The notes under the pieces were generated by a model. The model did no database searches and had not been told where the DNA came from. It saw nothing but the letters and a program-made list of their open reading frames with translations. DNA of 64,000 nt from Silvibacterium bohemicum (GTDB taxonomy: Bacteria; Acidobacteriota; Terriglobia; Terriglobales; Acidobacteriaceae). The position numbers and the translations under genes are program-made. This document shows positions 1 through 64,000 of this stretch, one piece after another. The stretch's first letter is position 1. Every line of letters starts with the position of its first letter. The stretch is taken from contig NZ_LBHJ01000003.1 of the NCBI RefSeq assembly GCF_001006305.1, forward strand, positions 795,709-859,708. The letters run 5' to 3'.

Positions 1-153
1 AGCAAGTGCGAGCGTGGTGAGCGCCGGATCGACACGATCGAGACCCGCAAATTCTGCATAGCAATCGGCCTGCACTACCCCGCGTTCGCAGCGAAGCTCG
101 AGGCTGCAATCGAGCAGAAAGCCGCCGCAAAGAAGCCCGCAGCGCGGCGATGA
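1..153 (+). CDS. XRE-family HTH regulator, C-terminal fragment
   Basis: Only the last 50 codons are in the window; the reading frame is open from base 1 and stops with TGA at 151-153. The fragment starts with a SKCERGERRID segment, matching the end of an XRE/Cro HTH recognition helix and the conserved ERGxRxxD turn after it. A short helix and an Ala/Lys-rich tail follow. In this family the domain binds operator DNA as a dimer. Nothing can be said about the N-terminus or targets. The next gene on the same strand begins 153 bases later. Confidence 0.6.
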   Translation, partial: SKCERGERRIDTIETRKFCIAIGLHYPAFAAKLEAAIEQKAAAKKPAARR

Positions 154-306
154 CCGGCGATTGATGTCAACCCCTCATCGATCTTGAACATTGTCCTTTC
201 CAATATGGCGGTTATGTGGGCGAGGGCATCGAGACGAAACAGGGGCCGAGGCCGGTACCAAAGCATTAGAAAGGCCTCCCGGCGGAGAAACGACTAGAAT
301 CCTAAA

Positions 307-1266
307 ATGTGCTATTCGGCCCGAGTGCGCCAAAACCTAAGCCAACTCTCGAAACGTTATGGCGCGAGAGTGGCGTGGCAGATGTATGAGGAGATTTTCC
401 GGCGCCGGGCTGCCGGGGAAGATGTCCGGGTTGCACGAGGTCTTGAGCGGAACTTCGCTCACCCCTCCACCGAGACCGAACTCAGGACGAAGGAGTACAT
501 CGACCAGTACGTCGCTAACCGCAGAGCAGAGTGGGAGAATGAGATCTTCACCCAGCGCCGGCGATTGGGAGGGGCAGAGGAGTCTCTCAGAGTCAGAGAG
601 ACCAAGAAAGCGCGCGAAGACGTCCGCATCGCGACGAAGAAGATTCAGACCCTGCTGGACCGTCTCACGGATCTTCGCCGCACTGAACCAGTTGAGGACG
701 ATGAACGAATCTTTCCGTTGTCGTATGCCCCGGTCCTGGTTCAGAAGGAAGGCGAAACCATAATCGTTCCGATGCGGTACGCTTGCAGGCTTGGAGACAA
801 GCCCGCAAATTACGACTCTCGTTTCCCAGGCACATACAACGCGCGAAGGGATAACCTGACTGGGTTCTGGAAGAATGTGTACGGCCGCCGTCACGCGGTG
901 ATGGTGATCAGCGGATTCTTTGAGAATGTGCCAAGGCACCTTTACGAGCATCGTGACCTGCTCCCGGAAGAGAAGCCAGAAAACCTCATCCTGCAATTCG
1001 CCCCACACCCAAGCGAGGACATGCTGGTTGCCTGCATCTGGGACCAGTGGAAAGGTCCTGACCAGCCCGACCTGCTCTCGTTTGCGGCCGTTACGGACGA
1101 GCCGCCGGCAGAGATCGCGGCCACGGGACACCAGCGCTGCGTAATCGTTCTCGAGGAGAAAAACCTGAACACCTGGTTATCTCCGGCCAAGGCGACGCCC
1201 GCCCAGTTGGACGCAATTCTCGACGATCGCGCGAAACGCATCTTCGAACACCAGATTGCGGCTTGA
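307..1266 (+). CDS. SRAP-domain protein (YedK/HMCES-like) with a long charged insertion
   Basis: SRAP proteins form a thiazolidine DNA-protein crosslink with abasic sites through Cys2 after Met1 is removed. Here the protein begins Met-Cys, and the other active-site residues are present: Asn178 in TYNAR, Glu206 in GFFE and His275 in the TGHQR segment. YedK is about 220 residues; this protein is 319. The excess is mainly a highly charged, probably helical segment at about residues 20-128, placed between the catalytic Cys2 and the rest of the fold. The start is fixed by chemistry, because Cys must be residue 2. The gene stands alone, between an XRE tail and a minus-strand gene. The family assignment is secure. 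The role of the insertion is unknown. Confidence 0.85.
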   Translation: MCYSARVRQNLSQLSKRYGARVAWQMYEEIFRRRAAGEDVRVARGLERNFAHPSTETELRTKEYIDQYVANRRAEWENEIFTQRRRLGGAEESLRVRETKKAREDVRIATKKIQTLLDRLTDLRRTEPVEDDERIFPLSYAPVLVQKEGETIIVPMRYACRLGDKPANYDSRFPGTYNARRDNLTGFWKNVYGRRHAVMVISGFFENVPRHLYEHRDLLPEEKPENLILQFAPHPSEDMLVACIWDQWKGPDQPDLLSFAAVTDEPPAEIAATGHQRCVIVLEEKNLNTWLSPAKATPAQLDAILDDRAKRIFEHQIAA

Positions 1267-1332
1267 CGGCAGGAAAGGCGGCTTGCCCATCGAGAGACAA
1301 AGAAGGTGATGGGCGAAACTCTAGTCTTGAAA

Positions 1333-2271
1333 TCACTGCGAAGGCGGGACGCAAGGATCCGTTGGCTTCGCAGAGAGAGCCGTATCAAGATTTGCAAACA
1401 TCCAACGCAGCGTGATGCCCGCGTTATAAGCGGCAGGTGTGTTCTGCGCGTCGTTCATTGGGACACCAGAGACGTCGCCGTCGAAATAGGTGAACCGGTC
1501 GGTGATTGTGGACACGAAGAGGAAGGGAGCATCTGGATACGCAAGGCGGATGAGGCCATGCGTCGTCTCCACAGACGCTGGGTGGACTGGAAGGCCAGCA
1601 GCCGTGAATGCTGCAACCGTCTCCGGATCTTTGAACTTGTAATCACCGTAGTTCGTTACATTCAGTGTCCCGAGTGCGACATCGGTGATCCCTGCAGTCA
1701 CAACGGGGGAATCAGATGGATTTCGCTTCACCGGCAAAAAATGGAGCAGTGCAGAACCAGCGTCAAAGGACGCAAGCTGTCCGAACAGTGTGGGCGAAAT
1801 CGAGCTCGTGATGAGCTGATCGGTTGGCCCTTTCCAGGTGCTCGATGGATTCTGGCCGTCTGGGTGAGCGTCATGCAGAAAAACCGATGTCCCGATAGCC
1901 ACACCGCCATTGCGATTCGGGGTTACTGTTGCCGAGCTTGCCGTACCGACTGCAACCACTAAATCCGGTGCCGGACCGGTCCCGAAGATTCGAGGCAGCC
2001 GAATGCTTTTTACACTGCTGCTGGATTGGCACGCCCCTGAAACGTCATTGAGCAAGTCCGATACGCACCATATTTCCAGTTCAAAGTTGTTGTACTGGAA
2101 TACTGCGCGAGGCTTGAGCCAGGGGTCCGTCTTTCCCGACGGACGCTGTAGCGGCGAGTGCAATACCTTCGGCCAGACCGTGTCCCCGGAAGGCCATGCA
2201 TTGCTGTTGAGCATCGCGGCAATCGCCGGTTCGCACTCCCACCACTTGTTGACTACCGTGACGATTCGCAT
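1333..2271 (-). CDS. nucleoside-phosphorylase-like protein
   Basis: The 312-residue protein opens with an MRIVTVVNKWWECEP segment and carries a buried strand plus glycine turn, LVVAVGTASS, near residues 99-108. This resembles the phosphate/ribose-binding region of the PNP/UDP (MTA/SAH nucleosidase) superfamily. A GGVAIGTSVFLHDAHP segment follows, as in the second core strand of that fold. No signal peptide is seen. The ATG at 2271 has GGAG 6 bases upstream. It is the last minus-strand gene of the 1.3-4.3 kb group but is separated from the next one by 242 bases, so it probably has its own promoter. The assignment rests on fold-like motifs only, and the substrate is unknown. Confidence 0.5.
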   Translation of the reverse strand: MRIVTVVNKWWECEPAIAAMLNSNAWPSGDTVWPKVLHSPLQRPSGKTDPWLKPRAVFQYNNFELEIWCVSDLLNDVSGACQSSSSVKSIRLPRIFGTGPAPDLVVAVGTASSATVTPNRNGGVAIGTSVFLHDAHPDGQNPSSTWKGPTDQLITSSISPTLFGQLASFDAGSALLHFLPVKRNPSDSPVVTAGITDVALGTLNVTNYGDYKFKDPETVAAFTAAGLPVHPASVETTHGLIRLAYPDAPFLFVSTITDRFTYFDGDVSGVPMNDAQNTPAAYNAGITLRWMFANLDTALSAKPTDPCVPPSQ

Positions 2272-2390
2272 TCAGATCTCCAATGGTTATGAAGTTTGGC
2301 TTTGGGGCTCGGCTCAACGCTTACGGTTACGGGAGGAACATAGGCAGCCATTCGCCGCACCGTGTTCTGTAGTTCGCCCAGTGCGTCTGG

Positions 2391-2467
2391 TTGATCCCTA
2401 CAAACGCGCATTGCGGAAGTGATCGAACGCTATGCTGGGCTCGATGAATGACTCGGTTTGTCGCAAC
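2391..2467 (+). repeat. dispersed intergenic repeat, family 1, copy a
   Basis: The segment after 2400 (caaacgcgcattgcggaag, then gtgatcga, a gap, tgggctc and atgaatgac) is closely matched at 8350-8420 and more loosely at 28980-29045. All three copies lie between genes. A GGTTGATCC block just upstream is shared with the third copy. The ends are not defined and no open frame is present. Confidence 0.45.
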
Positions 2468-2513
2468 AAAGAAGTAGCAAAGTACAACTCCTTTGAACGA
2501 TCCAGTGAGAGGT

Positions 2514-2846
2514 CTAATCTAGACAGCCCCCGTCAATCCAATCTTGTATCTCCTGGATCTGGGGATCCGGAATGTACGGACCGCCTTGCGGCATACGAGA
2601 TGCTGGGCCGTTGATCCCCGTTCGTAAATCGATGATGAGGTTTGCTTCAGCACCCCGATGATTGCCGATGACTTCGGGTTGAATGAGACGCTTTCCGTGT
2701 CCTACAGCGGCCAGTAGATTTGCCTTAGTTGACCAAGAGAACGATGGACCGTGACCTGAGAGGTCGGCGGGATTGTCGTTTCCAGCTGTGGTTTGCCAGG
2801 TTTGTATTGCCGTATCGAGAATGGTCTTAACGCGGTCAAATCCCAT
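2514..2846 (-). CDS. small protein with a cytochrome-like C-terminal motif
   Basis: The 110-residue product has no signal peptide and no CxxCH motif. Its C-terminus, MPQGGPYIP followed by a helix ending in WIDGGC, matches the segment that closes many haem c domains (MPxGG...xxxIxxWIxxGA), where the Met is often the distal haem ligand. It begins 19 bases after the stop of the c-type haem protein upstream, so the two are probably co-transcribed. AAGGAA lies 5 bases before the ATG. It may be a partner subunit or an accessory fragment of that haem protein. Confidence 0.5.
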   Translation of the reverse strand: MGFDRVKTILDTAIQTWQTTAGNDNPADLSGHGPSFSWSTKANLLAAVGHGKRLIQPEVIGNHRGAEANLIIDLRTGINGPASRMPQGGPYIPDPQIQEIQDWIDGGCLD

Positions 2847-2865
2847 AGTGTTCCTTCTCTCTTAG

Positions 2866-4326
2866 TTAGGGTGCAGGATTGGGTAGTGTTGACAGAAATT
2901 TAGATAGCACGTGACTCACATTCAACCTTTTGGCAGCGATGATCGGCTTGCCAGAGGTGTCATCGGTGACGCGTCTCGTGTTGTGGCAGCTGAAACAGTT
3001 CGGCTGGTCTCCGACTTGTGTGAAGGATTCCATTGCGGTGCTGGAGAGCCGGTCTTCGCCAGCCACCATTGCGCCAGGCGTGTCGGTCGTTTGCCCAGGT
3101 TGATTCTGGAAGAATTGGTTTGATTTGAAATCGCGCGCCGGATTATCAAGCCAGATGGCCCCGACCAACTGATAGTTGCGGCGCTTATCCGCAACGTTTT
3201 CTTGATGTGCAGAGAAGAGTTGACGCATAGAGCCGTTAACTCCAGTCACGTCGTCATCTTCGACGGTCGTATCGCCTTTGGAGGCAGGATAAGCACGATA
3301 AACCGAGCTTTGAAGTACTGTCCCGCCCTTTGTGAATGTCTGTGTTTTCTCATCGAAACTCATCATTCGGTCTTGAGCAGAGTTCGGTTGATTTGCGGCA
3401 GACGCGATGGTTCCCGCCTTGAATAGCGTCCACGGGGTCGTGGACACGACGGTTGTTGGCGTTAGAGAATCGGGGTTTGCCGCGGCGGCGGGTGCATTGT
3501 CTCGAATGCCTTGGCCGTTGTCACTGAGATGTTCAAATGTGGACCAGACGAACTCCGGGTGTTGGTCGAGAACAAAAACGACGTGTATCGCAATCAGAGC
3601 GACCGTAACTTGCCGGGTCGTTCCGTCGGGGACTATGTCTCCGTTTTGAACATGTAGATTTGGCACAACCGCTTGAACCGTAAAATAATTCTTCGGCGGA
3701 GAGCCGGCGTCGACAATTTGCCACGCCGACTTGAGTTCGACGGCACCGCGCAGGAACTGAATCTTGTCGGGATCAGCGTTCTTGAGAGCAGTCGCAGTAT
3801 TTAGCCCACTGCTCTTGATGAAGTTGGCGTAGACATCATTGACGTGAATCGCGTAGTAGATCGGATTGCCACGCTGATCGATCAGGAGACCTCGCAATGA
3901 GCCGGCTTGTTGGACTCCCGCGTCGATGACGGGCGCTCCATCCTTCGCTTGAGGTTTCTCGTTCGGAAACTGAATGGTTCTTGGCGCAAGGGACAGCATC
4001 TTAATCGTCGCCTTGGCGAATTGCGGCGCAGCTGAAGATCCGAAGAGGTCTTGGATCGTCTTGTAGGACGCTAGGAATCGGGGCTGACCGGACGGATCGG
4101 GTTGTGTCGCAAAGAGAAAATTCTGCCAAGCAGCTTGATAGAAGGGACAATCCGGTTGAGGGTGAGGCGGTGGATTGTCGAAGGAGGCGAGCGGCGTTGT
4201 CGGCAGCCAAGCGGGGTCAGCCGTACACGTACTCTGAGCATGCACCGGTGGGTTTATTGATGGTGCAAGTGCTATAGGGAGGACGCCAAGGCAAAACAAG
4301 CACAACAGACAAAAGGCTTTGTTCAT
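2866..4326 (-). CDS. secreted c-type haem protein
   Basis: The 486-residue product starts at the ATG at 4324-4326, preceded by GAGAGGT. An earlier in-frame ATG at 4380 would bury the signal peptide. Residues 1-31 form a signal peptide: MNK, a hydrophobic stretch rich in Leu and Cys, then a VHA-type cleavage site. One haem-attachment site, CFSCH, is at residues 444-448 near the C-terminus. The 400 residues before it show no other CxxCH and do not match an enzyme I recognise. The C-terminal position of the haem site resembles Acidobacteriota and Planctomycetes cytochrome-like proteins. It is probably periplasmic and electron-carrying. Substrate or partner is unknown. The small gene downstream lies in the same operon. 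Confidence 0.65.
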   Translation of the reverse strand: MNKAFCLLCLFCLGVLPIALAPSINPPVHAQSTCTADPAWLPTTPLASFDNPPPHPQPDCPFYQAAWQNFLFATQPDPSGQPRFLASYKTIQDLFGSSAAPQFAKATIKMLSLAPRTIQFPNEKPQAKDGAPVIDAGVQQAGSLRGLLIDQRGNPIYYAIHVNDVYANFIKSSGLNTATALKNADPDKIQFLRGAVELKSAWQIVDAGSPPKNYFTVQAVVPNLHVQNGDIVPDGTTRQVTVALIAIHVVFVLDQHPEFVWSTFEHLSDNGQGIRDNAPAAAANPDSLTPTTVVSTTPWTLFKAGTIASAANQPNSAQDRMMSFDEKTQTFTKGGTVLQSSVYRAYPASKGDTTVEDDDVTGVNGSMRQLFSAHQENVADKRRNYQLVGAIWLDNPARDFKSNQFFQNQPGQTTDTPGAMVAGEDRLSSTAMESFTQVGDQPNCFSCHNTRRVTDDTSGKPIIAAKRLNVSHVLSKFLSTLPNPAP

Positions 4327-4649
4327 TCCGTACCTCTCGGAATTTGCAGAATGAATAGCTGGACCCGGACAGTAGGGCAAAACTATAGCACAGCTATGTC
4401 ATATTGACGTGTGCCGAGAGTTTTTCAACTTTGCCTCTGAGTTATCGTCGCGTGTGCTCTCTGGGAATTCGTCCTGTATTCCGGGTTAGTCAACCGCTGT
4501 GCACTCTCCTCCACAGGTCAAAGGTTGAAATTGCTAATTTCCGATTAGTACGTCATTACGTCTGTATGTCGAAGTCCCTCAAATGATCAGTTGACGAGGA
4601 TTGGTAGATAATTTTAATTCTGCACTGACGCGAGCAGCTAGGAGTTTAG
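4327..4649. promoter_or_regulatory. divergent intergenic region; promoter of the copper ATPase
   Basis: These 323 bases separate the haem-protein gene (minus) from the copper ATPase (plus). A plausible sigma-70 promoter faces the ATPase: TTGACG at 4591-4596, a 16-base spacer and TTTAAT at 4613-4618. Just upstream are three related hexamers 8 bases apart: TACGTC at 4549, TACGTC at 4557 and TATGTC at 4565. Tandem hexamers in this position are typical of an activator site, but none of the copper-sensor boxes I know (CueR, CopY) is recognisable. I see no gene here. Confidence 0.45.
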
Positions 4650-6710
4650 ATGGACTCAATGACGCATGAACCTCACGGGCAAGGCATGGATCCGCATGCC
4701 GGGCACGACATGTCAAAGGCCCATGGAAACCACGACCGGCATGCCGGGCACTCCGTGGCAATGTTTCGCGACAAGTTCTGGTTGAGCCTGGCCCTCACTA
4801 TTCCAGTAGTTGTCTGGTCAGCGGACGTCCAGCATTGGCTTGGGTACACGGTACCTTCTTTCCCTGGTTCGAAATTCATTCCCGCCATCCTTGGAACGGC
4901 CGTCTTTGTTTATGGCGGCCTGGTGTTCGTTCGTGGGGCATGGAGAGAGCTTGCCGACCGGAAGCCCGGCATGATGACCCTCATCAGCCTGGCGATCCTG
5001 GTCTCGTTCGGAACATCTCTTGCCGCTACTCTTGGCTTCTTCGAAGTCGAGGTGTGGTGGGAACTGGCATCTCTCATTACGATCATGATCCTTGGGCACT
5101 GGCTTGAGATGCGAGCCATCTCTCAGGCTAGTGGCGCGCTCAACGCACTCGCTGCACTGCTGCCAGACACCGCCGAACGGGTCACAGGAGACCAGACGCA
5201 AACCGTTCCGCTCTCTGCGTTGCAGGTAGGGGACATTATCCTTGTCCGGCCCGGAGCACGAGTTGCGGCGGATGGCATAGTCGTGGATGGAGCCGCTGAT
5301 GTTGACGAGTCGATGATTACCGGAGAGTCGAGAACGGTCCCGAAGGCTTCGGGCGCCAAGGTCATCGCGGGAACTGTAGCCAGTGGTGGGAGTCTTCGGG
5401 TCCGCATCACGGCAGTCGGAGAGCAGACCGCTCTGTCCGGCATCATGCAGCTCGTCGCCACGGCGCAGGCTTCTGGATCTCGCTCGCAAGCTCTCGCCGA
5501 TCGTGCAGCTGCAGTTCTTTTCTACGTGGCAGTCGCGTCGGGGGCGATAACCTTTGTCTACTGGTGGCTTGCAGGAGACAAGGAACACGCCCTGATCAGA
5601 ACGGCAACTGTGCTCATCATTGCTTGCCCACACGCTCTGGGGTTAGCGATTCCGCTTGTCATTGCAATTTCGACGTCGATAGGGGCTCAAAATGGTCTTC
5701 TGGTCAAAGACAGGCTCGCCCTCGAACGTGCTCGGAATCTGGACACGGTGATCTTCGATAAGACGGGAACGCTTACACGCGGCTTGCCGGCATTGTCGGG
5801 CGTTGTAACCGTGCCCGGCGGCAGCGAGAGTGAGTTGCTCGCCTACGCTGCCGCTGTTGAAGCAAATTCAGAACATCCGCTCGGGAAAGCAATTATTGCT
5901 GAAGCGAAGCGTCGCAATCTGGCCACGGTTCAGGCCGCCGACTTCAAATCACTGGCTGGTCGAGGGGCAGAGGCAGAGATAAGCGGCAAAAGAGTCTCAA
6001 TCGGCGGACCGCGTCTGTTAGTGGAGGGTCAAGTGACCGTACCCGCAGAAGTTGAACGATTGACGGCTCAGTGGGCATCCGAGGGAAAGACGGTTCTCCA
6101 TGTTGTCGCCGACGGGAAACTAATGGGCGCTTTCGCCGTCGAGGATGAGATTCGCCCTGAATCCAAAGAGGCCATTGAAGAGCTTCATCGACTTGGCATA
6201 CGCGTTGCAATGATAACCGGAGATTCCAAGGCGGTGGCCGATTCGGTCGCAAACCGGATTGGTATCGATGAAGTCGCAGCGGAGGTTCTACCTGCTGACA
6301 AGGCTGCGGCAGTCAAGCATTTTCAGGGTGACGGTAAGAAAGTCGCAATGGTTGGTGACGGTGTCAACGATGCGCCGGCATTGGCGACCGCGGATGTCGG
6401 AATCGCGATTGGCGCGGGAACCGACGTGGCCATCGAGTCGGCCGGGATTGTGCTGGTGCGCAACGACCCACGAGACGTTGTAGGGGCGATCGAATTATCT
6501 CGTGCTACCTACCGAAAGATGATCCAAAATCTGGTTTGGGCAACTGCCTACAACCTTGTTGCCATCCCGGTTGCAGCCGGACTCTTCGTTCATTGGGGAT
6601 TCGATCTGCCCATGAGCGTCGGCGCAATTGCGATGAGTCTCTCCACCATCATCGTAGCTGCGAACGCACAGTTGCTGCGGAGGCTGAACTTGCAACGTGT
6701 AGCGCTCTAG
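4650..6710 (+). CDS. copB: copper-translocating P-type ATPase, CPH (CopB) subclass
   Basis: This 686-residue P1B ATPase pumps copper or silver out of the cytoplasm using ATP. In order: a His-rich N-terminus without a CxxC metal-binding domain (His8, 16, 19, 25, 28, 31, 34), paired membrane helices, the actuator motif TGES at 224-227, the transport motif CPH at 326-328, the phosphorylation motif DKTGTLT with Asp370, an SEHP motif in the nucleotide domain, GDGVND at 569-574 and two last helices. The CPH motif with a His-rich tail marks the CopB subclass rather than CPC-type CopA. AGGAG precedes the ATG. The nearest other copper genes, CopA/CopB proteins, are 41 kb away. Here copB means the ATPase and not the outer-membrane CopB. 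Confidence 0.93.
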   Translation: MDSMTHEPHGQGMDPHAGHDMSKAHGNHDRHAGHSVAMFRDKFWLSLALTIPVVVWSADVQHWLGYTVPSFPGSKFIPAILGTAVFVYGGLVFVRGAWRELADRKPGMMTLISLAILVSFGTSLAATLGFFEVEVWWELASLITIMILGHWLEMRAISQASGALNALAALLPDTAERVTGDQTQTVPLSALQVGDIILVRPGARVAADGIVVDGAADVDESMITGESRTVPKASGAKVIAGTVASGGSLRVRITAVGEQTALSGIMQLVATAQASGSRSQALADRAAAVLFYVAVASGAITFVYWWLAGDKEHALIRTATVLIIACPHALGLAIPLVIAISTSIGAQNGLLVKDRLALERARNLDTVIFDKTGTLTRGLPALSGVVTVPGGSESELLAYAAAVEANSEHPLGKAIIAEAKRRNLATVQAADFKSLAGRGAEAEISGKRVSIGGPRLLVEGQVTVPAEVERLTAQWASEGKTVLHVVADGKLMGAFAVEDEIRPESKEAIEELHRLGIRVAMITGDSKAVADSVANRIGIDEVAAEVLPADKAAAVKHFQGDGKKVAMVGDGVNDAPALATADVGIAIGAGTDVAIESAGIVLVRNDPRDVVGAIELSRATYRKMIQNLVWATAYNLVAIPVAAGLFVHWGFDLPMSVGAIAMSLSTIIVAANAQLLRRLNLQRVAL

Positions 6711-6770
6711 AGGTTCGGAGGGTTGGCTCCGGATTGATCGTCGCGATCTGGACAGTGGTGATGCTTCTTA

Positions 6771-6845
6771 GTTGATGAGAAATAGCCGAAGCGCTCATTG
6801 AGGGTGGACCATTACTTCCCACAAGCTGACTTCGCAGTCGTAACC
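6771..6845 (+). repeat. dispersed intergenic repeat, family 2, copy a
   Basis: The core is cattgagggtggaccattac followed by ttcccacaagctgacttcg. Related cores lie at 14912-14965 and 35807-35873. All are between genes and on the same strand of the window. Copies a and c also share the stretch ending in agcgctcat just before the core. I see no gene in 6711-6932 apart from this. Confidence 0.4.
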
Positions 6846-6932
6846 TCGAGCCAGTGAGCGATTGGGGATTCATGCCAAACGAATAGCCCAAGCACGAGGT
6901 CATTCAGAAGGTGTGCTCTCACCTACAATCAA

Positions 6933-7544
6933 ATGAGTCGCCTGATCGAGGTCTACTGCCTGTTTGTTTCTGTTCGAAGCCGTCTCATCCGTCTTGCTCC
7001 CTCCGTTACTGCTATCACCTTGATGGCTGGGAATACTGGTCTCCTTTTAAGGAGAGGTCTCCACCCAAACCTTGAAACGGCAGTTGGCTTCCTGTGGATC
7101 GCTTCGGACTATGCGCTTCGGCAGAAATCTCGCCATCCTATTGCCGCGCCCAGAATCAATGCTGCGGGAATAATTCTTGGAAGTCTACTGCTGTCAGCAA
7201 GCGGCTTCCACGTGGGACACATCGACTGGAACCGCGTGAGGACACCTCTTGGCTACATCCCTGGTGCAGCCGTCGTAGGTTTTCAAAATGAACTGCGTCG
7301 GTTCGGTCAATACCTAAAGGCGTCGCGTTTTAGTATGGCCCGGTTCTGCGGAGCGGTATTGAGACATCCCTATGCGCTCTCGGCGCTACTGTGTTCTTAC
7401 GGCGTCGTGGAGCTTATGAAAAGCGCCTTGTATGCGCACGATATGGGGCTGGTGGCCATTAGCGCTGCCTATGGATTGGGGACCTTGTTTTTGTCCCAGT
7501 TGGACTACGGACGAGCAGAAGGAAAGCTGGACGACGCACAATAG
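6933..7544 (+). CDS. uncharacterised membrane protein
   Basis: I do not recognise this 203-residue protein. It has at least three hydrophobic stretches, near residues 20-40 (ITLMAGNTGLLL region), 76-92 (GIILGSLLLSASGFHVG) and 170-190 (GLVAISAAYGLGTLFLS), consistent with an integral membrane protein. A basic segment between them suggests a cytoplasmic loop. The ATG has no convincing Shine-Dalgarno sequence, so the start may be off. It follows the copper ATPase by 222 bases containing a repeat, so a shared transcript is doubtful. Confidence 0.45.
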   Translation: MSRLIEVYCLFVSVRSRLIRLAPSVTAITLMAGNTGLLLRRGLHPNLETAVGFLWIASDYALRQKSRHPIAAPRINAAGIILGSLLLSASGFHVGHIDWNRVRTPLGYIPGAAVVGFQNELRRFGQYLKASRFSMARFCGAVLRHPYALSALLCSYGVVELMKSALYAHDMGLVAISAAYGLGTLFLSQLDYGRAEGKLDDAQ

Positions 7545-7698
7545 AGGATGACTCTAAATAAGTCTCGGAAAATGCGGTTCGCAGCAGAAATGATTGCCAC
7601 TGCCGATAAGCCGACTTCCCTCTACTAATTGGAAGTCATGCTCGGATTCGTATAGATAGACGCCGATAGCTCAAATCGCGCTAAGAGAGGGCCGCAGG

Positions 7699-8298
7699 AT
7701 GCGAAAAGGGTTTACGAGAAGACCGAAAGTAGAGGAGCCCGCAGCGAACCACGACAAAAACTACATCACTCCAGGCGGGATCGAGCGCCTGAAAGAGGAG
7801 CGCCATTTCTTGCTCACCAAGGATCGCCCGGCCGTGGTGGAGGTGGTGGCGTGGGCTGCGGGCAATGGCGATCGCAGTGAAAACGCCGACTATCAGTACA
7901 GCAAGCGACGACTGCGGCAGATCGATGGACGGGTTCGCTTCCTGACAAAACGAATCGAAGCCGCGGAGGTGGTAGATCCGGAAGCTCGGAGAACGGGGCA
8001 ACGGGCGACAAGGGCGTTCTTTGGAGCCACCGTGCGCTATGCGAATGCTGCGGGGGCAGAGCGAGTGGTGAGCATCGTCGGCACCGATGAAGTCGATCTC
8101 GACCGCAACCACATCAGTTGGGCCTCACCCCTGGGGCGCGCATTAATGAGAGCGGCGGAAAACGATGAAGTGTCTCTTCGTGCGCCGGGCGGAACTGAAA
8201 CCCTGACCGTGCTGGAAGTGCGGTATGAGCGCATCTCCGTAGAACAGTTCCATGTACCATCTGGGGCTGAAGTCTCGACAAAGGGACTTGATCGCTGA
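7699..8298 (+). CDS. greB: transcription elongation factor GreB
   Basis: GreB inserts its coiled coil into the RNA polymerase secondary channel and promotes cleavage of back-tracked transcripts. The 199-residue product has the GreB-type lead-in NYITPGGIERLKEE after a basic N-terminus. Next is the coiled coil with the conserved acidic tip GDRSENADYQY, whose Asp and Glu coordinate the catalytic Mg2+. The C-terminal FKBP-like domain contains the ISWASPLGRALM segment. It is about 40 residues longer than the E. coli protein, through both ends. The gene is monocistronic. Confidence 0.85.
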   Translation: MRKGFTRRPKVEEPAANHDKNYITPGGIERLKEERHFLLTKDRPAVVEVVAWAAGNGDRSENADYQYSKRRLRQIDGRVRFLTKRIEAAEVVDPEARRTGQRATRAFFGATVRYANAAGAERVVSIVGTDEVDLDRNHISWASPLGRALMRAAENDEVSLRAPGGTETLTVLEVRYERISVEQFHVPSGAEVSTKGLDR

Positions 8299-8349
8299 CA
8301 CTCAACGAGCGAGGCTATCTGCTCCTGGGCGACTGGAAGAAAGGTGAGT

Positions 8350-8420
8350 ACTGATAAACAGCATTGAAGAAGTGATCGATAGCTTTGTTGGGCTCAATGA
8401 GTGACTTGGTCTATCACAAT
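8350..8420 (+). repeat. dispersed intergenic repeat, family 1, copy b
   Basis: Blocks shared with 2391-2467 in the same order are gcattg, gaagtgatcga, tgggctc, atga and tgact, at roughly 80 percent identity by eye. It lies in the 267-base gap between greB and a membrane-protein gene. No open frame fits it. Confidence 0.45.
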
Positions 8421-8565
8421 TCTGTCCGTTCAAATCTCTGTAGATTCCACATCAATCAGCCATTGATAGGAAAGCCGGCCACTCCTACAGGTGAATCACC
8501 CGGTGCCGGTGCTCCTGAACTCATGTGGTAGCCTGTCTGCATTCAGACCACAGGAGCAGCGCTCG

Positions 8566-9288
8566 ATGGCGACCTCAACGATCCGGCTTAGACGGTTAAG
8601 AGGGGAAGATGTCTTCTTTCTCTCCATGGTGGCGCTGATCCTCGCAACAGTCGTCATCGGGTTTGGACAGAGTTACTTCCTGCCCGGAATGTTTTTGGCC
8701 AAACTGCCGAATGCTTTGGTGCACGTGCACGGAGCACTTTTCGTAAGCTGGATATTACTGCTTGTCGTTCAGACAGTGCTGGTCTCTGTCAATCGTGTGC
8801 AGTGGCACATGCAGCTCGGCATTCTGGGTCTGGTGTTGGCCCCTTTAATGGTTATCATAGGCACCTGGACAATCCTCGATTCCATCCACCGTCGAGGAGT
8901 TCCGCGAGTTCCTCAAGGCGAGATGCTGGCCGGCGACCTTCTCGAATTAGCATTTTTTTCAGTCTTCGTGGCCTGGGGTCTCTTAAAAAGGGGGGATAGA
9001 GTGGCACATAAACGCCTGATGCTCTTCTCAACGATAGCCATCTTAGGTCCAGCAATTAATCGGTGGCCGTTTGCATTTATGGCGAGCGCTCCAGCTCAGG
9101 GTGCCCTTTTTCTTGCTTTTCCTGCCCTTATCGTGGGCTACGACCTGATATCCGTGAAGAGACTTCATCGGAGTACCCTCTGGGGATCACTGCTCATCAT
9201 CTTAATGGTTGCTGCAATGCTGTTGGTTCCTTCATTGGCGGTGTGGCAACAGTTCACCGTTTGGGTCCAAGGCACCTCATGGCTTTAA
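8566..9288 (+). CDS. multi-pass membrane protein
   Basis: The 240-residue product starts at ATG 8566, where AGGAG lies 9 bases upstream; the frame is open further upstream but has no ribosome site there. About seven hydrophobic helices are visible, beginning with FFLSMVALILATVVIGFG. His residues recur at the helix ends (LVHVHG, QWHMQLG, RVAHKRL), a pattern seen in cytochrome-b-like or haem-transfer membrane proteins. I do not recognise the family. The gene stands alone, with 253 bases and no gene before the AraC gene downstream. Confidence 0.55.
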   Translation: MATSTIRLRRLRGEDVFFLSMVALILATVVIGFGQSYFLPGMFLAKLPNALVHVHGALFVSWILLLVVQTVLVSVNRVQWHMQLGILGLVLAPLMVIIGTWTILDSIHRRGVPRVPQGEMLAGDLLELAFFSVFVAWGLLKRGDRVAHKRLMLFSTIAILGPAINRWPFAFMASAPAQGALFLAFPALIVGYDLISVKRLHRSTLWGSLLIILMVAAMLLVPSLAVWQQFTVWVQGTSWL

Positions 9289-9541
9289 CCACTGCAGGCT
9301 TCTCTGACCAACCCAACAATGCTTTTCGCGACATAGACGCCGGATGGAACTCCCAATAGAGGGGCTTGAGTAACTTGCCTGACCTGGCGGCTTCGTAATC
9401 TCAGTGACTGCAAAATCGGCAATCTACTCATCGAGGTCGTGTTGGAACCGGAACATTCTGGCGTCAAAGCGCCAATCGTAGATTCAACCAATACCTGACA
9501 AACTCCGAGTGCATCCAAATCGATCGTATGGGCACAATTCC

Positions 9542-10510
9542 TTATGCACCTTTTCGCCATGCATGAGGACTAACTCCCGTGATCTTACGGAACATGCGTA
9601 CAAATTGGCTCGAATCGGAAAACCCGGTGGTTGTAGCGACCTTCGCAACCGTGGAACCCGGTTCAAGGAGGAGCCGTTTCGCACGCTGAACTCTCATCTT
9701 CAGAATGTATTGGTATGGGGTCTCACCCAGCGAATCCCGGAACGACCTGGCGAAGTGATACCGGCTTAGGGAATTGAGTTGTGCCAGTTCTTCGAGTCGA
9801 ATTTCTCGATGGAGATTTTCCTCCATATATTCCAGAACTCGCTTCACGTGCGCGCGAGACAATCCTCCCTTCAGTTGTGGAATGAAGTTAGACACTTCTC
9901 CGTATTTGCGGACCAGCGCTACCGACAACGTCATACTCAGGAGGTCACCATATAAGGCACCCATCAACCACCCGGTCCTCATCTCGCGGTTCATCTCGTT
10001 CAGTAAGAGCCCGAGCTGCTCATCTCGAAAGGCCCAGCGGAGGTTGAAATCGCAGAAGCCTTTCACTCCGAGCTCTCTCGCTGCATCGTTGAGCAAAGCG
10101 GGTTCTATGGCAGCCACGACCCGCTGAGTCGATCCATGCCAAATGACAGTGTCCCGAGTACCCGCGGGCAACAGCATCATGCTTCCAGGGACTGAACGCT
10201 CTCGTCCGGACCTCCCAGAACAAGACCACTCCATGTCTACCTGTCCCTTGGTTTGCAAATGCAGACATAGGGTCTCGTGATCGTGAATGGGAATCTCGCA
10301 TCCCTCATGGTGATGCTTCTCCAGGATCAGTCTGTACCAGGGCGATTGGCGGCTGTCCAGTACCGGACGCTCTTTGAAGAGAGGGATGTGTTCGCTCCCG
10401 GCACGGACGAACAAGCGCTTGCTCTCTGCCTGCGGCAACGAACTTGGTGAGGCCACTTGCCCGTTGGTCGGCTCTACGGAACTCCTTGATGAGTCATGTT
10501 GTTTAGCCAT
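9542..10510 (-). CDS. AraC-family transcriptional regulator
   Basis: The 322-residue protein has an N-terminal cupin-like sensing half; residues containing HDHETLCLHLQTKG form the sensor barrel. The C-terminal AraC/XylS domain has two HTH motifs, beginning at LSRAHVKRVLEYMEEN and ending with GFSDSSQFVRMFRKITGVSP, the standard second recognition helix. I place the start at ATG 10510; an ATG at 10543 is also in frame but would overlap the tandem repeat upstream. Two near-identical 15-base direct repeats lie 26 bases upstream and are probably its own operator. The divergent hydrolase gene is a likely target. Confidence 0.85.
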   Translation of the reverse strand: MAKQHDSSRSSVEPTNGQVASPSSLPQAESKRLFVRAGSEHIPLFKERPVLDSRQSPWYRLILEKHHHEGCEIPIHDHETLCLHLQTKGQVDMEWSCSGRSGRERSVPGSMMLLPAGTRDTVIWHGSTQRVVAAIEPALLNDAARELGVKGFCDFNLRWAFRDEQLGLLLNEMNREMRTGWLMGALYGDLLSMTLSVALVRKYGEVSNFIPQLKGGLSRAHVKRVLEYMEENLHREIRLEELAQLNSLSRYHFARSFRDSLGETPYQYILKMRVQRAKRLLLEPGSTVAKVATTTGFSDSSQFVRMFRKITGVSPHAWRKGA

Positions 10511-10535
10511 CCTGCGGTAACCCCCCATTCCTAGT

Positions 10536-10570
10536 AGCAACAATGCACTACGTTCAGCAACATTGCACTA
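10536..10570. promoter_or_regulatory. tandem direct repeat, probable AraC-type operator
   Basis: AGCAACAATGCACTA at 10536-10550 and AGCAACATTGCACTA at 10556-10570 differ at one base and are spaced 20 bases start to start, about two helical turns. That spacing is the classical layout for an AraC-family dimer on half-sites. The pair lies upstream of the AraC gene and 274 bases before the hydrolase gene. The remaining 10571-10843 stretch shows no gene. Confidence 0.55.
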
Positions 10571-10843
10571 TCAGACCCTTGAAGACTGGTACACAGCCAG
10601 AGATGATTGAGCGGTGAGCGAAGCCCACAGGATCAACCCCAAATGCGCCTCTTCGATGATATTTGAGTTCCACGCCTCATGGGTTGGTCCGAAGTTCTGG
10701 TGGGTAGACGGTTGACGAATGCAGAACCGACAGCGGCGGAGCATTCGACTTTGCCGCATAGCTAATGCGCACCCTTGTATCTCATCGGCAGTCGTCGCTG
10801 ACAGCCCAAACCAATCACAAGAACCTTTGAAGGAGACTCGAAC

Positions 10844-11734
10844 ATGCCAACGGCAACCGAAACTACCACCAAGGACTACCCGGTTCACTACTCAACTGCA
10901 AAGATCAACAATCTGGATATCTTCTATCGTGAGGCGGGTCCGAAAGACGCACCCGTTCTTCTCCTGCTGCATGGATTCCCGACTTCATCGAATATGTTCC
11001 GTAATCTGATTCCTCGGCTGGCTGGGCCTTTCCGCATCATTGCTCCCGACTACCCGGGCTATGGATTCAGCAGCATGCCTGATCGCAAGAGCTTCTCGTA
11101 CACGTTCGAAAACATGACAAATCTTGTCGAGGAACTCACCAACCAGCTCGGCCTCACGAAATACACGATGTACGTGATGGATTACGGTGCGCCGATCGGA
11201 TACCGTTTGGCGATTCGTCACCCCGAGAAGGTCTCAGGTCTAATCGTCCAGAACGGTAACGCCTACGAAGAGGGGCTTCGCGAGTTCTGGGATCCGATCA
11301 AGAAGTACTGGGGAGAGGCAACAGCCGAAAATCGTGCGGCGCTGGAGCGTTTGACTAAGCCCGATGCGACCAAATGGCAGTACGAAAATGGGGTTTCTGA
11401 CAAGACTCTGGTCGATCCGACCACTTATACCCTCGATCAGGCCGGGATGGATCGTCCTGGTAACGCCGATATCCAGTTGGACATGTTGTACGACTATCGG
11501 ACGAATGTGCCGCTCTATCCTCAGTTCCAGGAGTTCTTCCGCAAGTATCAACCGCCGACGCTGATTACGTGGGGTAAGAATGATTTCATCTTCCCGCCCG
11601 AGGGTGCGGCTCCCTATAAGCGTGATCTCCCGAAGGTTGAAACGCACATACTCGAAACGGGACATTTCGCACTCGAGACTCATGGGGAGGAGATTGCAAC
11701 GCGCATCCTAGAGTTCTTCGCAAAGCGTGGTTGA
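10844..11734 (+). CDS. alpha/beta hydrolase with Asp nucleophile (haloalkane dehalogenase or epoxide hydrolase type)
   Basis: The 296-residue protein has the HGFPTSS oxyanion segment near residue 44. Its nucleophile elbow reads VMDYGAP, with Asp where serine hydrolases have Ser. Asp in this position is characteristic of haloalkane dehalogenases, haloacetate dehalogenases and soluble epoxide hydrolases. The late His is in ETGHFALETHG near the C-terminus. The WGKNDFIFPP segment supplies the family's late strand and acid position. No signal peptide is seen, so it is cytoplasmic. AAGGAG lies 9 bases before the ATG. A strong hairpin terminator ends the transcript. The exact substrate is unknown. 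Confidence 0.8.
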   Translation: MPTATETTTKDYPVHYSTAKINNLDIFYREAGPKDAPVLLLLHGFPTSSNMFRNLIPRLAGPFRIIAPDYPGYGFSSMPDRKSFSYTFENMTNLVEELTNQLGLTKYTMYVMDYGAPIGYRLAIRHPEKVSGLIVQNGNAYEEGLREFWDPIKKYWGEATAENRAALERLTKPDATKWQYENGVSDKTLVDPTTYTLDQAGMDRPGNADIQLDMLYDYRTNVPLYPQFQEFFRKYQPPTLITWGKNDFIFPPEGAAPYKRDLPKVETHILETGHFALETHGEEIATRILEFFAKRG

Positions 11735-11743
11735 TTGCCCATG

Positions 11744-11779
11744 CGTGTGGACGGCACACTGTGTGCCGTCCACACGTTT
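11744..11779 (+). terminator. hairpin terminator after the hydrolase gene
   Basis: A perfect 15-base inverted repeat, CGTGTGGACGGCACA (11744-11758) and its complement (11762-11776), with a 3-base loop, is followed by TTT. It sits 10 bases after the hydrolase stop and before the next gene's ribosome site. Confidence 0.7.
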
Positions 11780-11796
11780 GATTAACGTGAGGGCAT

Positions 11797-12432
11797 ATGA
11801 AGCTCGGTTCACTCCTTTTCACACCTGTTGTCAAGAAACTTCAGGAGCGTTACGGCAGCCGGCGCCAATACGAAAGGATGGTTGGTTCCAGTGCGACCCG
11901 CGAGGATTTCACACAGTTTGAAACAGAGTTCCTCGCCGAACGCGATAGTTTTTACTGGGCGTCCACGAGTTCCTCAGGTTGGCCGTACGTACAGCACCGG
12001 GGCGGGCCACCAGGCTTTCTCAAGGTCGTTGACGACCACACTCTGGCCTTTGCCGATTTCTCAGGGAACAAACAGTACATCACGACCGGGAACCTGCTTA
12101 CGGATAACAGGGTCGCAATGATCTTCGTCGACTATCCGCGGCAGGCGCGTCTCAAAGTCCTGGGACGGGCAGATGTATTCGAAGGGAAGGACGCCGCAGC
12201 CTGGCTGGACAGAGTGAAGGTACCTGGCTATAAGGCGGTCATCGAAAGAGTCTATGTGATCCATGTGGAGGCATTTGACTGGAACTGTCAACAGCACATC
12301 GTTCCGCGCTATACCGCCGAGGAGATTCATGCAGCTGTGCATGCAATTGAAGAACGTGTCAGCGCCTTAGAGACCGAAAACTCTCGTCTGCGCGCGGAAC
12401 TCGCCGCCAAGAAGTTGAGCGAAATCCCGTGA
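11797..12432 (+). CDS. pyridoxamine 5'-phosphate oxidase-like flavoprotein
   Basis: The 211-residue protein has the FMN split-barrel pattern: FYWASTSSSGWPYVQHRGGPPGF holds the first strands and the phosphate-binding turn, and the GNKQYITTGNLLTDNRVAMIF segment is typical of the MSMEG-type PNPOx-like family. Family members bind FMN or F420 and reduce small organic molecules. The final 40 residues form a heptad-like coiled coil (IEERVSALETENSRLRAELA), probably for oligomerisation. GAGGGC precedes the ATG. It starts the plus-strand series running through the XapX, carbonic-anhydrase-like and rpiA genes. Confidence 0.75.
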   Translation: MKLGSLLFTPVVKKLQERYGSRRQYERMVGSSATREDFTQFETEFLAERDSFYWASTSSSGWPYVQHRGGPPGFLKVVDDHTLAFADFSGNKQYITTGNLLTDNRVAMIFVDYPRQARLKVLGRADVFEGKDAAAWLDRVKVPGYKAVIERVYVIHVEAFDWNCQQHIVPRYTAEEIHAAVHAIEERVSALETENSRLRAELAAKKLSEIP

Positions 12433-12498
12433 CAGGGAGAGCACTGCGGTGAATAAACCGATAACCCGGCTTCTTCGAAGCCTCTGGAGTGAAGAATC

Positions 12499-12798
12499 GT
12501 GAAACTCATGATTGGAGTTGTCGTCAGTTTCATTGTCGGAGCAGGGTGCCGATACTTCGACATACCGGTCCCAAGCCCGCCGGTAATTCCCGGTGCGCTG
12601 TTGGTCCTCGCAATGACCATCGGCTATTCCGCAACAAACAAGTTTCTGAATCGCAAAGGGGAGTTTGCGAGCACCTCGCATCTTTGCGGTGGGCCAACCG
12701 GCATATCGGTGAGAAATGCCAAGACAGATTGTCATCCGAACATAGCTGGAGGCGACACAAGGCCAGACATCGCAACGAACGCCACAGACGTACGTTGA
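12499..12798 (+). CDS. XapX-domain small membrane protein
   Basis: The 99-residue product has the XapX pattern: one N-terminal hydrophobic segment, a VPVPSPPVIPG proline turn and a second hydrophobic segment GALLVLAMTIGYSA. A hydrophilic tail containing LCGGPTG follows, a motif I associate with longer XapX proteins. The start is GTG, supported by GGAG 9 bases upstream. The function is unknown in the family; XapX genes are commonly found beside small hydrolases and redox genes, as here. It follows the PNPOx-like gene by 66 bases. Confidence 0.7.
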   Translation: MKLMIGVVVSFIVGAGCRYFDIPVPSPPVIPGALLVLAMTIGYSATNKFLNRKGEFASTSHLCGGPTGISVRNAKTDCHPNIAGGDTRPDIATNATDVR

Positions 12799-12845
12799 TG
12801 ATGCATCGTCGTGGATCTCGAATAAATGTAGAGGAGAAGTACAAA

Positions 12846-13463
12846 ATGATCAGCACAGAAGACAGTAGGAAAGCAGATGATTTCGATGCATTCGTGTACT
12901 CGCAGAGTCCGGGATACAACGAACTCAACATGAGGGTCGCGTTCAAGAATGCGATTCCGCTTCGAACGATTGTGATTTATTGCTATGACCCGCGTGCAGT
13001 ACAAATACCATTTGCGCTGGCTAAGATTTGGCCGGACGAGGTGTATCCCGGCGAGTTGGTGTTTGACGAACGCGGCAACAAAGTTGGATCTACGACAACC
13101 ATCTTTCCAATTGTCGTAGCGGGTGGACGCGCTATCGATGCACTTCGTTCCATCACCATTGGGCAACACCTCTTCGGCGTCCAGAACATTGTCGTTGCCC
13201 ATCATACGTTCTGCGGGACAAGCAGTTTCACTGCGGATGGCCTCATCGAGGCCTTTCAGGCTGAGCAAGGGACGGATCTTTCAGAGGTATACGAAAGGGA
13301 CAGCCTGGCAATCTCCCACTTCAGATCGTCGCTTCAGCAAGACGTCGATCTGCTCCGCGCATCTGCTGGAGTACCGAGGACAGTCGGCATCTATGGTTAT
13401 TTGTTCAACATCGATACAGACGAATTCACTTTGATCGTGAAAGATACGCAGCACGGCCGATGA
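12846..13463 (+). CDS. beta-carbonic-anhydrase-like protein
   Basis: The 205-residue product starts at ATG 12846 behind AGGAGA; the frame is open much further upstream but overlaps the XapX gene and has no ribosome site. The zinc ligands of beta-carbonic anhydrases are recognisable: Cys46-x-Asp48-x-Arg50 in YCYDPR, and His120-x-x-Cys123 in AHHTFCG, about 70 residues later. A GGRAIDALRS segment sits where family members have AGN/GGxxxxxxRS. Overall similarity is low and the CO2-pocket residues differ, so it may act on another substrate. Confidence 0.65.
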   Translation: MISTEDSRKADDFDAFVYSQSPGYNELNMRVAFKNAIPLRTIVIYCYDPRAVQIPFALAKIWPDEVYPGELVFDERGNKVGSTTTIFPIVVAGGRAIDALRSITIGQHLFGVQNIVVAHHTFCGTSSFTADGLIEAFQAEQGTDLSEVYERDSLAISHFRSSLQQDVDLLRASAGVPRTVGIYGYLFNIDTDEFTLIVKDTQHGR

Positions 13464-13557
13464 AGGTGCGTCGAGGGTTCTCTCTTATTGGGTGATGTGT
13501 CCCTTCCCACATCGACGCCCTGAGAAGTGGTCACATGCAGGAATCAGGAGCAATACG

Positions 13558-14247
13558 ATGACAGGTATGACGCAGGATGATGCAAAGCTACTTGCGGCAA
13601 AGCGGGCAGTGGAGTTTATCTCCGACGGCATGAAGGTAGGGTTGGGAACTGGAACAACGACGACTCTGTTCATCCATGAGTTGGGCAAGGCAGTGCAGAG
13701 CGGGTTGCGCATCGAGGCTATTGCGACCAGCGACGCAAGCGCGACGCTCGCTAAGGAGTTGGGAATTCCGCTTACCAACTTCAATGACACCCCAGTGCTG
13801 GACGTAAACGTGGATGGCGCGGACGAGATCGCGCCGAGACTTGCCCTGATCAAAGGCGGCCACGGAGCGCATTTGCGCGAGAAGATTGTGGCTTCGGCGG
13901 CGCGGCAGTTCATCGTCGTAGCCGATGAGACTAAGGTAGTTCAAAAGCTGGGCAAGTTTCCCCTGCCGGTGGAGGTGATCCATCTGGCTCTACCGCTGGT
14001 AACGCGTCAGCTAAAGGATCGGGGACTAAATCCTGTGCTGCGTGCGGCGCTCAATGGCACGGGGCCGTGGATCACCGATGAAGGCAATGTAATCCTGGAC
14101 TGTCATTGTGGGGTGATTGAGGAGCCTGAGAGGACAGCGATGGAGCTCCGCAACATTGTAGGTGTTGTGGAGCACGGGTTGTTCCTCGGTATGGCTACGC
14201 TGGCGCTGGTTGCGCGTGAGAATGGCGTGCGGGAACTGAGGCCATAG
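13558..14247 (+). CDS. rpiA: ribose-5-phosphate isomerase A
   Basis: RpiA interconverts ribose 5-phosphate and ribulose 5-phosphate in the pentose phosphate pathway. The 229-residue protein has the full set of signatures: the phosphate loop VGLGTGTTT, the catalytic segment DVNVDGADEI with Asp/Asp, KGGHGAHLREK (family KGGGGALLREK) carrying the catalytic Glu and Lys, and the C-terminal GVVEHGLF. The KGGH variation, His for Gly, is slightly unusual. AGGAG lies 7 bases before ATG 13558. A T-rich hairpin follows the stop. Confidence 0.93.
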   Translation: MTGMTQDDAKLLAAKRAVEFISDGMKVGLGTGTTTTLFIHELGKAVQSGLRIEAIATSDASATLAKELGIPLTNFNDTPVLDVNVDGADEIAPRLALIKGGHGAHLREKIVASAARQFIVVADETKVVQKLGKFPLPVEVIHLALPLVTRQLKDRGLNPVLRAALNGTGPWITDEGNVILDCHCGVIEEPERTAMELRNIVGVVEHGLFLGMATLALVARENGVRELRP

Positions 14248-14262
14248 ACTGCACTGTCGAAG

Positions 14263-14300
14263 GATGCTACGCGTCTGCATCCGCTCACGTAGTATTTTTT
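14263..14300 (+). terminator. likely intrinsic terminator after rpiA
   Basis: CTACG at 14267-14271 pairs with CGTAG at 14288-14292 around a 16-base loop that can also pair in part (GGATGC/GCATCC). A run of six T follows at 14295-14300. The stem is short, so this is moderate evidence. Confidence 0.45.
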
Positions 14301-14323
14301 AGCGGAGGTGAAAGGTGTGATGA

Positions 14324-14845
14324 ATGAGCTCGTCTCGGAAATATTTCCTTATGACGGATCGGCTTGGATTCAGTACCTGGGAGGAGGGAGATGACGCGTT
14401 GGCTCTCACGCTTTGGGGCTCTACCGAGGTATCCGCTTTGATCGGAGGCCCGTTCACAACTGCCGAGGTTCATGCGCGGCTCAGGCGTGAAATAGATACG
14501 ATGAACGCCCATAAAGTTCAATACTGGCCGGTGTTCTTCCTCCAAGACAACGAGCTTGCAGGATGTGCTGGGCTGCGGCCTTACCGAACTGGTGAGGATG
14601 TTTTTGAATTAGGAGTGCATTTGCGTCCTAGCTATTGGGGGCAGGGCATTGCTCTGGAGGCGGCCCTCGCTGTTGTCGCGTATGCCTTCGAGCATATGGC
14701 AGCCAAAAGTCTGTTCGCAGGGCATCACCCGTAAAACCTGGGATCAGCAAGTCTTCTTCGGAAGCTTGGATTTTCTTTCACGCACGAAGAATTTTATCCG
14801 CCCACGGGTCGAAATCACCCTTCCTATTTGCTGGTCAATACCTAG
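14324..14845 (+). pseudogene. GNAT N-acetyltransferase interrupted by an in-frame stop
   Basis: The frame from ATG 14324 (AAAGG 8 bases upstream) encodes the GNAT core: a TDRLGFSTW start, the long helix, and the acetyl-CoA-binding helix in LRPSYWGQGIALEAAL. It reaches TAA at 14732-14734 straight after GHHP. Reading on in the same frame gives 36 more codons with the usual GNAT ending: NLGSASLLRKLGFSFTHEEF, then YPPTGRNHPSYLL, and a TAG at 14843. Family members have Glu after GHHP (GHHPEN), so a single GAA-to-TAA change explains the stop. This is a recent nonsense mutation, or a base-calling error, in an otherwise intact 173-codon gene. Confidence 0.8.
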
Positions 14846-14911
14846 CATTCGAGTTAGGTGTTCACACTACACGTCAGTCAACCAGGCTTCTGATTTCGTT
14901 GGGTTGATGTT

Positions 14912-14965
14912 TCATTGAGGGTTCACCATCTACTTCCGACAAGATGACTTATCGGGACTGAGGCA
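14912..14965 (+). repeat. dispersed intergenic repeat, family 2, copy b
   Basis: The segment cattgagggttcaccatcta, then cttccgacaagatgacttatcg, matches the cores at 6771-6845 and 35807-35873 with a few substitutions. It lies between the broken GNAT gene and the next gene. Nothing else is evident in 14846-15220. Confidence 0.4.
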
Positions 14966-15220
14966 AGAGCAACGGAGGCTATGTGGCGGATCTCGATTCA
15001 GCGAGTATGGAGTACTGTACTTTCGCGATCGCAACAAGCTTTCCATCTGGCGGGGTGGCTTTCACTTCAAGGACGGGTTCACTTTTCCAAGTTAGCAATC
15101 GAACAGTTCCTTATGGAAGGCTGCCTGCACACTCGGCAGTGGATTAAGGTGCGGCGAGACGAAGGCCAGATGATACCAGCCACTCTTGAACACGCAGACG
15201 CCATGATGCAAGAATTGATT

Positions 15221-15715
15221 ATGCTCCTCCATCACTACTCAACCGGCAAGATCGTTGAGATCAACTCGACAGTACAACTCCCGGTGATGAAGCCTTCCGA
15301 CAGGCCCACCGGATTTTGGGTATCTGTTGTCGGACCCAATGACTGGAAGAGTAAGCACCCGGGCGATCTACTCGATCGGAACCTCTATGAGGTCAAGCTG
15401 GCAGGTAAACACAACCTGCTTTTCATGAACACCAGAGAGCAGTTGTCGGCCTTCACGAAGGTGTATGGCCTCAAGCTTAAAGGCGAAACATGGATCGCCA
15501 TCGACTGGGCAAAAGTAGCAGCCGAATATCAGGGCGTGATCATCGCTCCTTTCTTTGCGGAACACGACGACTACGACGACCTGTTTTGGTACGGTGCCTG
15601 GGGCTGCGCCAGCGGCTGCATTTGGGACAAAGATGCGATCTCTGGGATCAGTCTCATTCGGGAAGGAGACCAATTCTTGGGTCTCAAATTTCTACCAACC
15701 ATCTCTTTTGAGTGA
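15221..15715 (+). CDS. uncharacterised protein of a widespread small family
   Basis: I placed the start at ATG 15221, giving 164 residues beginning MLLHHYSTG. The frame is open back to 14981, but the upstream part looks non-coding and contains no good ribosome site. The product resembles a recurrent family of unknown function with an N-terminal LYHYS, then a KPxGxWVSV segment followed by DW (here RPTGFWVSV and DWKSKHP). It ends with IDWAKVAAEYQGVIIAPF and CASGCIWD. The conserved Trp, Asp and Cys suggest an enzyme or toxin-like fold, but no catalytic function can be named. Confidence 0.5.
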   Translation: MLLHHYSTGKIVEINSTVQLPVMKPSDRPTGFWVSVVGPNDWKSKHPGDLLDRNLYEVKLAGKHNLLFMNTREQLSAFTKVYGLKLKGETWIAIDWAKVAAEYQGVIIAPFFAEHDDYDDLFWYGAWGCASGCIWDKDAISGISLIREGDQFLGLKFLPTISFE

Positions 15716-15836
15716 GTAGGGCCGCAGGCAGCGGAATGGAGAGCTGCAGGAAGGGGAGGGAACCTGTTACGGTGCTGCTCGTAGTCAGCCAGTGGGTCGG
15801 ATCGTTGACGACAAGGCGACTTCTGATGACCTTGCA

Positions 15837-17021
15837 TTAAGCCTTGCCGGCTGGCGGAACCGCCTCTCTTCCACCGAAGCTACGAAACAGAGCCACAACG
15901 CGCTCGCAGGCATCCGAAGCATAAAACATCTCCGTGTTCACCATTGTGTCCGCCGTCATGGATCGCATGCGGGAGAACATCTCCGCCTCGAACGCGGCGA
16001 TTGCGTCCCCAGGCGTGTCTTCGCTGAGGAGAAACTTTGACAGGACCAGAGCATCAAGCATCGCCATATTCACGCCTTCGCCCGCATAGGGCGGCATGAC
16101 GTGCGCTGCATCTCCAATCAGCGTAACGTTTGGCTTCGGCGTCCAATGCTGATCCATCGGGCAAACAAGTAATGGACGCCAGACCATCGAGACGGCCTCC
16201 CTGAAGAGCGGTTCCCATAGGTCACTCCACCCTTTGAAATTGGCGTGGAACCATATCACTCGCTGGTCTGGACCGATTGCTTCTTCAATGTTCTGCCTTG
16301 CCGCGGGATCATCGGTCTTCAATCCCGCGTAGAACAGCACACTTCCATCTGGCTTCGTTCCCATGCCGATCGTCCGTTCGCCTCCCAAAGCGATCAACGC
16401 CGAGCCTCCGAGAAGATCCCACAACTCAGGTATAGCTTGCTTTGCCGCAGGGACGAGGCCTTCTACAAGCGAAACTCCGACATACTGCGGGCGAATCGAA
16501 GTGACCAACTCACGCAAGCGAGAGTTGGCGCCGTCGCAGCCGATGGCGATGTCAGCCACTGCGGTTTGCCCGTTTGCAAACCGTAACAAGACCTGCTCGC
16601 CCTGAAGCGCTGAAGACTCCAGCTTGCAGTCCCACTGCACGGTGCCAGGCCGAAGCGAGTCCAGCAGAAGATCGCGCAATGGACCACGTTCGATCTCAGG
16701 ACGTTGCCCCGGGCCGGACACCTGGCGGGGATGATCGTGAAGAACCTCCCCATAGGCATCGGTGAGGCGAAGGTTGTCGAGGTCCGGTCGATGATTGGCC
16801 CAGAACGCTTCTGTCAGGCCAGCGGCTTCGAGCGCCGCCAGTCCGGAGTCTTCGTGGAGATCCAATGCGCTGCCCTGGACCCGCGCATCGCGGCTCTGGT
16901 CACGCTCGTACACTGACACCTGAGCACCGCTTTGCTGCAGCAATCGAGCAAGCGTGAGCCCCCCTGGTCCTCCGCCGATGATGGCGATCTTCTTTCCGTG
17001 GATGGCACTCGTCCTACTCAT
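15837..17021 (-). CDS. FAD-dependent monooxygenase, TetX-like
   Basis: The 394-residue class A flavoprotein hydroxylase has the FAD-binding dinucleotide motif IAIIGGGPGGLTLARLL at residues 11-27 with ERD at the strand end. An IGCDGANS motif (DG) sits mid-protein, and GDAAHVMPPYAGEGVNMAM is the GD motif contacting FAD ribose. ATG 17021 has AGGAG 12 bases upstream; an ATG at 17168 would add a 49-residue tail and overlap the TetR end. It lies 91 bases downstream of the TetR gene on the same strand. Similarity to tetracycline-degrading TetX is at family level only. Confidence 0.85.
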   Translation of the reverse strand: MSRTSAIHGKKIAIIGGGPGGLTLARLLQQSGAQVSVYERDQSRDARVQGSALDLHEDSGLAALEAAGLTEAFWANHRPDLDNLRLTDAYGEVLHDHPRQVSGPGQRPEIERGPLRDLLLDSLRPGTVQWDCKLESSALQGEQVLLRFANGQTAVADIAIGCDGANSRLRELVTSIRPQYVGVSLVEGLVPAAKQAIPELWDLLGGSALIALGGERTIGMGTKPDGSVLFYAGLKTDDPAARQNIEEAIGPDQRVIWFHANFKGWSDLWEPLFREAVSMVWRPLLVCPMDQHWTPKPNVTLIGDAAHVMPPYAGEGVNMAMLDALVLSKFLLSEDTPGDAIAAFEAEMFSRMRSMTADTMVNTEMFYASDACERVVALFRSFGGREAVPPAGKA

Positions 17022-17112
17022 ATCCGATCTGATCTCCTGATTTACGCTCTGTTCCTGCGAATGATTGACCTGGGAAGCTGCAGCGGGAGGTGACTTTCTG
17101 TGCACGGCCGTT

Positions 17113-17754
17113 TTAGAAGTATGGTGTTCCTTCCAAGGCAGAACGCACTCCTTTCGTTCCCCGGTCAATGAGGGCGAGGAAGACTGTATTTGCCTTCTCC
17201 ACGTCGTGATGTTGCTGAAATACTCGATGCGCTTCGACGAGAGCTACGCCCCAGGTTGCGACCAGCAATGATGCTGCAAGACAGGCGACAGGATCGGGCA
17301 ACCGGCGCTTCATCGATTTGGCGAGTGCGACGGTCAGATTATCCGTCAACTCGTCGCGGATCGCTCGGGCGCGGGCTTTGAGTGCTTCACTTTCCTGAAT
17401 CGTAGCCATGAACTTGTCGCTGCCTTCTTCAAAGAAGCGAACGTAAGGACGCTGATTGGCGACAGCCCAATGGGCGAACAGTCGCAGGGCTTCCACGGGA
17501 GGCGTTCCCGGCTTTCTTTTCTGCAGGCTGGCCAGCAACTCTTCGCGACCTTCCTCGTCCAGGTCGAAGAACATGTCCTCCTTGCGCGGGAAGTGATTGA
17601 AGACGGTCATCCGCGAGACATCAGCGGCTTCCGCAATCTCCTCCACCTTCACCTTGTCGAAGCCGCGCTCGATGAAGAGGCGGGTGGCAACGTCAGATAT
17701 GCGCTGCCGTGTGGCGAGGCGTTTCCGCGTCTGTCGATTGAGCACCGAAGCCAT
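17113..17754 (-). CDS. TetR-family transcriptional repressor
   Basis: The 213-residue protein has the N-terminal TetR HTH, ATRLFIERGFDKVKVEEIAE then DVSRMTVFNHFPRKEDMFF, at about residues 23-63, followed by an all-helical ligand domain. It is divergent from an FAD monooxygenase and upstream of a second one on its own strand. The 63-base gap to the divergent gene holds a palindrome that overlaps a -10 box. It probably represses both flavoprotein genes and itself. Confidence 0.88.
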   Translation of the reverse strand: MASVLNRQTRKRLATRQRISDVATRLFIERGFDKVKVEEIAEAADVSRMTVFNHFPRKEDMFFDLDEEGREELLASLQKRKPGTPPVEALRLFAHWAVANQRPYVRFFEEGSDKFMATIQESEALKARARAIRDELTDNLTVALAKSMKRRLPDPVACLAASLLVATWGVALVEAHRVFQQHHDVEKANTVFLALIDRGTKGVRSALEGTPYF

Positions 17755-17787
17755 TTTGCAACCCCGATTAGTTTACAGCATCTATAT

Positions 17788-17803
17788 TTATACTTAGTAT
17801 AAT
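17788..17803. promoter_or_regulatory. palindromic operator overlapping a -10 box
   Basis: TTATACT (17788-17794), one base, AGTATAA (17796-17802) is a perfect 7-base inverted repeat. TATAAT at 17798-17803, a consensus -10 for the rightward FAD monooxygenase gene, overlaps the right arm. A TetR dimer bound here would block RNA polymerase on the right and probably also the leftward start. Confidence 0.6.
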
Positions 17804-17817
17804 TTTAGAGGGCACAC

Positions 17818-18981
17818 ATGGACAAACCCATTCAGCGCAACCGAACAGTCTCAACGAATTCAACTCCGAGCGTTCTTATCTCAGGAGCCAGCTTTGCCGG
17901 ACTGGCTGCGGCATGGTGGATGAACAAGCTCGGCTACTCCGTGACCGTCGTCGAGATCGCGAAGGGACTGAGGAAGGGTGGAACCCCGGTCAACATACGA
18001 GACGGGGTCATCGACGTTGTCAGGAGTATGAATCTGCTGGAACGCATCAAGTCGGAGAGCTTGCCACTCAGACCCATGACCTTCCTTGATGTCCACGGAT
18101 CGCCTTTACCGCTTGCTCTTTCGCAGGCAGAAGAGGCGCCGGAAGAGGAATATGAAATCGAGAGGGACGTACTCCTCGACATGCTCTTCGGTGAAGTCAG
18201 CGACCACGTAGAGTTTGTCTTTGCAGATAGCATTTCGGGCCTGGAGGAAACCACAGACGAGGTGGCCGTCACCTTTGCGAGCGGAAGACAGCGATCCTTT
18301 TCACTTGTGCTCGGCTGCGATGGGACCCACTCGGCTGTGAGGAGACTGTGCTTCGGCGAAGAGTCTTCTTTTTTGATATTTCTCCAGTGCTACTTCTCCC
18401 TCACCATCGTCCATAAGCTGCTGATCGAAGAAGACACGTCACAGATGCTCAACGTTGCCGGCAAGGCCATCATGCTCAACGCCTACAACGGTAAGACGGA
18501 TATCGCATTCTGCTTTTCTTCCGACAAGGAGATCGACTACGACCGCCGGAATACGGACGGGCAGAAGCGCATGATCCGCGAGAACTTTGAAGACGGGGCA
18601 TTTGGAGCTGGGAGCTGGAGAACGCGCGAACTGCTCGATGAGATGAGCCGCTGTGAAGACTTCTACTTCGATAAGCTTAGCCAGGTTCGGATGAGCTCCT
18701 GGTCGAAGGGGCGAATCGCTCTGGTGGGCGATGCCGGCTACTGCCCATCCCCGGCGGCGGGTATGGGTGGCTCCGTGGCAATTCTCGGCGCTGCAGCCCT
18801 GGCCGATGCGCTTGGTAAACACCAAGGAGACTTCAACGCAGCGTTCCAGGCGTACGACAAAAGTTTCCGGCCCATCGTGGAAGCGATTCAGACACAGGCA
18901 GTCGAGTTCGGCCTGGAGATGTTTCTGCCCAGAACCGAAGAAGCGATCCAGAAAAGAAACGAGCGGCTCAGCATTGGCTGA
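17818..18981 (+). CDS. FAD-dependent monooxygenase
   Basis: The 387-residue flavoprotein hydroxylase has an FAD-binding motif SGASFAGLAAAWWM at about residues 22-35, where the first Gly of GxGxxG is followed by Ala-Ser. It also has an LGCDGTHSAVRR DG motif and GDAGYCPSPAAGMGGSVAI as the GD motif near residue 304. It is transcribed away from the TetR gene, starting 15 bases after the operator palindrome. The substrate is unknown; small aromatic or antibiotic compounds are usual for the family. It is only distantly similar to the leftward flavoprotein, so not a recent duplicate. Confidence 0.85.
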   Translation: MDKPIQRNRTVSTNSTPSVLISGASFAGLAAAWWMNKLGYSVTVVEIAKGLRKGGTPVNIRDGVIDVVRSMNLLERIKSESLPLRPMTFLDVHGSPLPLALSQAEEAPEEEYEIERDVLLDMLFGEVSDHVEFVFADSISGLEETTDEVAVTFASGRQRSFSLVLGCDGTHSAVRRLCFGEESSFLIFLQCYFSLTIVHKLLIEEDTSQMLNVAGKAIMLNAYNGKTDIAFCFSSDKEIDYDRRNTDGQKRMIRENFEDGAFGAGSWRTRELLDEMSRCEDFYFDKLSQVRMSSWSKGRIALVGDAGYCPSPAAGMGGSVAILGAAALADALGKHQGDFNAAFQAYDKSFRPIVEAIQTQAVEFGLEMFLPRTEEAIQKRNERLSIG

Positions 18982-19128
18982 GTACGTGTTATGGCTCCTG
19001 AGACACACTCTGTGCGGATGTGTTTCTCTCTTGTTGAGGATTCAATAAGCGCATTGGCCTGATATCACCAGGTGAGATTACGAACTGCAAATACAAGCCG
19101 ACATCCCGGTACTAATCAGCTCGCCTCA

Positions 19129-20394
19129 CTACTTTTCGACCCAGCGGTATAGTTGTGAGTCACGCACGGCATTTGCGAAAGCCTGTGACTGTGCTCCCTG
19201 GGCAAAGAAGGTGCTGATGAGGCTCATAGATGCTCCATTGGCTGTCAGAGCGCTAAAGACATGGTTGTCATCTGCGATGAACAGGAAGTGGTGGGGATAT
19301 GCGCTGGCCAGCGCAATCTCTGTGCGATAGTCCACAGCTTCGTCATAGCGCCCCGCCAGCACAAACACGTCCGCCGGGCAACGGTGTAGGGCAGCAAAGT
19401 CGAAGGGTGGCAGGGAGACCTTCCCAGCGTGCAGCATGTCGAGGAGTGGCTTGATCTCGAACGCTTGTGTCTCTGCCAAAGGATAGAGCCCTCCGTCCCC
19501 AAGATGGTCGAATGCGCCACTAGGGGCGATCAACTCCAAGACACGGACATCCTGCGGAATGATGTCTTTGGATGCGTACATCGCGGCCATATCATCGACC
19601 TGATAATCCTTGCGAGCCGTTCGGTACGCTCCCATGTTTCCCGCCGCGAGAGCATGGATCAGGTCGGCACGTGCAGCGGCGATCTTGTCCGCCGATACGA
19701 AAAAATGCTGTCGTTGGAGCGTCATCAGAATTCCGATGCGCTCTTCCGGGTGGGCCTTTAGCGCGGACTGCAACTGCTCTTGAAGCGTGGTGTCTTGCCT
19801 GCCGAGATCGCTCCAGAAGGTGTCCAGCGAGATACCAAGCTCGGCGTTCAGGTATGGATTTACAGCCGATTGCGTGAAGACGCGCTCTACGTGGTCCGAA
19901 TGCTGTGAGAGGTACTGGTGAACGAGGTAGGCTCCCCCGGAGCGCCCATAGAGATAGACTCGGCCTTGTTCTCCAACAAGGGCTCTGCGAACAGATTCAA
20001 TGTCACGGACCCACTCGCCGCTGTTGAACACCTTCCACGCTTTCGGCCAATCTGGTTTGCCGTCACTGCTGAGCGTGGCGTCGATAAAGGCCGGGGTTGT
20101 ACCTCGTGTGATGATGCCGACCACGTTCACGGCGTCTCCGAAGGTGCTTTCTCTGAGTTCCTTCATCGCCCCTGTACGGACGTAGAACTGCTGTCCATCG
20201 GCGATCACGAGCACTGTCGGTTTGGCAGGATCGAAGGGAGCAGCATAATCCAATGCCAACCTCGCAGTCCCCAATGCGGGCTCCTGATAGGAAAGAGGGA
20301 CGCTTATAGATGTGGGTGCAGGGTTGTGCTGCGCCTCAGCAGAGCCTATACAAAGGAGAACTGAGCAGACGAGCAACCGGAGAGCATGAGGCAT
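19129..20394 (-). CDS. secreted alpha/beta hydrolase
   Basis: The 421-residue protein starts at ATG 20394 (GGAAGG upstream), opening with a signal peptide MPHALRLLVCSVLLCIGSAEAQ cut after AEA. The nucleophile elbow GRSGG holds the probable catalytic Ser, with Asp in AGRYDEAVDY and His in DDNHVF toward the C-terminus completing a triad. The layout resembles exported prolyl-peptidase-like or lipolytic hydrolases, with a helical cap in the middle third. It is convergent with the FAD monooxygenase gene. The substrate is unknown. Confidence 0.7.
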   Translation of the reverse strand: MPHALRLLVCSVLLCIGSAEAQHNPAPTSISVPLSYQEPALGTARLALDYAAPFDPAKPTVLVIADGQQFYVRTGAMKELRESTFGDAVNVVGIITRGTTPAFIDATLSSDGKPDWPKAWKVFNSGEWVRDIESVRRALVGEQGRVYLYGRSGGAYLVHQYLSQHSDHVERVFTQSAVNPYLNAELGISLDTFWSDLGRQDTTLQEQLQSALKAHPEERIGILMTLQRQHFFVSADKIAAARADLIHALAAGNMGAYRTARKDYQVDDMAAMYASKDIIPQDVRVLELIAPSGAFDHLGDGGLYPLAETQAFEIKPLLDMLHAGKVSLPPFDFAALHRCPADVFVLAGRYDEAVDYRTEIALASAYPHHFLFIADDNHVFSALTANGASMSLISTFFAQGAQSQAFANAVRDSQLYRWVEK

Positions 20395-20652
20395 TCTTTG
20401 GATACCTTCCAAACTTGCTGTGATGAGTACGCTTTCCCACCAATACGAAAGTTCTGGGAGGCAGGTTCCACGATAAGCTACTTGTGGCGAGGTAGTTTCC
20501 ACTTAGCGTCAGGAATGATTCTGGATTGATGCGAAATCCCGATGCACTCGTCGAGATCGGATTAGTCCCAAGATGTCGGCGTGTCGTCAGTGAGTGCGTT
20601 TGCGCGCCACGCTATCTGGTGCAGAGAGCGCGGCCTTTCCGGTCTTCTTGGG

Positions 20653-21273
20653 TCAGCGGGCGGCTGCGAGGACGGCGGGACGAAACTGCGCGGTGAATTC
20701 TTCGGTCGTGGTCGAACCAAAGGCGACGGCAGCCGTGCCGCCGACAAGGATGACTTCGACGCCGGTGATGCCGATAAAGGCGAGGACACGCTTGAGGTAG
20801 CCGGACTCATAGTCGGATGCGGCAGAAGGCAGGCCTTCGTCATAGGTGCCGCCTGAGGCGATGATGATCTTGCAGGTTTTGCCGGTGACCAGACCTTTGC
20901 GATCGGGCGGCCCGGAGTGAGTGACGCGGGGGCGTACGATGAGGTCGATCCATGCCTTCAGATTGGCGGGGACGGTGAAGTTGTACATCGGCGTTCCGAT
21001 GAGAATCTCGTCCGCGGAGAGGAGCTCGGCGATCAGTTCGTCAGAGACTGCTAAAGCTCGTTGCATCTCGGGTGTGTGCTGGTCAGTGGTCAGGAAGATG
21101 CCGGTGATCCATGGAATGCCGACGTAGGGCAGGTTATTTTCTGCGAGGTCGCGCAGCACTACCTTGCCGTCAGGGTGCTCTATCCGCCATGCTGCGACAA
21201 AGTCATGGCTGAGCGAACGCGAGATGGAGTTGAGACCACGAGGGCTGGATTGGATGTTGAGCAGCGTAGGCAT
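20653..21273 (-). CDS. azoR: FMN-dependent NADH-azoreductase
   Basis: AzoR is a cytoplasmic flavodoxin-fold quinone/azo reductase. The 206-residue product has the family start LLNIQSSPRG, where SSPRG holds the FMN phosphate, and the FMN ring loop TPMYNFTVPANLKAWIDLI. ASGGTYDEG and LAFIGITGVE follow. ATG 21273 has AAAGGA upstream. It is divergent from a MarR regulator, which probably represses it. A paralogue sits at 36852-37460. The region 20395-20652 upstream of the neighbouring gene holds no gene; a stretch near 20512-20542 resembles the left flank of repeat family 2 copy c. Confidence 0.88.
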   Translation of the reverse strand: MPTLLNIQSSPRGLNSISRSLSHDFVAAWRIEHPDGKVVLRDLAENNLPYVGIPWITGIFLTTDQHTPEMQRALAVSDELIAELLSADEILIGTPMYNFTVPANLKAWIDLIVRPRVTHSGPPDRKGLVTGKTCKIIIASGGTYDEGLPSAASDYESGYLKRVLAFIGITGVEVILVGGTAAVAFGSTTTEEFTAQFRPAVLAAAR

Positions 21274-21322
21274 ATGATTCCTTTCGAGGGCGGCAAGCGT
21301 GGCGTGCCGGATAGTCAATACA

Positions 21323-21371
21323 CTTGACCATCTGATTCAGAGTTCACTATGCCGGATGCAATATGGTCAAG
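21323..21371. promoter_or_regulatory. spaced inverted repeat between azoR and marR-type gene
   Basis: CTTGACCAT at 21323-21331 is the exact reverse complement of ATGGTCAAG at 21363-21371. The two arms lie 31 bases apart inside the divergent intergenic region. Each could be half of a MarR site or a contact for two dimers. The left arm also contains a TTGACC -35-like element facing the MarR gene. Confidence 0.45.
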
Positions 21372-21385
21372 AATATTTACTAAAA

Positions 21386-21829
21386 ATGAAAAAAGGTCTG
21401 CATAACGTCGCACGAGGCTTGATGGTGGCATCACGAGCGCACGCGGCTGCCGTGACTGCGCGGTTGGCGCAGCGTGGATATGATGATTTTCCGTTTGCCT
21501 CGGCGAGCCTGCTGTGGCTGATGGATGAAGGCGGGACGCGGTCGACTGTTTTGGCCCAGCGGGCTGGCGTGAGCAAGCAGGCGATGAGTCAACTGGTCCG
21601 ATTGATGGAGCGGCAGGGGTACCTGGAGCAGGTTCCGGACCCAACCGATACGCGGGCGAAGGTTGTGCGGATGACCGAACGCGGTGAGGCGGTGAAGACC
21701 GCCTGTGTCGAGGTGAGGGAAGAGTTGAACCGCAAGGTGGCAAGGGCCCTTGGAATGGATGCGGCTGGGCAGCTGGAGGCGAATCTGGATGCCGCCGCAG
21801 CTTTGTTTGGGGAGATTGCGGGGACTTAA
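21386..21829 (+). CDS. MarR-family transcriptional regulator
   Basis: The 147-residue protein has the MarR winged helix: SASLLWLMDEGGTRSTVLAQ, then AGVSKQAMSQLVRLMERQGY as the recognition helix, and DPTDTRAKVVRMTERG as the wing with the conserved DxRxxxxxLT-like pattern. Helices at both ends form the dimer interface. It is divergent from azoR, the typical arrangement for MarR repressors of quinone or azo reductases. I chose ATG 21386; an ATG at 21356 is also in frame and neither has a good ribosome site. Confidence 0.82.
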   Translation: MKKGLHNVARGLMVASRAHAAAVTARLAQRGYDDFPFASASLLWLMDEGGTRSTVLAQRAGVSKQAMSQLVRLMERQGYLEQVPDPTDTRAKVVRMTERGEAVKTACVEVREELNRKVARALGMDAAGQLEANLDAAAALFGEIAGT

Positions 21830-21923
21830 TGGTGCATGCATCGGCTGGCCGACCAGCCTGCCCGTTAGTGAAGCTTTGAAGAAAAAACCTCCCACGCTCT
21901 ATGTCGGCGACGGCGCTGTATAA

Positions 21924-22649
21924 CTACGAATCGCCACGAGCGTAGTTGAAGTAGAGCGGCTTGCGCTCCCACATCCGCGTCTGGTCACTCGCGAGTTGCG
22001 TCAGCGCCTCTGCAACGTCAATGTAGGACACGCTGCCGCGCTGAATGTTGTTCAGCGTACTTTCGGGACGGAGTAAACCGCGCGACGGCGCTTCTACCAT
22101 TTGGCCCAGGCGCGCATAGACGAAGCGGAAAGCAGGGGGTGTCTCCTCGAAACACCAGCGCACCACTTGCTCCATCTCACGCCATCCCCTCCGCGCAACG
22201 AACGTCCGCAGAAGCCAGGCCATGATCGCTATCGGCAAACTGTTGATCGTTCCTCCGGGCTCAGGCAGGAGCTGGCCGCCGATGATCAGTAGGACGCAAT
22301 CATTCAGTCGCCCATCGGCCTCCAGTGCCTCCACCGTTGCGCGGGTGATAACGCCGCGATCCGCATTGTTGCGTGGCTGCCCTTTGGCATGGCCAAACGG
22401 AAGTGCGCTCGAAGCATCGACGATTGCGTGCGGTCGACAAGTCCGGACGGCCGCTGAGATGGACGCCGCGTCACAGAGGTCGCCCTTGAAGATAGTCACC
22501 TTCGAACGTAGCGCTTCAGGCACTTTGGCTGGGTTGCGGACGAAGGCTGTCACGGCCCAGCCTTGCGCGTTGGCGCGCTCAACCACGAGATGGCCCGCTT
22601 TTCCGGTAGCGCCATAGACCAACAGATTGCGAACTCTAGATTCCGTCAT
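21924..22649 (-). CDS. NAD(P)-binding oxidoreductase, NmrA/atypical SDR type
   Basis: The 241-residue Rossmann protein begins VRNLLVYGATGKAGHLVV, with the GATGxxG nucleotide motif of NmrA-like or atypical extended SDRs. The FVRNPAKVP segment marks NADP preference (Arg after the second strand), and FKGDLCDAASI is the DxxD segment. No canonical YxxxK catalytic pair is visible, as expected for this subgroup. ATG 22649 has AAGGA upstream. It begins 23 bases after the epimerase-like gene, so the two form an operon. Confidence 0.75.
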   Translation of the reverse strand: MTESRVRNLLVYGATGKAGHLVVERANAQGWAVTAFVRNPAKVPEALRSKVTIFKGDLCDAASISAAVRTCRPHAIVDASSALPFGHAKGQPRNNADRGVITRATVEALEADGRLNDCVLLIIGGQLLPEPGGTINSLPIAIMAWLLRTFVARRGWREMEQVVRWCFEETPPAFRFVYARLGQMVEAPSRGLLRPESTLNNIQRGSVSYIDVAEALTQLASDQTRMWERKPLYFNYARGDS

Positions 22650-22672
22650 ATCGATCCTTACCGTGCGGTGGC

Positions 22673-23641
22673 TCACAGCTTTGAGAAGAATTCCGTCTGT
22701 TCAAGATCAGCCAGAAGTCTCATGTGGGTCGGGCTCCAGCCCAAGCGCTCCCGGGTGAGCTTACTCGACGTGGGATTGTCGATCGGCACCGCCGGCCCGA
22801 GGAATCCGAACTGCTTCTTCGCCTCCTCAGCCGGTTTGCTCACGACCGGAACGTTCAGCCGCCGCCCGATCACCTCCGCGATCTCGCGGAACGGAATGCC
22901 TTCCTCGTCGACACCATGATAGGTTCCCCCAGCAGGTCCCTTCTCAAACGCGAGCCGAAACAGATGGGCTGCGTCCAGATAGTGCACCGAAGGCCATCGG
23001 TTCGTGCCATCCCCCACGTACGCGGACTCCTTCTTCTTCTTTGCCATCGGGATCAGCAACGATGCAAGCCCGTAAGCCGTAGGCCCGTGAACAATCGGCG
23101 GCAGCCGGATGGCAGACGTACGAAGTCCACGCGCAGCCCACTGCTTCAGCACGTCCTCATTTTTACCCCGGATACCTCCGAAGGCTTTCGGAGAGTGATC
23201 ATACGTCTCGTCCTCGGTTGCGAGCACTTTCGGCTTCATGCCCAACGTCCCAAAGGTCGCCACCAGCGGGCTGCCCTTTCCCAGAGCCGCTGCTATCGTC
23301 TCAATCGCACGGCGGTCCGTCGCGGCGGCGGCGCCCATAAACCTTTGGACAATCCCGCTGGGGGCGCCACCGAGAAAGACGCGGAGACGAGTACCAATCG
23401 GAACGTGCGCGATTTGGTGATAGAACGCCGTATGGATAGCACCGTCCGCGGCAGATGCGCCCCGTCGTAGTCCCTCCAGGTCGTCAACCGTGCCCAGCTG
23501 CACCTGCGCACCGGCTTTAAGAAGCTTCCTCCCTGAAGCCTCGGAGCGAGCAAGCCCCGTGACCTGATGGCCTGCGCCGATGAGTTCCTTGACGATCGCA
23601 AACCCGATGAATCCCGTAGCCCCGGTCACAAAAACACGCAT
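22673..23641 (-). CDS. NAD-dependent epimerase/dehydratase family protein
   Basis: The 322-residue extended SDR opens with MRVFVTGATGFIGFAIVKEL (GATGFIG). VDDLEGLRRG and an AIRLPPIVHGP segment, the RPxxVYGP-like substrate loop, follow. The family Tyr-x-x-x-Lys is not obvious; the position reads FGGIRGKNE, so it may be an NADP-binding protein without classical epimerase chemistry. It is first in an operon with the NmrA-like gene and divergent from an AraC regulator that probably controls it. Confidence 0.75.
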   Translation of the reverse strand: MRVFVTGATGFIGFAIVKELIGAGHQVTGLARSEASGRKLLKAGAQVQLGTVDDLEGLRRGASAADGAIHTAFYHQIAHVPIGTRLRVFLGGAPSGIVQRFMGAAAATDRRAIETIAAALGKGSPLVATFGTLGMKPKVLATEDETYDHSPKAFGGIRGKNEDVLKQWAARGLRTSAIRLPPIVHGPTAYGLASLLIPMAKKKKESAYVGDGTNRWPSVHYLDAAHLFRLAFEKGPAGGTYHGVDEEGIPFREIAEVIGRRLNVPVVSKPAEEAKKQFGFLGPAVPIDNPTSSKLTRERLGWSPTHMRLLADLEQTEFFSKL

Positions 23642-23695
23642 ATTCCCGTCTCCCTATTCAGCAGCCTAAGGAAGATCAGCGATAGAATCTATGCG

Positions 23696-24715
23696 ATGGA
23701 AGACGCATTTATATCGAGATCGTCCGGAATCACGGATGATCCGCTTTCGGACGTGCTTTCGCTGCTCAAGCCGCGCGGCTACCAATCCAGCGGAATCGAT
23801 GCAGGCGGGGATTGGTCGTTTCAGTTCCCACAGAGTAACGGCTTCTTCTGTCTCGCTCTCGTCTCCGGCCACTGCTGGCTGTCCGTCAATGGTGTCGACG
23901 AGCCCGTTCTGCTGCAAGCAGGTGAGTTTGCGGTTTTGCCTCATGGGCCAGCATTTCGCGCTGCAAGCGATCTGGCAGTCGCTCCGGTCGATTTCCTCTC
24001 GTTGATGGCCGAGAAAGTGAGCGGCGGGATTCTTACGTGGCAGGGCGGCGGGGCCTGCCTCGGGCTCAGCGCGATCTTCACCTTCGCCGGAGAGCACGCA
24101 AATATCTTGTTCGAGGTACTTCCGACTCTTATTCACATCCGCGATCCTGAAGCCCGCGTTGCGCTGCAGTGGTATCTGGAACGCATGATGGCCGTCATCC
24201 GCAATCCACAACCAGGCTGGGTGCTTCAGGGCGAGTACCTTGCGCAGATGATGTTGATCGAAGTTCTCCGGCTCCACATGGTAGGCAAGAGGACGGACGG
24301 GGTCGGTTGGCTCTTCGCACTTGCCAACAAACAATTGAGCGCTGCCATAGCAGCAATGCATGAGCGTCCAGGACATCGTTGGACCGTTCAGCAACTCGCC
24401 GAGCGTGCCGGCATGTCGCGGTCGACCTTTGCGCTACGCTTCAAGGAGCAAGTGGGGACTTCTGTCATGGAGTACCTGATCCGCTGGCGAATGATTCTTG
24501 CGGCCGACAGACTGGTGAACTCGTCGGACGCGGTCTCGTCCATTGCTCTTACGCTTGGATACGAATCCGAAAGCGCGTTCGGGTTCGCGTTCAAGAGAGA
24601 GATGGGTTGCTCTCCCCGACAGTACTGCCGCGCACGTGCCTCCGCTTCGAAGACTTCCGTTTCCTTAGAACCCGGAAGTGAAACTCCGTCTGATGTGAAT
24701 CACTCCTCACTCTGA
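23696..24715 (+). CDS. AraC-family transcriptional regulator, cupin type
   Basis: The 339-residue protein has an N-terminal AraC cupin sensor (DPLSDVLSLLKPRGYQSSG start, GEFAVLPHGPAFR), the AraC_binding_2-like type common in regulators of oxidoreductases. The C-terminal two-HTH domain contains WTVQQLAERAGMSRSTFALR and GYESESAFGFAFKREMGCSP. The 54-base gap to the divergent epimerase gene is the likely shared regulatory region. ATG 23696 lacks a good Shine-Dalgarno sequence. The gene is followed by 277 bases ending in a strong terminator. Confidence 0.87.
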   Translation: MEDAFISRSSGITDDPLSDVLSLLKPRGYQSSGIDAGGDWSFQFPQSNGFFCLALVSGHCWLSVNGVDEPVLLQAGEFAVLPHGPAFRAASDLAVAPVDFLSLMAEKVSGGILTWQGGGACLGLSAIFTFAGEHANILFEVLPTLIHIRDPEARVALQWYLERMMAVIRNPQPGWVLQGEYLAQMMLIEVLRLHMVGKRTDGVGWLFALANKQLSAAIAAMHERPGHRWTVQQLAERAGMSRSTFALRFKEQVGTSVMEYLIRWRMILAADRLVNSSDAVSSIALTLGYESESAFGFAFKREMGCSPRQYCRARASASKTSVSLEPGSETPSDVNHSSL

Positions 24716-24943
24716 TTGGCTACCCGCCCAAGTGGGTAGGGGATTGGTAGAGAGGAAATGTTGGTCACTCCTCGTTGCTCCCGCCCGCGGTATCGAATCC
24801 GAGCAACACTCAATCAGGAATCTGGCTGATTGAAATTCATCCTTCACATCCAAAAAGTGCTCGAGAGCCTGATGTCGACGGAAGGGTTCAATACAGAATC
24901 TTCAGCAAAACTGTGATCTAGTCGTCAGCGATACTTGCTGCCT

Positions 24944-24989
24944 TGCGATCACGGGAGAGGAGGGGGACACTTCCTCTCCCGTGATCGCA
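24944..24989. terminator. long bidirectional hairpin terminator
   Basis: A perfect 18-base inverted repeat (TGCGATCACGGGAGAGGA at 24944-24961 and its complement at 24972-24989) with a 10-base loop separates the AraC gene from the convergent glycosyltransferase. It is followed by TTGTC on the plus side. Nothing else is seen in 24716-24943. Confidence 0.7.
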
Positions 24990-24992
24990 TTG

Positions 24993-26267
24993 TCAGACGT
25001 TGGCTAAAGTCAATGCAAGAACTTGCTCGACAATGCGGACGGCTTCTTTGGTGGGATTGAGTTTCGCGATCTCGCGAGCCGCTGTTCGGGCGGATTCGCG
25101 ATAGCTGTCATGAGTAAGTACTGTCTGGACCGCTGCGCCGATGCTTGCGGCAGTCACTTCGGCGAGCGGCACAACTGTCCCGGCTCCGAGGTGGGCGATG
25201 CGCATCGCGATACCGGGCTGCTCGCTGGCGATTGGAACTGCAACCATAGGGATGCCATTTTCGAGACAGTCCAGGGTGGTATTGAGCCCTGCATGATGGA
25301 TGCAGAGACCGGCTCGCCGGAGAAGCTCTGCCTGCGGCGCATAAGGCACCAGCACAATGTTGGCCGGGACTTGGCCGAAGTCGTCAGGAGAGAGAGCATC
25401 TTTGCCGAGAGCGATGACGGTCTGGGCATTGAGTGGAGCGCAGGCTTCGATGATGGCACGGAAGACATGCTCCAGGCGGTTCTGGAGAGTGCCGCAGGAG
25501 GCATAGATGAGGAGCCGACCATCGAGCCATTCCCAGGGGAAAGGCACTTCTCGAGCAAGCTGCTCGTCCTGAAGATGACCAACCAGGTGAAGCGTTGCCG
25601 GTGCATGCGGACGAGGAAACTCGAAGAGTGGGGGCTCCTGACAAATCTGTGCGAGCGGCGAGAAGGAATCTTCAACGAGATTCTTATATTCGGGAAGGTT
25701 CCACGAGCGCCGCTGTTCGTTGACCACCGGGAGGAGCATGGCATAGGCCTGGTCAACCCCTGCCCAGCCCTTACGGTTGCGTTCGATGCCCTCGTGAGTC
25801 GGATCGAAAGGCCAGAGCATGACGGGTGGCGGAATTACGTCTTCGCGATTGACGAGGAGCGCATTGGCAAGCGAGATAAACGGAATGCCCAGGTGTTCCG
25901 CAATGGTCGCTCCGCCGTATTGCACCTGATCAATGACAAGAAGATCGACTTTCTCGCGGGAGATGAGTTTGGGCAGGTCCCGAAACGATGTGCCGAAGAA
26001 CAGAACCATGCGCTCGACGTAGTACGCGAAGGCAGCGGGACCAGAGAGCTCAGCGATTTTCTTCATCGTTGGCTTGAGGGCGCCGACCGGGTATTCCGCT
26101 TCGGCGAATGGAATAAAACGCAGGCCTGCCGTGCTGATCGTTTCCTGAGTATCGAGGATGTTGAAGAAGGTCACTTCGTGGCCCTGTTGCTGGAGTGCTC
26201 GCGCAAGGACAATAGATGGGTTCAGGTGACCAGTAGCGTAAAGAGTGATGAAGCCGATGCGAGACAA
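24993..26267 (-). CDS. GT1-family glycosyltransferase (MGT/UGT type)
   Basis: The 424-residue GT-B enzyme transfers a sugar from a nucleotide sugar to a small acceptor. The N-terminal domain starts SRIGFITLYATGHLNPSIVL with the conserved GHLNP. The C-terminal donor-binding motif is VPYAPQAELLRRAGLCIHHA, then GLNTTLDCLENGIPMVAVPI, with the UGT-type HxG and E/Q. The start is probably the TTG at 26267, which has TGAGG 9 bases upstream; another TTG at 26282 would overlap that site. The gene is alone. Macrolide- or flavonoid-like acceptors are usual in this family, but the substrate here is unknown. Confidence 0.82.
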   Translation of the reverse strand: MSRIGFITLYATGHLNPSIVLARALQQQGHEVTFFNILDTQETISTAGLRFIPFAEAEYPVGALKPTMKKIAELSGPAAFAYYVERMVLFFGTSFRDLPKLISREKVDLLVIDQVQYGGATIAEHLGIPFISLANALLVNREDVIPPPVMLWPFDPTHEGIERNRKGWAGVDQAYAMLLPVVNEQRRSWNLPEYKNLVEDSFSPLAQICQEPPLFEFPRPHAPATLHLVGHLQDEQLAREVPFPWEWLDGRLLIYASCGTLQNRLEHVFRAIIEACAPLNAQTVIALGKDALSPDDFGQVPANIVLVPYAPQAELLRRAGLCIHHAGLNTTLDCLENGIPMVAVPIASEQPGIAMRIAHLGAGTVVPLAEVTAASIGAAVQTVLTHDSYRESARTAAREIAKLNPTKEAVRIVEQVLALTLANV

Positions 26268-26472
26268 GATCCAGTACCTCAAAGAAGAAATTTTCTTTAA
26301 TCAGAATATCGTTTCAACTGTGTGCAAATAATTACGGGATCGCAGATGAGATTTCTGCGATTCGATTCGACTCGAGCTTCCGTTGTTGACAAATCGCCAA
26401 TGCCCTGAGCATGGCGGAATACTTCGGCCATGCCGACTTCACGGTACCGATGTCACGCGAGATACTGTAATC

Positions 26473-27498
26473 GTGACAATTCCTCCTGAAACCGCCTTTG
26501 ATCGCTATCTTCGCTCGCAAAATGAGAAGGACCGTAAGAAATACCCAGGAAAACATGATCTAGACCTACTTGACTCCGGTTCTCTGAAAGAACTCTTGCT
26601 GGGACTTCAGGTTGTATTAAACCTCTCTCTAGCAAGTGAACAGCCGGTACCAGAGCATCGTGACCACCCGCCCTTTCATGTCGATTACATCAAGTCCACG
26701 GAAGCGAACGCCATAGCGTTTCGGCACGATGGCTATTCTTTTATCGGCATAACAATTCCTCTAATTGAAGTGGCCGGGCAGCTTTGCGCTCGTCTGTGCA
26801 ACTCCCTCGACTTGCTACACGCTTTAGGGCTCGAACCAACGCAAGAAGTTTCCGAAGCGCTTGGATCCGTGATGCTGGAGATATTGCTCTTCTTCGTTGT
26901 GTCCCACGAATACACACATATCGTTCACGGCCATCCTCTTTCCGAGGTCACGGAGTCGGGGCTTATTCATGAATTTTCGCTAGGCGGTCGAACTGGAAAT
27001 TTCGACGATCAGATTCTGGAAGCCGATGCAGACTCGTATGCTATCTATCACGTAATGCAAAACTGGATCAGGGGATCGAAGAGACCTTCAAGCATCGCTC
27101 TTCTTCATATGGACTCCGCTTCACTCGATGATCAGGACGGATTGCTATTTGCTTGCATCGTCGCAGCGATTGGCTCATATTTTATTTTGCATCCGGTACC
27201 TCGGCTTAATGCCGAGAGTGTCTACAGGCTCAGACATCCACCACATCCGGTTAGGCTCAATTTCTTGATGGAGACGGCGATCGCATGGTGCAGACAGAAC
27301 CGTGCTCATCTTGAAGATCGGATGAAGCCTGAGCAGTTTGACTCCCTGTTGTCGCTAGTTGCTGGTTTAGTTTGGGACAACGACGAGTTGAGGGCACAAA
27401 ACTGGAAAACACAGGTCGCCTTCCTCAAAACCCCAGAAGGCGCTTCATACGTCGCGGAACTAAGAAGACGTAAGGATGAATACCGAGCCTCGCTCTAA
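26473..27498 (+). CDS. HExxH metalloprotein of unknown family
   Basis: I chose GTG 26473 (341 residues); TTG codons upstream are in frame but weak. The centre carries a zinc-peptidase-like motif HEYTHIVHGH at 145-154 in a hydrophobic helix (LLFFVVSHEYTH). About 35 residues later comes an EADADSYAI segment whose Glu and Asp fit the third metal ligand of HExxH...ExxxD proteins. An N-terminal half with many acidic and charged segments precedes it. No signal peptide is seen, so it is intracellular. It precedes the HTH-tailed protein and the ABC-3C genes by 2-3 kb, which fits a defence role but does not show one. Confidence 0.65.
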   Translation: MTIPPETAFDRYLRSQNEKDRKKYPGKHDLDLLDSGSLKELLLGLQVVLNLSLASEQPVPEHRDHPPFHVDYIKSTEANAIAFRHDGYSFIGITIPLIEVAGQLCARLCNSLDLLHALGLEPTQEVSEALGSVMLEILLFFVVSHEYTHIVHGHPLSEVTESGLIHEFSLGGRTGNFDDQILEADADSYAIYHVMQNWIRGSKRPSSIALLHMDSASLDDQDGLLFACIVAAIGSYFILHPVPRLNAESVYRLRHPPHPVRLNFLMETAIAWCRQNRAHLEDRMKPEQFDSLLSLVAGLVWDNDELRAQNWKTQVAFLKTPEGASYVAELRRRKDEYRASL

Positions 27499-27680
27499 AG
27501 CTTAAAGCTTTAGGTTGAGATACTTAGAGGACTACTCCTCATAAACGCGCTTGTCGCCATGATGCCAGTAGGTCAGTCGTTCCACAACCGACACTAACCA
27601 GTCGAGTGGAGCGGAAATTTTCTAGGGGTTGGAACAATCCGAGGGCAAACTGTCGTTAGAGGGGTAGAGGGCCTTGAGCT

Positions 27681-28886
27681 TTGGAACAGTTTGATGAGCA
27701 GGAATTCATCCAATCCCACTTAGCGACCGGCGAGGAGCTGGCGCCTGAACGTTTTCCCCAACTATCGACCTTGTCGTCTGCATTCTTCTACGACTTCGTC
27801 CCTGTGGCGAAGGAGCCCGAGCTGCCAGAAATCGTCTTTGTCCCGACATCTGAGAGCACACGTCTCGAAACCATCGGAACCATGGCAAGCTGGAATTTCC
27901 TGTGGGAGGCCGCGCAGTACCGCAAGGAAGCTTTCGAGAACGCCCGCCGAGCCGATGAAACTCCAGAACTGGCTCGTTGGATCAACGCGCTGCCGAATAC
28001 CAACGCGTATCTCATCCCAGAAACTCCAAGCAAGTATGACGCCTACGCCCCACTCTTTCACTTGTTGCCCAAAAAGGTGGTGGACCGGTTCGGGCTGCCA
28101 TCCGTCAAGCGACCACTCTGGCCTGGTCATGCGGCCTGGTGGAATGAGAAGTTGATGCCTTCCGACTTCGAGCATCGCTTGAGCGAGGCGTTCGCAGCGC
28201 ACATCTGGAGTCACGTCGACTCAGGCTCCAGCCTGCAAGCCTTCAGCGCTACCGAACCCTTGAAATTGCTCTCTCACAGTTTGGATTTCTGGCTCCCCTA
28301 CGTGCTGATGGTCCTAGAAGATCTCATGCGGGACTTCGAGCGGTGTGAGCCGGACAACGCCCGCCAAAAGATGCTCCTCGCAAAGGCTCGGAAGGAAGAC
28401 TTTGGGGAAGTGGCCATCGACCGTCCCCGAAGGGGCGGAACATTATGGATTGGCGAAGAGGAAGCTGGCGATGTCACGGACCTCGTGGTGGAGGCGGCAG
28501 ACCGTCAAGGCCAATTGCGGCAGTTGATTGATGCTGTGCGATCGAACAGGGTAGCAGACGACTTCTCGCCCATCTGGTCCTACGCCCGTGAGGACTTTGA
28601 GCGGAAGCTTTATTCCAAGCGGTCGAAGGTCAGAGTGTCCTTTGTCGAATTGACGGACACGCTGCCGGTGCACAGCGCCCGAAGCGAGTACACGGATGGC
28701 CTTCTGTGGCAGGACTTCACCTCCTTGCTCGACGCGAAAGAACGTCACATCGTGGTGGCACTTCGGAGCGGAACAACCAAGCTGGCAGACATCGCCGCCA
28801 CGCTTGGGTACGCCAACCACAGCCCGGTCTCGAAAGCACTCGACCGAATCCGCAGAAAGGCATCTGCCTTCCTCAGCCTGAACTGA
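27681..28886 (+). CDS. uncharacterised protein with C-terminal sigma-like HTH
   Basis: I do not recognise the first 330 residues of this 401-residue protein. They are rich in aromatic residues and read as a globular helical domain (MASWNFLWEAAQYRKEAFEN; WPGHAAWWNEKL). The last 65 residues look like sigma-70 region 4 or a LuxR-like HTH: LLDAKERHIVVALRSGTTKL, then ADIAATLGYANHSPVSKALD and a basic helix. The start is TTG 27681 behind AGAGGG; there is no ATG nearby. It lies in the island before the ABC-3C system, but 351 bases separate them, so it may be a separate regulator. Confidence 0.55.
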   Translation: MEQFDEQEFIQSHLATGEELAPERFPQLSTLSSAFFYDFVPVAKEPELPEIVFVPTSESTRLETIGTMASWNFLWEAAQYRKEAFENARRADETPELARWINALPNTNAYLIPETPSKYDAYAPLFHLLPKKVVDRFGLPSVKRPLWPGHAAWWNEKLMPSDFEHRLSEAFAAHIWSHVDSGSSLQAFSATEPLKLLSHSLDFWLPYVLMVLEDLMRDFERCEPDNARQKMLLAKARKEDFGEVAIDRPRRGGTLWIGEEEAGDVTDLVVEAADRQGQLRQLIDAVRSNRVADDFSPIWSYAREDFERKLYSKRSKVRVSFVELTDTLPVHSARSEYTDGLLWQDFTSLLDAKERHIVVALRSGTTKLADIAATLGYANHSPVSKALDRIRRKASAFLSLN

Positions 28887-28979
28887 ACTGGCTCATATGG
28901 CCCAAACTTTCCGCTCGATGCTTACGTGTGGACTAACGAACAGCCCAGGCGCTGGTTGATCCGGGAATCGTCGAATCAG

Positions 28980-29045
28980 TCCCTGTAAACGCGCGTTGCG
29001 GAAGTAATCGATCGCCCCGCTAAGTTCGATGAGTCCATTGACCTG
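28980..29045 (+). repeat. dispersed intergenic repeat, family 1, copy c
   Basis: The stretch ccctgtaaacgcgcgttgcg, then gaagtaatcgatcg and ttcgatgag, aligns with copies at 2391-2467 and 8350-8420. A GGTTGATCC block shared with copy a sits 20 bases to the left. The remaining bases of 28887-29237 show no gene. Confidence 0.4.
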
Positions 29046-29237
29046 TTCTCGTCAATTGAAAACGCCCTGGCGGATTGCTTCCGAGAGGCGGACATACCGT
29101 TATCGACTGCTTGTGAATGAGCGACGTAACCCAACGTTTCAGACGGCTTTTGAGCTCGGAGACCCTCCGCGATTGCTCCGAACATGGTGCAGCTGTAACA
29201 TTGGTAGACTTTCCATCTGCAACCAGAGAGAGAACCA

Positions 29238-30335
29238 ATGGCAGGCCCACCGTCGACTGCGCCCATCACCGCTCACCCGGCCCTGGGCAAGCTAGATCCT
29301 CATGTTGTCGCGAGCGGGCCCGCAATCCCGCCGATCGAGAGGGTCGCACTCTTCTCGGAGGAGCAGTGGGAACACTTTACGGACGAGTGGGCTGCGAGCC
29401 TGACAGACTATGCGAAGGTAGAACGGGCGAGTGGAGCGGGCGACAAGGGGTGTGACATCGTCGCTTTCCCCGTTGAAGGAGGAGCCGTTTGGGACAACTA
29501 CCAGTGCAAGCATTACGACAAACCGCTCACTCCCACAGACATCTGGCTGGAGTTGGGAAAGATTTGCCACTACAGCTTCATCGGCGAGTACACCGTTCCG
29601 CGCAAGTATAGGTTTGTCGCCCCCAGAAACGTCGGAACCAAGCTCGCCTCATATTTCCGGAGACCGGCGACGCTGAAGGCCGAGTTATTGAAGATTTGGG
29701 ATGATAAGTGCAAGGACGATATCAAGAGTGTCCCAGTACCGCTCACTGCAGAGCTACGAGAGCACATCGAGAAGATCGATTTCGGCATCTTCGGTTACCT
29801 TCCGGTACTCGACCTGATCGACCAGCATAAGAAGACGCCGCACTTCGTTGCTCGCTTCGGTCTGGGGCTTCCAGCGCGATCTCCGGTTGATCCACCTCCA
29901 GGGATTCCAACGGCCGATGAGACCCGCTATGTTCAGCAGCTTTTCGAAGCGTACAGCGACAACAAGGGCAGGCAAATCACTATTAGCCAAGATCTTCCGG
30001 TCTCGCTGCAGAAACACTTCAACCGGTCTCGAGAATCGTTTTACTCTGCCGAGGCGCTGCGCAACTTCTCTCGCGACAACCTGCCCAGTGGAGAATTCGA
30101 GAATCTTCAAGAACAGATATACACGGGCGTCGCGGATACCTGTGAGGGTGTACACGCCTGTGGTTTGACTCGCCTGATCGCCACCACCAATCGCGCTGCT
30201 GATCTCTCAATCACGAGTTCACCCCTCATGGGAAAAACGGAGATTACAGATTTGCACGGAATCTGCCATCAGCTAGCTAACGTTGATCGGCTGACCTGGG
30301 TAGTGGAGAAAGATGGGGAAGATGTCGACAGCTAG
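29238..30335 (+). CDS. ABC-3C system effector: PD-(D/E)xK nuclease plus C-terminal module
   Basis: The 365-residue protein has a restriction-endonuclease-like N-terminal domain: Glu45 in EEQWEHF, then GDKGCDIVAF with Asp73, then NYQCKHY with Gln89-x-Lys91. This is the Mrr-like (E)...D...QxK active site expected to cut DNA. From about residue 225 a second helical domain follows, matching the C-terminal modules that couple effectors to ABC-3C systems. Its stop is overlapped by the MC2-like gene and then the ATPase gene, which fixes the system assignment. It is probably activated by the ATPase sensor on sensing phage or plasmid DNA. Identification rests on motif order and context. Confidence 0.7.
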   Translation: MAGPPSTAPITAHPALGKLDPHVVASGPAIPPIERVALFSEEQWEHFTDEWAASLTDYAKVERASGAGDKGCDIVAFPVEGGAVWDNYQCKHYDKPLTPTDIWLELGKICHYSFIGEYTVPRKYRFVAPRNVGTKLASYFRRPATLKAELLKIWDDKCKDDIKSVPVPLTAELREHIEKIDFGIFGYLPVLDLIDQHKKTPHFVARFGLGLPARSPVDPPPGIPTADETRYVQQLFEAYSDNKGRQITISQDLPVSLQKHFNRSRESFYSAEALRNFSRDNLPSGEFENLQEQIYTGVADTCEGVHACGLTRLIATTNRAADLSITSSPLMGKTEITDLHGICHQLANVDRLTWVVEKDGEDVDS

Positions 30336-30804
30336 CCCCTTCAACAGCGCATTGGAGTGTGGCTTGCGAGCACTGGCGATTCTCGCTTCTGGCTATCCGG
30401 CGTCGGCTGACTTGCAGCGCCTCGTAGCCTACGACTACCTTCTCGTCCATTCTGCCGATGCGGATGGCCCTTCGAGCCTGCACCCGAGCACGCCACATCG
30501 AAATGGAGAGCTTCTTGTTCGCCACACACTAATAGAGAGTGGCCTTTTTCTTCTCTTGAGCCGAAACTTGATAGAACGCTTTGCCACCAGTAAGGGAATC
30601 GAATATCGGGCCATGGACGCGGCCCAAGCTTTTCTGGACGGATTGTCTTCGGACTACATGCGGGCTTTGCGCGACCGTGCCGATTGGTTATCGCTCACCT
30701 TCACTACGATGAGTGAAGGTGAGTTGAAGGATTTCGTAAACGCGCATTTTGATCAGTGGACAACTGAGTTCCAATCGCTAGAAGCGGTCGGGGAAGTACT
30801 ATGA
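30313..30804 (+). CDS. ABC-3C middle component, MC2-like
   Basis: The 163-residue helical protein has the features of the ABC-3C middle component 2 family: FNSALECGLRALAIL at the N-terminus, DLQRLVAYDYLLVHSADADG, LHPSTPHRNGELLVR with the conserved PHR/GE, and a C-terminal W...E-rich end. This component bridges ATPase and effector in the predicted complex. ATG 30313 has GGAG 4 bases before; the gene overlaps the effector by 23 bases and the ATPase by 4 (ATGA at 30801). This gives tight translational coupling across all three. Confidence 0.75.
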   Translation: MGKMSTASPFNSALECGLRALAILASGYPASADLQRLVAYDYLLVHSADADGPSSLHPSTPHRNGELLVRHTLIESGLFLLLSRNLIERFATSKGIEYRAMDAAQAFLDGLSSDYMRALRDRADWLSLTFTTMSEGELKDFVNAHFDQWTTEFQSLEAVGEVL

Positions 30805-32693
30805 CCGGGTTCCAAATACGCGCTCTCCAAATGACCGGACCTTCGATGCCGGTTGCCCGAATCACGTTCGGCCCGGGACTCAACGTCATATCAGGGGCAT
30901 CCAATTCGGGCAAATCTTTCCTCTTCCACGCGATCGACTTCATGTTTGGCGCTGCTAGCCTAGACATGATTCCAGAGGCTCGGCCTTATACCTTGGCGGA
31001 GTTGGAACTCGAAGGAGCCGACGGTAGGTTTATGATCCGCAGGGCTCTGCAAGGTGGGTCGTTCGAGCTGTACAACCTTGATGACCCTAGCTCAGACGTA
31101 ACGATTCTCGGCGAACGTCTCAACCGGAACGATCCGAACAACATCAGCACTTTTCTCCTGCGCCTAGCGGGTCTCGACGGTAAGCGAGTTCGCAAAAACG
31201 CGGATAACGCACTCCAAGACCTCAGCTTCCGGAATCTAGCAAGACTCATCATGGTCGATGAGCAAGACATCATCAAAGTCACGTCTCCCATTCATGGCGG
31301 GGAGGCTACGCAACTGACCGCAGAAACCAACACGTTCAAGCTGGTGCTTACCGGTCAGGACGATTCTGCGCTTGTGGAGCAGAAGAAGAAGGCTGTAGCG
31401 AAGGCTGAATTGGAAGGTCAACTCGAACTGCTGGACAAGTTGTCGAAAGCGTACAACGAGGAACTTGGTGACAAACCGGCTTCCCCAGCCGATCTCAACG
31501 ACCAGCTCGAACGACTGACGCAGACGTTGGTTTCTACCGAGGCGAGTTTGCGGGAGCAGAGGCAAGCCTTGCAAGTACAGGTTGACGCAAGGCGCACCCT
31601 CATCATCGAGCACAATTCGGCGCGGGCAAGACTCGACGAAGTTGCCGCTCTCGTCGCAAGGTTTCGCCTGTTGGACAGTCATTATCAGTCAGACATCTCC
31701 CGCCTCGATGCACTATGGGAAGCTGGAACGCTTTTTCCTGCCTTGAGCAGCGAAATCTGTCCGCTTTGCGGGGCGCCTCAAATCACGCACTCTCACGAGA
31801 ACGAGCAAACGCTGAGCGTCGATGTTTTGAAAGTCCGCGACTCCTGTTCAGCCGAGAAGAACAAAATAGAGCTGCTCCGGAAGGAGCTGTTCACAACGAT
31901 CGATAGCCTCTCCGCTGAGGCGGCGGAACTTAGAGCCGTCATAAGCGACAGACGCACACGAGTCTCTGGGCTTACCGAGGAGATCGACCAAGTCACGCAA
32001 GTCGCACTGAAAGCTTCCGAAAGAGATTACGAGGCCTACGCCGATCTTCGCTTCGAAGTGCGGCAGAAACTTTCGACATATTCCCGGATAAATGACCTGA
32101 CCGCTCGATATGACACGATACAAAGCGCCTTGAGTTCAATCGGCGCGGCGCGGAGGGTTCCGACTGACCTTCCGTTCGCAAGTCTGGTGGGCTTTACTTC
32201 TGAGTTTGAAGCTCTGTTGAAAGCCTGGAAGTACCCGTACGAAGGTGCCATTACGTTCGATACGAAGTCAGAAGACTTCACCCTTGGTACCCGCCGCCGG
32301 CGAGAACAGGGCAAGGGCTCGCGAGCATTAACACATGCAGCGTTCACTATCTCCCTCATGAGATATTGCGCCGCAAACAATCTTCCGCACCCTGGCTTGG
32401 TTGTGCTCGATTCCCCGCTGGTCACGTTCCGCGATAAAGATGCCGGCACGTCGGGTATCGACGCGTTGTCAGGTGAGGCGCAGTTGCAGGTAAAGGACGA
32501 ATTCTATCGAGATCTTGCAAGCCGCGTGGCTGAACAACAACTCATCATCTTCGAAAACGAGGAACCAGAGGTCAGCATCCAGAAAGACATCGTCTTCCAC
32601 CATTTCACCGGCGATGCCACTCTGCCGCGATGTGGCTTCTTTCCCGTCCCTTCAACTTCCGAAGAATCGCTTGATGCAAAGGCGAATTCCTGA
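30801..32693 (+). CDS. ABC-3C SMC-like ABC ATPase (DUF3732-like)
   Basis: The 630-residue protein has a Walker A motif GASNSGKS at 32-39 and a central coiled coil broken by a zinc-hook-like CPLCG at 320-324, followed by a second helical arm. A C-terminal ABC half carries LVVLDSPL with Asp537 as Walker B, where many ABC ATPases have DE; the DSP variant is typical of DUF3732-like sensors. SMC/Rad50-like hooks bind DNA or dimerise. It is the ATP-driven sensor of the three-gene ABC-3C unit; its ATGA overlap with the MC2 gene indicates co-translation. A long hairpin ends the transcript. Confidence 0.8.
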   Translation: MTGFQIRALQMTGPSMPVARITFGPGLNVISGASNSGKSFLFHAIDFMFGAASLDMIPEARPYTLAELELEGADGRFMIRRALQGGSFELYNLDDPSSDVTILGERLNRNDPNNISTFLLRLAGLDGKRVRKNADNALQDLSFRNLARLIMVDEQDIIKVTSPIHGGEATQLTAETNTFKLVLTGQDDSALVEQKKKAVAKAELEGQLELLDKLSKAYNEELGDKPASPADLNDQLERLTQTLVSTEASLREQRQALQVQVDARRTLIIEHNSARARLDEVAALVARFRLLDSHYQSDISRLDALWEAGTLFPALSSEICPLCGAPQITHSHENEQTLSVDVLKVRDSCSAEKNKIELLRKELFTTIDSLSAEAAELRAVISDRRTRVSGLTEEIDQVTQVALKASERDYEAYADLRFEVRQKLSTYSRINDLTARYDTIQSALSSIGAARRVPTDLPFASLVGFTSEFEALLKAWKYPYEGAITFDTKSEDFTLGTRRRREQGKGSRALTHAAFTISLMRYCAANNLPHPGLVVLDSPLVTFRDKDAGTSGIDALSGEAQLQVKDEFYRDLASRVAEQQLIIFENEEPEVSIQKDIVFHHFTGDATLPRCGFFPVPSTSEESLDAKANS

Positions 32694-32795
32694 ATCAGAT
32701 TTTGCAAATGCTCTTCTGCCAGCACGATAGTTAGCAGAAAACGTGCTTCGCCTCAGGGATGCTCGATTGACGTCAAATCGCCAATTCAATCATTG

Positions 32796-32844
32796 ACACT
32801 GGCTGCTCACGGCCTCTTGGCTTGAGCCGGTGAACAGCCAGTGT
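32796..32844. terminator. bidirectional terminator
   Basis: ACACTGGCTG at 32796-32805 pairs with CAGCCAGTGT at 32835-32844, with an inner CGGC/GCCG pairing. It separates the ABC-3C ATPase gene from the convergent SDR gene. Nothing else appears in 32694-32861. Confidence 0.55.
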
Positions 32845-32861
32845 GCGTCTAAGGCACCTGC

Positions 32862-33842
32862 TTACTCAAACGTTTCGCCGACCAGTTCTTCGCTTTTCTT
32901 CCAGAGCGCAACAGCGTTCTGTGGATCGAGAGCGTAGCCACGCACTCCTTCGTCAAGCATCCCCAGCGGGGCGTCATCAGCGACGACGTCACTCACGTGG
33001 CAGTTCTCGCAATACCGTCCTCCCACCTCTTCGGCGGGCGCAACTACTGCTGCCCAAACTGAGGTCGCGGCTCCCTGGGGTATTGTCTTGAACTCGAACG
33101 CTCCTTTACCTGCTGCTGCGGCCTGTTCATTGATCTGTTTGACCATCTGTTCCAGGCTGCCCGGATCCATGTGGCGACCCAGTTCAGTCATGATTCCACC
33201 AGGATGAACGGCGGTAGCTCGCACGCCACGGGCTCTATGACGGCGGTCGAACTCGACTGCGAATAGGATGTTTGCAGTCTTTGAACGGCCGTAAGATACG
33301 AACGGCTCATATGGCGTCGTCTCAAAGTTGGGATCATTGAGGTCCACATTGCTGAAACGGTGCCCCGAGGAAGAGAGGTTGACCAAACGTCCACCATCCT
33401 TGATCAGCTTCGCGATGCGGTTCACAAACACGAAGTGGCCCAGATGATTGGTCCCGAATTGCGTCTCGAAACCATCCTCCGTCTTGCCCAACGGAGTCGC
33501 CATAACGCCGGCGTTCGCGATGATGATATCGAATAAGCGGCCATCGGCAATCAGCTTGTCCGCCGCGGCGCGTATGCTCTTCAGGCTGGCCAGATCGAGT
33601 TCGAGCAGCTCGAAACTCGCGCCGGTTTCCGCCGCGGCATTGCTGACCGCCGCTGTCGCCCGTCGTGCTTTCTCCAGATCGCGCGCCGCGCCCACAACAT
33701 CGGCGCCATGCGCCACCAGAGTACGTGCGGTCTCTACGCCCAGACCCGCGGATACGCCGGTTACAAGAATCCGTTTACCCTTCAGATCGACCCCTGCAAG
33801 GACCTCTTCTGTCGTTGACTCTGCTCCAAATTTCACTGCCAT
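32862..33842 (-). CDS. short-chain dehydrogenase/reductase
   Basis: The 326-residue SDR of the retinol-dehydrogenase-like group has the NADP motif TGVSAGLG near residue 31, an IIANAGVM segment (NAG), the catalytic Ser in VNLSSSGHRF and the catalytic Tyr-x-x-x-Lys in VSYGRSKTAN. The start is ATG 33842, with GGAG 8 bases upstream; an ATG at 33872 would give 10 extra residues. It is divergent from a TetR gene with two palindromes between, so probably under its control. Substrate unknown. Confidence 0.85.
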   Translation of the reverse strand: MAVKFGAESTTEEVLAGVDLKGKRILVTGVSAGLGVETARTLVAHGADVVGAARDLEKARRATAAVSNAAAETGASFELLELDLASLKSIRAAADKLIADGRLFDIIIANAGVMATPLGKTEDGFETQFGTNHLGHFVFVNRIAKLIKDGGRLVNLSSSGHRFSNVDLNDPNFETTPYEPFVSYGRSKTANILFAVEFDRRHRARGVRATAVHPGGIMTELGRHMDPGSLEQMVKQINEQAAAAGKGAFEFKTIPQGAATSVWAAVVAPAEEVGGRYCENCHVSDVVADDAPLGMLDEGVRGYALDPQNAVALWKKSEELVGETFE

Positions 33843-33871
33843 GTTGCACGCTCCGATCCTGATCTTTGACA

Positions 33872-33943
33872 CGGGCCTTGGCCCGGAATAAAAGAGAGTA
33901 AGTCTCCGTTATGGATATAAGATTACCGGAGGGCCTCTCCGGT
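33872..33943. promoter_or_regulatory. two palindromes between the SDR and TetR genes
   Basis: CGGGCC-TT-GGCCCG lies at 33872-33885, near the SDR start. ACCGGAG-GGCCT-CTCCGGT (7-base arms, 5-base spacer) lies at 33925-33943, 14 bases before the TetR ATG. The second has the size of a TetR operator and lies where binding would block expression of the regulator. The first could be its partner or a leader hairpin. Confidence 0.45.
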
Positions 33944-33957
33944 TTCAAAAACATCCG

Positions 33958-34536
33958 ATGAAAACGTCCGCCGACAAGAAAACAACCCGCAAGCCCCGAG
34001 CCGACGCGCAACGCAACCGCGAGCGGATTCTCGAAGTCGCGAGGCAGATCTTCACGCGACGGGGAGCGGAGACCACCATGGACGAGATCGCCAGGAGGGC
34101 CAGGATAGGCCCCGGGACACTTTACCGTCACTTTCCTACACGCGATGACTTGCTGGCCGCTGTCTATATCGGCGAAATCGAGAAACTGGCTGAGGCACAG
34201 AGAAAGTTCTCCGCCGAACTGCCGCCTATTGAGGCGCTTCGGGCGTGGATGCTGGTCTTCATTGACTATATCGCCGCGAAAAAGATCATTGCTCCGGCAT
34301 TAGACGCAATGGTCGGCGGTCCTTCACAGGTCTATCAACAGAGCACCCGCGTCATGGAGGAAGCTGCCAATACGCTGGCGAGGCGCGCCGTCGCCAGCGG
34401 GGACCTTCGGTCAGATGTCGATCCAATGGACATGTTGCGTGCGATCTATGGGGTCTCCAGCGCGGGCAGCACGGACGATTGGCCGGAAAAGGCGCGACGT
34501 TTCGTCGGCATCATCATTCAGGGCTCCCGGCCGTAG
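33958..34536 (+). CDS. TetR-family transcriptional regulator
   Basis: The 192-residue regulator has the TetR HTH in residues 20-66: RILEVARQIFTRRGAETTMD, IARRARIGPGTLYRHFPTRD, a textbook match, followed by a C-terminal ligand domain containing a helical DPMDMLRAIYG segment. It is divergent from the SDR gene, the usual layout for a repressor induced by the substrate. The ATG lacks a clear ribosome site. Confidence 0.88.
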   Translation: MKTSADKKTTRKPRADAQRNRERILEVARQIFTRRGAETTMDEIARRARIGPGTLYRHFPTRDDLLAAVYIGEIEKLAEAQRKFSAELPPIEALRAWMLVFIDYIAAKKIIAPALDAMVGGPSQVYQQSTRVMEEAANTLARRAVASGDLRSDVDPMDMLRAIYGVSSAGSTDDWPEKARRFVGIIIQGSRP

Positions 34537-34665
34537 GGGACGACCATTGTCCTGGTTCCGCTGAATACGTGCGTGGCTGAAGGCATCGGATGCGCACTGC
34601 CGGTCTCGCCATTGCGGCCTCTCCGCTCAGATATGTAGTCGTGCGCTAATCGGTTGCTCGTCGGG

Positions 34666-35646
34666 TTACTTAGAAGGCGGCTTGCCAGCCGCAACCAATT
34701 GAAGGCGCTCCGCGAGCTTATCGATCGCGTGGCTCGCTACCGGATTTGTCAGGCCGAAGCGATCGTTGCCAAACAGGTTGTATCGTACCTGAGTTACCTT
34801 GGGATTCACCGTCGATGGCGCGTGGAAGACCGCAGTTACCGCACGTAGGATGGCCAGGATTTCTCCTCGCTCGAAAATCCTATCGATCTCCAGCCCGTCC
34901 TTGTTCTCCTTTCGCACGCTCCCCTTGGTATTCAGGAAGGTCGTGACCGGAGAGGGATCGAAGGCGAATACCTTCTCGACGCGCGGGATTTGATACTCGG
35001 CGGCTGGCAGGGAGTAAGCGAATTTCTCCGCCAGACCCGCGCCGAGAGAATGGCCAGTCGACCGGAGATGGACCAGCCTGCGGTTCTCGGGATCAGACTC
35101 CTGCATCCTGCGAGCAAGCTCTTCGGCGAAGGCGCGTGCGAACTCATCTCCGGCCACAGTGTACTCGTCCCTCAGGAAAGGGTGGGCCCAATGGGTATTC
35201 GCCTTCCAATCGTTCAGATTTGAGGCAACTGTCCCGCCGAACGCGACGACGATCAGATGATCTGATGGTTTCTCCCAGGCCTGCGCCCGCAAGTGAACTT
35301 GGTTCATCTTGGCCTGAAGGTCTGCGTTGGGAAAATCGGCCCACATGGACCATTGGTCGCCCAGGGCAGCCTTTCCTGCTGTGAACTTGGCTTTCTCGTC
35401 TGGCTTTGTGCTGGTTGGAGATCCATATACGGCAGTGCTCAGCCATGCATAGGGAAGGTCTTCGGACGCGTATACCTGCGCTGCCTGCGGATCGCCAAAC
35501 CACCGATGCCCAGGCAGCCGGACGACGACCATGTTCGATTGCTGTTTGAAAGCGGGCCTAGTCGTCACCGCAACGGTAACCAGGACGATGATGGCAAGAG
35601 CAATCCATCTCCAGTGAGATGCGGCGATTTCAATCATTTGACCCAT
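34666..35646 (-). CDS. membrane-anchored lipase, class 3-like
   Basis: The 326-residue protein begins with one hydrophobic anchor (WIALAIIVLVTVAVTT at residues 14-29) and so faces the periplasm or outside. The oxyanion segment VVAFGGTVASNLNDW precedes the nucleophile elbow STGHSLGAGLAEKFA, the GHSLG pentapeptide of class 3 lipases. A following FAFDPSPV segment fits the acid position and ASHAID near the C-terminus the His. No neighbours explain it. Substrate unknown; a phospholipase or esterase role is possible. Confidence 0.7.
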   Translation of the reverse strand: MGQMIEIAASHWRWIALAIIVLVTVAVTTRPAFKQQSNMVVVRLPGHRWFGDPQAAQVYASEDLPYAWLSTAVYGSPTSTKPDEKAKFTAGKAALGDQWSMWADFPNADLQAKMNQVHLRAQAWEKPSDHLIVVAFGGTVASNLNDWKANTHWAHPFLRDEYTVAGDEFARAFAEELARRMQESDPENRRLVHLRSTGHSLGAGLAEKFAYSLPAAEYQIPRVEKVFAFDPSPVTTFLNTKGSVRKENKDGLEIDRIFERGEILAILRAVTAVFHAPSTVNPKVTQVRYNLFGNDRFGLTNPVASHAIDKLAERLQLVAAGKPPSK

Positions 35647-35703
35647 AACCTCGAATGGTCAAGTTGACTTCTTGAGCCCGATCGTTTCCGCTGACTTTGT
35701 CAT

Positions 35704-35728
35704 GTGCGGTCAGCCTGCCTGACCGCAC
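35704..35728. terminator. hairpin in the gap after the HxlR gene
   Basis: GTGCGGTCAG at 35704-35713 pairs with CTGACCGCAC at 35719-35728 around a CCTGC loop. It lies downstream of the minus-strand HxlR gene and upstream of the lipase gene. No T-run follows, so it may be a processing or factor-binding stem. Confidence 0.35.
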
Positions 35729-35806
35729 TCGTCTTCGGAAGAGTCTGTTCGTCGTACATGAACAGTTGCGTACGCTCCTCAGCAGTAACGATTCTGGATA
35801 TACGCT

Positions 35807-35873
35807 AGATCGCCAAAGCGCTCATGAACGGTTCATCATTACTTCCCACACGCCGACTTGTCGTTAGCGATCT
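35807..35873. repeat. dispersed intergenic repeat, family 2, copy c, with terminal inverted repeat
   Basis: The core tcatcattacttcccacacg, then ccgacttgtcg, aligns with 6771-6845 and 14912-14965. Here the core is bracketed by AGATCGC (35807-35813) and its exact complement GCGATCT (35867-35873), 67 bases end to end. A fixed-size unit with matching ends would be MITE-like. The preceding gtaacgattctggatat (35786) has a near match at 20512-20542. Confidence 0.4.
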
Positions 35874-35901
35874 GACAATCGAGCGATACAGCCTATGAAG
35901 A

Positions 35902-36297
35902 TCATTCGGAATCGTACTTGGCCTGCGCCTTTCTGACCCGCTCCCAATTTGCCTTAGCCCAATCGACCAATCCCTGCGTAGGCTGAAGGAGGCTCTTTCC
36001 AAGGTCTGTAATTTCATACTCAACGCGAGGCGGTACTTCGGGGAAGAGTTCGCGTATCACCAACCCGTCCCGTTCAAGATTCTTGAGGGTCATCGATAGC
36101 ATCCGCTGCGAAATACCTGGGACCGCACGTTCGAGTTCAGAGAATCGTGCACGTCCTCCGAGCAGGTCGAGCGAAAGAATCAAAAAGATGCTCCACTTAT
36201 CACCAATCTTCGTCAACAACTCCCTGACCGCCATCGGGTCTGAGCTTTTGCAGACGGCTGCGGGGTCCAGAGAGATGGTTCTGCCCGGTTTCTTCAT
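35902..36297 (-). CDS. HxlR-family transcriptional regulator
   Basis: The 131-residue winged-helix protein has the HxlR layout: a short Cys-containing N-terminus (VCKSSDP), LLTKIGDKWSIFLILSLDLL, the FSELERAVPGISQRMLSMTL recognition region, and a beta wing ending EYEITDLG. HxlR proteins often sense aldehydes or disulfide stress through that Cys (here Cys16). GAGG lies 7 bases before the ATG. It is divergent from the NTF2-like/azoreductase operon. Confidence 0.88.
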   Translation of the reverse strand: MKKPGRTISLDPAAVCKSSDPMAVRELLTKIGDKWSIFLILSLDLLGGRARFSELERAVPGISQRMLSMTLKNLERDGLVIRELFPEVPPRVEYEITDLGKSLLQPTQGLVDWAKANWERVRKAQAKYDSE

Positions 36298-36313
36298 GAC
36301 TAACCTCGGTGTT

Positions 36314-36353
36314 AGCTACTGACGTCAGTGTGCCTTCTTGTTTGAGAGTAGCT
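36314..36353. promoter_or_regulatory. palindromes between the HxlR gene and its divergent operon
   Basis: ACTGACGTCAGT at 36318-36329 is a perfect 12-base palindrome. AGCTAC at 36314-36319 has its complement GTAGCT at 36348-36353. These are the only strong symmetric elements in the gap and are the best candidates for the HxlR operator. Confidence 0.45.
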
Positions 36354-36408
36354 TACTCTTTTATAGTCACCCTCGTTGAACATCATGAAGCGAGTGGAGA
36401 AACACGGA

Positions 36409-36855
36409 ATGCCCAAGACTAAATACGCTGCCTACAAGGCAGCAGACCCATACTTCAACCTGGTTCGACGTGCTCTCGGAAACCTCGTTGACGGCGAACA
36501 CTTCTTTGACATCGTCACCGACGACACCATCTACGAGGTCCTCTACGATCTCGGCTGGCCTCGTGTGATTCGGGGACGAGCCGCTTTGATGGATGCGTTC
36601 AACGGTTACGTTGAGATCATCAACTTGCAGTCCGCAGACAACCTCGTTGTCCACACAGCAGACACGGGTTATGTCGTTGTCATCGAATACGAAGTCCACG
36701 GAACAGTCCTCGCGACCGGCACGAAGTACGACAACCGGTTCTGCTCCATCATCCATCTCGAGAACCGGAAGATCGCGCATTGGAGAGACTATATGGACTC
36801 GCACGCAGCGTGGAGTGCGCTGACGCCACGCTCGCGCCAAAGGGAGTCGCTATGA
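36409..36855 (+). CDS. NTF2-like (SnoaL-type) protein
   Basis: The 148-residue alpha/beta cone protein has SnoaL-like features: an N-terminal helix, a beta-strand with IVTDDTIYEVLYDLGWP and an IIHLENRKIAHWRDYMD segment, the R/K-x-W-R-x-Y-x-D end of this family that lines the pocket. It may be an isomerase or a non-catalytic small-molecule binder. ATG 36409 has GGAG 9 bases upstream; an ATG at 36376 is also in frame. Its stop overlaps the azoreductase start (ATGA), coupling the two. Confidence 0.72.
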   Translation: MPKTKYAAYKAADPYFNLVRRALGNLVDGEHFFDIVTDDTIYEVLYDLGWPRVIRGRAALMDAFNGYVEIINLQSADNLVVHTADTGYVVVIEYEVHGTVLATGTKYDNRFCSIIHLENRKIAHWRDYMDSHAAWSALTPRSRQRESL

Positions 36856-37460
36856 AGAACATACTCATGATTGAAGTCAGCCCCAGAGGAAAAGACTCGG
36901 CGAGTCGAGCTGTCTCCAATAAGATCGCGGAAAGGCTCGCGGACCTTTATCCCGGTGCAAAGATCCTACGTCACGACCTCGCAGCCGAGCACCTGCCACA
37001 TCTGGACGGGACCACCCTCCGGGCCATTTCAACGAGAGACCCTGTGGAGGAGGAAAGCCTAAAAGCGTCGGCCCATCAGTCCGATCAACTGACGAATGAG
37101 CTTCTGGAATCCGATCTTCTGGTAATGGCTACTCCAATGTGGAACTTCGGCATTCCGTCTGCTCTGAAAGCCTGGATCGACCTGGTTGTTCGGCCCGGCA
37201 GGACCTTTCAGTATTCCGACAGCGGTGTACTCGGTTTAGCAAAGAACAAAAAGGCAATTCTCGTTCTGGCTTCGGGCGGAGTCTTTACAGAAGGTCCATG
37301 GCGTTCCTGGGATTTTGTCGAGCCTTACCTGCGCCAGATTCTGGCGTTCATCGGCATCGTGGATGTACAGACAGTTCGAATCGAGGGAATGAATATCCCC
37401 CCACTGGCAGCAACTGCCTTGCTGAGGGCGCATCAAGCTCTCGGAGAGCTGTCTCTGTAA
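36852..37460 (+). CDS. azoR: FMN-dependent NADH-azoreductase, second copy
   Basis: The 202-residue product has the AzoR signatures: ILMIEVSPRGKDS (FMN phosphate loop), ATPMWNFGIPSALKAWIDLV (FMN loop) and LASGGVFTEG. It differs from the 20653-21273 paralogue throughout, so they are old duplicates or independent acquisitions. Translationally coupled to the NTF2-like gene, under probable HxlR control. Coupling of an azoreductase to a SnoaL-like protein suggests a quinone or aromatic substrate. Confidence 0.88.
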   Translation: MKNILMIEVSPRGKDSASRAVSNKIAERLADLYPGAKILRHDLAAEHLPHLDGTTLRAISTRDPVEEESLKASAHQSDQLTNELLESDLLVMATPMWNFGIPSALKAWIDLVVRPGRTFQYSDSGVLGLAKNKKAILVLASGGVFTEGPWRSWDFVEPYLRQILAFIGIVDVQTVRIEGMNIPPLAATALLRAHQALGELSL

Positions 37461-37797
37461 AGACGCATCGTGCCAAGTAGAAGAATCGCATGACGAATCG
37501 TAAACTATGACTCCTCATAAACGTTTTTCTCGGAACGAATCTCGCTCGCAACGACGCGGTCAGAAGATCCATCCGCCTGCTAGCATCGATAGTTCAGGGT
37601 GTGTGTCGCCGGCGATCATTAATAGAACCTCACTTATCATCCATGAGATACATTTTGAAAATGGGAGTGTCTTTGACATATCAAGTATGCGGTCGAGGGA
37701 ACGATATTCATGCTGAATGTTTTCGTCATCCTGACCGGAAGCGCCGATTACATCGCAACGTTGTGATCAGGTTCAGCCCCGGACACAGAGGACGGGG
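37461..37797 (+). other. gene-free gap with short shared repeat
   Basis: No plausible gene is seen in these 337 bases. ACTCCTCATAAACG at 37510-37523 is identical to 27534-27547, another intergenic spot, and resembles the AAACG-containing start of repeat family 1. The promoter of the following operon should lie here, but I could not single out a convincing -35/-10 pair. Confidence 0.4.
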
Positions 37798-39024
37798 ATG
37801 TTAGGGGACTTCAAGAACTTATCGAGTTTCGGCTGGACGTTCATGTCCAGGGATGCGATCGGCCGCGCTGAGGCGCAACTCGATGGGCACTCCGAAGGTG
37901 TTCGGGACGAGATCGGCTTTCTACTCATCCATCAGCGCTATGCAGACCGCTTCTTCCCAGGAACCTCAGTGCTGCATACTCGCCTGCGCTACGTGCTCTT
38001 CGTTCCATGGATGTACGAGGCACTGCAGAGAGAGACAAAAGTCAGGTCAGTACAGCGTTCAGTTGAACGCGCTGAGGTGCGGCTCGCAGGCCGGCTACTG
38101 GACGCTGGAGAGGATGGCGTTATAGGAGCACGTCGTTTTCCTGAGAAGAGCAATCAGCCACCATCACTGATCTACTGGACCGCTCTCGGAGCGTGGGGAC
38201 TGCTGGGCCCGACGCGGGACGGCGAGCATCTGCCCACGAGATCGCGTATTCACGCCACCCTCAGCTCAGCGACCCGGACAACATTGGATGACGATGGTGT
38301 GCCGCTCAACCCCAGCTATCTCCCGTTCGACAAACTAATGCCTGACGCCCCGGATGACTTTGTAGGAGATGGCGAACTCACCTTTGTCCTTTTATTGGAC
38401 GAGAAAAAGTATCTCCGCAAGAGGCTCAGCGATGTCAGGTCTGTACACCACCCAGGCGAGCCCTCGCTGTTGGCAAAGCTCGCGCTCTTGAATGCCGTTC
38501 CCGACGTTGAGCACTGTTGGGACAGTGAGATCTTGAAATATGCCGGGAGGGATAGGGATGCCCTTTTGCGCGCAGGCCAAGCCGCAGCACTCGCAGTGAT
38601 CGGCCGCGGAGTCTATGCGGCGTTGGTCGAAGAGATCCGGGAGTGCAACGACAGTATCCAGACTTCACGCCTCCATCGGGATAAGCTCCCATTGATATTG
38701 GCGGAACATGCAGAGGAAGCTTCTAAGCTCAACCTGTTGGGGCTCCAAATGGATGGGATCGATCTGTCGGAGCCGTTCTCTGCAGTTCTCACAGAAACCC
38801 AGGACTGGATTCACAGGAAAAACGGACCAGTTAGGGACCTTCTCGATTGTTATCGAAGGGCCGAATGCCGTCGCAAGGGCCAACGAGCGCGCCTGTCTCA
38901 AAGTCTGAAAGGCAGGGAACTGCGGCGTGTCTGGGAGAATGAGAAGCATCCTGGGGCGAAACCCCTGCACTATCGATGGCACAATGTGCATCGCCTGCTT
39001 AACGACCTAAATGGGGCCGAATGA
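37798..39024 (+). CDS. DUF6361 family protein
   Basis: The 408-residue protein fits DUF6361, whose members start with a GWxxxS segment and contain DEIGxxxIHxRYADRFFPGTS, then LHTRLRYVLFVPWMYEAL. Here these read GWTFMSRDAI, DEIGFLLIHQRYADRFFPGT and the same LHTRLRY..PWMY. A DGVIGARRFPE segment and PPSLIYWTALGAWGL follow. The function is unknown. GAGGACG lies before the ATG. Its stop overlaps the phospholipase-D-like gene by ATGA, and the helicase gene follows 22 bases further on. This is a compact three-gene unit of the kind found in defence islands. It may be the sensor. Confidence 0.75.
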   Translation: MLGDFKNLSSFGWTFMSRDAIGRAEAQLDGHSEGVRDEIGFLLIHQRYADRFFPGTSVLHTRLRYVLFVPWMYEALQRETKVRSVQRSVERAEVRLAGRLLDAGEDGVIGARRFPEKSNQPPSLIYWTALGAWGLLGPTRDGEHLPTRSRIHATLSSATRTTLDDDGVPLNPSYLPFDKLMPDAPDDFVGDGELTFVLLLDEKKYLRKRLSDVRSVHHPGEPSLLAKLALLNAVPDVEHCWDSEILKYAGRDRDALLRAGQAAALAVIGRGVYAALVEEIRECNDSIQTSRLHRDKLPLILAEHAEEASKLNLLGLQMDGIDLSEPFSAVLTETQDWIHRKNGPVRDLLDCYRRAECRRKGQRARLSQSLKGRELRRVWENEKHPGAKPLHYRWHNVHRLLNDLNGAE

Positions 39025-40838
39025 AAACTGGAAAGGAGTGGTCGCCACAGTCGTACCTCGAAGGACTCAGGCCCGATCCCGGTTGGATCGTCGAAACCGC
39101 ACTTCTCGCCACCTACTCTGCGGATGTAACGTCGATCGCTGCCGCTCTGCTATCGATGGCCGAACGGGACGACGATCGAGGCTCAGGAAGCCAGGCTGAT
39201 CTCGCCGAGGCAGTCACGGACCTTCGAGGGAAGGTGCGGATTGTCCTGCAGCAGGGAAGGCTCAGTAGCGCGAATAAGCGATCAGACGTGACGGCGATCT
39301 TCGATCAGTTCCTGATCGAGGTTCCATTCGACCAAAATACCCATAGCTGGCATCCAAAGATGGCGTTCGTCCGCTTTTCCAATCAGCAAGGAGAAGTGCG
39401 CTGGCGCTTATGGCTCGGTAGCCGAAATCTGACTGTTGCCGCGAATCGAGACCTGGGGCTGCTGCTCACTGGTGGCGTGGCGATTCAAGGAGGAGTTCGG
39501 ATCGACGGTCTGGTCGATGTTTTTGACAAGCTTGCAAGTTCGGCACAACTGGCTGAATCAGATCGAATCAGGCTGGTACGCGAACTGAAAGACGTGACCT
39601 GGAACGTTCCAGCAGGGCTCAAAATCAAGAGGATTCGTCTTACCGGTGGCCAGGGGAACGATCCACTTCCAGTCGCCCCAGAAGGTGTAACTGAAGTTGC
39701 CATTGTCAGTCCATTTCTGCACGGCGTCTTCCTGAAGACAATTGGAACGTGGGGCGGTGGTCAGACACCGCGAACTCTCTTCTCAACTCAGACAGAGCTT
39801 CTCAGGCTTGCGGCCCAACCGGGAAAACCGTTGGAGGCCTTCGCCAGTAATCTTCTCTCTTTTCAGAAGCCGATGAACGACTGGACCGAGGAGGATGAGG
39901 ACGAGACTGGTGACGAGGTGGAGATCGGAGCGGAGGAGGCTCCGATACTCGGGCTTCACGCGAAGATCCTTGCCGCTCGGACTGCCAGGAAGGTGTTTCT
40001 GTGGATCGGCAGCCCCAACGCAACGACCAGGGCTTGGGAAGGTCGAAACGTAGAAATTATCGCGGAAATAGAGGCCGACTTAGGATACTGGGAAGGCCTA
40101 AAGGATCTGCTGGGCCGTGGCCTCCCGTGTCCGCTGGAGCAGTTGGTAAAGGAAGGCTTTATTGAAGATCAGGTCCGGAAACGTCTGGAAGAGGCCCGTA
40201 ACTCAGTGGCATGGTCCTGCCGGACTGCTACGCTGCTGCGCGACGGGGATACTTTTAGGCTCGAAGTAGATCACGCTCCCCATCCGTTAGATCATGAGAT
40301 CGCACTGCACGTCGGCATGGCCACAGGATCGCTTGTCCCCTGGATGCAGGCATCGACGATGCTCGAACTCGGGACATTTCCGCTGGCGTTACAGACAGAA
40401 TTGGTCCAGTTGCGGTTGTCGCTCGAAGGCAGCGAGTGTTGCTGGATGCAACGGTTCCCGGTGACGCCACCCCTGGATGCAAATCGTGACCGGGCGGCTC
40501 TAGCGCGGTACCTGGGACCAAAGGCATTTCTTGCGTGGTGGCGTTCGCTGATCGACGGTGGCTCCGTTGAGGGCGAGGCGCCAGCGTGGGATGCCCCGGT
40601 CAACTCTCAGCAGGCCACAGGCTCCCTGAACAAAGACCTCGACTCGCTGACAATCGAAAGTATGCTTGCCTGCTGGGCACGGGATCCTGCCGCGTTCGAG
40701 CGCGCAAACATGCGTGTCCAGGATTATCTCGATCTGATTCTGGATGGATCGTATACGGAACAGCAGCACGAGATGGAGCGCCTTCAGGAACTCAGGTCTA
40801 TCTGGAACACACTGACAACGGAGCTTCTGGAGAAGTGA
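39021..40838 (+). CDS. phospholipase-D-superfamily nuclease
   Basis: The 605-residue protein carries two PLD half-sites. The first is HPK at 111-113, with GSRN at 133-136. The second is HAK at 313-315, followed by IGSPNATTRAW, about 200 residues later. Two HxK...GSxN motifs in one chain form one composite active site, as in DNA-cutting PLD enzymes such as those of DISARM. An acidic insert (EEDEDETGDEVEIGAEE) lies just before the second. The C-terminal third is unassigned. There is no signal peptide. It overlaps the DUF6361 gene by 4 bases, so it is presumably the nuclease of this operon. Confidence 0.75.
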   Translation: MKTGKEWSPQSYLEGLRPDPGWIVETALLATYSADVTSIAAALLSMAERDDDRGSGSQADLAEAVTDLRGKVRIVLQQGRLSSANKRSDVTAIFDQFLIEVPFDQNTHSWHPKMAFVRFSNQQGEVRWRLWLGSRNLTVAANRDLGLLLTGGVAIQGGVRIDGLVDVFDKLASSAQLAESDRIRLVRELKDVTWNVPAGLKIKRIRLTGGQGNDPLPVAPEGVTEVAIVSPFLHGVFLKTIGTWGGGQTPRTLFSTQTELLRLAAQPGKPLEAFASNLLSFQKPMNDWTEEDEDETGDEVEIGAEEAPILGLHAKILAARTARKVFLWIGSPNATTRAWEGRNVEIIAEIEADLGYWEGLKDLLGRGLPCPLEQLVKEGFIEDQVRKRLEEARNSVAWSCRTATLLRDGDTFRLEVDHAPHPLDHEIALHVGMATGSLVPWMQASTMLELGTFPLALQTELVQLRLSLEGSECCWMQRFPVTPPLDANRDRAALARYLGPKAFLAWWRSLIDGGSVEGEAPAWDAPVNSQQATGSLNKDLDSLTIESMLACWARDPAAFERANMRVQDYLDLILDGSYTEQQHEMERLQELRSIWNTLTTELLEK

Positions 40839-40860
40839 CGAGCGCCATGGTGAAACCCGC

Positions 40861-43800
40861 ATGAGCGCAAGCCTGAAGCGCTTTCAACAAGCAACGGTCG
40901 AAGTCGCTTGCCGGACCCTGGAGGACGTTGCTGGGCCGCGCCGCTTCCTGGTTGCCGACGAGGTTGGCTTGGGCAAAACGGTTGTTGCACGCGACATCGT
41001 AGCGCGTCTTTGCAAACGCCAGAGCCGGCCTCTGCTTGTTTATTACGTGACCAATGGCCAGCGTGTTGGTAACCAGAATCGCGGCAGGCTTGTTGATTTC
41101 CTCCCCAGGGAGGAGCGGAAGAATGCGCTTTCGAATATCGATCGCCTCGGCCTGATTCCCTTCGAAACAGCTCGCCCGAAGGCCAAGGTCAGACTCTATG
41201 CGCTCACGCCGGCCACCTCCTTCCCCGGTGATCAAGCCCGGCTGCACGGCGGGCGAAAGGAGGAGCGAGCATTCCTTCGGGCGCTCCTGGGATGGACTTA
41301 CCCGCAACTGATACGGAGTTTGCCGGAGGATCTGCTTCGGGGCACAGCAAGGAAGAACTGGGAACAACTTGTGGAGGCCTACCGGCACGCGAGATATAAG
41401 CCTGAAGAGCGATTCCTTCGCGCCTTCCGATCGGCGGTCAGCCAGGAATTCAAGGGTGATCCATACGCGAAAATCGTTGAAGCTGCGAAGACCGAGACGA
41501 AGGGCAGGATCATCGGACGCTTGCGCCGTGCTCTCGCGCACGCGCAGTTGATATTCAGCCCGCCGGATCTCGTGATCTTCGATGAGTTCCAGAGGTATCG
41601 AGAGCTTCTCACTCCCAATGGACTGCAGGATAAGCTCATGTCGCAACTGCTCTGCGGAGCCAATCCGCCTGCAGTGCTGCTTCTCTCCGCGACGCCCTAC
41701 AAACTGTACGCGGGGCGGTGGGAACAAGCTGCCGGCGCAGATCACCACAGGGAACTCTTTGAGCTCATCGAGTTTCTTGGCGGAGATCATGGCAAGGTGA
41801 TTCGTCAACGCGCGATGAGCGCCTTCTCGGATTTCGGTGACAGCATTCGCGCCATGGCGAGGATCCCAAGCGAGTCCTCAGAGTTCGACGCACACAGAGT
41901 CTCTGCGTCGGCTCAGCGCACAACCCTGCAAGGCCTGCTTGGTCCGCTGATGTCCAGGACGGAACGTGAGGGCAGAGATGTGTCTGACGGCAGCCATACT
42001 GTGCCGCTTGCTTGCGAGTTGTCTGCGGAGGATGTTCGTGTCTACCGTCATCTGGTGAACTCGTTCAAGAAGCAGCATAGAAGCGAGGCACTTCCTTACT
42101 GGCTCTCGGTGCCATTGCCGATGCAGGCGCTTGGAAAGCGCTACCAGGCCTGGAAACAACGGATATCACTCAACGACAGCAAGCTGACGAAGCTGACATT
42201 GGAAGACCGTAAGAAGCTGAAACCGGCGGCGCATTGGCCACACCCAAAGCTCCGCGCGCTGCAAAGAGTCCTAAAGTCCGACAGCCTGGCTCTTCCTTGG
42301 ACGGCACCTTCTCTGCCATGGTGGTCGCTCTCGGGAGATTGGGCCGGAGAGACGCCAGAAAAGCTGTTGCTTTTTAGTCGCTTCAAGGCAACGCCTCAGA
42401 GTATCGCCGCGTTGCTGAGCCTGGAGGTCGAAGCCTCCTACTTGCCGAAGAAAAGGGGCTACGAACTCGCGTGGCGGCAACGCCGTCTGCAGGCTGGAAA
42501 GGGAAGAATGCCGATTCTTGCCCTTTTCCATCCTTCTCCGTTCCTTATCGGAGCAGTGGATCCGATGAAGGCACGAGGCGGAAACCTTCGGAGTGTCCGC
42601 GCTTCGGTCATGGCGCAACTTCTGTCAGCGCTCGATAAACTTGGCGTTCAGATTGACAAGGCAACCGCCAAGGAGCGAAAGCGGAGGCGACCAATCTGGA
42701 AGATCATCTCTGCGCTTGACCTCCGGGCGGGCTTCAGCGCGATGAGCTCTTCCGCATGGAAACAGGTTGCGGCTGATGACGTCCGGCTCCTCGGATGTGT
42801 CCAACAGTGGCACAAAGCCTCCACCGTGACCTCGATCAGCTCGAGTGAATTGCGTGATCTGGCTACTATCGCGCTGTCTTCGCCGGGGGTGGTTGCTGGA
42901 CGCGCACTTCGGCGCCACTATGCTCAGGCACTGGCTCCGGAAGGGTTCCACGACCTATTGCGGCTATGTTGGCATGGTTTGCGTACCTACCTGGACAATC
43001 CGGTCTTCTTTGCTCGTCTTAAGGGGCGAACACCGGCACTGACGTTGCAACAGGCCGCCCTGTCCGGAAATCTTGAAGCGTTGCTTGATGAGCATTTTTG
43101 GCTTGCCCGGCAGAGCGGATCAGAGGATGGAGCAGAACTTGCGGAAGACTTGTGTTCAATACTCGGGGTTACCACCGGTTCGTTCTCATTCCATCCGATT
43201 GGTAGCAAATCCGAGCAGCGCATACGAGTCCGCTGTCACGCCGCGGTGCCTTTCGGTGGAACCGACCATGAACTCGATTCGAAGGCGGGTACAGGTGTGA
43301 CCCGTCCCGTTCGCTCCGACGAACTCCGTAAGGCTTTCAATACTCCATTCTGGCCGCATGTGTTGGCAACGACCTCCGTTGGACAGGAAGGCCTGGATTT
43401 TCACGTATGGTGCGGGCGTGTCGCTCACTGGGATCTTTGTTCAAGCCCTCTTGATCTCGAACAACGGGAGGGACGCATCCAGCGATACGGTGGCCAGCTC
43501 ATTCGGCGCAGCCTTGCGAAGTCTCTGGGGACGGAACTACTCAAGAAAGACCTGCACGGAGGTTCTGTCTGGCCGGAGATTGAGAGGGCCGGGAACTTAG
43601 AGAAGTCCGATCTCAGTGGCCTTAGCCCTTGGTGGGTTTTGCCGGAGACAGGCGTCACTCGCTACATATTCAGGATGCCCCACAGCCGAGATGAGGCAAG
43701 ATTCAAGGCACTGCAGGAGCAACGCCTCCTCTATCGCCTCGCCCTAGGTCAGCCCAACCAGGAAGACTTCGTCAACGTGCTAATGGCGAGCCATGCAGAC

Positions 43801-43926
43801 AAGTTTCCGATCCTCAGAGAACTCGCGCTCGATCTGTCAGCGTTTGGCCGCGAGAAGACTCAGAGCGGTGAAGAAAGAATAATGACTCCGCTGGTTCACG
43901 AGGCAACGGTGCAGGCCCGACGCTAG
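40861..43926 (+). CDS. SF2 helicase, large
   Basis: The 1021-residue SF2 helicase has motif I ADEVGLGKTVVA at 32-43, motif II DEFQ at 241-244, motif III LLSATPYKL, motif V TTSVGQEGLDFH and motif VI QREGRIQRYGG (Gln868-Gly878). EFQ in place of EAD/EAH and SVGQEGLDFH with QREGRIQR are typical of Snf2/HepA-like helicases that translocate on double-stranded DNA. The middle 450 residues (about 300-800) are family-specific. It is the last gene of the DUF6361-PLD-helicase operon, an arrangement in which helicase and nuclease probably cooperate. Confidence 0.85.
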   Translation: MSASLKRFQQATVEVACRTLEDVAGPRRFLVADEVGLGKTVVARDIVARLCKRQSRPLLVYYVTNGQRVGNQNRGRLVDFLPREERKNALSNIDRLGLIPFETARPKAKVRLYALTPATSFPGDQARLHGGRKEERAFLRALLGWTYPQLIRSLPEDLLRGTARKNWEQLVEAYRHARYKPEERFLRAFRSAVSQEFKGDPYAKIVEAAKTETKGRIIGRLRRALAHAQLIFSPPDLVIFDEFQRYRELLTPNGLQDKLMSQLLCGANPPAVLLLSATPYKLYAGRWEQAAGADHHRELFELIEFLGGDHGKVIRQRAMSAFSDFGDSIRAMARIPSESSEFDAHRVSASAQRTTLQGLLGPLMSRTEREGRDVSDGSHTVPLACELSAEDVRVYRHLVNSFKKQHRSEALPYWLSVPLPMQALGKRYQAWKQRISLNDSKLTKLTLEDRKKLKPAAHWPHPKLRALQRVLKSDSLALPWTAPSLPWWSLSGDWAGETPEKLLLFSRFKATPQSIAALLSLEVEASYLPKKRGYELAWRQRRLQAGKGRMPILALFHPSPFLIGAVDPMKARGGNLRSVRASVMAQLLSALDKLGVQIDKATAKERKRRRPIWKIISALDLRAGFSAMSSSAWKQVAADDVRLLGCVQQWHKASTVTSISSSELRDLATIALSSPGVVAGRALRRHYAQALAPEGFHDLLRLCWHGLRTYLDNPVFFARLKGRTPALTLQQAALSGNLEALLDEHFWLARQSGSEDGAELAEDLCSILGVTTGSFSFHPIGSKSEQRIRVRCHAAVPFGGTDHELDSKAGTGVTRPVRSDELRKAFNTPFWPHVLATTSVGQEGLDFHVWCGRVAHWDLCSSPLDLEQREGRIQRYGGQLIRRSLAKSLGTELLKKDLHGGSVWPEIERAGNLEKSDLSGLSPWWVLPETGVTRYIFRMPHSRDEARFKALQEQRLLYRLALGQPNQEDFVNVLMASHADKFPILRELALDLSAFGREKTQSGEERIMTPLVHEATVQARR

Positions 43927-43958
43927 ATGCGAGCATCATGTGTCTCCTTGACCTGCGA

Positions 43959-44195
43959 CTAAGCCTTAAGCCCTAAATCCTCGATCAGTTTGTCGAGGAT
44001 GGATGCCGGCACCGGAGCTTCCCCATTGGCAAGGGCCTCATGAAACGCTTTCGATTCTTCCGGAGTACACAGGGTGCGAACTGGATAGACGATGACATTG
44101 GTGGAGACGACGCGAAGGCTCTTGGGTTCGGTGCTGAACCACACCTCAGATTGACCATTGTTGATGCGCTTCGCCAGGAGTATTCGATCAGCCAT
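43959..44195 (-). CDS. small uncharacterised protein
   Basis: The 78-residue acidic protein ADRILLAKRINNGQSEVWFS... reads as a small beta/alpha fold with no recognised domain and no signal peptide. It converges on the helicase gene and points away from the small gene at 44321. I saw no good ribosome site before its ATG. Its balanced composition makes it more plausible than the two overlapping frames of similar length. Confidence 0.4.
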   Translation of the reverse strand: MADRILLAKRINNGQSEVWFSTEPKSLRVVSTNVIVYPVRTLCTPEESKAFHEALANGEAPVPASILDKLIEDLGLKA

Positions 44196-44320
44196 ATAGA
44201 CAGTTTAGCCGGAGAGCCGTTGCCAGCAAAGAAACCGAGCAACGAGAGAGCTGGCAAGGAATGCCCCCTGCCAACTCTTAGAATGTTCTAGGAGCGATCT
44301 CAAAGAATTGAGGAGTGAGT

Positions 44321-44518
44321 ATGAGTAACTATTTTGTGGTGGAGGATGGTAAGCAAATCGCCAGCCTTGCCAGTTTGTATGGAGCAGCGAAGCTGTGGGA
44401 AGAGAACCAGGCTCGGCGTGTCTATCACATCGCTCCGACTGGGCCAGTAGGGCCTGATGCGTGGCAGCGGGGCGAAGAAGTAACACCGATTGATTTGCGC
44501 GAGGCTCTGAATACGTAG
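44321..44518 (+). CDS. small uncharacterised protein
   Basis: The 65-residue product begins MSNYFVVEDGKQIASLAS. AGGAG 5 bases before ATG 44321 supports the start; a GTG at 44315 is inside that site. The composition is soluble and balanced. It converges on the caspase-like gene. No family is recognised. Confidence 0.45.
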   Translation: MSNYFVVEDGKQIASLASLYGAAKLWEENQARRVYHIAPTGPVGPDAWQRGEEVTPIDLREALNT

Positions 44519-44548
44519 TCCGAAGATGATTCTTGCCGAAGGATGTGG

Positions 44549-46300
44549 TCAGCTTCCTGGATACGGCACGGTCTGCGTGAGTTGTTTCAACTGGGCCGCG
44601 TCGCTCCAACTGATCGAGCCGGTCGCAGAGATCTCTCCTACGCCATTGAAGTCAGTGATCCTGCCGATGAGGTCCCCCAGCGTCGGCCGGTCAGCATCGA
44701 AACGGGATGCCCGATAGAGATTCGTAAGCCGAGCTGCCAATGGTCCAACCTCGCTCCATGTGTTGTCCGGATTGGGCCGACTCATGGCGTACGTGCCGGG
44801 TTTGGCAGCAAGCAACACCAGATTTGTTGAGTGGAGATATGGTTGCGAGTCTGCGACGTGTTCCTGTAGGTCTCCAAGACGGGAAAGGGCCGATCCGGGG
44901 TCTCCGTTGGATCCAGCAAAGAAGAAGACATTCAGGCCCTTGTCGGAGACGATTCCAAGCTCCGAACGCATCCGTTCGAACTCATCCATGCGAAGGCACC
45001 CATCAACGATGAGAGCGAAGGGGACGTGAGCCTGAGTCAGTTCTGCGTAGAGTTCGCGTAGAGGAAGAAAGCCCTGTGGGAGCGTCTCCAGATTTGCGTC
45101 CAGCGCATTCGCCAAGCGGGCGAGATCGCCGATGTTGCTCCCCACCGACCGGTCGAGCAGCTCTGGGGAGCGCGTTGATAGATTCCTAGGGATCTCCGTT
45201 GCGGAACCGAGGATGAGCGCGATATCGCCACTGGGCCATGTCATCGAATGGCCAACGTAGTAGGCGACCAGGAACTTGCTGTGGTTGGCCTGGACGGCAC
45301 TCGTTACCTGGGCGACGAAGCCTTTTACGCCCTGTTCGGTCAGCGGTTGCTGCTCCGTGCTGATGAGGTCCATCGTCGCCACCGGACCGTACTGAGAGAG
45401 CGCGCTATCGACCAACCGAGCTGAGTCCGCGTTCCAGTCCTGACGGAGTGTCACTAACTTCGGATAGTGGCCGGACGCGATGGTCACGAGTGTCCAGTTG
45501 GTTCCCGGTTTTGCCGGGGCCGGACTCGTACTGGAAACGGTTTGAGTGTGCGGCCGAATCGGTGTGAGGTTGACGTCTGTGGGCTCGACTCCCAAGTGAG
45601 TGAGGATGAAGTGCGCGCTGCTGGCCTCGAATGCGAAGATCACGGGGTCAAGCATCTCGACACGAATCTCACCCTCCTGCGTCCTGCTCGCATCGATCCG
45701 GAAGTGTTCCGAGTCTTGATTCGATTTTGGAGCTTTCTGCCAAAGAGAACCCTGGTCGCTTCCTTTGCGTTTCAGGACATAGGTGATCTTTCCAACGTAG
45801 GATCTCGTAATGACAATGGGATCCGTTCCTTTATTCGCCGCGCTTTGTGCTTCTTGAGAGGCCAGGAGCTTCTTTTTAAGGGCGGGCACGTCCATCTCGA
45901 GGATCTTGCCGTCGCTCACCTCTAATTCGAGTCCAACCTCCTGCTTGCTGGAGGCTGCTTCATTCAACCAGGGCACGCCAAGCGAGCCGAGCGCATTGCC
46001 AGCTACCTCGTCATTCGCAGTAAGTTGAAAGCTATCTCCAGTATGGAGGTCTGGGTCGTTCGCGTCCGCGGGGTTGAGGATAAAGAGTTGTTCTGTTGCG
46101 AGGATCGTACCGGGGTAACGCGATGCAGCCGGCGGAAGATTGATGAAGAAGTCCGCAGCGCGCTCCTTTGGAAGGTTGAGCGCAGAGGCGAGCCGCGTGC
46201 GGAGATCCGCGTGCCTTGTGAAGAGTCTTGGAAGGAAGAAGACGAGAGCTGCAAGTACGACCACTGCAGCGAGGGTTAGGCCGACTTGCTTGCGCGACAT
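44549..46300 (-). CDS. membrane-anchored caspase-like protein
   Basis: The 583-residue protein starts with one membrane helix (VGLTLAAVVVLAALVFFLP, residues 6-24), then a long beta-rich extracytoplasmic or cytoplasmic region to about 265. The C-terminal part resembles a peptidase C14 fold: TNWTLVTIASGHYPKL, the helix NADSARLVDSALSQYG, then KFLVAYYVGHSMTWP with His351 and FALIVDGCLRMDEF with Cys435. His-(84)-Cys with hydrophobic strands before each is the caspase dyad; the usual GHG and DSChSG are changed to GHS and DGC. It lies next to a defence-type operon and a DUF4238 gene. It could be a suicide effector or an enzyme with another role. Confidence 0.65.
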   Translation of the reverse strand: MSRKQVGLTLAAVVVLAALVFFLPRLFTRHADLRTRLASALNLPKERAADFFINLPPAASRYPGTILATEQLFILNPADANDPDLHTGDSFQLTANDEVAGNALGSLGVPWLNEAASSKQEVGLELEVSDGKILEMDVPALKKKLLASQEAQSAANKGTDPIVITRSYVGKITYVLKRKGSDQGSLWQKAPKSNQDSEHFRIDASRTQEGEIRVEMLDPVIFAFEASSAHFILTHLGVEPTDVNLTPIRPHTQTVSSTSPAPAKPGTNWTLVTIASGHYPKLVTLRQDWNADSARLVDSALSQYGPVATMDLISTEQQPLTEQGVKGFVAQVTSAVQANHSKFLVAYYVGHSMTWPSGDIALILGSATEIPRNLSTRSPELLDRSVGSNIGDLARLANALDANLETLPQGFLPLRELYAELTQAHVPFALIVDGCLRMDEFERMRSELGIVSDKGLNVFFFAGSNGDPGSALSRLGDLQEHVADSQPYLHSTNLVLLAAKPGTYAMSRPNPDNTWSEVGPLAARLTNLYRASRFDADRPTLGDLIGRITDFNGVGEISATGSISWSDAAQLKQLTQTVPYPGS

Positions 46301-46461
46301 TCAGTCCACCTTTCCAGCTAATGTCCCATAGGCCGCAATTCTAAAGGCTGTCCCGATAACTGACAATAAATACGCCAGCTTTGGGCTTGAGCCGGTGCTG
46401 GACTACGCCTCATAGTGTTTCGCAGCCTCGTTCTCAACACAGCGCCGAGTAGACTTTATGC

Positions 46462-47403
46462 ATGAGCGCGGTAGCCAAGAAGCTGCACCATTTCGTCCCA
46501 AGGTTCTATCTCGACGCATGGGCGGTGGATGATAAGGTTTGCTGCCTGCAGTCGGGCAGGGTCTTTCAGCCGAACGTCAGAAATGTAGGAGCAGAGAACC
46601 ACTTTTATCGGCTGAGAGAATTGCAACCGTCCGATGTGGCCTTCATCCACGAAACGGTTATCAACGATTCGCCTGAGCGGCTTAAGTCGATGCACTTGCA
46701 GCTGCTACAACAGTTCATGACGCCGCATGCAGCGAAGGCGCATTACCAAAAGGAGTCATCGAGCCATTCCGGAATACTGGCGGCAATCGACAAGGACATT
46801 GCCGAGGCGAACGAGAACTTTCACGCGAAGATTGAGCAGTCGTTTCAACCTTACCTTGAGAGTCTTCGCGGCGGTGATCTTCGCTTCCTTTCAAACGACA
46901 ACGATGGAGTGGCTTTCTATCGCGGTCTTGCCGTCCAATACACCCGTACCAACCATCGTCGGCGTATTGAGATGCTGATGCCCATCGAAGAGCGGTCGAG
47001 ATTTGAACGAACTGCTAATATCATCTCGCACATGCTCGCCCTGAATCTTGGTTACAGCCTTTTCAACGCTCATCCACGTATGTCGATCCTGCTGATCGAG
47101 AACGAAACAGATGTGCCGTTCCTCACAAGCGATCAACCCATGATCAACATAGCTGCGAAATTCAATGACCATGAAGCTCCCGTGGCCTTCGAAGGCTACT
47201 ATCCCGTCTCTCCCTGGAGGGCTCTGCTGATCTTAGAAGCCGGTAGCGAGTTCTATCCTCGGAATGCATCGGTGACAGCGATGGAAGCTCATCTCTGGAA
47301 CCTGAGAATTGCGAGTCGCGCGTACCGCCAGGTCTTCTCCTGCAGTCGCGAGCAGCTCGAGACCGTCAGAGCGGATCTCCCCGTCTTCGTAGACTCGCTT
47401 TAG
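46462..47403 (+). CDS. DUF4238 family protein
   Basis: The 313-residue protein begins with the DUF4238 signature KKLHHFVPRFYLDAWA and contains VPFLTSDQPMI, equivalent to the family's PFxTSDxP motif, near residue 215. These residues (HH...R; SD) are probably catalytic, as many members occur singly in variable loci, but the biochemical activity is unknown. It is divergent from the caspase-like gene across 161 bases without palindromes that I can see. The sequence before the ATG has no clear ribosome site. Confidence 0.78.
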   Translation: MSAVAKKLHHFVPRFYLDAWAVDDKVCCLQSGRVFQPNVRNVGAENHFYRLRELQPSDVAFIHETVINDSPERLKSMHLQLLQQFMTPHAAKAHYQKESSSHSGILAAIDKDIAEANENFHAKIEQSFQPYLESLRGGDLRFLSNDNDGVAFYRGLAVQYTRTNHRRRIEMLMPIEERSRFERTANIISHMLALNLGYSLFNAHPRMSILLIENETDVPFLTSDQPMINIAAKFNDHEAPVAFEGYYPVSPWRALLILEAGSEFYPRNASVTAMEAHLWNLRIASRAYRQVFSCSREQLETVRADLPVFVDSL

Positions 47404-47566
47404 TTTGGGACTTCCCATCAGCGCAGGATCAATCCTGCAAATGTCTAACCCGTTTCTGCAAAGTTTCGGTTATCTCCAGTCCCGCACTGTCTCGGTGAGC
47501 GAGGATGGATTTGATGTGTCTCCAATCACAATTCATCTCGCATTGTTCCATCGATAGCCAGGAAAG

Positions 47567-49543
47567 ATGCACCGCGACCCATTCGTCTCACATCCCATCG
47601 AAGGTCATCCGAGAGCGGACATGACCATCAAGCCTGAGGCGCACAAGCAATTTATCTTAGACCGCCGCCGCTTCCTGCAAGGGATGATCGCTGCTGGTCT
47701 TGTGACTTGGAATGCAGGCTTGGCTAAGGCCGCTACCGTATTGCATCCACCAACCGAATTGAAGGGAAACCAGTTCGATCTCGTGATCGACACACTCCCG
47801 GTGAACTTCACGGGGAAAGTTCGCACGGCAGTCGCAGTGAACGGTTCAGTCCCAGGCCCTACTCTTCGCTGGAGAGAAGGCGACACGGTCACGTTGTCAG
47901 TGACGAACAGGCTCAAGACATTCACCTCCATCCACTGGCATGGAATGCGTATTCCCTCTGAGATGGATGGAGTTCCCGGCTTGAGCTTCGAGGGCATTGG
48001 ACCGGGGCAGAAGTTCACCTACGAATTCACGGTGAAGCAGAATGGTACCTACTGGTATCACAGCCATAGCGGATTTCAGGAGCAAACCGGGCTAAGCGGT
48101 GCGATCATCATTGATCCTCTGCTCTCCGAGGCGGAAGCTCCCGAACACGACTACGCGATCCTGTTGTCGGATTGGACCGATCTCGATCCAAACTCCATTC
48201 TGAGCAATCTCAAGGGAGACAGTGACTATTACAACTACCATCGTCCGAGTCTGAAACAGTTCTCCCGCGATGCGCACGCCGATGGATTCTCCAAGGCCCT
48301 GGCGCAGCACATGGTGTGGGCAAAGATGAATATGAGCCCCTCGGACATTGCCGATGTGTCCGGTAGCGCATATTCCTACTTGCTGAATGGTGCGCCTCCA
48401 TCCAGCCCTTGGTCTGCAATGTTCGCGCCGGGACAGAAAGTGAGGCTGCGCTTTATCAACGGCTCCGCGATGACGTTCTTCGATGTACGTATCCCCGGTC
48501 TGAAGATGATGGTAGTGGCAGCGGACGGCAATGCGATCGAGCCAGTCACTGTCGACGAGTTCCGCATCGGAACTGCCGAAACCTATGACGTTATCGTTGA
48601 ACCAAAGGACGAAGCGTACACAATCTTCGCCCAGGCGGAAGATCGCACCGGATTTGCTCGCGCCATCCTGACACCGAAACTTGGCTTGCTTCCTGATATC
48701 CCACCGATGGACCCGCGCCCGATGCGAACGATGTCGGACATGGGCATGAAGATGACGGGCATGAAGATGAGCGCCAACATGGACATGCCCGGCATGGATA
48801 TGACGAGTATGGAAATGCCAGCGATGGATAAGTCGAGCAGTGGCTCTATGAAAGGGAATCAGGGTTCGATGTCCAACATGAGTGTGCACTCGGATACATC
48901 GATTTCAATGGGAGTCGGAGAGGCGGCTTCGGTGTCATCCTTCGAGTCGAGCTTTCCCTTGCCACAGCCTGGTCCTGGCGTGTTGCCCATAGCCTCAGCC
49001 GAAGGCAAACAGATGATGCCTGCGGACCATCCGGCAAAAATTCTCCACGTCGGCCCTGAAGTGGCCACGGTTGCGTCCATGACCTCAAGCCGGCCTGAAG
49101 ACCCGGGCGACGGTCTTCAAAACAATGGGCGCCGCGTTCTTACCTATGCTGACCTTCGTGCTCGTTACAGCGGAGTCGATCGGCGCGCCCCTTCTCGTGA
49201 AATCGAGCTGCACTTGACCGGGAACATGGAACGCTTCATCTGGGGCTTCGATGGAAAGAAGTTCTCTGAGGCGCCTCCGATCACATTGGCCTACGGAGAA
49301 CGCGTTCGGATCATTCTCATCAATGACACCATGATGGAGCATCCGATTCACCTCCATGGACTCTGGAGCGAGCTTGAGAATGGTCATGGTGAGTTCAACC
49401 CGTACAAGCACACACTCATCGTGAAACCAGCGGAGCGGGTGAGCTATGTTGTTACTGCGGATACGCGTGGTCATTGGGCTTATCACTGCCACCTCATGTA
49501 CCACATGGAAGCCGGGATGTTTCGAACGGTGATCGTGCAATGA
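47567..49543 (+). CDS. copA: multicopper oxidase CopA
   Basis: CopA/PcoA oxidises periplasmic Cu(I). The 658-residue protein carries a twin-arginine signal (RRRFLQGMIAAG, then cleavage near AKAA) after a 25-residue N-terminus. The copper ligands follow: HWHG, HSHS, HPIHLHG and HCHLMYHMEAGM in the last domain. A long Met-rich stretch (MSDMGMKMTGMKM, then MDMPGMDMTSMEM) at about 385-420 is the typical Cu-binding insert. Start 47567 has AGGAAA upstream; ATG 47621 is also possible. The stop overlaps copB (outer membrane) by ATGA. Confidence 0.92.
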   Translation: MHRDPFVSHPIEGHPRADMTIKPEAHKQFILDRRRFLQGMIAAGLVTWNAGLAKAATVLHPPTELKGNQFDLVIDTLPVNFTGKVRTAVAVNGSVPGPTLRWREGDTVTLSVTNRLKTFTSIHWHGMRIPSEMDGVPGLSFEGIGPGQKFTYEFTVKQNGTYWYHSHSGFQEQTGLSGAIIIDPLLSEAEAPEHDYAILLSDWTDLDPNSILSNLKGDSDYYNYHRPSLKQFSRDAHADGFSKALAQHMVWAKMNMSPSDIADVSGSAYSYLLNGAPPSSPWSAMFAPGQKVRLRFINGSAMTFFDVRIPGLKMMVVAADGNAIEPVTVDEFRIGTAETYDVIVEPKDEAYTIFAQAEDRTGFARAILTPKLGLLPDIPPMDPRPMRTMSDMGMKMTGMKMSANMDMPGMDMTSMEMPAMDKSSSGSMKGNQGSMSNMSVHSDTSISMGVGEAASVSSFESSFPLPQPGPGVLPIASAEGKQMMPADHPAKILHVGPEVATVASMTSSRPEDPGDGLQNNGRRVLTYADLRARYSGVDRRAPSREIELHLTGNMERFIWGFDGKKFSEAPPITLAYGERVRIILINDTMMEHPIHLHGLWSELENGHGEFNPYKHTLIVKPAERVSYVVTADTRGHWAYHCHLMYHMEAGMFRTVIVQ

Positions 49544-50358
49544 GGTCGTCGTTGCGAGTATTCCTTCGCCCCATCGGGCGACTCGAAAACCCCTCGTGTC
49601 AGAGGCTTCTGCTGTTTGCCGCACTTCTATGTGTTGCGGTGTCGACTCAACTTGCACTTGGGCAGATGCCCGCCAACCCTCCGGGATCAGATCGTTCACG
49701 TTGGGACCCGCCAGTGATGGACAATCGAACATTCTCACACGTTCTCCTGGATCAGTTCGAAGGTCGCAGTGGCGGCTCAAACACGCGATTCCGCTGGGAT
49801 GGCGAGGGTTGGATCGGTACCGATTGGAACCGGCTGTGGATCAAATCCGAGGGCTTTGTGGATCATTCGTCAGTCAGTGATGGCGATCAGGAGTTGCTCT
49901 ACGATCGACCTATTCCTCGGATGAAATATTTCGACGCCCAGGTAGGCGTGCGTGCTGACCTGGACTCGGGGCCAGCTCGCGTATGGTCAGCGGTAGGCAT
50001 TGAGGGGCTGGCTCCTTACTCCTTCGAGTTCGCACCGACTCTTTACATTCGCAACGATGGCCGAGTGGCGGGAAGGATCAATGGCGCCTACTCTCTTCGT
50101 TTCACGCAGCGTACGGTTCTTGAGCCACAAGTTGAACTCAATTTCTACAGCAAGGATGATCCTGAGCGTGAGATCGGTTCCGGCTTTAGCGACCTCGACA
50201 GCGGCCTGCGTCTGCGTTACGAGATCAACCGGAAGTTTGCACCTTATGTTGGCTACACCTACGAAGGCGCATTTGGCGGCTCTGCGAAATACAGGTCGAA
50301 CAACGGGGAGGCTGTCGGTACAAGTTCATTCGTATTCGGCGTGAGGATCTGGCACTAG
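49540..50358 (+). CDS. copB: outer-membrane copper resistance protein CopB
   Basis: CopB/PcoB is a beta-barrel with a signal peptide (QRLLLFAALLCVAVSTQLALG, cut near residue 41). The 272-residue product has the family segments FSHVLLDQFEGRSG, WDGEGWIGTDWNRLWIKSEG, FDAQVGVRADL, GYTYEGAFGG and a terminal FVFGVRIWH, a barrel-closing Phe-rich end. It overlaps copA by 4 bases (ATGA at 49540), so both are made together. A cupin gene follows 83 bases later. It is a different protein from the CopB ATPase at 4650. Confidence 0.9.
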   Translation: MRSSLRVFLRPIGRLENPSCQRLLLFAALLCVAVSTQLALGQMPANPPGSDRSRWDPPVMDNRTFSHVLLDQFEGRSGGSNTRFRWDGEGWIGTDWNRLWIKSEGFVDHSSVSDGDQELLYDRPIPRMKYFDAQVGVRADLDSGPARVWSAVGIEGLAPYSFEFAPTLYIRNDGRVAGRINGAYSLRFTQRTVLEPQVELNFYSKDDPEREIGSGFSDLDSGLRLRYEINRKFAPYVGYTYEGAFGGSAKYRSNNGEAVGTSSFVFGVRIWH

Positions 50359-50441
50359 ACGCTCTTGCTTCGGTTGTGTTGCTTTCTTCGACCGACCCTT
50401 CATCCCGGAGTTTTACTCCACAACTTTTGTGAGAACGCCAT

Positions 50442-50885
50442 ATGAATGCCTTCGTACTACAGCCGATAGAGTCGTACCACCTGCTTGGGGAGCTTGTCGA
50501 AGTCGTCCTCACCGGTGAAGCAACAAACAATGCGACTTCGATCATCATTGAAACGACCCCTCCTGGTGGGGGACCTCCCCCGCATATTCATCAGAACGAA
50601 GATGAGACGCTCACGGTGCTGGCAGGCGAGTTTGAAGTTCTGTCACACGATAGCTGGCTCCCGTTGAAGACAGGTGAGATCGCCTTTCTGCCAAAGGGAA
50701 CACTCCATACATTTCGAAACTCAGGGAAAGATTCTGGCCGCATTGCCGCTGCATTCTTCCCCGCAGGAATGGAGAAGTTTTTCGGTGAACTTGCAGACGG
50801 CCTCACACTCGAGAACGCGGCCGAGAAGATTCTTACTATCGGCGAAAAGTACAAGGTGAAGTTCTTCTTGTCCCCGCCACAATAG
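50442..50885 (+). CDS. cupin-domain protein
   Basis: The 147-residue cupin has motif 1 as PPHIHQNEDETLTVLAGEFE, with HIH...E metal ligands, and motif 2 as LPKGTLHTFRNSG, with the last His. The TPPGGGPPPH lead-in is typical of quercetin-dioxygenase-like small cupins. It probably binds a metal. It follows copAB on the same strand; a role in copper handling is possible but not shown. Confidence 0.75.
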   Translation: MNAFVLQPIESYHLLGELVEVVLTGEATNNATSIIIETTPPGGGPPPHIHQNEDETLTVLAGEFEVLSHDSWLPLKTGEIAFLPKGTLHTFRNSGKDSGRIAAAFFPAGMEKFFGELADGLTLENAAEKILTIGEKYKVKFFLSPPQ

Positions 50886-50900
50886 CTGACTAGAACGCAT

Positions 50901-51608
50901 CTACACTTCGTCGCCATCATCCTCATCGATGTCCTGGTCGTCTTCATTGAGGGATGCGAACGCGGCGCGCTCGCGTTTGTCCCGCCGCACATCGAGCAAC
51001 TGTTCGCCAACGGTGTGCTTCGGCGAGTAGCAGTATTGGAGGTAAGCCTCAAAGAGGCTCTGGCTTCGTGCACCGCGTTCGAGGATCTTCGGAAGATGGT
51101 TCTTGTACATGGCTGCCAAGGCTTCCGGCGTGATGATGTAGGAGCGTCGCTTGCCTTCGAGCGAGATCGTCGCCTGCAGCCAGCCCTGATCGATCCAACT
51201 GCGCACTTCGTCCGTTCGTACGCGGAGCGCATGGGCGAGACTTTCCAGTGAAAACCTGTCGCATCGAATCTCACGAATGCCGAGACCATTTCGCACGAGC
51301 ATGCTGCGAACGGCCCTGGGCGTCCGCTTAAGCTTCTTGGCGATCTCCTCGATGGTGAGCTTGACCAGCGCTTCGCGGACGTACTCGATCTCCTCCTCGG
51401 TCCATCGCCGATGATCGACACTCGTCTTCAGGCCATGCTGGATGACGAACCGCCAGCACTCCTGCTTTGGCCGGCCCGAGTGGCGCTGCAGGCGCACGAC
51501 CAACTGCTCGAGCTTGTTGCCGCTGAGGACCTTGGCGTGCGCCACCAGCGACATCGCCTCCGGTCCCCAGCGCGGAGGACTCGATGTGGTTTGTCCCAGC
51601 CTGCTCAT
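50901..51608 (-). CDS. DNA-binding protein with SANT/Myb-like HTH
   Basis: The 235-residue product starts at ATG 51608, with AGGAGG 4 bases before; a longer reading has no site. After an N-terminal helical part, RRWTEEEIEYVREALVKLTI, then EIAKKLKRTPRAVRSMLVRN, is a Myb/SANT-type HTH. A second segment (LESLAHALRVRTDEVRSWID) resembles a MerR-like or resolvase HTH. The C-terminus is acidic (DDQDIDEDDGDEV). It is the 3'-most gene of the minus-strand accessory block. Confidence 0.65.
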   Translation of the reverse strand: MSRLGQTTSSPPRWGPEAMSLVAHAKVLSGNKLEQLVVRLQRHSGRPKQECWRFVIQHGLKTSVDHRRWTEEEIEYVREALVKLTIEEIAKKLKRTPRAVRSMLVRNGLGIREIRCDRFSLESLAHALRVRTDEVRSWIDQGWLQATISLEGKRRSYIITPEALAAMYKNHLPKILERGARSQSLFEAYLQYCYSPKHTVGEQLLDVRRDKRERAAFASLNEDDQDIDEDDGDEV

Positions 51609-51725
51609 GAGCCTCCTAAGAATGATCACGTCGGTTGCTGAGTTCCGCAGTCATCTATAGAGCCACCCAAAATGCGAAATGCGAACAAGCATGGTAAGAA
51701 TGTCGCAGTCTCCGACTACATGAAC

Positions 51726-52184
51726 TCAGGCAACTAACCTCCTCGCAAGCCAGGTCCGGCGGGCTTCCATGTACGCAAGCGCATCGGCTTCGGTCTGTCC
51801 GGGATGGCCATCGTGCCCGCGGACCCACCGCCATTCCACGAAATGGTTGGCCCTCAGGATCAGAAGGGTCTGCCAAAGTGCCTGGTCACGCAACGGCCGG
51901 CCACGAGTGTTGCGCCAGCCCTGACGGAGCCATCGGTCCGCCAGATGCCGCATGCCACGGATCAGATACTCGCTGTCGGAACAGAGAGTCACCCGCGATC
52001 CGAAGTCGATGGATTTCAGTGCTTGGATAGCGGCTGTAAGCTCCATCTCATTGGCTGTCGTATGTTCGACCGCCCCCGAGATCCGCCATCGTTTTTGGCC
52101 GCATGAGAGGACCGCGGCCCAGCCCCCAGGTCCGGGATTGCCGATGGCTGAGCCGTCCGTCACGATATGAATGTGTTCTCGCAT
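51726..52184 (-). CDS. rnhA: ribonuclease HI
   Basis: The 152-residue RNase HI cuts RNA in RNA-DNA hybrids. All four catalytic acids fall at the positions used in E. coli: Asp10 in VTDGSAIGNPGPGG, Glu48 in NEMELTAA, Asp70 in CSDSEYL and Asp134 in HPGQTEADALA. The WVRGHDGHPG handle is also present. As a non-housekeeping neighbour of Gp157 and HTH genes, it may belong to a plasmid-like replication or maintenance set rather than be the chromosome's copy. Confidence 0.9.
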   Translation of the reverse strand: MREHIHIVTDGSAIGNPGPGGWAAVLSCGQKRWRISGAVEHTTANEMELTAAIQALKSIDFGSRVTLCSDSEYLIRGMRHLADRWLRQGWRNTRGRPLRDQALWQTLLILRANHFVEWRWVRGHDGHPGQTEADALAYMEARRTWLARRLVA

Positions 52185-52242
52185 CTTTCTAACCTCGATC
52201 TCCGCTTCGATTGCGGAGTGGCTAGGTTCCGAAGGTTATGGG

Positions 52243-52854
52243 TCACGCAACGCGGAGGTGGACTCCACGCCGGACCGCAGCTCCCGGTACCTCTTCCTGG
52301 TCCGCCGCTGCTCTCTTAATCGCGTCAGCGCTCGGCTTCATCTGCCGTATGCAGGCACTGAGTTCTCTGCGGGTCTCATCCGACAGATACGAAAGCAGCG
52401 CCTCCCAGAGCTGGCCGGGGATCTTCGCTTCAACATCCCGGAACACCAAAGGAATCTGCGGCTCATCGAGAATAACCAGTGAGTCCTGACTGTTCTTCTG
52501 CAACCTCAGTGTGAATTCCTTTCCTTCGATCTTTCGCAGGTTCCTACTCTTGAGGTAATAGAGCACCATCCCCTTGGTGCGATCTATCTTGTTCTCTGCG
52601 GACCGGGCGCGGTCGGCGAGGCGGTTCGCCTGTCCACGGCAATACGCGGCTCTGGCCTCCATGACGCTGAGGAAGTGGCCGATCCGGTCGACCTTCTCGC
52701 TGTAGGCGTCACAGAACTGCTGGAACCTCTGCATTAACTCGGGACTTACTTCTTCCGTCTCTTCAGACTCGGCCTGCTCCTGGATTTCATCGAGGAGGAA
52801 GTCGAGTTCGCGATCAAGCTCGAATATTGTGTTGTCTTGGGCAACGAAAGACAT
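52243..52854 (-). CDS. Gp157-like protein
   Basis: The 203-residue protein starts at ATG 52854 with AAGGAG 6 bases upstream. The frame is open to 53001 but would overlap the large gene before it. A helical N-terminal half (FELDRELDFLLDEIQEQAES; ENKIDRTKGMVLYYLKSRNL) precedes the KIEGKEFTLRLQKN segment, matching the siphovirus Gp157 pattern. These proteins are common on phages and plasmids; early reports link one to phage resistance. It is followed by rnhA at 58 bases, so likely the same transcript. Confidence 0.7.
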   Translation of the reverse strand: MSFVAQDNTIFELDRELDFLLDEIQEQAESEETEEVSPELMQRFQQFCDAYSEKVDRIGHFLSVMEARAAYCRGQANRLADRARSAENKIDRTKGMVLYYLKSRNLRKIEGKEFTLRLQKNSQDSLVILDEPQIPLVFRDVEAKIPGQLWEALLSYLSDETRRELSACIRQMKPSADAIKRAAADQEEVPGAAVRRGVHLRVA

Positions 52855-52949
52855 GGGAACTCCTTGTCCACTGGGCGCAGACAGGTTGCGGTCAATCTGT
52901 GTTTCAGATTTGTCTTGGATTGAAGGGGGCGTCGCCATCGCCCCCAGGT

Positions 52950-55900
52950 TTATTGAACTTTGCCGACTGCGGCATTCGCCGACGACATCCCGCTGTGCCA
53001 ATCGAAGGAGTAGTTCAACTGGACACTAAGCGAGGACCGGTGCAGGCTTGAGCCGATGCCGTGCTGGTTGGCCTGGTAGAAGAACAGGTTATAGCTCGGC
53101 CCAAATGTAAAGTTCGCAGGAAGAGTGAACTGGAACGAGTTGTTCCACTGAAAGGCGTAACGTGTGAGCAGGCTTGAAGGGTTAGATCGCTCGTATGCGA
53201 AGAAATTGCCGTATGCCGTGCCCTGATAGAGAAAGAGCGTCTTCCTCAGGGAATTGACAGGGTAGCCTTCCGGAAACGGCTGCTTGCGGAAGTGATAGGT
53301 CACCATGCCCATCAGGTACCCACCAGCATTCTGAGTGTAGGTTGCGTAGGATGCGGTCAACGGTCCGGTTGGATTCAGGGACTTGGCACAATCTGCCAGT
53401 GTCATTGAATGGGTCAGCGAACACTCCGTTTGGCCGGGAGCCGAAATGCCGGAAAGAACGTCATGGACCTTTTGCCAGCTATATCCCACTTCAAAATAGT
53501 TGAAGTCGCTCTTCTCCATGCGGGTGCCGACATTCGCGCCAATGGTCTCTGTTCTCTTGGTCGTCAGCTCGAAATCGACAGACGGAGCTCCGCTAGGCGG
53601 CGGAGTTGCAGGTGGGGCACTCGCGAGGAACTGTGTGGCGGATGCGACGTTGACGGAGAATACTCCAGGCCGGAGCACGAGTGGCTTCCAGTTGCTCTTT
53701 GCACTCGTTTGAAAGTCGAAAAATGGGCTCTCGACAAAAGAGTTCGCGGGGAAGGAAGAGGCAGTGCTCGAAATGGGGACGCCCGCGGTGGTTACCGCAG
53801 TGGAGGGTGTAGTCGACCCAAGGATAGTGTGGGTCAAATTAAACTGGCCGTCGATGCCGAAGTCAGAGAAGCAGAAGGCACACCGGCCGCGTCTCAGGTA
53901 GTGCTCGATGCGGCCGTCCGCCACAGACGTGAAGGTATCGCTGTGCGCGGTGGCGACGTTGGGATTGGAGACACCGCCCAGATTGGCGCCGATATTCTGA
54001 TCGGACTGGCTCGGTTTTGAAAAAGAATACCCGACCGCGACCTGCTGTAAGACGATGTGTGTGAACGGCTCAAACTGCGCCAATGAGCTCAGAGTTGGCA
54101 ATGAGGGTCCGGGCTGCACGTCTTTAGGCGTGGGATCGGGCTTCGAGAACAGACTGCGATTCGAGTGAGTGACCGTGATTGGAGCAATCTGCGGTGCTGC
54201 TGCCACCCGGTCAGCTTTGTTGACCTGCCCTAGATACGGGGCTTCAAGACTCGACACCTCCCAAAGAGACGTCTTTCGCGGAACGCCCGGTAGTCCAGAT
54301 GTGACATTGGCAATGTCGGCGATGTTGATGGTGCGACCGTGATGCCAAAAGACGTCGGGGAAATGCTGGTCGGGCGAGGATAGCGATGAGTAGTCCGAGG
54401 TTGTGTTGGCAAGGTTATCGGAAGTGGCAACGGAGTAGAGTTTCGCTTGGTCGAGCGGAACTCCCCTCACATAGAAGGTCTTGCCGCGCTGATAGATTCC
54501 TACGATCCTCAATTGCTCGGCTCGCCGGACGGTCGCTAGTGTCTGGTACGTGCGTGCCTGGTTCGTTTGATTCTGAGTCAGGATAGTTGTCAGCGTAGAG
54601 CCAAGCAATGTGACGCGGGTGAGATTGCCCGCATTCCACAGCGCCTTGATGACCTGCTCCGACGTTGGCGATGTAGGGGACGCCGGTGGGAGGAAAGAGT
54701 CCGGCGTGATCCCGCTCCGCTGATAGTCGAAGTCCTTTGCTTCAAGAATGGCAATATCAGCATGCATTGAGTGGGAAGCGTCATATAAAGATTCCCGCAT
54801 CTCTTCGAGCATCTTGCATTCCCAGGTCGGCTGAGGCTGATCGTCGCAAAAGGTGTTGTTGGAAGACAGCGTCGCAGATTGGAGCTTCGAATACTCTTTC
54901 GCAGCAGGCGTGTTCGTAAAGTTTGAGTCGTCTTGGGTGAGACTGAGTCGCGCGACACAACTCTGAATGCTGTCCGCCGAATCGCGAAGGCAGTCCTCTT
55001 TCTGGAAGATAGGACCGGGCGTAACCACGGGGATATACCTTCCCTGGGTAGCAGGGTTTCGGCCTGCGGTGGACAGGGTGAGCTGAGGTGTGGATTCAAC
55101 GACATCTGCTGCGGACAGGATGACGCTTATCTGCGTCGAGTCGTTCTCTATATGGTCATGCGACGTCATATAGGCATACGACGTCACACCGAGACTGTCT
55201 GAGAGGGACTTTGCTTCACCAGGTGTCATCTGTGCGAGCACAACCGCAGTCGCCTTCTTGGAGGAGTTGAGCTGGTTGTAGGCATGGACGGCCTGCGTCA
55301 CTGCTTGGGCAGGGTCTCCGGTTGCCACCTGCATGGGAGGTCCCGGAGGAGTCATTTTTTTTGAGGACCACTGTCTGTTCGCAGTGGAAAGACCGTTGAG
55401 AGTATCAGGAGCAAGGGCAGAGAAGACCACATAATCGCCGCCTGAGGAATTAGTGGCTGTAATCCATGCGTGCGGGAAGAGCGTTCGCTGCACGGTGATT
55501 GGGGAACCGCTGTCTGTGCACACATACTTGTGATCTTTGACGGAAAAGATGCAAATCTTCACCGAATTTTCCGGGAACAGCATGGCCGCGGGTGAGCCCG
55601 CAGCTTCAGCTATCACGCCGTTCGGGGCGACGGGAATAAACTTGGGGTCCTTCAACGTATACCGGACGACCGTTGTTGCGGGAGACTCGGGAGATGCGTT
55701 GCTACCCGAAGCCATGTTTAATTTATTTACTCTGTCTTGTTCTGTTTTCTGCGTCTGTTCGACGTGTTCTGCGCTGGTGTTTGTAAAGGCCTTTTCCTGG
55801 CTCCAGGGGATGCAATCTTTCGGGGTGGACTTGGGATCGATAGGGCAAACCAGGGCATCTCTACCGAGATCAAACCGGCCAGTGGGCACAGAGACGGCGA

Positions 55901-56678
55901 TCGAAACAGTCCACGGATAAATAGAACTCGAATCGGGCCACGCGAGAGTTGGCAGAAGAGTTGAGCTCGGGCCCGCCGGCTGGGTTGGGCAGGTTCCTGC
56001 CCCACCCCCACCAGCGCCACTTCCACCGGCCGATCCACTCGATCCCGACGCGATCGCGGTCGACACCTGATTGGGCAATAAGGGCAACGCTGGAGTGGCA
56101 GCAGGATAGGAGAGGCACTCGGGCGAAGGCGTTGGCTGGACAACGAGATTGTTGGCAATCAACGGCACTCCGGCATCCTCTCCTATGGCGCGCAGGTATT
56201 GAACGCCATAAGCGAAGTCTTCTTTGCCAGGCACCACGGCGTCGTAGGATTTACCCATCAGCTGCACAACGTGGTTCTGTCCGGGCTTGGGCACGGTCCG
56301 CTGCCCAACCATATTGGCCGGAATATATTGATAGTCGGGTGGGTATGCGGCTCCACCTGGGCAAGCGTCCAGCTTGCATGGATTCCAGAGCAAGTCCGGT
56401 CCGAAATTGTCGCCCATCCCAACCAGAATGGATCGGTAACTCAGTTTCAAGCTGTTTAGGTTGTCTGCTCGTTGAGCGATGTAGTCGTGGCACTGAACAT
56501 CGGTCAAGCCGTTGCAGAGCTTCTGAGTTCCCAGGAAACCGTCCAGTTGGCCCGTGTAGAGAATGCTCTTTTCCTGATCTGGAGCAGGAACGGCGGCTGG
56601 TGTCTGTGAAACTCCGGTCATAGGCAAGAGGCACAGGAATACAACCACTCCGAATGCTGAAAAGCGTCTGGAATGCAT
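52950..56678 (-). CDS. degenerate 5'-nucleotidase fused to an outer-membrane barrel
   Basis: The 1242-residue protein has a signal peptide (VVVFLCLLPMTGVSQT, cut near residue 25). The first 700 residues follow the 5'-nucleotidase (UshA) plan, but the metal site is eroded: ILYTGQLDG (39-47) stands where ILHTNDxHG is expected, GMGDNF (87-92) keeps its Asp, and VVPGKEDFAYG (148-158) replaces the GNHEFDYG motif. PLIANN (172-177) follows, and near residue 700 comes the SPTSEQVIKALWNAGNLTRV substrate domain with VATSDNLAN. A 300-residue insert and about 500 C-terminal residues rich in alternating aromatic and polar residues, with paired tyrosines, look like an outer-membrane barrel ending in VQLNYSFDW. 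Probably a surface protein with a pseudo-enzyme. Confidence 0.6.
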   Translation of the reverse strand: MHSRRFSAFGVVVFLCLLPMTGVSQTPAAVPAPDQEKSILYTGQLDGFLGTQKLCNGLTDVQCHDYIAQRADNLNSLKLSYRSILVGMGDNFGPDLLWNPCKLDACPGGAAYPPDYQYIPANMVGQRTVPKPGQNHVVQLMGKSYDAVVPGKEDFAYGVQYLRAIGEDAGVPLIANNLVVQPTPSPECLSYPAATPALPLLPNQVSTAIASGSSGSAGGSGAGGGGAGTCPTQPAGPSSTLLPTLAWPDSSSIYPWTVSIAVSVPTGRFDLGRDALVCPIDPKSTPKDCIPWSQEKAFTNTSAEHVEQTQKTEQDRVNKLNMASGSNASPESPATTVVRYTLKDPKFIPVAPNGVIAEAAGSPAAMLFPENSVKICIFSVKDHKYVCTDSGSPITVQRTLFPHAWITATNSSGGDYVVFSALAPDTLNGLSTANRQWSSKKMTPPGPPMQVATGDPAQAVTQAVHAYNQLNSSKKATAVVLAQMTPGEAKSLSDSLGVTSYAYMTSHDHIENDSTQISVILSAADVVESTPQLTLSTAGRNPATQGRYIPVVTPGPIFQKEDCLRDSADSIQSCVARLSLTQDDSNFTNTPAAKEYSKLQSATLSSNNTFCDDQPQPTWECKMLEEMRESLYDASHSMHADIAILEAKDFDYQRSGITPDSFLPPASPTSPTSEQVIKALWNAGNLTRVTLLGSTLTTILTQNQTNQARTYQTLATVRRAEQLRIVGIYQRGKTFYVRGVPLDQAKLYSVATSDNLANTTSDYSSLSSPDQHFPDVFWHHGRTINIADIANVTSGLPGVPRKTSLWEVSSLEAPYLGQVNKADRVAAAPQIAPITVTHSNRSLFSKPDPTPKDVQPGPSLPTLSSLAQFEPFTHIVLQQVAVGYSFSKPSQSDQNIGANLGGVSNPNVATAHSDTFTSVADGRIEHYLRRGRCAFCFSDFGIDGQFNLTHTILGSTTPSTAVTTAGVPISSTASSFPANSFVESPFFDFQTSAKSNWKPLVLRPGVFSVNVASATQFLASAPPATPPPSGAPSVDFELTTKRTETIGANVGTRMEKSDFNYFEVGYSWQKVHDVLSGISAPGQTECSLTHSMTLADCAKSLNPTGPLTASYATYTQNAGGYLMGMVTYHFRKQPFPEGYPVNSLRKTLFLYQGTAYGNFFAYERSNPSSLLTRYAFQWNNSFQFTLPANFTFGPSYNLFFYQANQHGIGSSLHRSSLSVQLNYSFDWHSGMSSANAAVGKVQ

Positions 56679-57079
56679 CGATCGATCCTCGCAAAGCAGC
56701 GATACTAGGGGACAGAATCCGACATCGCCGTTGCTTGGGGCAGTTAGACGATAAGCCCAAGTCTTCGGCGGCTCAAGGCATCAAAGAACAGCAATCAAAA
56801 CACCCTCACGTCGCATCGCCGACTGGTCGGTGTTCTGACAGGTGTGAACCCGATCTCAATGGTTGGCGGCGTGGGAAAATACTGCGTCATTTACTCTAAC
56901 GCGAAAACCGTGCTAACTCCTTTAGATAATTTTCTCTATCTTCTTCGCACAGCAGAAACATCGACAGCCTGGCACGGATAACTCTTCTTCGTCTTTCTAT
57001 TTACTTTCCGTTAATAAATTCGGGATGCGCTCCGGAGCCTTTGTGGAAGCTCCGGAGCCGTGACTCTACGGCCCGCAAT
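56679..57079 (-). other. gene-free gap with a hairpin of two palindromic decamers
   Basis: No gene is seen. GCTCCGGAGC, itself a palindrome, occurs at 57029-57038 and 57049-57058 with 10 bases between, just downstream of the metallopeptidase/vWA gene. It could fold as a terminator stem although no T-run follows. The promoter of the nucleotidase-barrel gene must lie at 56679-57000, in an AT-rich patch around 56930-57020. Confidence 0.4.
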
Positions 57080-58285
57080 CTATGCCGCTTGCATGGGAAC
57101 GATCTGCCCGAAGTTGACGTGTTGGGATCCGGTGGTTGCCCAGATGACTGGATAAGCGGGTGCATGCTCGGGCAGGGTACCGTAGAGGTCGGTCAGAAAC
57201 ACCGCGGTCTGCGGCTGAACGTGGTTCTCCTCGACCCAATCGAAACAGGGACGGAAGTCGGTTCCTCCCCCGCCCACCGGACGTAGGCTGATCTGCTGCC
57301 CAGCCTCATAGACTTCGACCTTGTGGACCTGGGTGTCGAAGTAGACGACGTACACGCGCTCGGGCCGCTGTCCTTCGAGGATCGAGCGGACTTCGGCTTC
57401 GAACAGAGAGAGTTGCCTCGAGTTCACCGAGCCGGAGCAATCGACGAAGATCACGACCTCTCCCACACCCTCACGCTGGACGCCGGGAAGGTACAGCCCT
57501 TGCCAGATGTGCCGTCGATTCGGTCTCATCCACGAGTAGTCGGATGGAGTGGTTTCAGACCATGCACGCCGCAGCAGCTCCCGCCAATCGACTCGGGCCT
57601 CTTCCGCTCCCTGCAAGCTGCGCTCAAGGCCCGCAGGCAGCTTCCCGGCAAGTTTCGAGATGGTCTGTGCCTGCTCGACTGCGATCTGCCAATCCCGGGC
57701 CTGTTCGTCTAGATTCTTGCCGTCGGCGTCCTCTGCCTCTGGAGCATCGAGCACCTGGCCGAATCCTCCCGGTGTCTCCGGCGCGCTGGGTTCGTTCTTA
57801 TCTCCGCCGCGGCCGTCCTGACCCTTCTCTGAGCCGCTCTTCCGGTCGTCATCCTGCTGCTGACCGCCGCCATCCTCCTCTTCCTCGATCAGGTTGTAGA
57901 TGCGCTCTGCGCTCATGCCGCGGAAGCGGTTGTCGATCAGGACGTCCTTTGGCAGCGCCAGTCCTGCATCGATCACCAGAGGATTGATGGCATAGTCGCA
58001 TGCCATGTTCCATCGCTTGGCACTGCGGTTTCCCCGGCGTACATGGTGTTGCAGTCCGGGATGCAGAACCTCGTGCGCAAGCACTCCGTTCAGCTCCGCT
58101 GCGGAAAGTGTTGCGACGAACTCCGGGTTGTAGAACAGCGAGACCCCGTCGGTGGCCATTGTCTTCACCGAGGAGGTCTCGCGTCCCTTGAGCCGGAACA
58201 GCAGCGTGCCAAAGAATGGATGGTCGAGCAGGAGAGTGGTGCGCGCCTTCTGGATTCGTTTTACGGCTGCTGTCTCCTGTCTCAT
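57080..58285 (-). CDS. metallopeptidase-like plus vWA protein (DUF2201-like)
   Basis: The 401-residue protein has a zinc-peptidase-like HEVLHPGLQHH at 71-81 (His71, Glu72, His75), the DUF2201/putative metallopeptidase pattern. An acidic Gln/Asp/Gly linker follows at about 135-200, then a vWA domain with the MIDAS motif DCSGS at 282-286. Such proteins pair with MoxR AAA ATPases, which remodel them. Here the ATG overlaps the stop of the previous gene (ATGA), completing a coupled three-gene operon with MoxR at the front. It is usually found on plasmids and in conflict-type loci. Confidence 0.8.
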   Translation of the reverse strand: MRQETAAVKRIQKARTTLLLDHPFFGTLLFRLKGRETSSVKTMATDGVSLFYNPEFVATLSAAELNGVLAHEVLHPGLQHHVRRGNRSAKRWNMACDYAINPLVIDAGLALPKDVLIDNRFRGMSAERIYNLIEEEEDGGGQQQDDDRKSGSEKGQDGRGGDKNEPSAPETPGGFGQVLDAPEAEDADGKNLDEQARDWQIAVEQAQTISKLAGKLPAGLERSLQGAEEARVDWRELLRRAWSETTPSDYSWMRPNRRHIWQGLYLPGVQREGVGEVVIFVDCSGSVNSRQLSLFEAEVRSILEGQRPERVYVVYFDTQVHKVEVYEAGQQISLRPVGGGGTDFRPCFDWVEENHVQPQTAVFLTDLYGTLPEHAPAYPVIWATTGSQHVNFGQIVPMQAA

Positions 58286-59253
58286 AGCGTCGCCGGGACC
58301 TCCATGTAGGCCGACATGTGGGCAAGGATGTCGGAGACCTCAGGTAGAGGAGAGAACTCATTGGCAGGTTCGACGATGGGCTGTGAAATCGGCGGTTGTG
58401 AACGCCGCGATTCAAGCACCTCATCGATCTCTGCAACGATACCCGCGGCCTCGCTCACCGTGGCAGTCCGCAGCACGTCGTCCTTCTTCAGGTCCTGCGC
58501 CGTGTAGTTGCACAGTCTGTCGCGGATCTGGAGAGCGAACCGTTCAAGGTCGGGGTCCTGGTTCACGTTGAGTTGCGGCAGGAGTGATACGAGATCGAAG
58601 ATGTTGGTCACCATCGTTGCGTGGAACCGGGACTCCGGCTCGCTTAGACGGTCGACCATATGCTTGACCACCTCCCTCATCCTCTTCCAGAGGTCCTCCG
58701 TTCCCTTGGTCAGAGACTGGCGGACGTTAGCGTCGATCTCGCGCGCGACCCGCGTCTGCTCTTCGGCCGACATCTGCACGCGGAAGTCATCGCCGGTAGG
58801 AACAGGCAGGATTTCGAGCTTCACGCTGAATTTCTCGCGCAGCTTCTCAACGGAGGGATAATCTTCCTCGCGGAACAGCCCTCCCAACTCCGCTTTCGCT
58901 TCGCGGATGTAGTCCGGGTAGACCTCAAGAAACTGGTCGACGGCGGATACGAAGCCTGCCTCGAACTCGCGCATGCGCGTGGTTAGATCGAAGTAGAAGT
59001 GCGAAGGCAGAAGCCGGAATCCTTCATCCGACCACGGCAGCGTGATCTTGTAGAAGTACTGGCGTATCTGTCCGGCGAGCGTGCGCAGCTCTTCGAGCTT
59101 TCCCGCGCCCATGAGGAGTTGCTTGTTGTAACGTCCCGCTCGCTCGCGCGCGCCATTGCGGTCGGCGACGTCGCGGCTGACTTTGCGGTCGTGTTTGGTT
59201 GCGGTCCATATGCTGATATGGACCGCGGCGAGCATGGCTTTCTGGGTAATCAT
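58282..59253 (-). CDS. DUF3150-like protein
   Basis: The 323-residue protein resembles DUF3150 in its ISIWTATKHDRKVSRDVADR segment, GRYNKQLLMG and the TLPWSDEGFRLLPSHFYF stretch (family TLPWxDxGxRLLP). It is mostly helical after that. Function unknown; in such operons it sits between MoxR and a vWA protein and is presumably the bridging partner. Both ends overlap neighbours by 4 bases. Confidence 0.65.
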   Translation of the reverse strand: MITQKAMLAAVHISIWTATKHDRKVSRDVADRNGARERAGRYNKQLLMGAGKLEELRTLAGQIRQYFYKITLPWSDEGFRLLPSHFYFDLTTRMREFEAGFVSAVDQFLEVYPDYIREAKAELGGLFREEDYPSVEKLREKFSVKLEILPVPTGDDFRVQMSAEEQTRVAREIDANVRQSLTKGTEDLWKRMREVVKHMVDRLSEPESRFHATMVTNIFDLVSLLPQLNVNQDPDLERFALQIRDRLCNYTAQDLKKDDVLRTATVSEAAGIVAEIDEVLESRRSQPPISQPIVEPANEFSPLPEVSDILAHMSAYMEVPATL

Positions 59254-60248
59254 TGGAAGACCTCCGCTTGTTCCACACCGAAGCGAACGAACTCCGGTGT
59301 GTGGGTGATGGCACGGTCGCGCGCTGCCGCATCGCGCATGGCGAGCACGCGCATTTCGGTGGGCATACGGTCGAGATATCTCGTACCCTTCGTGATCGAC
59401 TGGTCCGACATGGCACGCCCGAGAGCAGTGGCAATCGCGATCTGTGCCGATGGTTCGTCAGGGAGAGGCGCGGTATCCGGGGTGAGCAGGATCTCGTCGA
59501 TTGAGGGCAGTTGACGGAACAGCCGCAGGAATCCAACCAGCTCCGCGGTCGCAGCGGGGCCAATCGTGCCCTCGAGCATCTGTGCCTCGATTGCGGAGTT
59601 CGGCGCCGTCCCGCGCGCGGTCAGTCCCTTGAGGACATTCGAAGCCATCTCCCAAGAGCGCGGCGTCGCCCATGCGTTCTGGTCCGAGGTGGCGTCCGCG
59701 TCGTGGAGCAATGCAGGCTTGAAGCGCAGAAAGGCGATGATCTCTGGCCGTACTCCGCTCCGAACGGCCCACTTGCACCAGTCGGAAAGATCGGGTTCGA
59801 GATCGAGATGGACAAACCGATTCCGAAGCGGGCGAGGCATGGAGAAATGCACCCCGCGTTCGGAGGCTGGGTTGCCGGCCGCAAGGACAACCCAGTCATC
59901 CGGGAGTCTGTATTCGCCGAGCTTGCGATCGAGGACAAGCTGATAGCAGCCCGCCTGGGTCATCTGGGGTGCGGCAGTCAACTCATCGAGGAAAAGGATG
60001 CCTCTCCCGCTGGTGGGCAGGAACCTGGGAGGGACCCATTCCGTGGAGTCGCCCACGATTCGTGGGAGGCCGCGAAGGTCAATCGGGTCGAGCTGCACCG
60101 CGCGGACGTCGAGGAACTCGTAACCGAGTGCGCCGGCGACCTGCGATACGATCTGCGACTTGCCAACGCCGCATGCGCCCCATATGTGCAGAGGCACACG
60201 CTCACCGATCAGCGCAAGAAGCGCCTCGTAAAGCATGGATGGTTTCAT
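59250..60248 (-). CDS. MoxR-family AAA+ ATPase
   Basis: The 332-residue AAA+ protein has Walker A GACGVGKS at 24-31 and Walker B ILFLDEL near 88-94, with PLRNRFVHLDL as the sensor/arginine segment. MoxR ATPases act as chaperones for vWA-domain partners, and the vWA gene is third in this operon. AAGGA lies 6 bases before the ATG. Its stop overlaps the DUF3150-like start (ATGA at 59250-59253). Confidence 0.85.
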   Translation of the reverse strand: MKPSMLYEALLALIGERVPLHIWGACGVGKSQIVSQVAGALGYEFLDVRAVQLDPIDLRGLPRIVGDSTEWVPPRFLPTSGRGILFLDELTAAPQMTQAGCYQLVLDRKLGEYRLPDDWVVLAAGNPASERGVHFSMPRPLRNRFVHLDLEPDLSDWCKWAVRSGVRPEIIAFLRFKPALLHDADATSDQNAWATPRSWEMASNVLKGLTARGTAPNSAIEAQMLEGTIGPAATAELVGFLRLFRQLPSIDEILLTPDTAPLPDEPSAQIAIATALGRAMSDQSITKGTRYLDRMPTEMRVLAMRDAAARDRAITHTPEFVRFGVEQAEVFQ

Positions 60249-60362
60249 GGATTGTCCTTGGAGACAGGGATGTAAGGGGAGACTGGGGGAGTCTTGGGAG
60301 AAATGGGCGGGAAATGCCAGAGAGGCCGAGCCGAAGCGATTGCTTCCGCTGCGCGTCAGGCG

Positions 60363-60398
60363 ACCGAAGACATCCGCATATGGCGGGATGTCTTCGGT
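60363..60398. terminator. hairpin between hipA and the MoxR gene
   Basis: ACCGAAGACATCC at 60363-60375 pairs with GGATGTCTTCGGT at 60386-60398 (13-base perfect arms, 10-base loop). It sits after the hipA stop in the minus direction and before the MoxR promoter region. There is no T-run. The MoxR promoter should lie within 60249-60437. Confidence 0.45.
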
Positions 60399-60437
60399 TC
60401 AAGATCCGTCTTTAGCCTGGAAGGAGAGTGCAGCCGA

Positions 60438-61664
60438 TCAGTGCAATTTGATCTTGTCTGCAATCTGTTTCGTGGATTTTCGTGAGATCTCGGCAAGGTC
60501 GGCATAGCGGGGCCAATCGGCCACGGCCTTGCCCACCTTCGCCAGGATCTCCGGCGCGTTCTTGATCCCGTACTGTTTGCCTAACGCCAGAAGCTGGGTT
60601 GTGCCTGGGTTCTTGCCCTCGCCCATGACAAGCATGCTCTGCTCGCCGCCCGGGCCATAGGAAAAGACCAGGTCATAGGCAGGCGCGAAGACCCACTCGT
60701 TTCTTGCGTTAAGAAGGAACGAGAAATTCTTCACATGATCGTCGCGGTTATGGGCAAGAACGTTGAAGCAGGCCAGGGCATAGGCCTTTTCGGCATCCTG
60801 GATATTCCGGGTTAATGCTAGAGTCACGCGCAGAACCGTGTCGTAGTCGAGGCTGGGGCTGCGATGATCGGCATGAATCAGGCCGCCGAGGCTGTGCATG
60901 TGGATGCGGGCATCGCCGTCCCGGTCGAAGCGTTTCGTGCCGAAATACCTGTTTCGCCTCGTGCGGAAAAGATGGGTCTCCGACATCTCCACGCCTGCGT
61001 CTCTCGCCATCAGGCTGTAGGCATATTCGGTCGCTCCAACGTCACGCGTATCCTGGGATGACGGAAACTTGATCATCCAGTGCGTGAAGCCGGGCTGCAA
61101 TTCCTGGCGGCCGTGAATGATCTTCCTCTTGTCGCCGCTTACTTGCGCCACGATCTTGGGCCGGGCGCCAGAGGAAGAGCCATTGAGCCGCAGCAACTCT
61201 TCGAAGACCTCTTCGTTTTCTCCAGCCAGCACGGCAGCCGATTCCTCAGCGAGCCTGTCGAGCGCCAGCGGAGAATCATCGGAAGTTTGCTGACCCAGCT
61301 CCGGCTCGTAACTGAGAGCGCCCATGCCGTGCCGTCCCACATAGGCCAGCCGGTCGAGCGGGTTCAGCTGGCCGCGATGGACGCCATGTTTTTCCACGGT
61401 GCGGTCGAGCAAAAGGCGACCCCAGCCGTCCGGCAGGCTGTCGTTGAATACGCCGAAGAGGCCATCGAAGATCGCGGTGTCGGCAACAGACACCCCAGCC
61501 TTGAGCGGTAGTTTGATGGGCGAGATCTCGATGCCCGAAGCCAGGAAGGAAGGGTCATATTCGAAAAGGACCTGCCTGTCTCTAAAGGCGAGGCGTCCGA
61601 CCTTGTGGCGTTGGTTTCGTGCGTCCAGATAGACGTTCAGCAACTCTGTAGGGCTATATGCCAT
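60438..61664 (-). CDS. hipA: HipA-type toxin kinase
   Basis: HipA phosphorylates glutamyl-tRNA synthetase or similar targets and produces persistence unless held by HipB. The 408-residue protein has GVFNDSLPDGWGRLLLDRT, a P-loop-like SSSGARPKIV, the catalytic HNRDDHVKNFSFL (HxxDxHxKN) and the metal-binding PAYDLVFSYG. The start is ATG 61664 behind AGGAAAGG; an ATG at 61781 would give an extra, unconserved 39 residues inside hipB. It overlaps the hipB stop by 11 bases, as in typical hipBA pairs. Confidence 0.9.
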   Translation of the reverse strand: MAYSPTELLNVYLDARNQRHKVGRLAFRDRQVLFEYDPSFLASGIEISPIKLPLKAGVSVADTAIFDGLFGVFNDSLPDGWGRLLLDRTVEKHGVHRGQLNPLDRLAYVGRHGMGALSYEPELGQQTSDDSPLALDRLAEESAAVLAGENEEVFEELLRLNGSSSGARPKIVAQVSGDKRKIIHGRQELQPGFTHWMIKFPSSQDTRDVGATEYAYSLMARDAGVEMSETHLFRTRRNRYFGTKRFDRDGDARIHMHSLGGLIHADHRSPSLDYDTVLRVTLALTRNIQDAEKAYALACFNVLAHNRDDHVKNFSFLLNARNEWVFAPAYDLVFSYGPGGEQSMLVMGEGKNPGTTQLLALGKQYGIKNAPEILAKVGKAVADWPRYADLAEISRKSTKQIADKIKLH

Positions 61665-61983
61665 GGCTGCCTTTCCTGCCCGTTGCTCTCTGTCGCATCG
61701 CCGGTTTGGCCAACAGAGCGTCGAGCGATTGGGCGGGTGAGACTGGCAGGCTTTGCCCGGCCAGCTTTTCGAAATCGTCAAGGCATTCCAGCACCAGGGC
61801 CAGGTTCAGGAGCGCGTCGAGCGAGATCAATCCTTCACGCTCAAACCTCTTCAGCGAGCTCAAGGTCACGCCGGAGCGCGCCGACAGCTCTCTCTGCGTC
61901 AGGTTCATGGCGAGACGCCGGCTCTTGAACCGGCCTGCAATTCCTGTCTGCACCTCTTGCACGGTCTTGAGATAAACAGTCAA
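61654..61983 (-). CDS. hipB: HipB-type antitoxin, XRE family
   Basis: The 109-residue antitoxin has an XRE HTH, FKSRRLAMNLTQRELSARSG then LSSLKRFEREGLISLDALLN, at about residues 18-60, and a C-terminal tail that would embrace HipA. The start is probably TTG 61983, with GAGG 7 bases upstream and no ATG that fits; the upstream frame would lie over the promoter. It overlaps hipA. It probably represses its own operon through the symmetric element just upstream. Confidence 0.8.
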   Translation of the reverse strand: MTVYLKTVQEVQTGIAGRFKSRRLAMNLTQRELSARSGVTLSSLKRFEREGLISLDALLNLALVLECLDDFEKLAGQSLPVSPAQSLDALLAKPAMRQRATGRKGSHGI

Positions 61984-62002
61984 TATATTGCCTCTTGATT
62001 CA

Positions 62003-62026
62003 ATTATAGCGCGATAAAGGTCTATA
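62003..62026 (-). promoter_or_regulatory. hipBA promoter with operator-like dyad
   Basis: On the minus strand TATAAT (complement of 62003-62008) is a -10 consensus for hipBA. TATAG at 62005-62009 and CTATA at 62022-62026 form a dyad of 5-base arms with a 12-base spacer, similar to the separated half-sites bound by HipB dimers. The -35 box is weak. Confidence 0.5.
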
Positions 62027-62077
62027 TGTTGACCCCAGATGGCGAAGGGAAGTCCGGACTCTCCCGGGGCCGGCCCT

Positions 62078-62341
62078 TTACTCTCGCCGAGTGGGGCGAA
62101 GCTTCGGTTTGATGTTCTGGCGGACATGGTAGTCCCCGTCTTTGTTTTCGAGCAGCTTCACAGAGGCGCTCACACCGATTCGAAAGATCATCTCGATCAT
62201 GGATTTGTCTTCGAATTCAAGGTCGATGTTGAGCGCTTCTTCCAGCTGGTAGACGTGGATGGACTTGATCGGCTTGCCTTTGGAACGGCCGAGCGGTATC
62301 TCTGCGTAGCCGTGACCGAAAGGCACGGGGGTGCTGGACAT
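62078..62341 (-). CDS. small uncharacterised protein
   Basis: The 87-residue basic protein starts MSSTPVPFGHGYAEIPLGRS. AGAGGT lies 6 bases before the ATG. A KPIKSIHVYQLEEALNIDLE segment and a Lys/Arg-rich end (KPKLRPTRRE) suggest a nucleic-acid-binding or partner role. It lies directly upstream of hipBA on the same strand. No family recognised. Confidence 0.5.
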   Translation of the reverse strand: MSSTPVPFGHGYAEIPLGRSKGKPIKSIHVYQLEEALNIDLEFEDKSMIEMIFRIGVSASVKLLENKDGDYHVRQNIKPKLRPTRRE

Positions 62342-62638
62342 AACGGACCTCTTGAGTTGGACTTTGTAGCTTCAGGCGGGGCTTCGACGCTTGCCACCAA
62401 AGGGTGACTTCGAGTCGCGTGGTTTCGGTGAACGCTGAGAGCAACTGATGCCATCGTGGCATTGCTTCGATCAGGAGACTCTGCTTCTGGAGAAATTGGC
62501 ATGAGATTTGCAGCAATGCATATAGAGGTTCGTGTCGAGATGAGTTGTTCTGAGACTGAGGGTATCCGCCAACTGCACGGCAAGCCAGAGTCTGTCAGAA
62601 CGGACCAACCCCAACTCAGCGAGACGAAAGGGAGATTA

Positions 62639-63196
62639 ATGACCACCGCCATAGCGAACCCAACCTCCACCGTAGTATGGAAGATCGATCCCGCGCACTC
62701 TCAGGCGGATTTTAAGATCCGCCACATGATGATTTCGAACGTAAGAGGTAGTTTCAGCGGGCTCGATGGAACGTTGACCGAGAATACGTCGGACCCCACA
62801 CTCAGCCAGATCGACGCTTCGATTGACATCGCAACAGTCAATACGGGCGATCCGAAGCGGGACGAACATCTCAGATCGTCTGATTTCTTTGATGTGCAGA
62901 AATACCCGACGATGACCTTCAAGTCCACAAAGGTAGAGAAGAAGGGGGAGGGAGAATACTCCATCACAGGTGATCTGACTCTTCACGGTGTCTCCAGGTC
63001 GGTTGTCTTTGTGGTTGACGGACCTAGCGCACCTGGTAAAGACCCCTATGGCAACATACGCATCGGGCTTTCAGCTTCGACCAAAATCAACCGGAATGAC
63101 TTCGGTCTTTCTTTTAACGCCGTGCTGGAGTCGGGCGGGGTTTTGCTTGGGGAAGAAGTGCAAGTAGATCTGGACGTTCAGTTCATCAAGTCCTGA
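62639..63196 (+). CDS. YceI-family protein
   Basis: The 185-residue protein has the YceI lipocalin-like pattern: VWKIDPAHSQADFKIRHMMI, VRGSFSGLDGTL, the HLRSSDFFDVQKYPTMTFKS signature and GDLTLHGVSRSVVF. YceI proteins bind isoprenoid quinones. Unlike E. coli YceI there is no signal peptide at the ATG 62639 start (GGGAG 4 bases before), so this is a cytoplasmic-type member. The frame is open to 62456 but lacks support. The gene converges on an SDR gene. Confidence 0.85.
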   Translation: MTTAIANPTSTVVWKIDPAHSQADFKIRHMMISNVRGSFSGLDGTLTENTSDPTLSQIDASIDIATVNTGDPKRDEHLRSSDFFDVQKYPTMTFKSTKVEKKGEGEYSITGDLTLHGVSRSVVFVVDGPSAPGKDPYGNIRIGLSASTKINRNDFGLSFNAVLESGGVLLGEEVQVDLDVQFIKS

Positions 63197-63228
63197 TGGA
63201 AAAGCAGGAATGAATTTATTGAGCCAAA

Positions 63229-63273
63229 CCAATCGATGGGCATCGGCGGTTCGAGATCATGCCCATCGATTGG
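63229..63273. terminator. bidirectional hairpin terminator
   Basis: CCAATCGATGGGCAT at 63229-63243 and its exact complement at 63259-63273 (15-base arms, 15-base loop) lie between the convergent YceI and SDR genes. Confidence 0.65.
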
Positions 63274-63390
63274 CGTTCTTAGGAAGTGTCCCGCCGGAAT
63301 AGCAATGCAGGTTCGCACAGGACTCGGTTTAGAAATTCTCATGCCACGCTGCATCCACCGCATGGGAAGAACATTCCTGGCATCCCTTAT

Positions 63391-64000
63391 TCAAAAACGA
63401 TTATGCTCGGCTCCCAGTGGCGCTCCCGTGATGCCACCATCGACCATCAGCTCAATCGCGTTGACATAGGATGAGTCATCGGAAGCGAGGAAAAGCACAG
63501 CCTTGGCGATCTCTTCGGTCTCGCCAAAGCGGCCCAGCGGGACCATGGACGAGATCAGCTTGATACGCTCAGCTCGTTGCTCGTCAGACAGCGCTGAGCT
63601 TAGGCCGCGGCGCCAGATTGGTGTCTTGATCGGCCCCGGAGAGACCACATTGACACGAATGCCGCGTGGGGCGAGATCCGACGCGATAGCGTTGGCCATC
63701 GAGCGCAAACCGCCCTTGCTGGCCGCATACGCGGCACTGCCGGGCTGGCCTGTGTAACTATGAACGGAACCGTTGAAGATAATTGCTGCGCCATCCCTGA
63801 GCAACGGAGCTGCAGCGTCGACTGTGAAGAAAGCTCCGCTTAGATTGACCTGGATGATTTCTTCAAATACTGCTTCGTCTGTTGCTCCGGTAGGTGTCAC
63901 TCCTGAAAGACCGGCATTCACGAAGACTATGTCGAGACCGCCAAAATCCTTTGTCAACTCATCGAAGAAAGCCTTGCGGCCCACCGCATCGGCGACATCG
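63391..64000 (-). CDS. short-chain dehydrogenase/reductase, 5' end outside the window
   Basis: The frame is open through base 64000, so the N-terminus with the TGxxxGIG cofactor motif is missing. The 202 residues present contain the VFVNAGLS segment (NAG), IIFNGSVHSYTGQPGSAAYA with catalytic Ser, Tyr-x-x-x-Lys in YAASKGG, and IRVNVVSPGPIKTPI. The C-terminal MVDGG segment is that of classical SDRs. It converges on the YceI gene across a strong hairpin. Confidence 0.88.
   Translation of the reverse strand, partial: DVADAVGRKAFFDELTKDFGGLDIVFVNAGLSGVTPTGATDEAVFEEIIQVNLSGAFFTVDAAAPLLRDGAAIIFNGSVHSYTGQPGSAAYAASKGGLRSMANAIASDLAPRGIRVNVVSPGPIKTPIWRRGLSSALSDEQRAERIKLISSMVPLGRFGETEEIAKAVLFLASDDSSYVNAIELMVDGGITGAPLGAEHNRF

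Follow-up and report, generated by a model that had tools for sequence, protein, structure and literature searches.

The operon at positions 37798-43926 of the window, meaning the whole 64-kb stretch of DNA that was analysed, almost certainly represents a complete Azaca anti-phage system, ZacABC, as judged from the encoded proteins. This identity is assigned because all three proteins match the corresponding PADLOC models over nearly their full length. ZacA (E 3.8e-82) aligns through residues 9-406 of 408 with positions 3-392 of the 396 in its model, ZacB (E 1.3e-115) through residues 8-602 of 605 with positions 6-581 of 586, and ZacC (E 5.2e-268) through residues 1-995 of 1021 with positions 9-1017 of 1019; no second PADLOC family is matched by ZacA or ZacB at E 0.1. 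The initial annotation had described a candidate defence operon that matched no named system. The first part is borne out, as Azaca, and the second is overturned by these matches: the operon is a copy of an already named defence system and not a new one. The idea of an unnamed new system could draw on the term DUF6361 not being found in the literature searched and on Pfam matches that are weak or concern families of unknown function only, but it is refuted by the near-full-length PADLOC matches and is considered highly improbable. The founding paper for Azaca is reportedly Millman 2022. In passages of a 2023 survey (PMC10482375) and of a 2026 review (PMC12926258) the mechanism of Azaca is given as unknown.

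The analysis directly supports the family assignment, the order of the genes, the intactness of the catalytic motifs and the joint inheritance of the trio. The genes are adjacent in the 64-kb window and lie on one strand in the order A-B-C (Table 1). As read from the sequence, zacA and zacB overlap by ATGA (39021-39024) and 22 bases (40839-40860) separate zacB from zacC. The three head-to-tail frames of the initial annotation are thereby confirmed in coordinates, lengths, overlap and gap; its DUF6361 assignment for the first protein is upheld by PF19888 (E 4.8e-14, above the cut-off, residues 22-211), and the two HxK..N half-sites of the PLD protein (H111/K113 and H313/K315) and the intact helicase motifs are present as it described. 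A remnant or pseudogene is ruled out, all three frames being open and the motifs intact, and the three-gene arrangement with its conserved active sites is not due to chance. Between 37440 and 44560 the promoter scan found none, where 1.8 were expected from shuffles, and terminator candidates numbered 5 against 6.3 expected.

Table 1. Features of the Azaca operon, in window positions for the genes and in residues for the motifs, whose names are those that we take to apply to these ranges.
Feature	Position	Strand	Description
zacA	37798..39024	+	DUF6361 protein, 408 aa, predicted all-helical
zacB	39021..40838	+	PLD-superfamily protein, 605 aa; half-sites H111/K113/N136 and H313/K315/N333
zacC	40861..43926	+	SF2 Snf2-type helicase/translocase, 1021 aa
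zacC motifs	residues I 33-40; II 241-244; III 276-279; V 838-848; VI 868-875		

The linkage of the three genes was followed across 79 loci, collected with two ZacC peptide patterns of which the best matches were kept, a set that favours intact ZacC and is not dereplicated. The neighbours are conserved: ZacA and ZacB lie upstream of ZacC on the same strand in all 64 scorable loci of these 79. The other 15 have fewer than 3300 bases upstream of ZacC and were left out before the count. Among them, three (L055, L064, L085) show ZacA and ZacB, and three show ZacB only, namely L042, L076 (contig end cuts ZacB) and L095, in which 454 bases are left before ZacB and no ZacA was detected there; eight have fewer than 300 bases upstream or a cut ZacC. 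In the last, L056, about 1.5 kb lies upstream by projection, no ZacB was found there and ZacC is split over two frames; it may be a degraded copy. Within the 64 kept loci ZacB is split over frames in two (L051, L054), and a full-length ZacC is missing in L051, L072, L074 and L081.

The distances of the three proteins are strongly correlated (Mantel r 0.969 for A-B, 0.966 for A-C and 0.983 for B-C; 59 loci, window included), with shuffles that keep shared host ancestry. In the same comparison the share of ATGA overlaps varies with the choice of start codons. DUF6361 is likewise found with its PLD and helicase partners: 299 genomes of the class hold 11 copies of the gene, of which seven belong to a full trio, one is followed by ZacB and then by the contig end, and three are gene fragments lying no more than about 800 bases from where the contig ends. 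When neighbouring families were counted in 45 dereplicated loci, the most frequent was present in 6, and no methyltransferase recurs beside the trio. This count covers 45 of 50 clusters, reading frames no shorter than 90 aa and flanks of unequal length, and may therefore miss a small fourth gene.

A scan of genome contigs with ZacB alone gave no relative, and the ZacC alignment was then used as query. Viral contigs gave 37 pattern matches and no relatives. Phage records gave a ZacC match in 2 of 50,697; one is 26% identical and spans 98% of the query, the other spans 6%. In the genomic surroundings, eight other genomes of the genus, only three of them at least 90% complete, yielded no match to the gene on the right (44549-46300), and the best match of the left-hand reductase, at 64%, is in another genome of the genus. 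No empty insertion site was defined from this comparison, and no clear shift in sequence composition marks the operon. PADLOC also places a Lamassu system about 5 kb upstream.

The AlphaFold2 model of ZacA (pLDDT 90.6) is all-helical, and the fold search gave no matches at E<=0.001 against either the PDB or viral models; by sequence, a single chance-level match to the PDB was obtained (E 0.28). No recognised DNA-binding or catalytic fold was found in the predicted model. All 64 proteins compared, the window's own among them, share D37, E38, G40, P54, Y65, G110, Y126, W127, W337, E356, K360, W379 and R393. What is newly described here is a protein confidently predicted to be all-helical, with no significant match in the PDB.

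ZacB matches Pfam PLDc_2 under the cut-off (E 1.8e-4), and its active-site residues are nearly invariant in relatives, window included: H111, K113 and N136 in 67 of 67, and H313, K315, S331 and N333 in 66 of 67. The best fold match of its model (pLDDT 90.7) in Foldseek is to Tdp1 structures, with E from 1.7e-6 over about 390-455 alignment columns. The TM-scores are 0.28-0.32 by query length at about 12% identity, and because they are low the resemblance concerns overall architecture only. Tdp1 carries two HKN half-sites in one chain, a feature shared by ZacB; the strand-rich and helical C-terminal part of ZacB (residues ~404-604) may set the two apart. The modelled resemblance to Tdp1 would be a new detail for Azaca. 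Weaker Foldseek matches are to SauUSI 7clg (E 1.0e-3) and NgoAVII 4rct (E 9.7e-3), and the ZacB profile matches 7clg also by sequence (E 2.4e-5).

The Pfam matches of ZacC (ResIII, Helicase_C, AAA_22, DEAD) are weak and all under the cut-off. Its motifs are conserved in relatives, window included: K39 is present in 70 of 71, all 71 have D241, E242 and S276-P279, and those residues of motifs V and VI that pass the 93% threshold of the listing are found in 68-71 of them. The PADLOC PLD_Helicase model is matched through residues 4-47 only (E 4.9e-5). A passage of PMC10925250 assigns ZacC to SF2_SNF2.

Taken together, Azaca working through an ATP-driven translocase/PLD nuclease mechanism is probably the best explanation of the operon. 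The PADLOC matches, the conserved trio, the Mantel correlations, the near-invariant catalytic residues, the fold and sequence matches of ZacB, the SF2_SNF2 placement of ZacC and the published behaviour of CglI/NgoAVII and SauUSI count for it. Against the mechanism count the low TM-scores to Tdp1, a ZacA without recognised DNA-binding or catalytic fold, and the lack of a recurring methyltransferase that could spare self DNA. The scheme itself, in which an Snf2-type double-stranded-DNA translocase (ZacC), a PLD nuclease (ZacB) and an adaptor (ZacA) cut invading DNA, is judged to stand a little better than even. Within the single ZacB chain, the two HKN half-sites would come together as one composite active site. 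PLD enzymes cleave without metal through a covalent histidine intermediate, and ZacB would employ the same phosphodiester chemistry. Helical ZacA would serve target recognition or nuclease restraint. The ATP-driven complex would load onto invading DNA and cut while translocating or on stalling; we infer the subunit contacts, the predicted structures being those of ZacA and ZacB singly. Such a logic would be akin to that of the PLD-plus-ATPase enzymes CglI/NgoAVII and SauUSI, minus a dedicated methyltransferase gene.

The missing methyltransferase suits structure sensing over sequence sensing, as in a Hachiman-like alarm in which ZacC of an infected cell would detect DNA that is abnormal or damaged and free an indiscriminate ZacB, host DNA being destroyed as well in an abortive response. 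According to parts of PMC12278908, the helicase sensor of Hachiman constrains a nuclease effector, and Azaca ZacC is among the helicases compared there. However, ZacC is of the SNF2 type and HamB of the Ski2 type (in a passage of PMC10925250), ZacB is a PLD protein, and neither ZacA nor ZacB matches a Hachiman model in PADLOC. This alarm is regarded as possible, if unlikely. Returning to the translocase/nuclease scheme, it is rather improbable, yet conceivable, that ZacA is an undescribed helical fold letting a two-site, Tdp1-like PLD nuclease and an Snf2 translocase tell phage from self DNA without a modification gene, in which case Azaca would be a mechanistically new type of ATP-dependent restriction machine. 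The locus adds one further host to a named system, and it is in the mechanism that its importance could lie. For mutagenesis, the conserved ZacA residues, the ZacB HKN pairs and the ZacC motifs can be taken directly as targets, and from the resemblance in architecture between ZacB and Tdp1 a chemical prediction follows that can be tested.

Among known systems, DISARM, composed of DrmA, DrmB, DrmC, DrmD and a methylase, also combines a PLD protein with an Snf2-type helicase, and the ZacC core matches DrmD models, as well as DpdE and one DrmA model. These matches are local, however, with best stretches of 13-68 residues that fall nearly all within 803-885. ZacA matches only the ZacA model, and ZacB has no match to the DrmC family, its own model being its sole PADLOC match at E 0.1. 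Among the window proteins, the 17 compared with PADLOC include no DrmB and no DISARM methylase, with DrmA appearing only as the local ZacC match, and the DISARM partners are absent from the scanned neighbours as first annotated; a PglX match on the LmuA protein is at chance level (E 0.029). On these matches and scanned neighbours, DISARM membership is ruled out. Mokosh types I and II likewise join a helicase to a PLD-like domain (the latter from Table 1 of PMC10952713, as excerpted), but MkoA and MkoC are SF1 Upf1-type helicases in a passage of PMC10925250, whereas ZacC is SF2 SNF2, and Mko-named PADLOC families match no trio protein. Mokosh membership is thus ruled out too, and a stripped-down DISARM or a variant of Mokosh is hardly credible.

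The ATP-dependent PLD restriction enzymes CglI/NgoAVII and SauUSI would work by a related logic, and ZacB has remote sequence and fold matches to them. Each of their chains has a single PLD site. According to the abstracts of PMC4267653 and PMC7913695 the nuclease parts are dimeric, whereas ZacB has two sites, and those abstracts describe no counterpart of ZacA. As proposed for Azaca, the nuclease is coupled to a helicase-like ATPase: R-protein cleavage in CglI/NgoAVII requires the ATPase partner (PMC4267653, in part), and SauUSI combines DNA translocation with shredding (PMC7913695, in part). CglI and NgoAVII carry a methyltransferase gene, whereas the Azaca trio does not. From other Azaca systems the operon differs by sequence divergence only (23-48% identity across the three proteins to five plasmid relatives, and 27-53% for ZacC to the 79 genome loci), and its architecture is without visible difference: near-full-length ZacA, ZacB and ZacC, matching order and strand, close packing and intact motifs are all shared.

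The operon of zacA, zacB and zacC, which encodes a DUF6361 protein, a PLD-superfamily protein and an SF2 helicase of the Snf2 type, is real, intact and conserved, and it is an already known anti-phage system, Azaca. The coordinates given to the three ORFs by the initial annotation were exactly reproduced by ORF calls, all on the forward strand, and the ATGA overlap of zacA with zacB and the 22-base gap between zacB and zacC are both present in the sequence. The proposal that the operon matches no named system did not survive, because all three families are matched in PADLOC-DB. ZacA and ZacB are the sole families matched by their proteins (E 3.8e-82, residues 9-406, and E 1.3e-115, residues 8-602, respectively), and ZacC is the best family for the helicase (E 5.2e-268, residues 1-995), followed by PDC-M27C over 62 residues (E 4.4e-19). 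The operon looked unnamed because the Pfam picture is weak: DUF6361 in ZacA (E 4.8e-14, 52.6 bits, cut-off 25) is limited to residues 22-211, PLDc_2 in ZacB (E 1.8e-4) lies under its curated cut-off, and ZacC has weak generic helicase matches only. The Azaca helicase is called ZacC in PMC10925250 and PMC12278908, and Table 1 of PMC10952713 gives a PLD-like domain for both Mokosh and Azaca, where the entry for tested function reads N/A.

One ZacC was found in the host genome of 6.46 Mb. The nearby Lamassu set is complete (LmuA E 9.9e-114, LmuC 5.9e-51, LmuB 9.4e-170), which makes the locus a small defence cluster. The two ORFs just upstream of Lamassu had no match in Pfam (E 0.001), PADLOC or PHROGs (E 0.01). 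The 583-residue protein was matched neither in Pfam, NCBIfam, PADLOC and PHROGs nor in 8 other genomes of the genus, only 3 of them at least 90% complete. The multicopper oxidase may be an acquired gene, since its closest counterparts, at 41% in the host genome and 39% in a second genome of the genus, are partial matches.

Features of the Azaca locus and its surroundings
Feature	Position	Strand	Remarks
ORF	26383-27498	+	371 aa from TTG
ORF	27681-28886	+	401 aa from TTG
Lamassu operon LmuA, LmuC, LmuB	29238-32693	+	PADLOC; ~5.1 kb upstream of Azaca
zacA (DUF6361)	37798-39024	+	408 aa
zacB (PLD)	39021-40838	+	605 aa
zacC (helicase)	40861-43926	+	1021 aa
Protein with N-terminal hydrophobic stretch	44549-46300	-	583 aa
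DUF4238 protein	46462-47403	+	E 4.7e-24; adjoins defence cluster
Multicopper oxidase	47567-49543	+	

Relatives were collected by searching a genome collection of 84,980 species with a six-member ZacC alignment, which gave at least 79 loci as best matches; the matches listed include Pseudomonadota, Planctomycetes, Acidobacteria, Nitrospira and a Bacillus. Among these best matches, all 64 loci with at least 3300 bases upstream of ZacC have ZacA and then ZacB ahead of it, encoded on its strand; in two of them (L051, L054) ZacB is broken over frames, with ZacA and ZacC both present. A 4-base ZacA/ZacB overlap, as in the window, occurs in 40 of 62 pairs, the window's own among them, scored with our estimated start codons. 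The protein distance matrices are concordant across 59 loci (Mantel r 0.969, 0.966 and 0.983; highest shuffle value 0.173). The most frequent neighbour family is found in just 6 of 45 dereplicated loci, and hence the unit includes no fourth gene, as judged from ORFs of at least 90 aa. In one further relative (L056), ZacC is broken over two frames and ZacB was not detected upstream, possibly a decaying copy.

DUF6361 occurs in 10 of 299 genomes of the window's class, as 11 gene copies. The two neighbours named by the initial annotation accompany it in 7 copies, one with a shorter ZacB frame (G313:C74; 551 aa, ending 217 bases ahead of ZacC). Another copy is a ZacA-ZacB pair where its contig ends, and the other three are fragments lying about 800 bases or less from such an end. 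Two of these fragments may be degraded, as one (G181) is without ZacB in 790 bases downstream and another (G296) is in two frames. ZacC is also matched in 55 of 72,556 plasmid records (coverage at least 80% in 45), and all five plasmid loci examined carry annotated DUF6361, phospholipase D and helicase; a Bradyrhizobium plasmid (L024) has a shorter DUF6361 followed by a small extra annotated ORF.

The Walker lysine of ZacC is present in 70/71 proteins, the exception (L077) being a gap where the contig starts, and D241, E242 and SATP in 71/71. Motifs III and V are spaced by about 560 residues. The nearest solved structure to the ZacC profile is RapA, with a match confined to the region of motif I (E 5.4e-6); the single sequence had no match in the PDB. 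In ZacB, H111, K113, R135, N136 and T138 are found in 67/67 proteins and H313, K315, S331 and N333 in 66/67, the window included; in the exception (L091) the second half-site is a gap in our alignment. The predicted ZacB model is confident (pLDDT 90.7, pTM 0.91), and among PDB folds it comes closest to structures of Tdp1, at E values from 1.7e-6 and a probability of 1.00 (identity about 12%, query-based TM 0.28-0.32); after these come polyphosphate kinase 1, human PLD1, E. coli phosphatidylserine synthase, SauUSI (E 1.0e-3) and NgoAVII (E 9.7e-3). By sequence, the ZacB profile matches SauUSI (E 2.4e-5) and, weakly, restriction endonucleases (2c1l, 0.018; 4rct, 0.31); at E 0.01, 50 of 58 members match PLDc_2 and 5 the NgoFVII nuclease family. 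ZacA is predicted to be all-helical with high confidence (pLDDT 90.6, pTM 0.86), with 13 invariant residues across 55 aligned members; its fold had no match in the PDB (E<=0.001) or among viral models.

The Azaca mechanism is given as unknown in PMC12926258 and PMC10482375, and a literature search that covered few subscription papers showed none on it among the matches listed. The interest left in Azaca lies in this mechanism and in the unmatched fold of ZacA. The three proteins together suggest an ATP-driven nuclease, in which ZacC would move on DNA, ZacB would cut it and ZacA might recognise the target or restrain the nuclease. The main rival is a Hachiman-like alarm, with the helicase as sensor and the nuclease as effector. 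For the proposed ATP-driven nuclease, the closest worked precedents are CglI/NgoAVII, whose R-protein, according to PMC4267653, depends on a partner ATPase and on extensive hydrolysis of ATP, and SauUSI, for which DNA translocation and shredding are described in PMC7913695.
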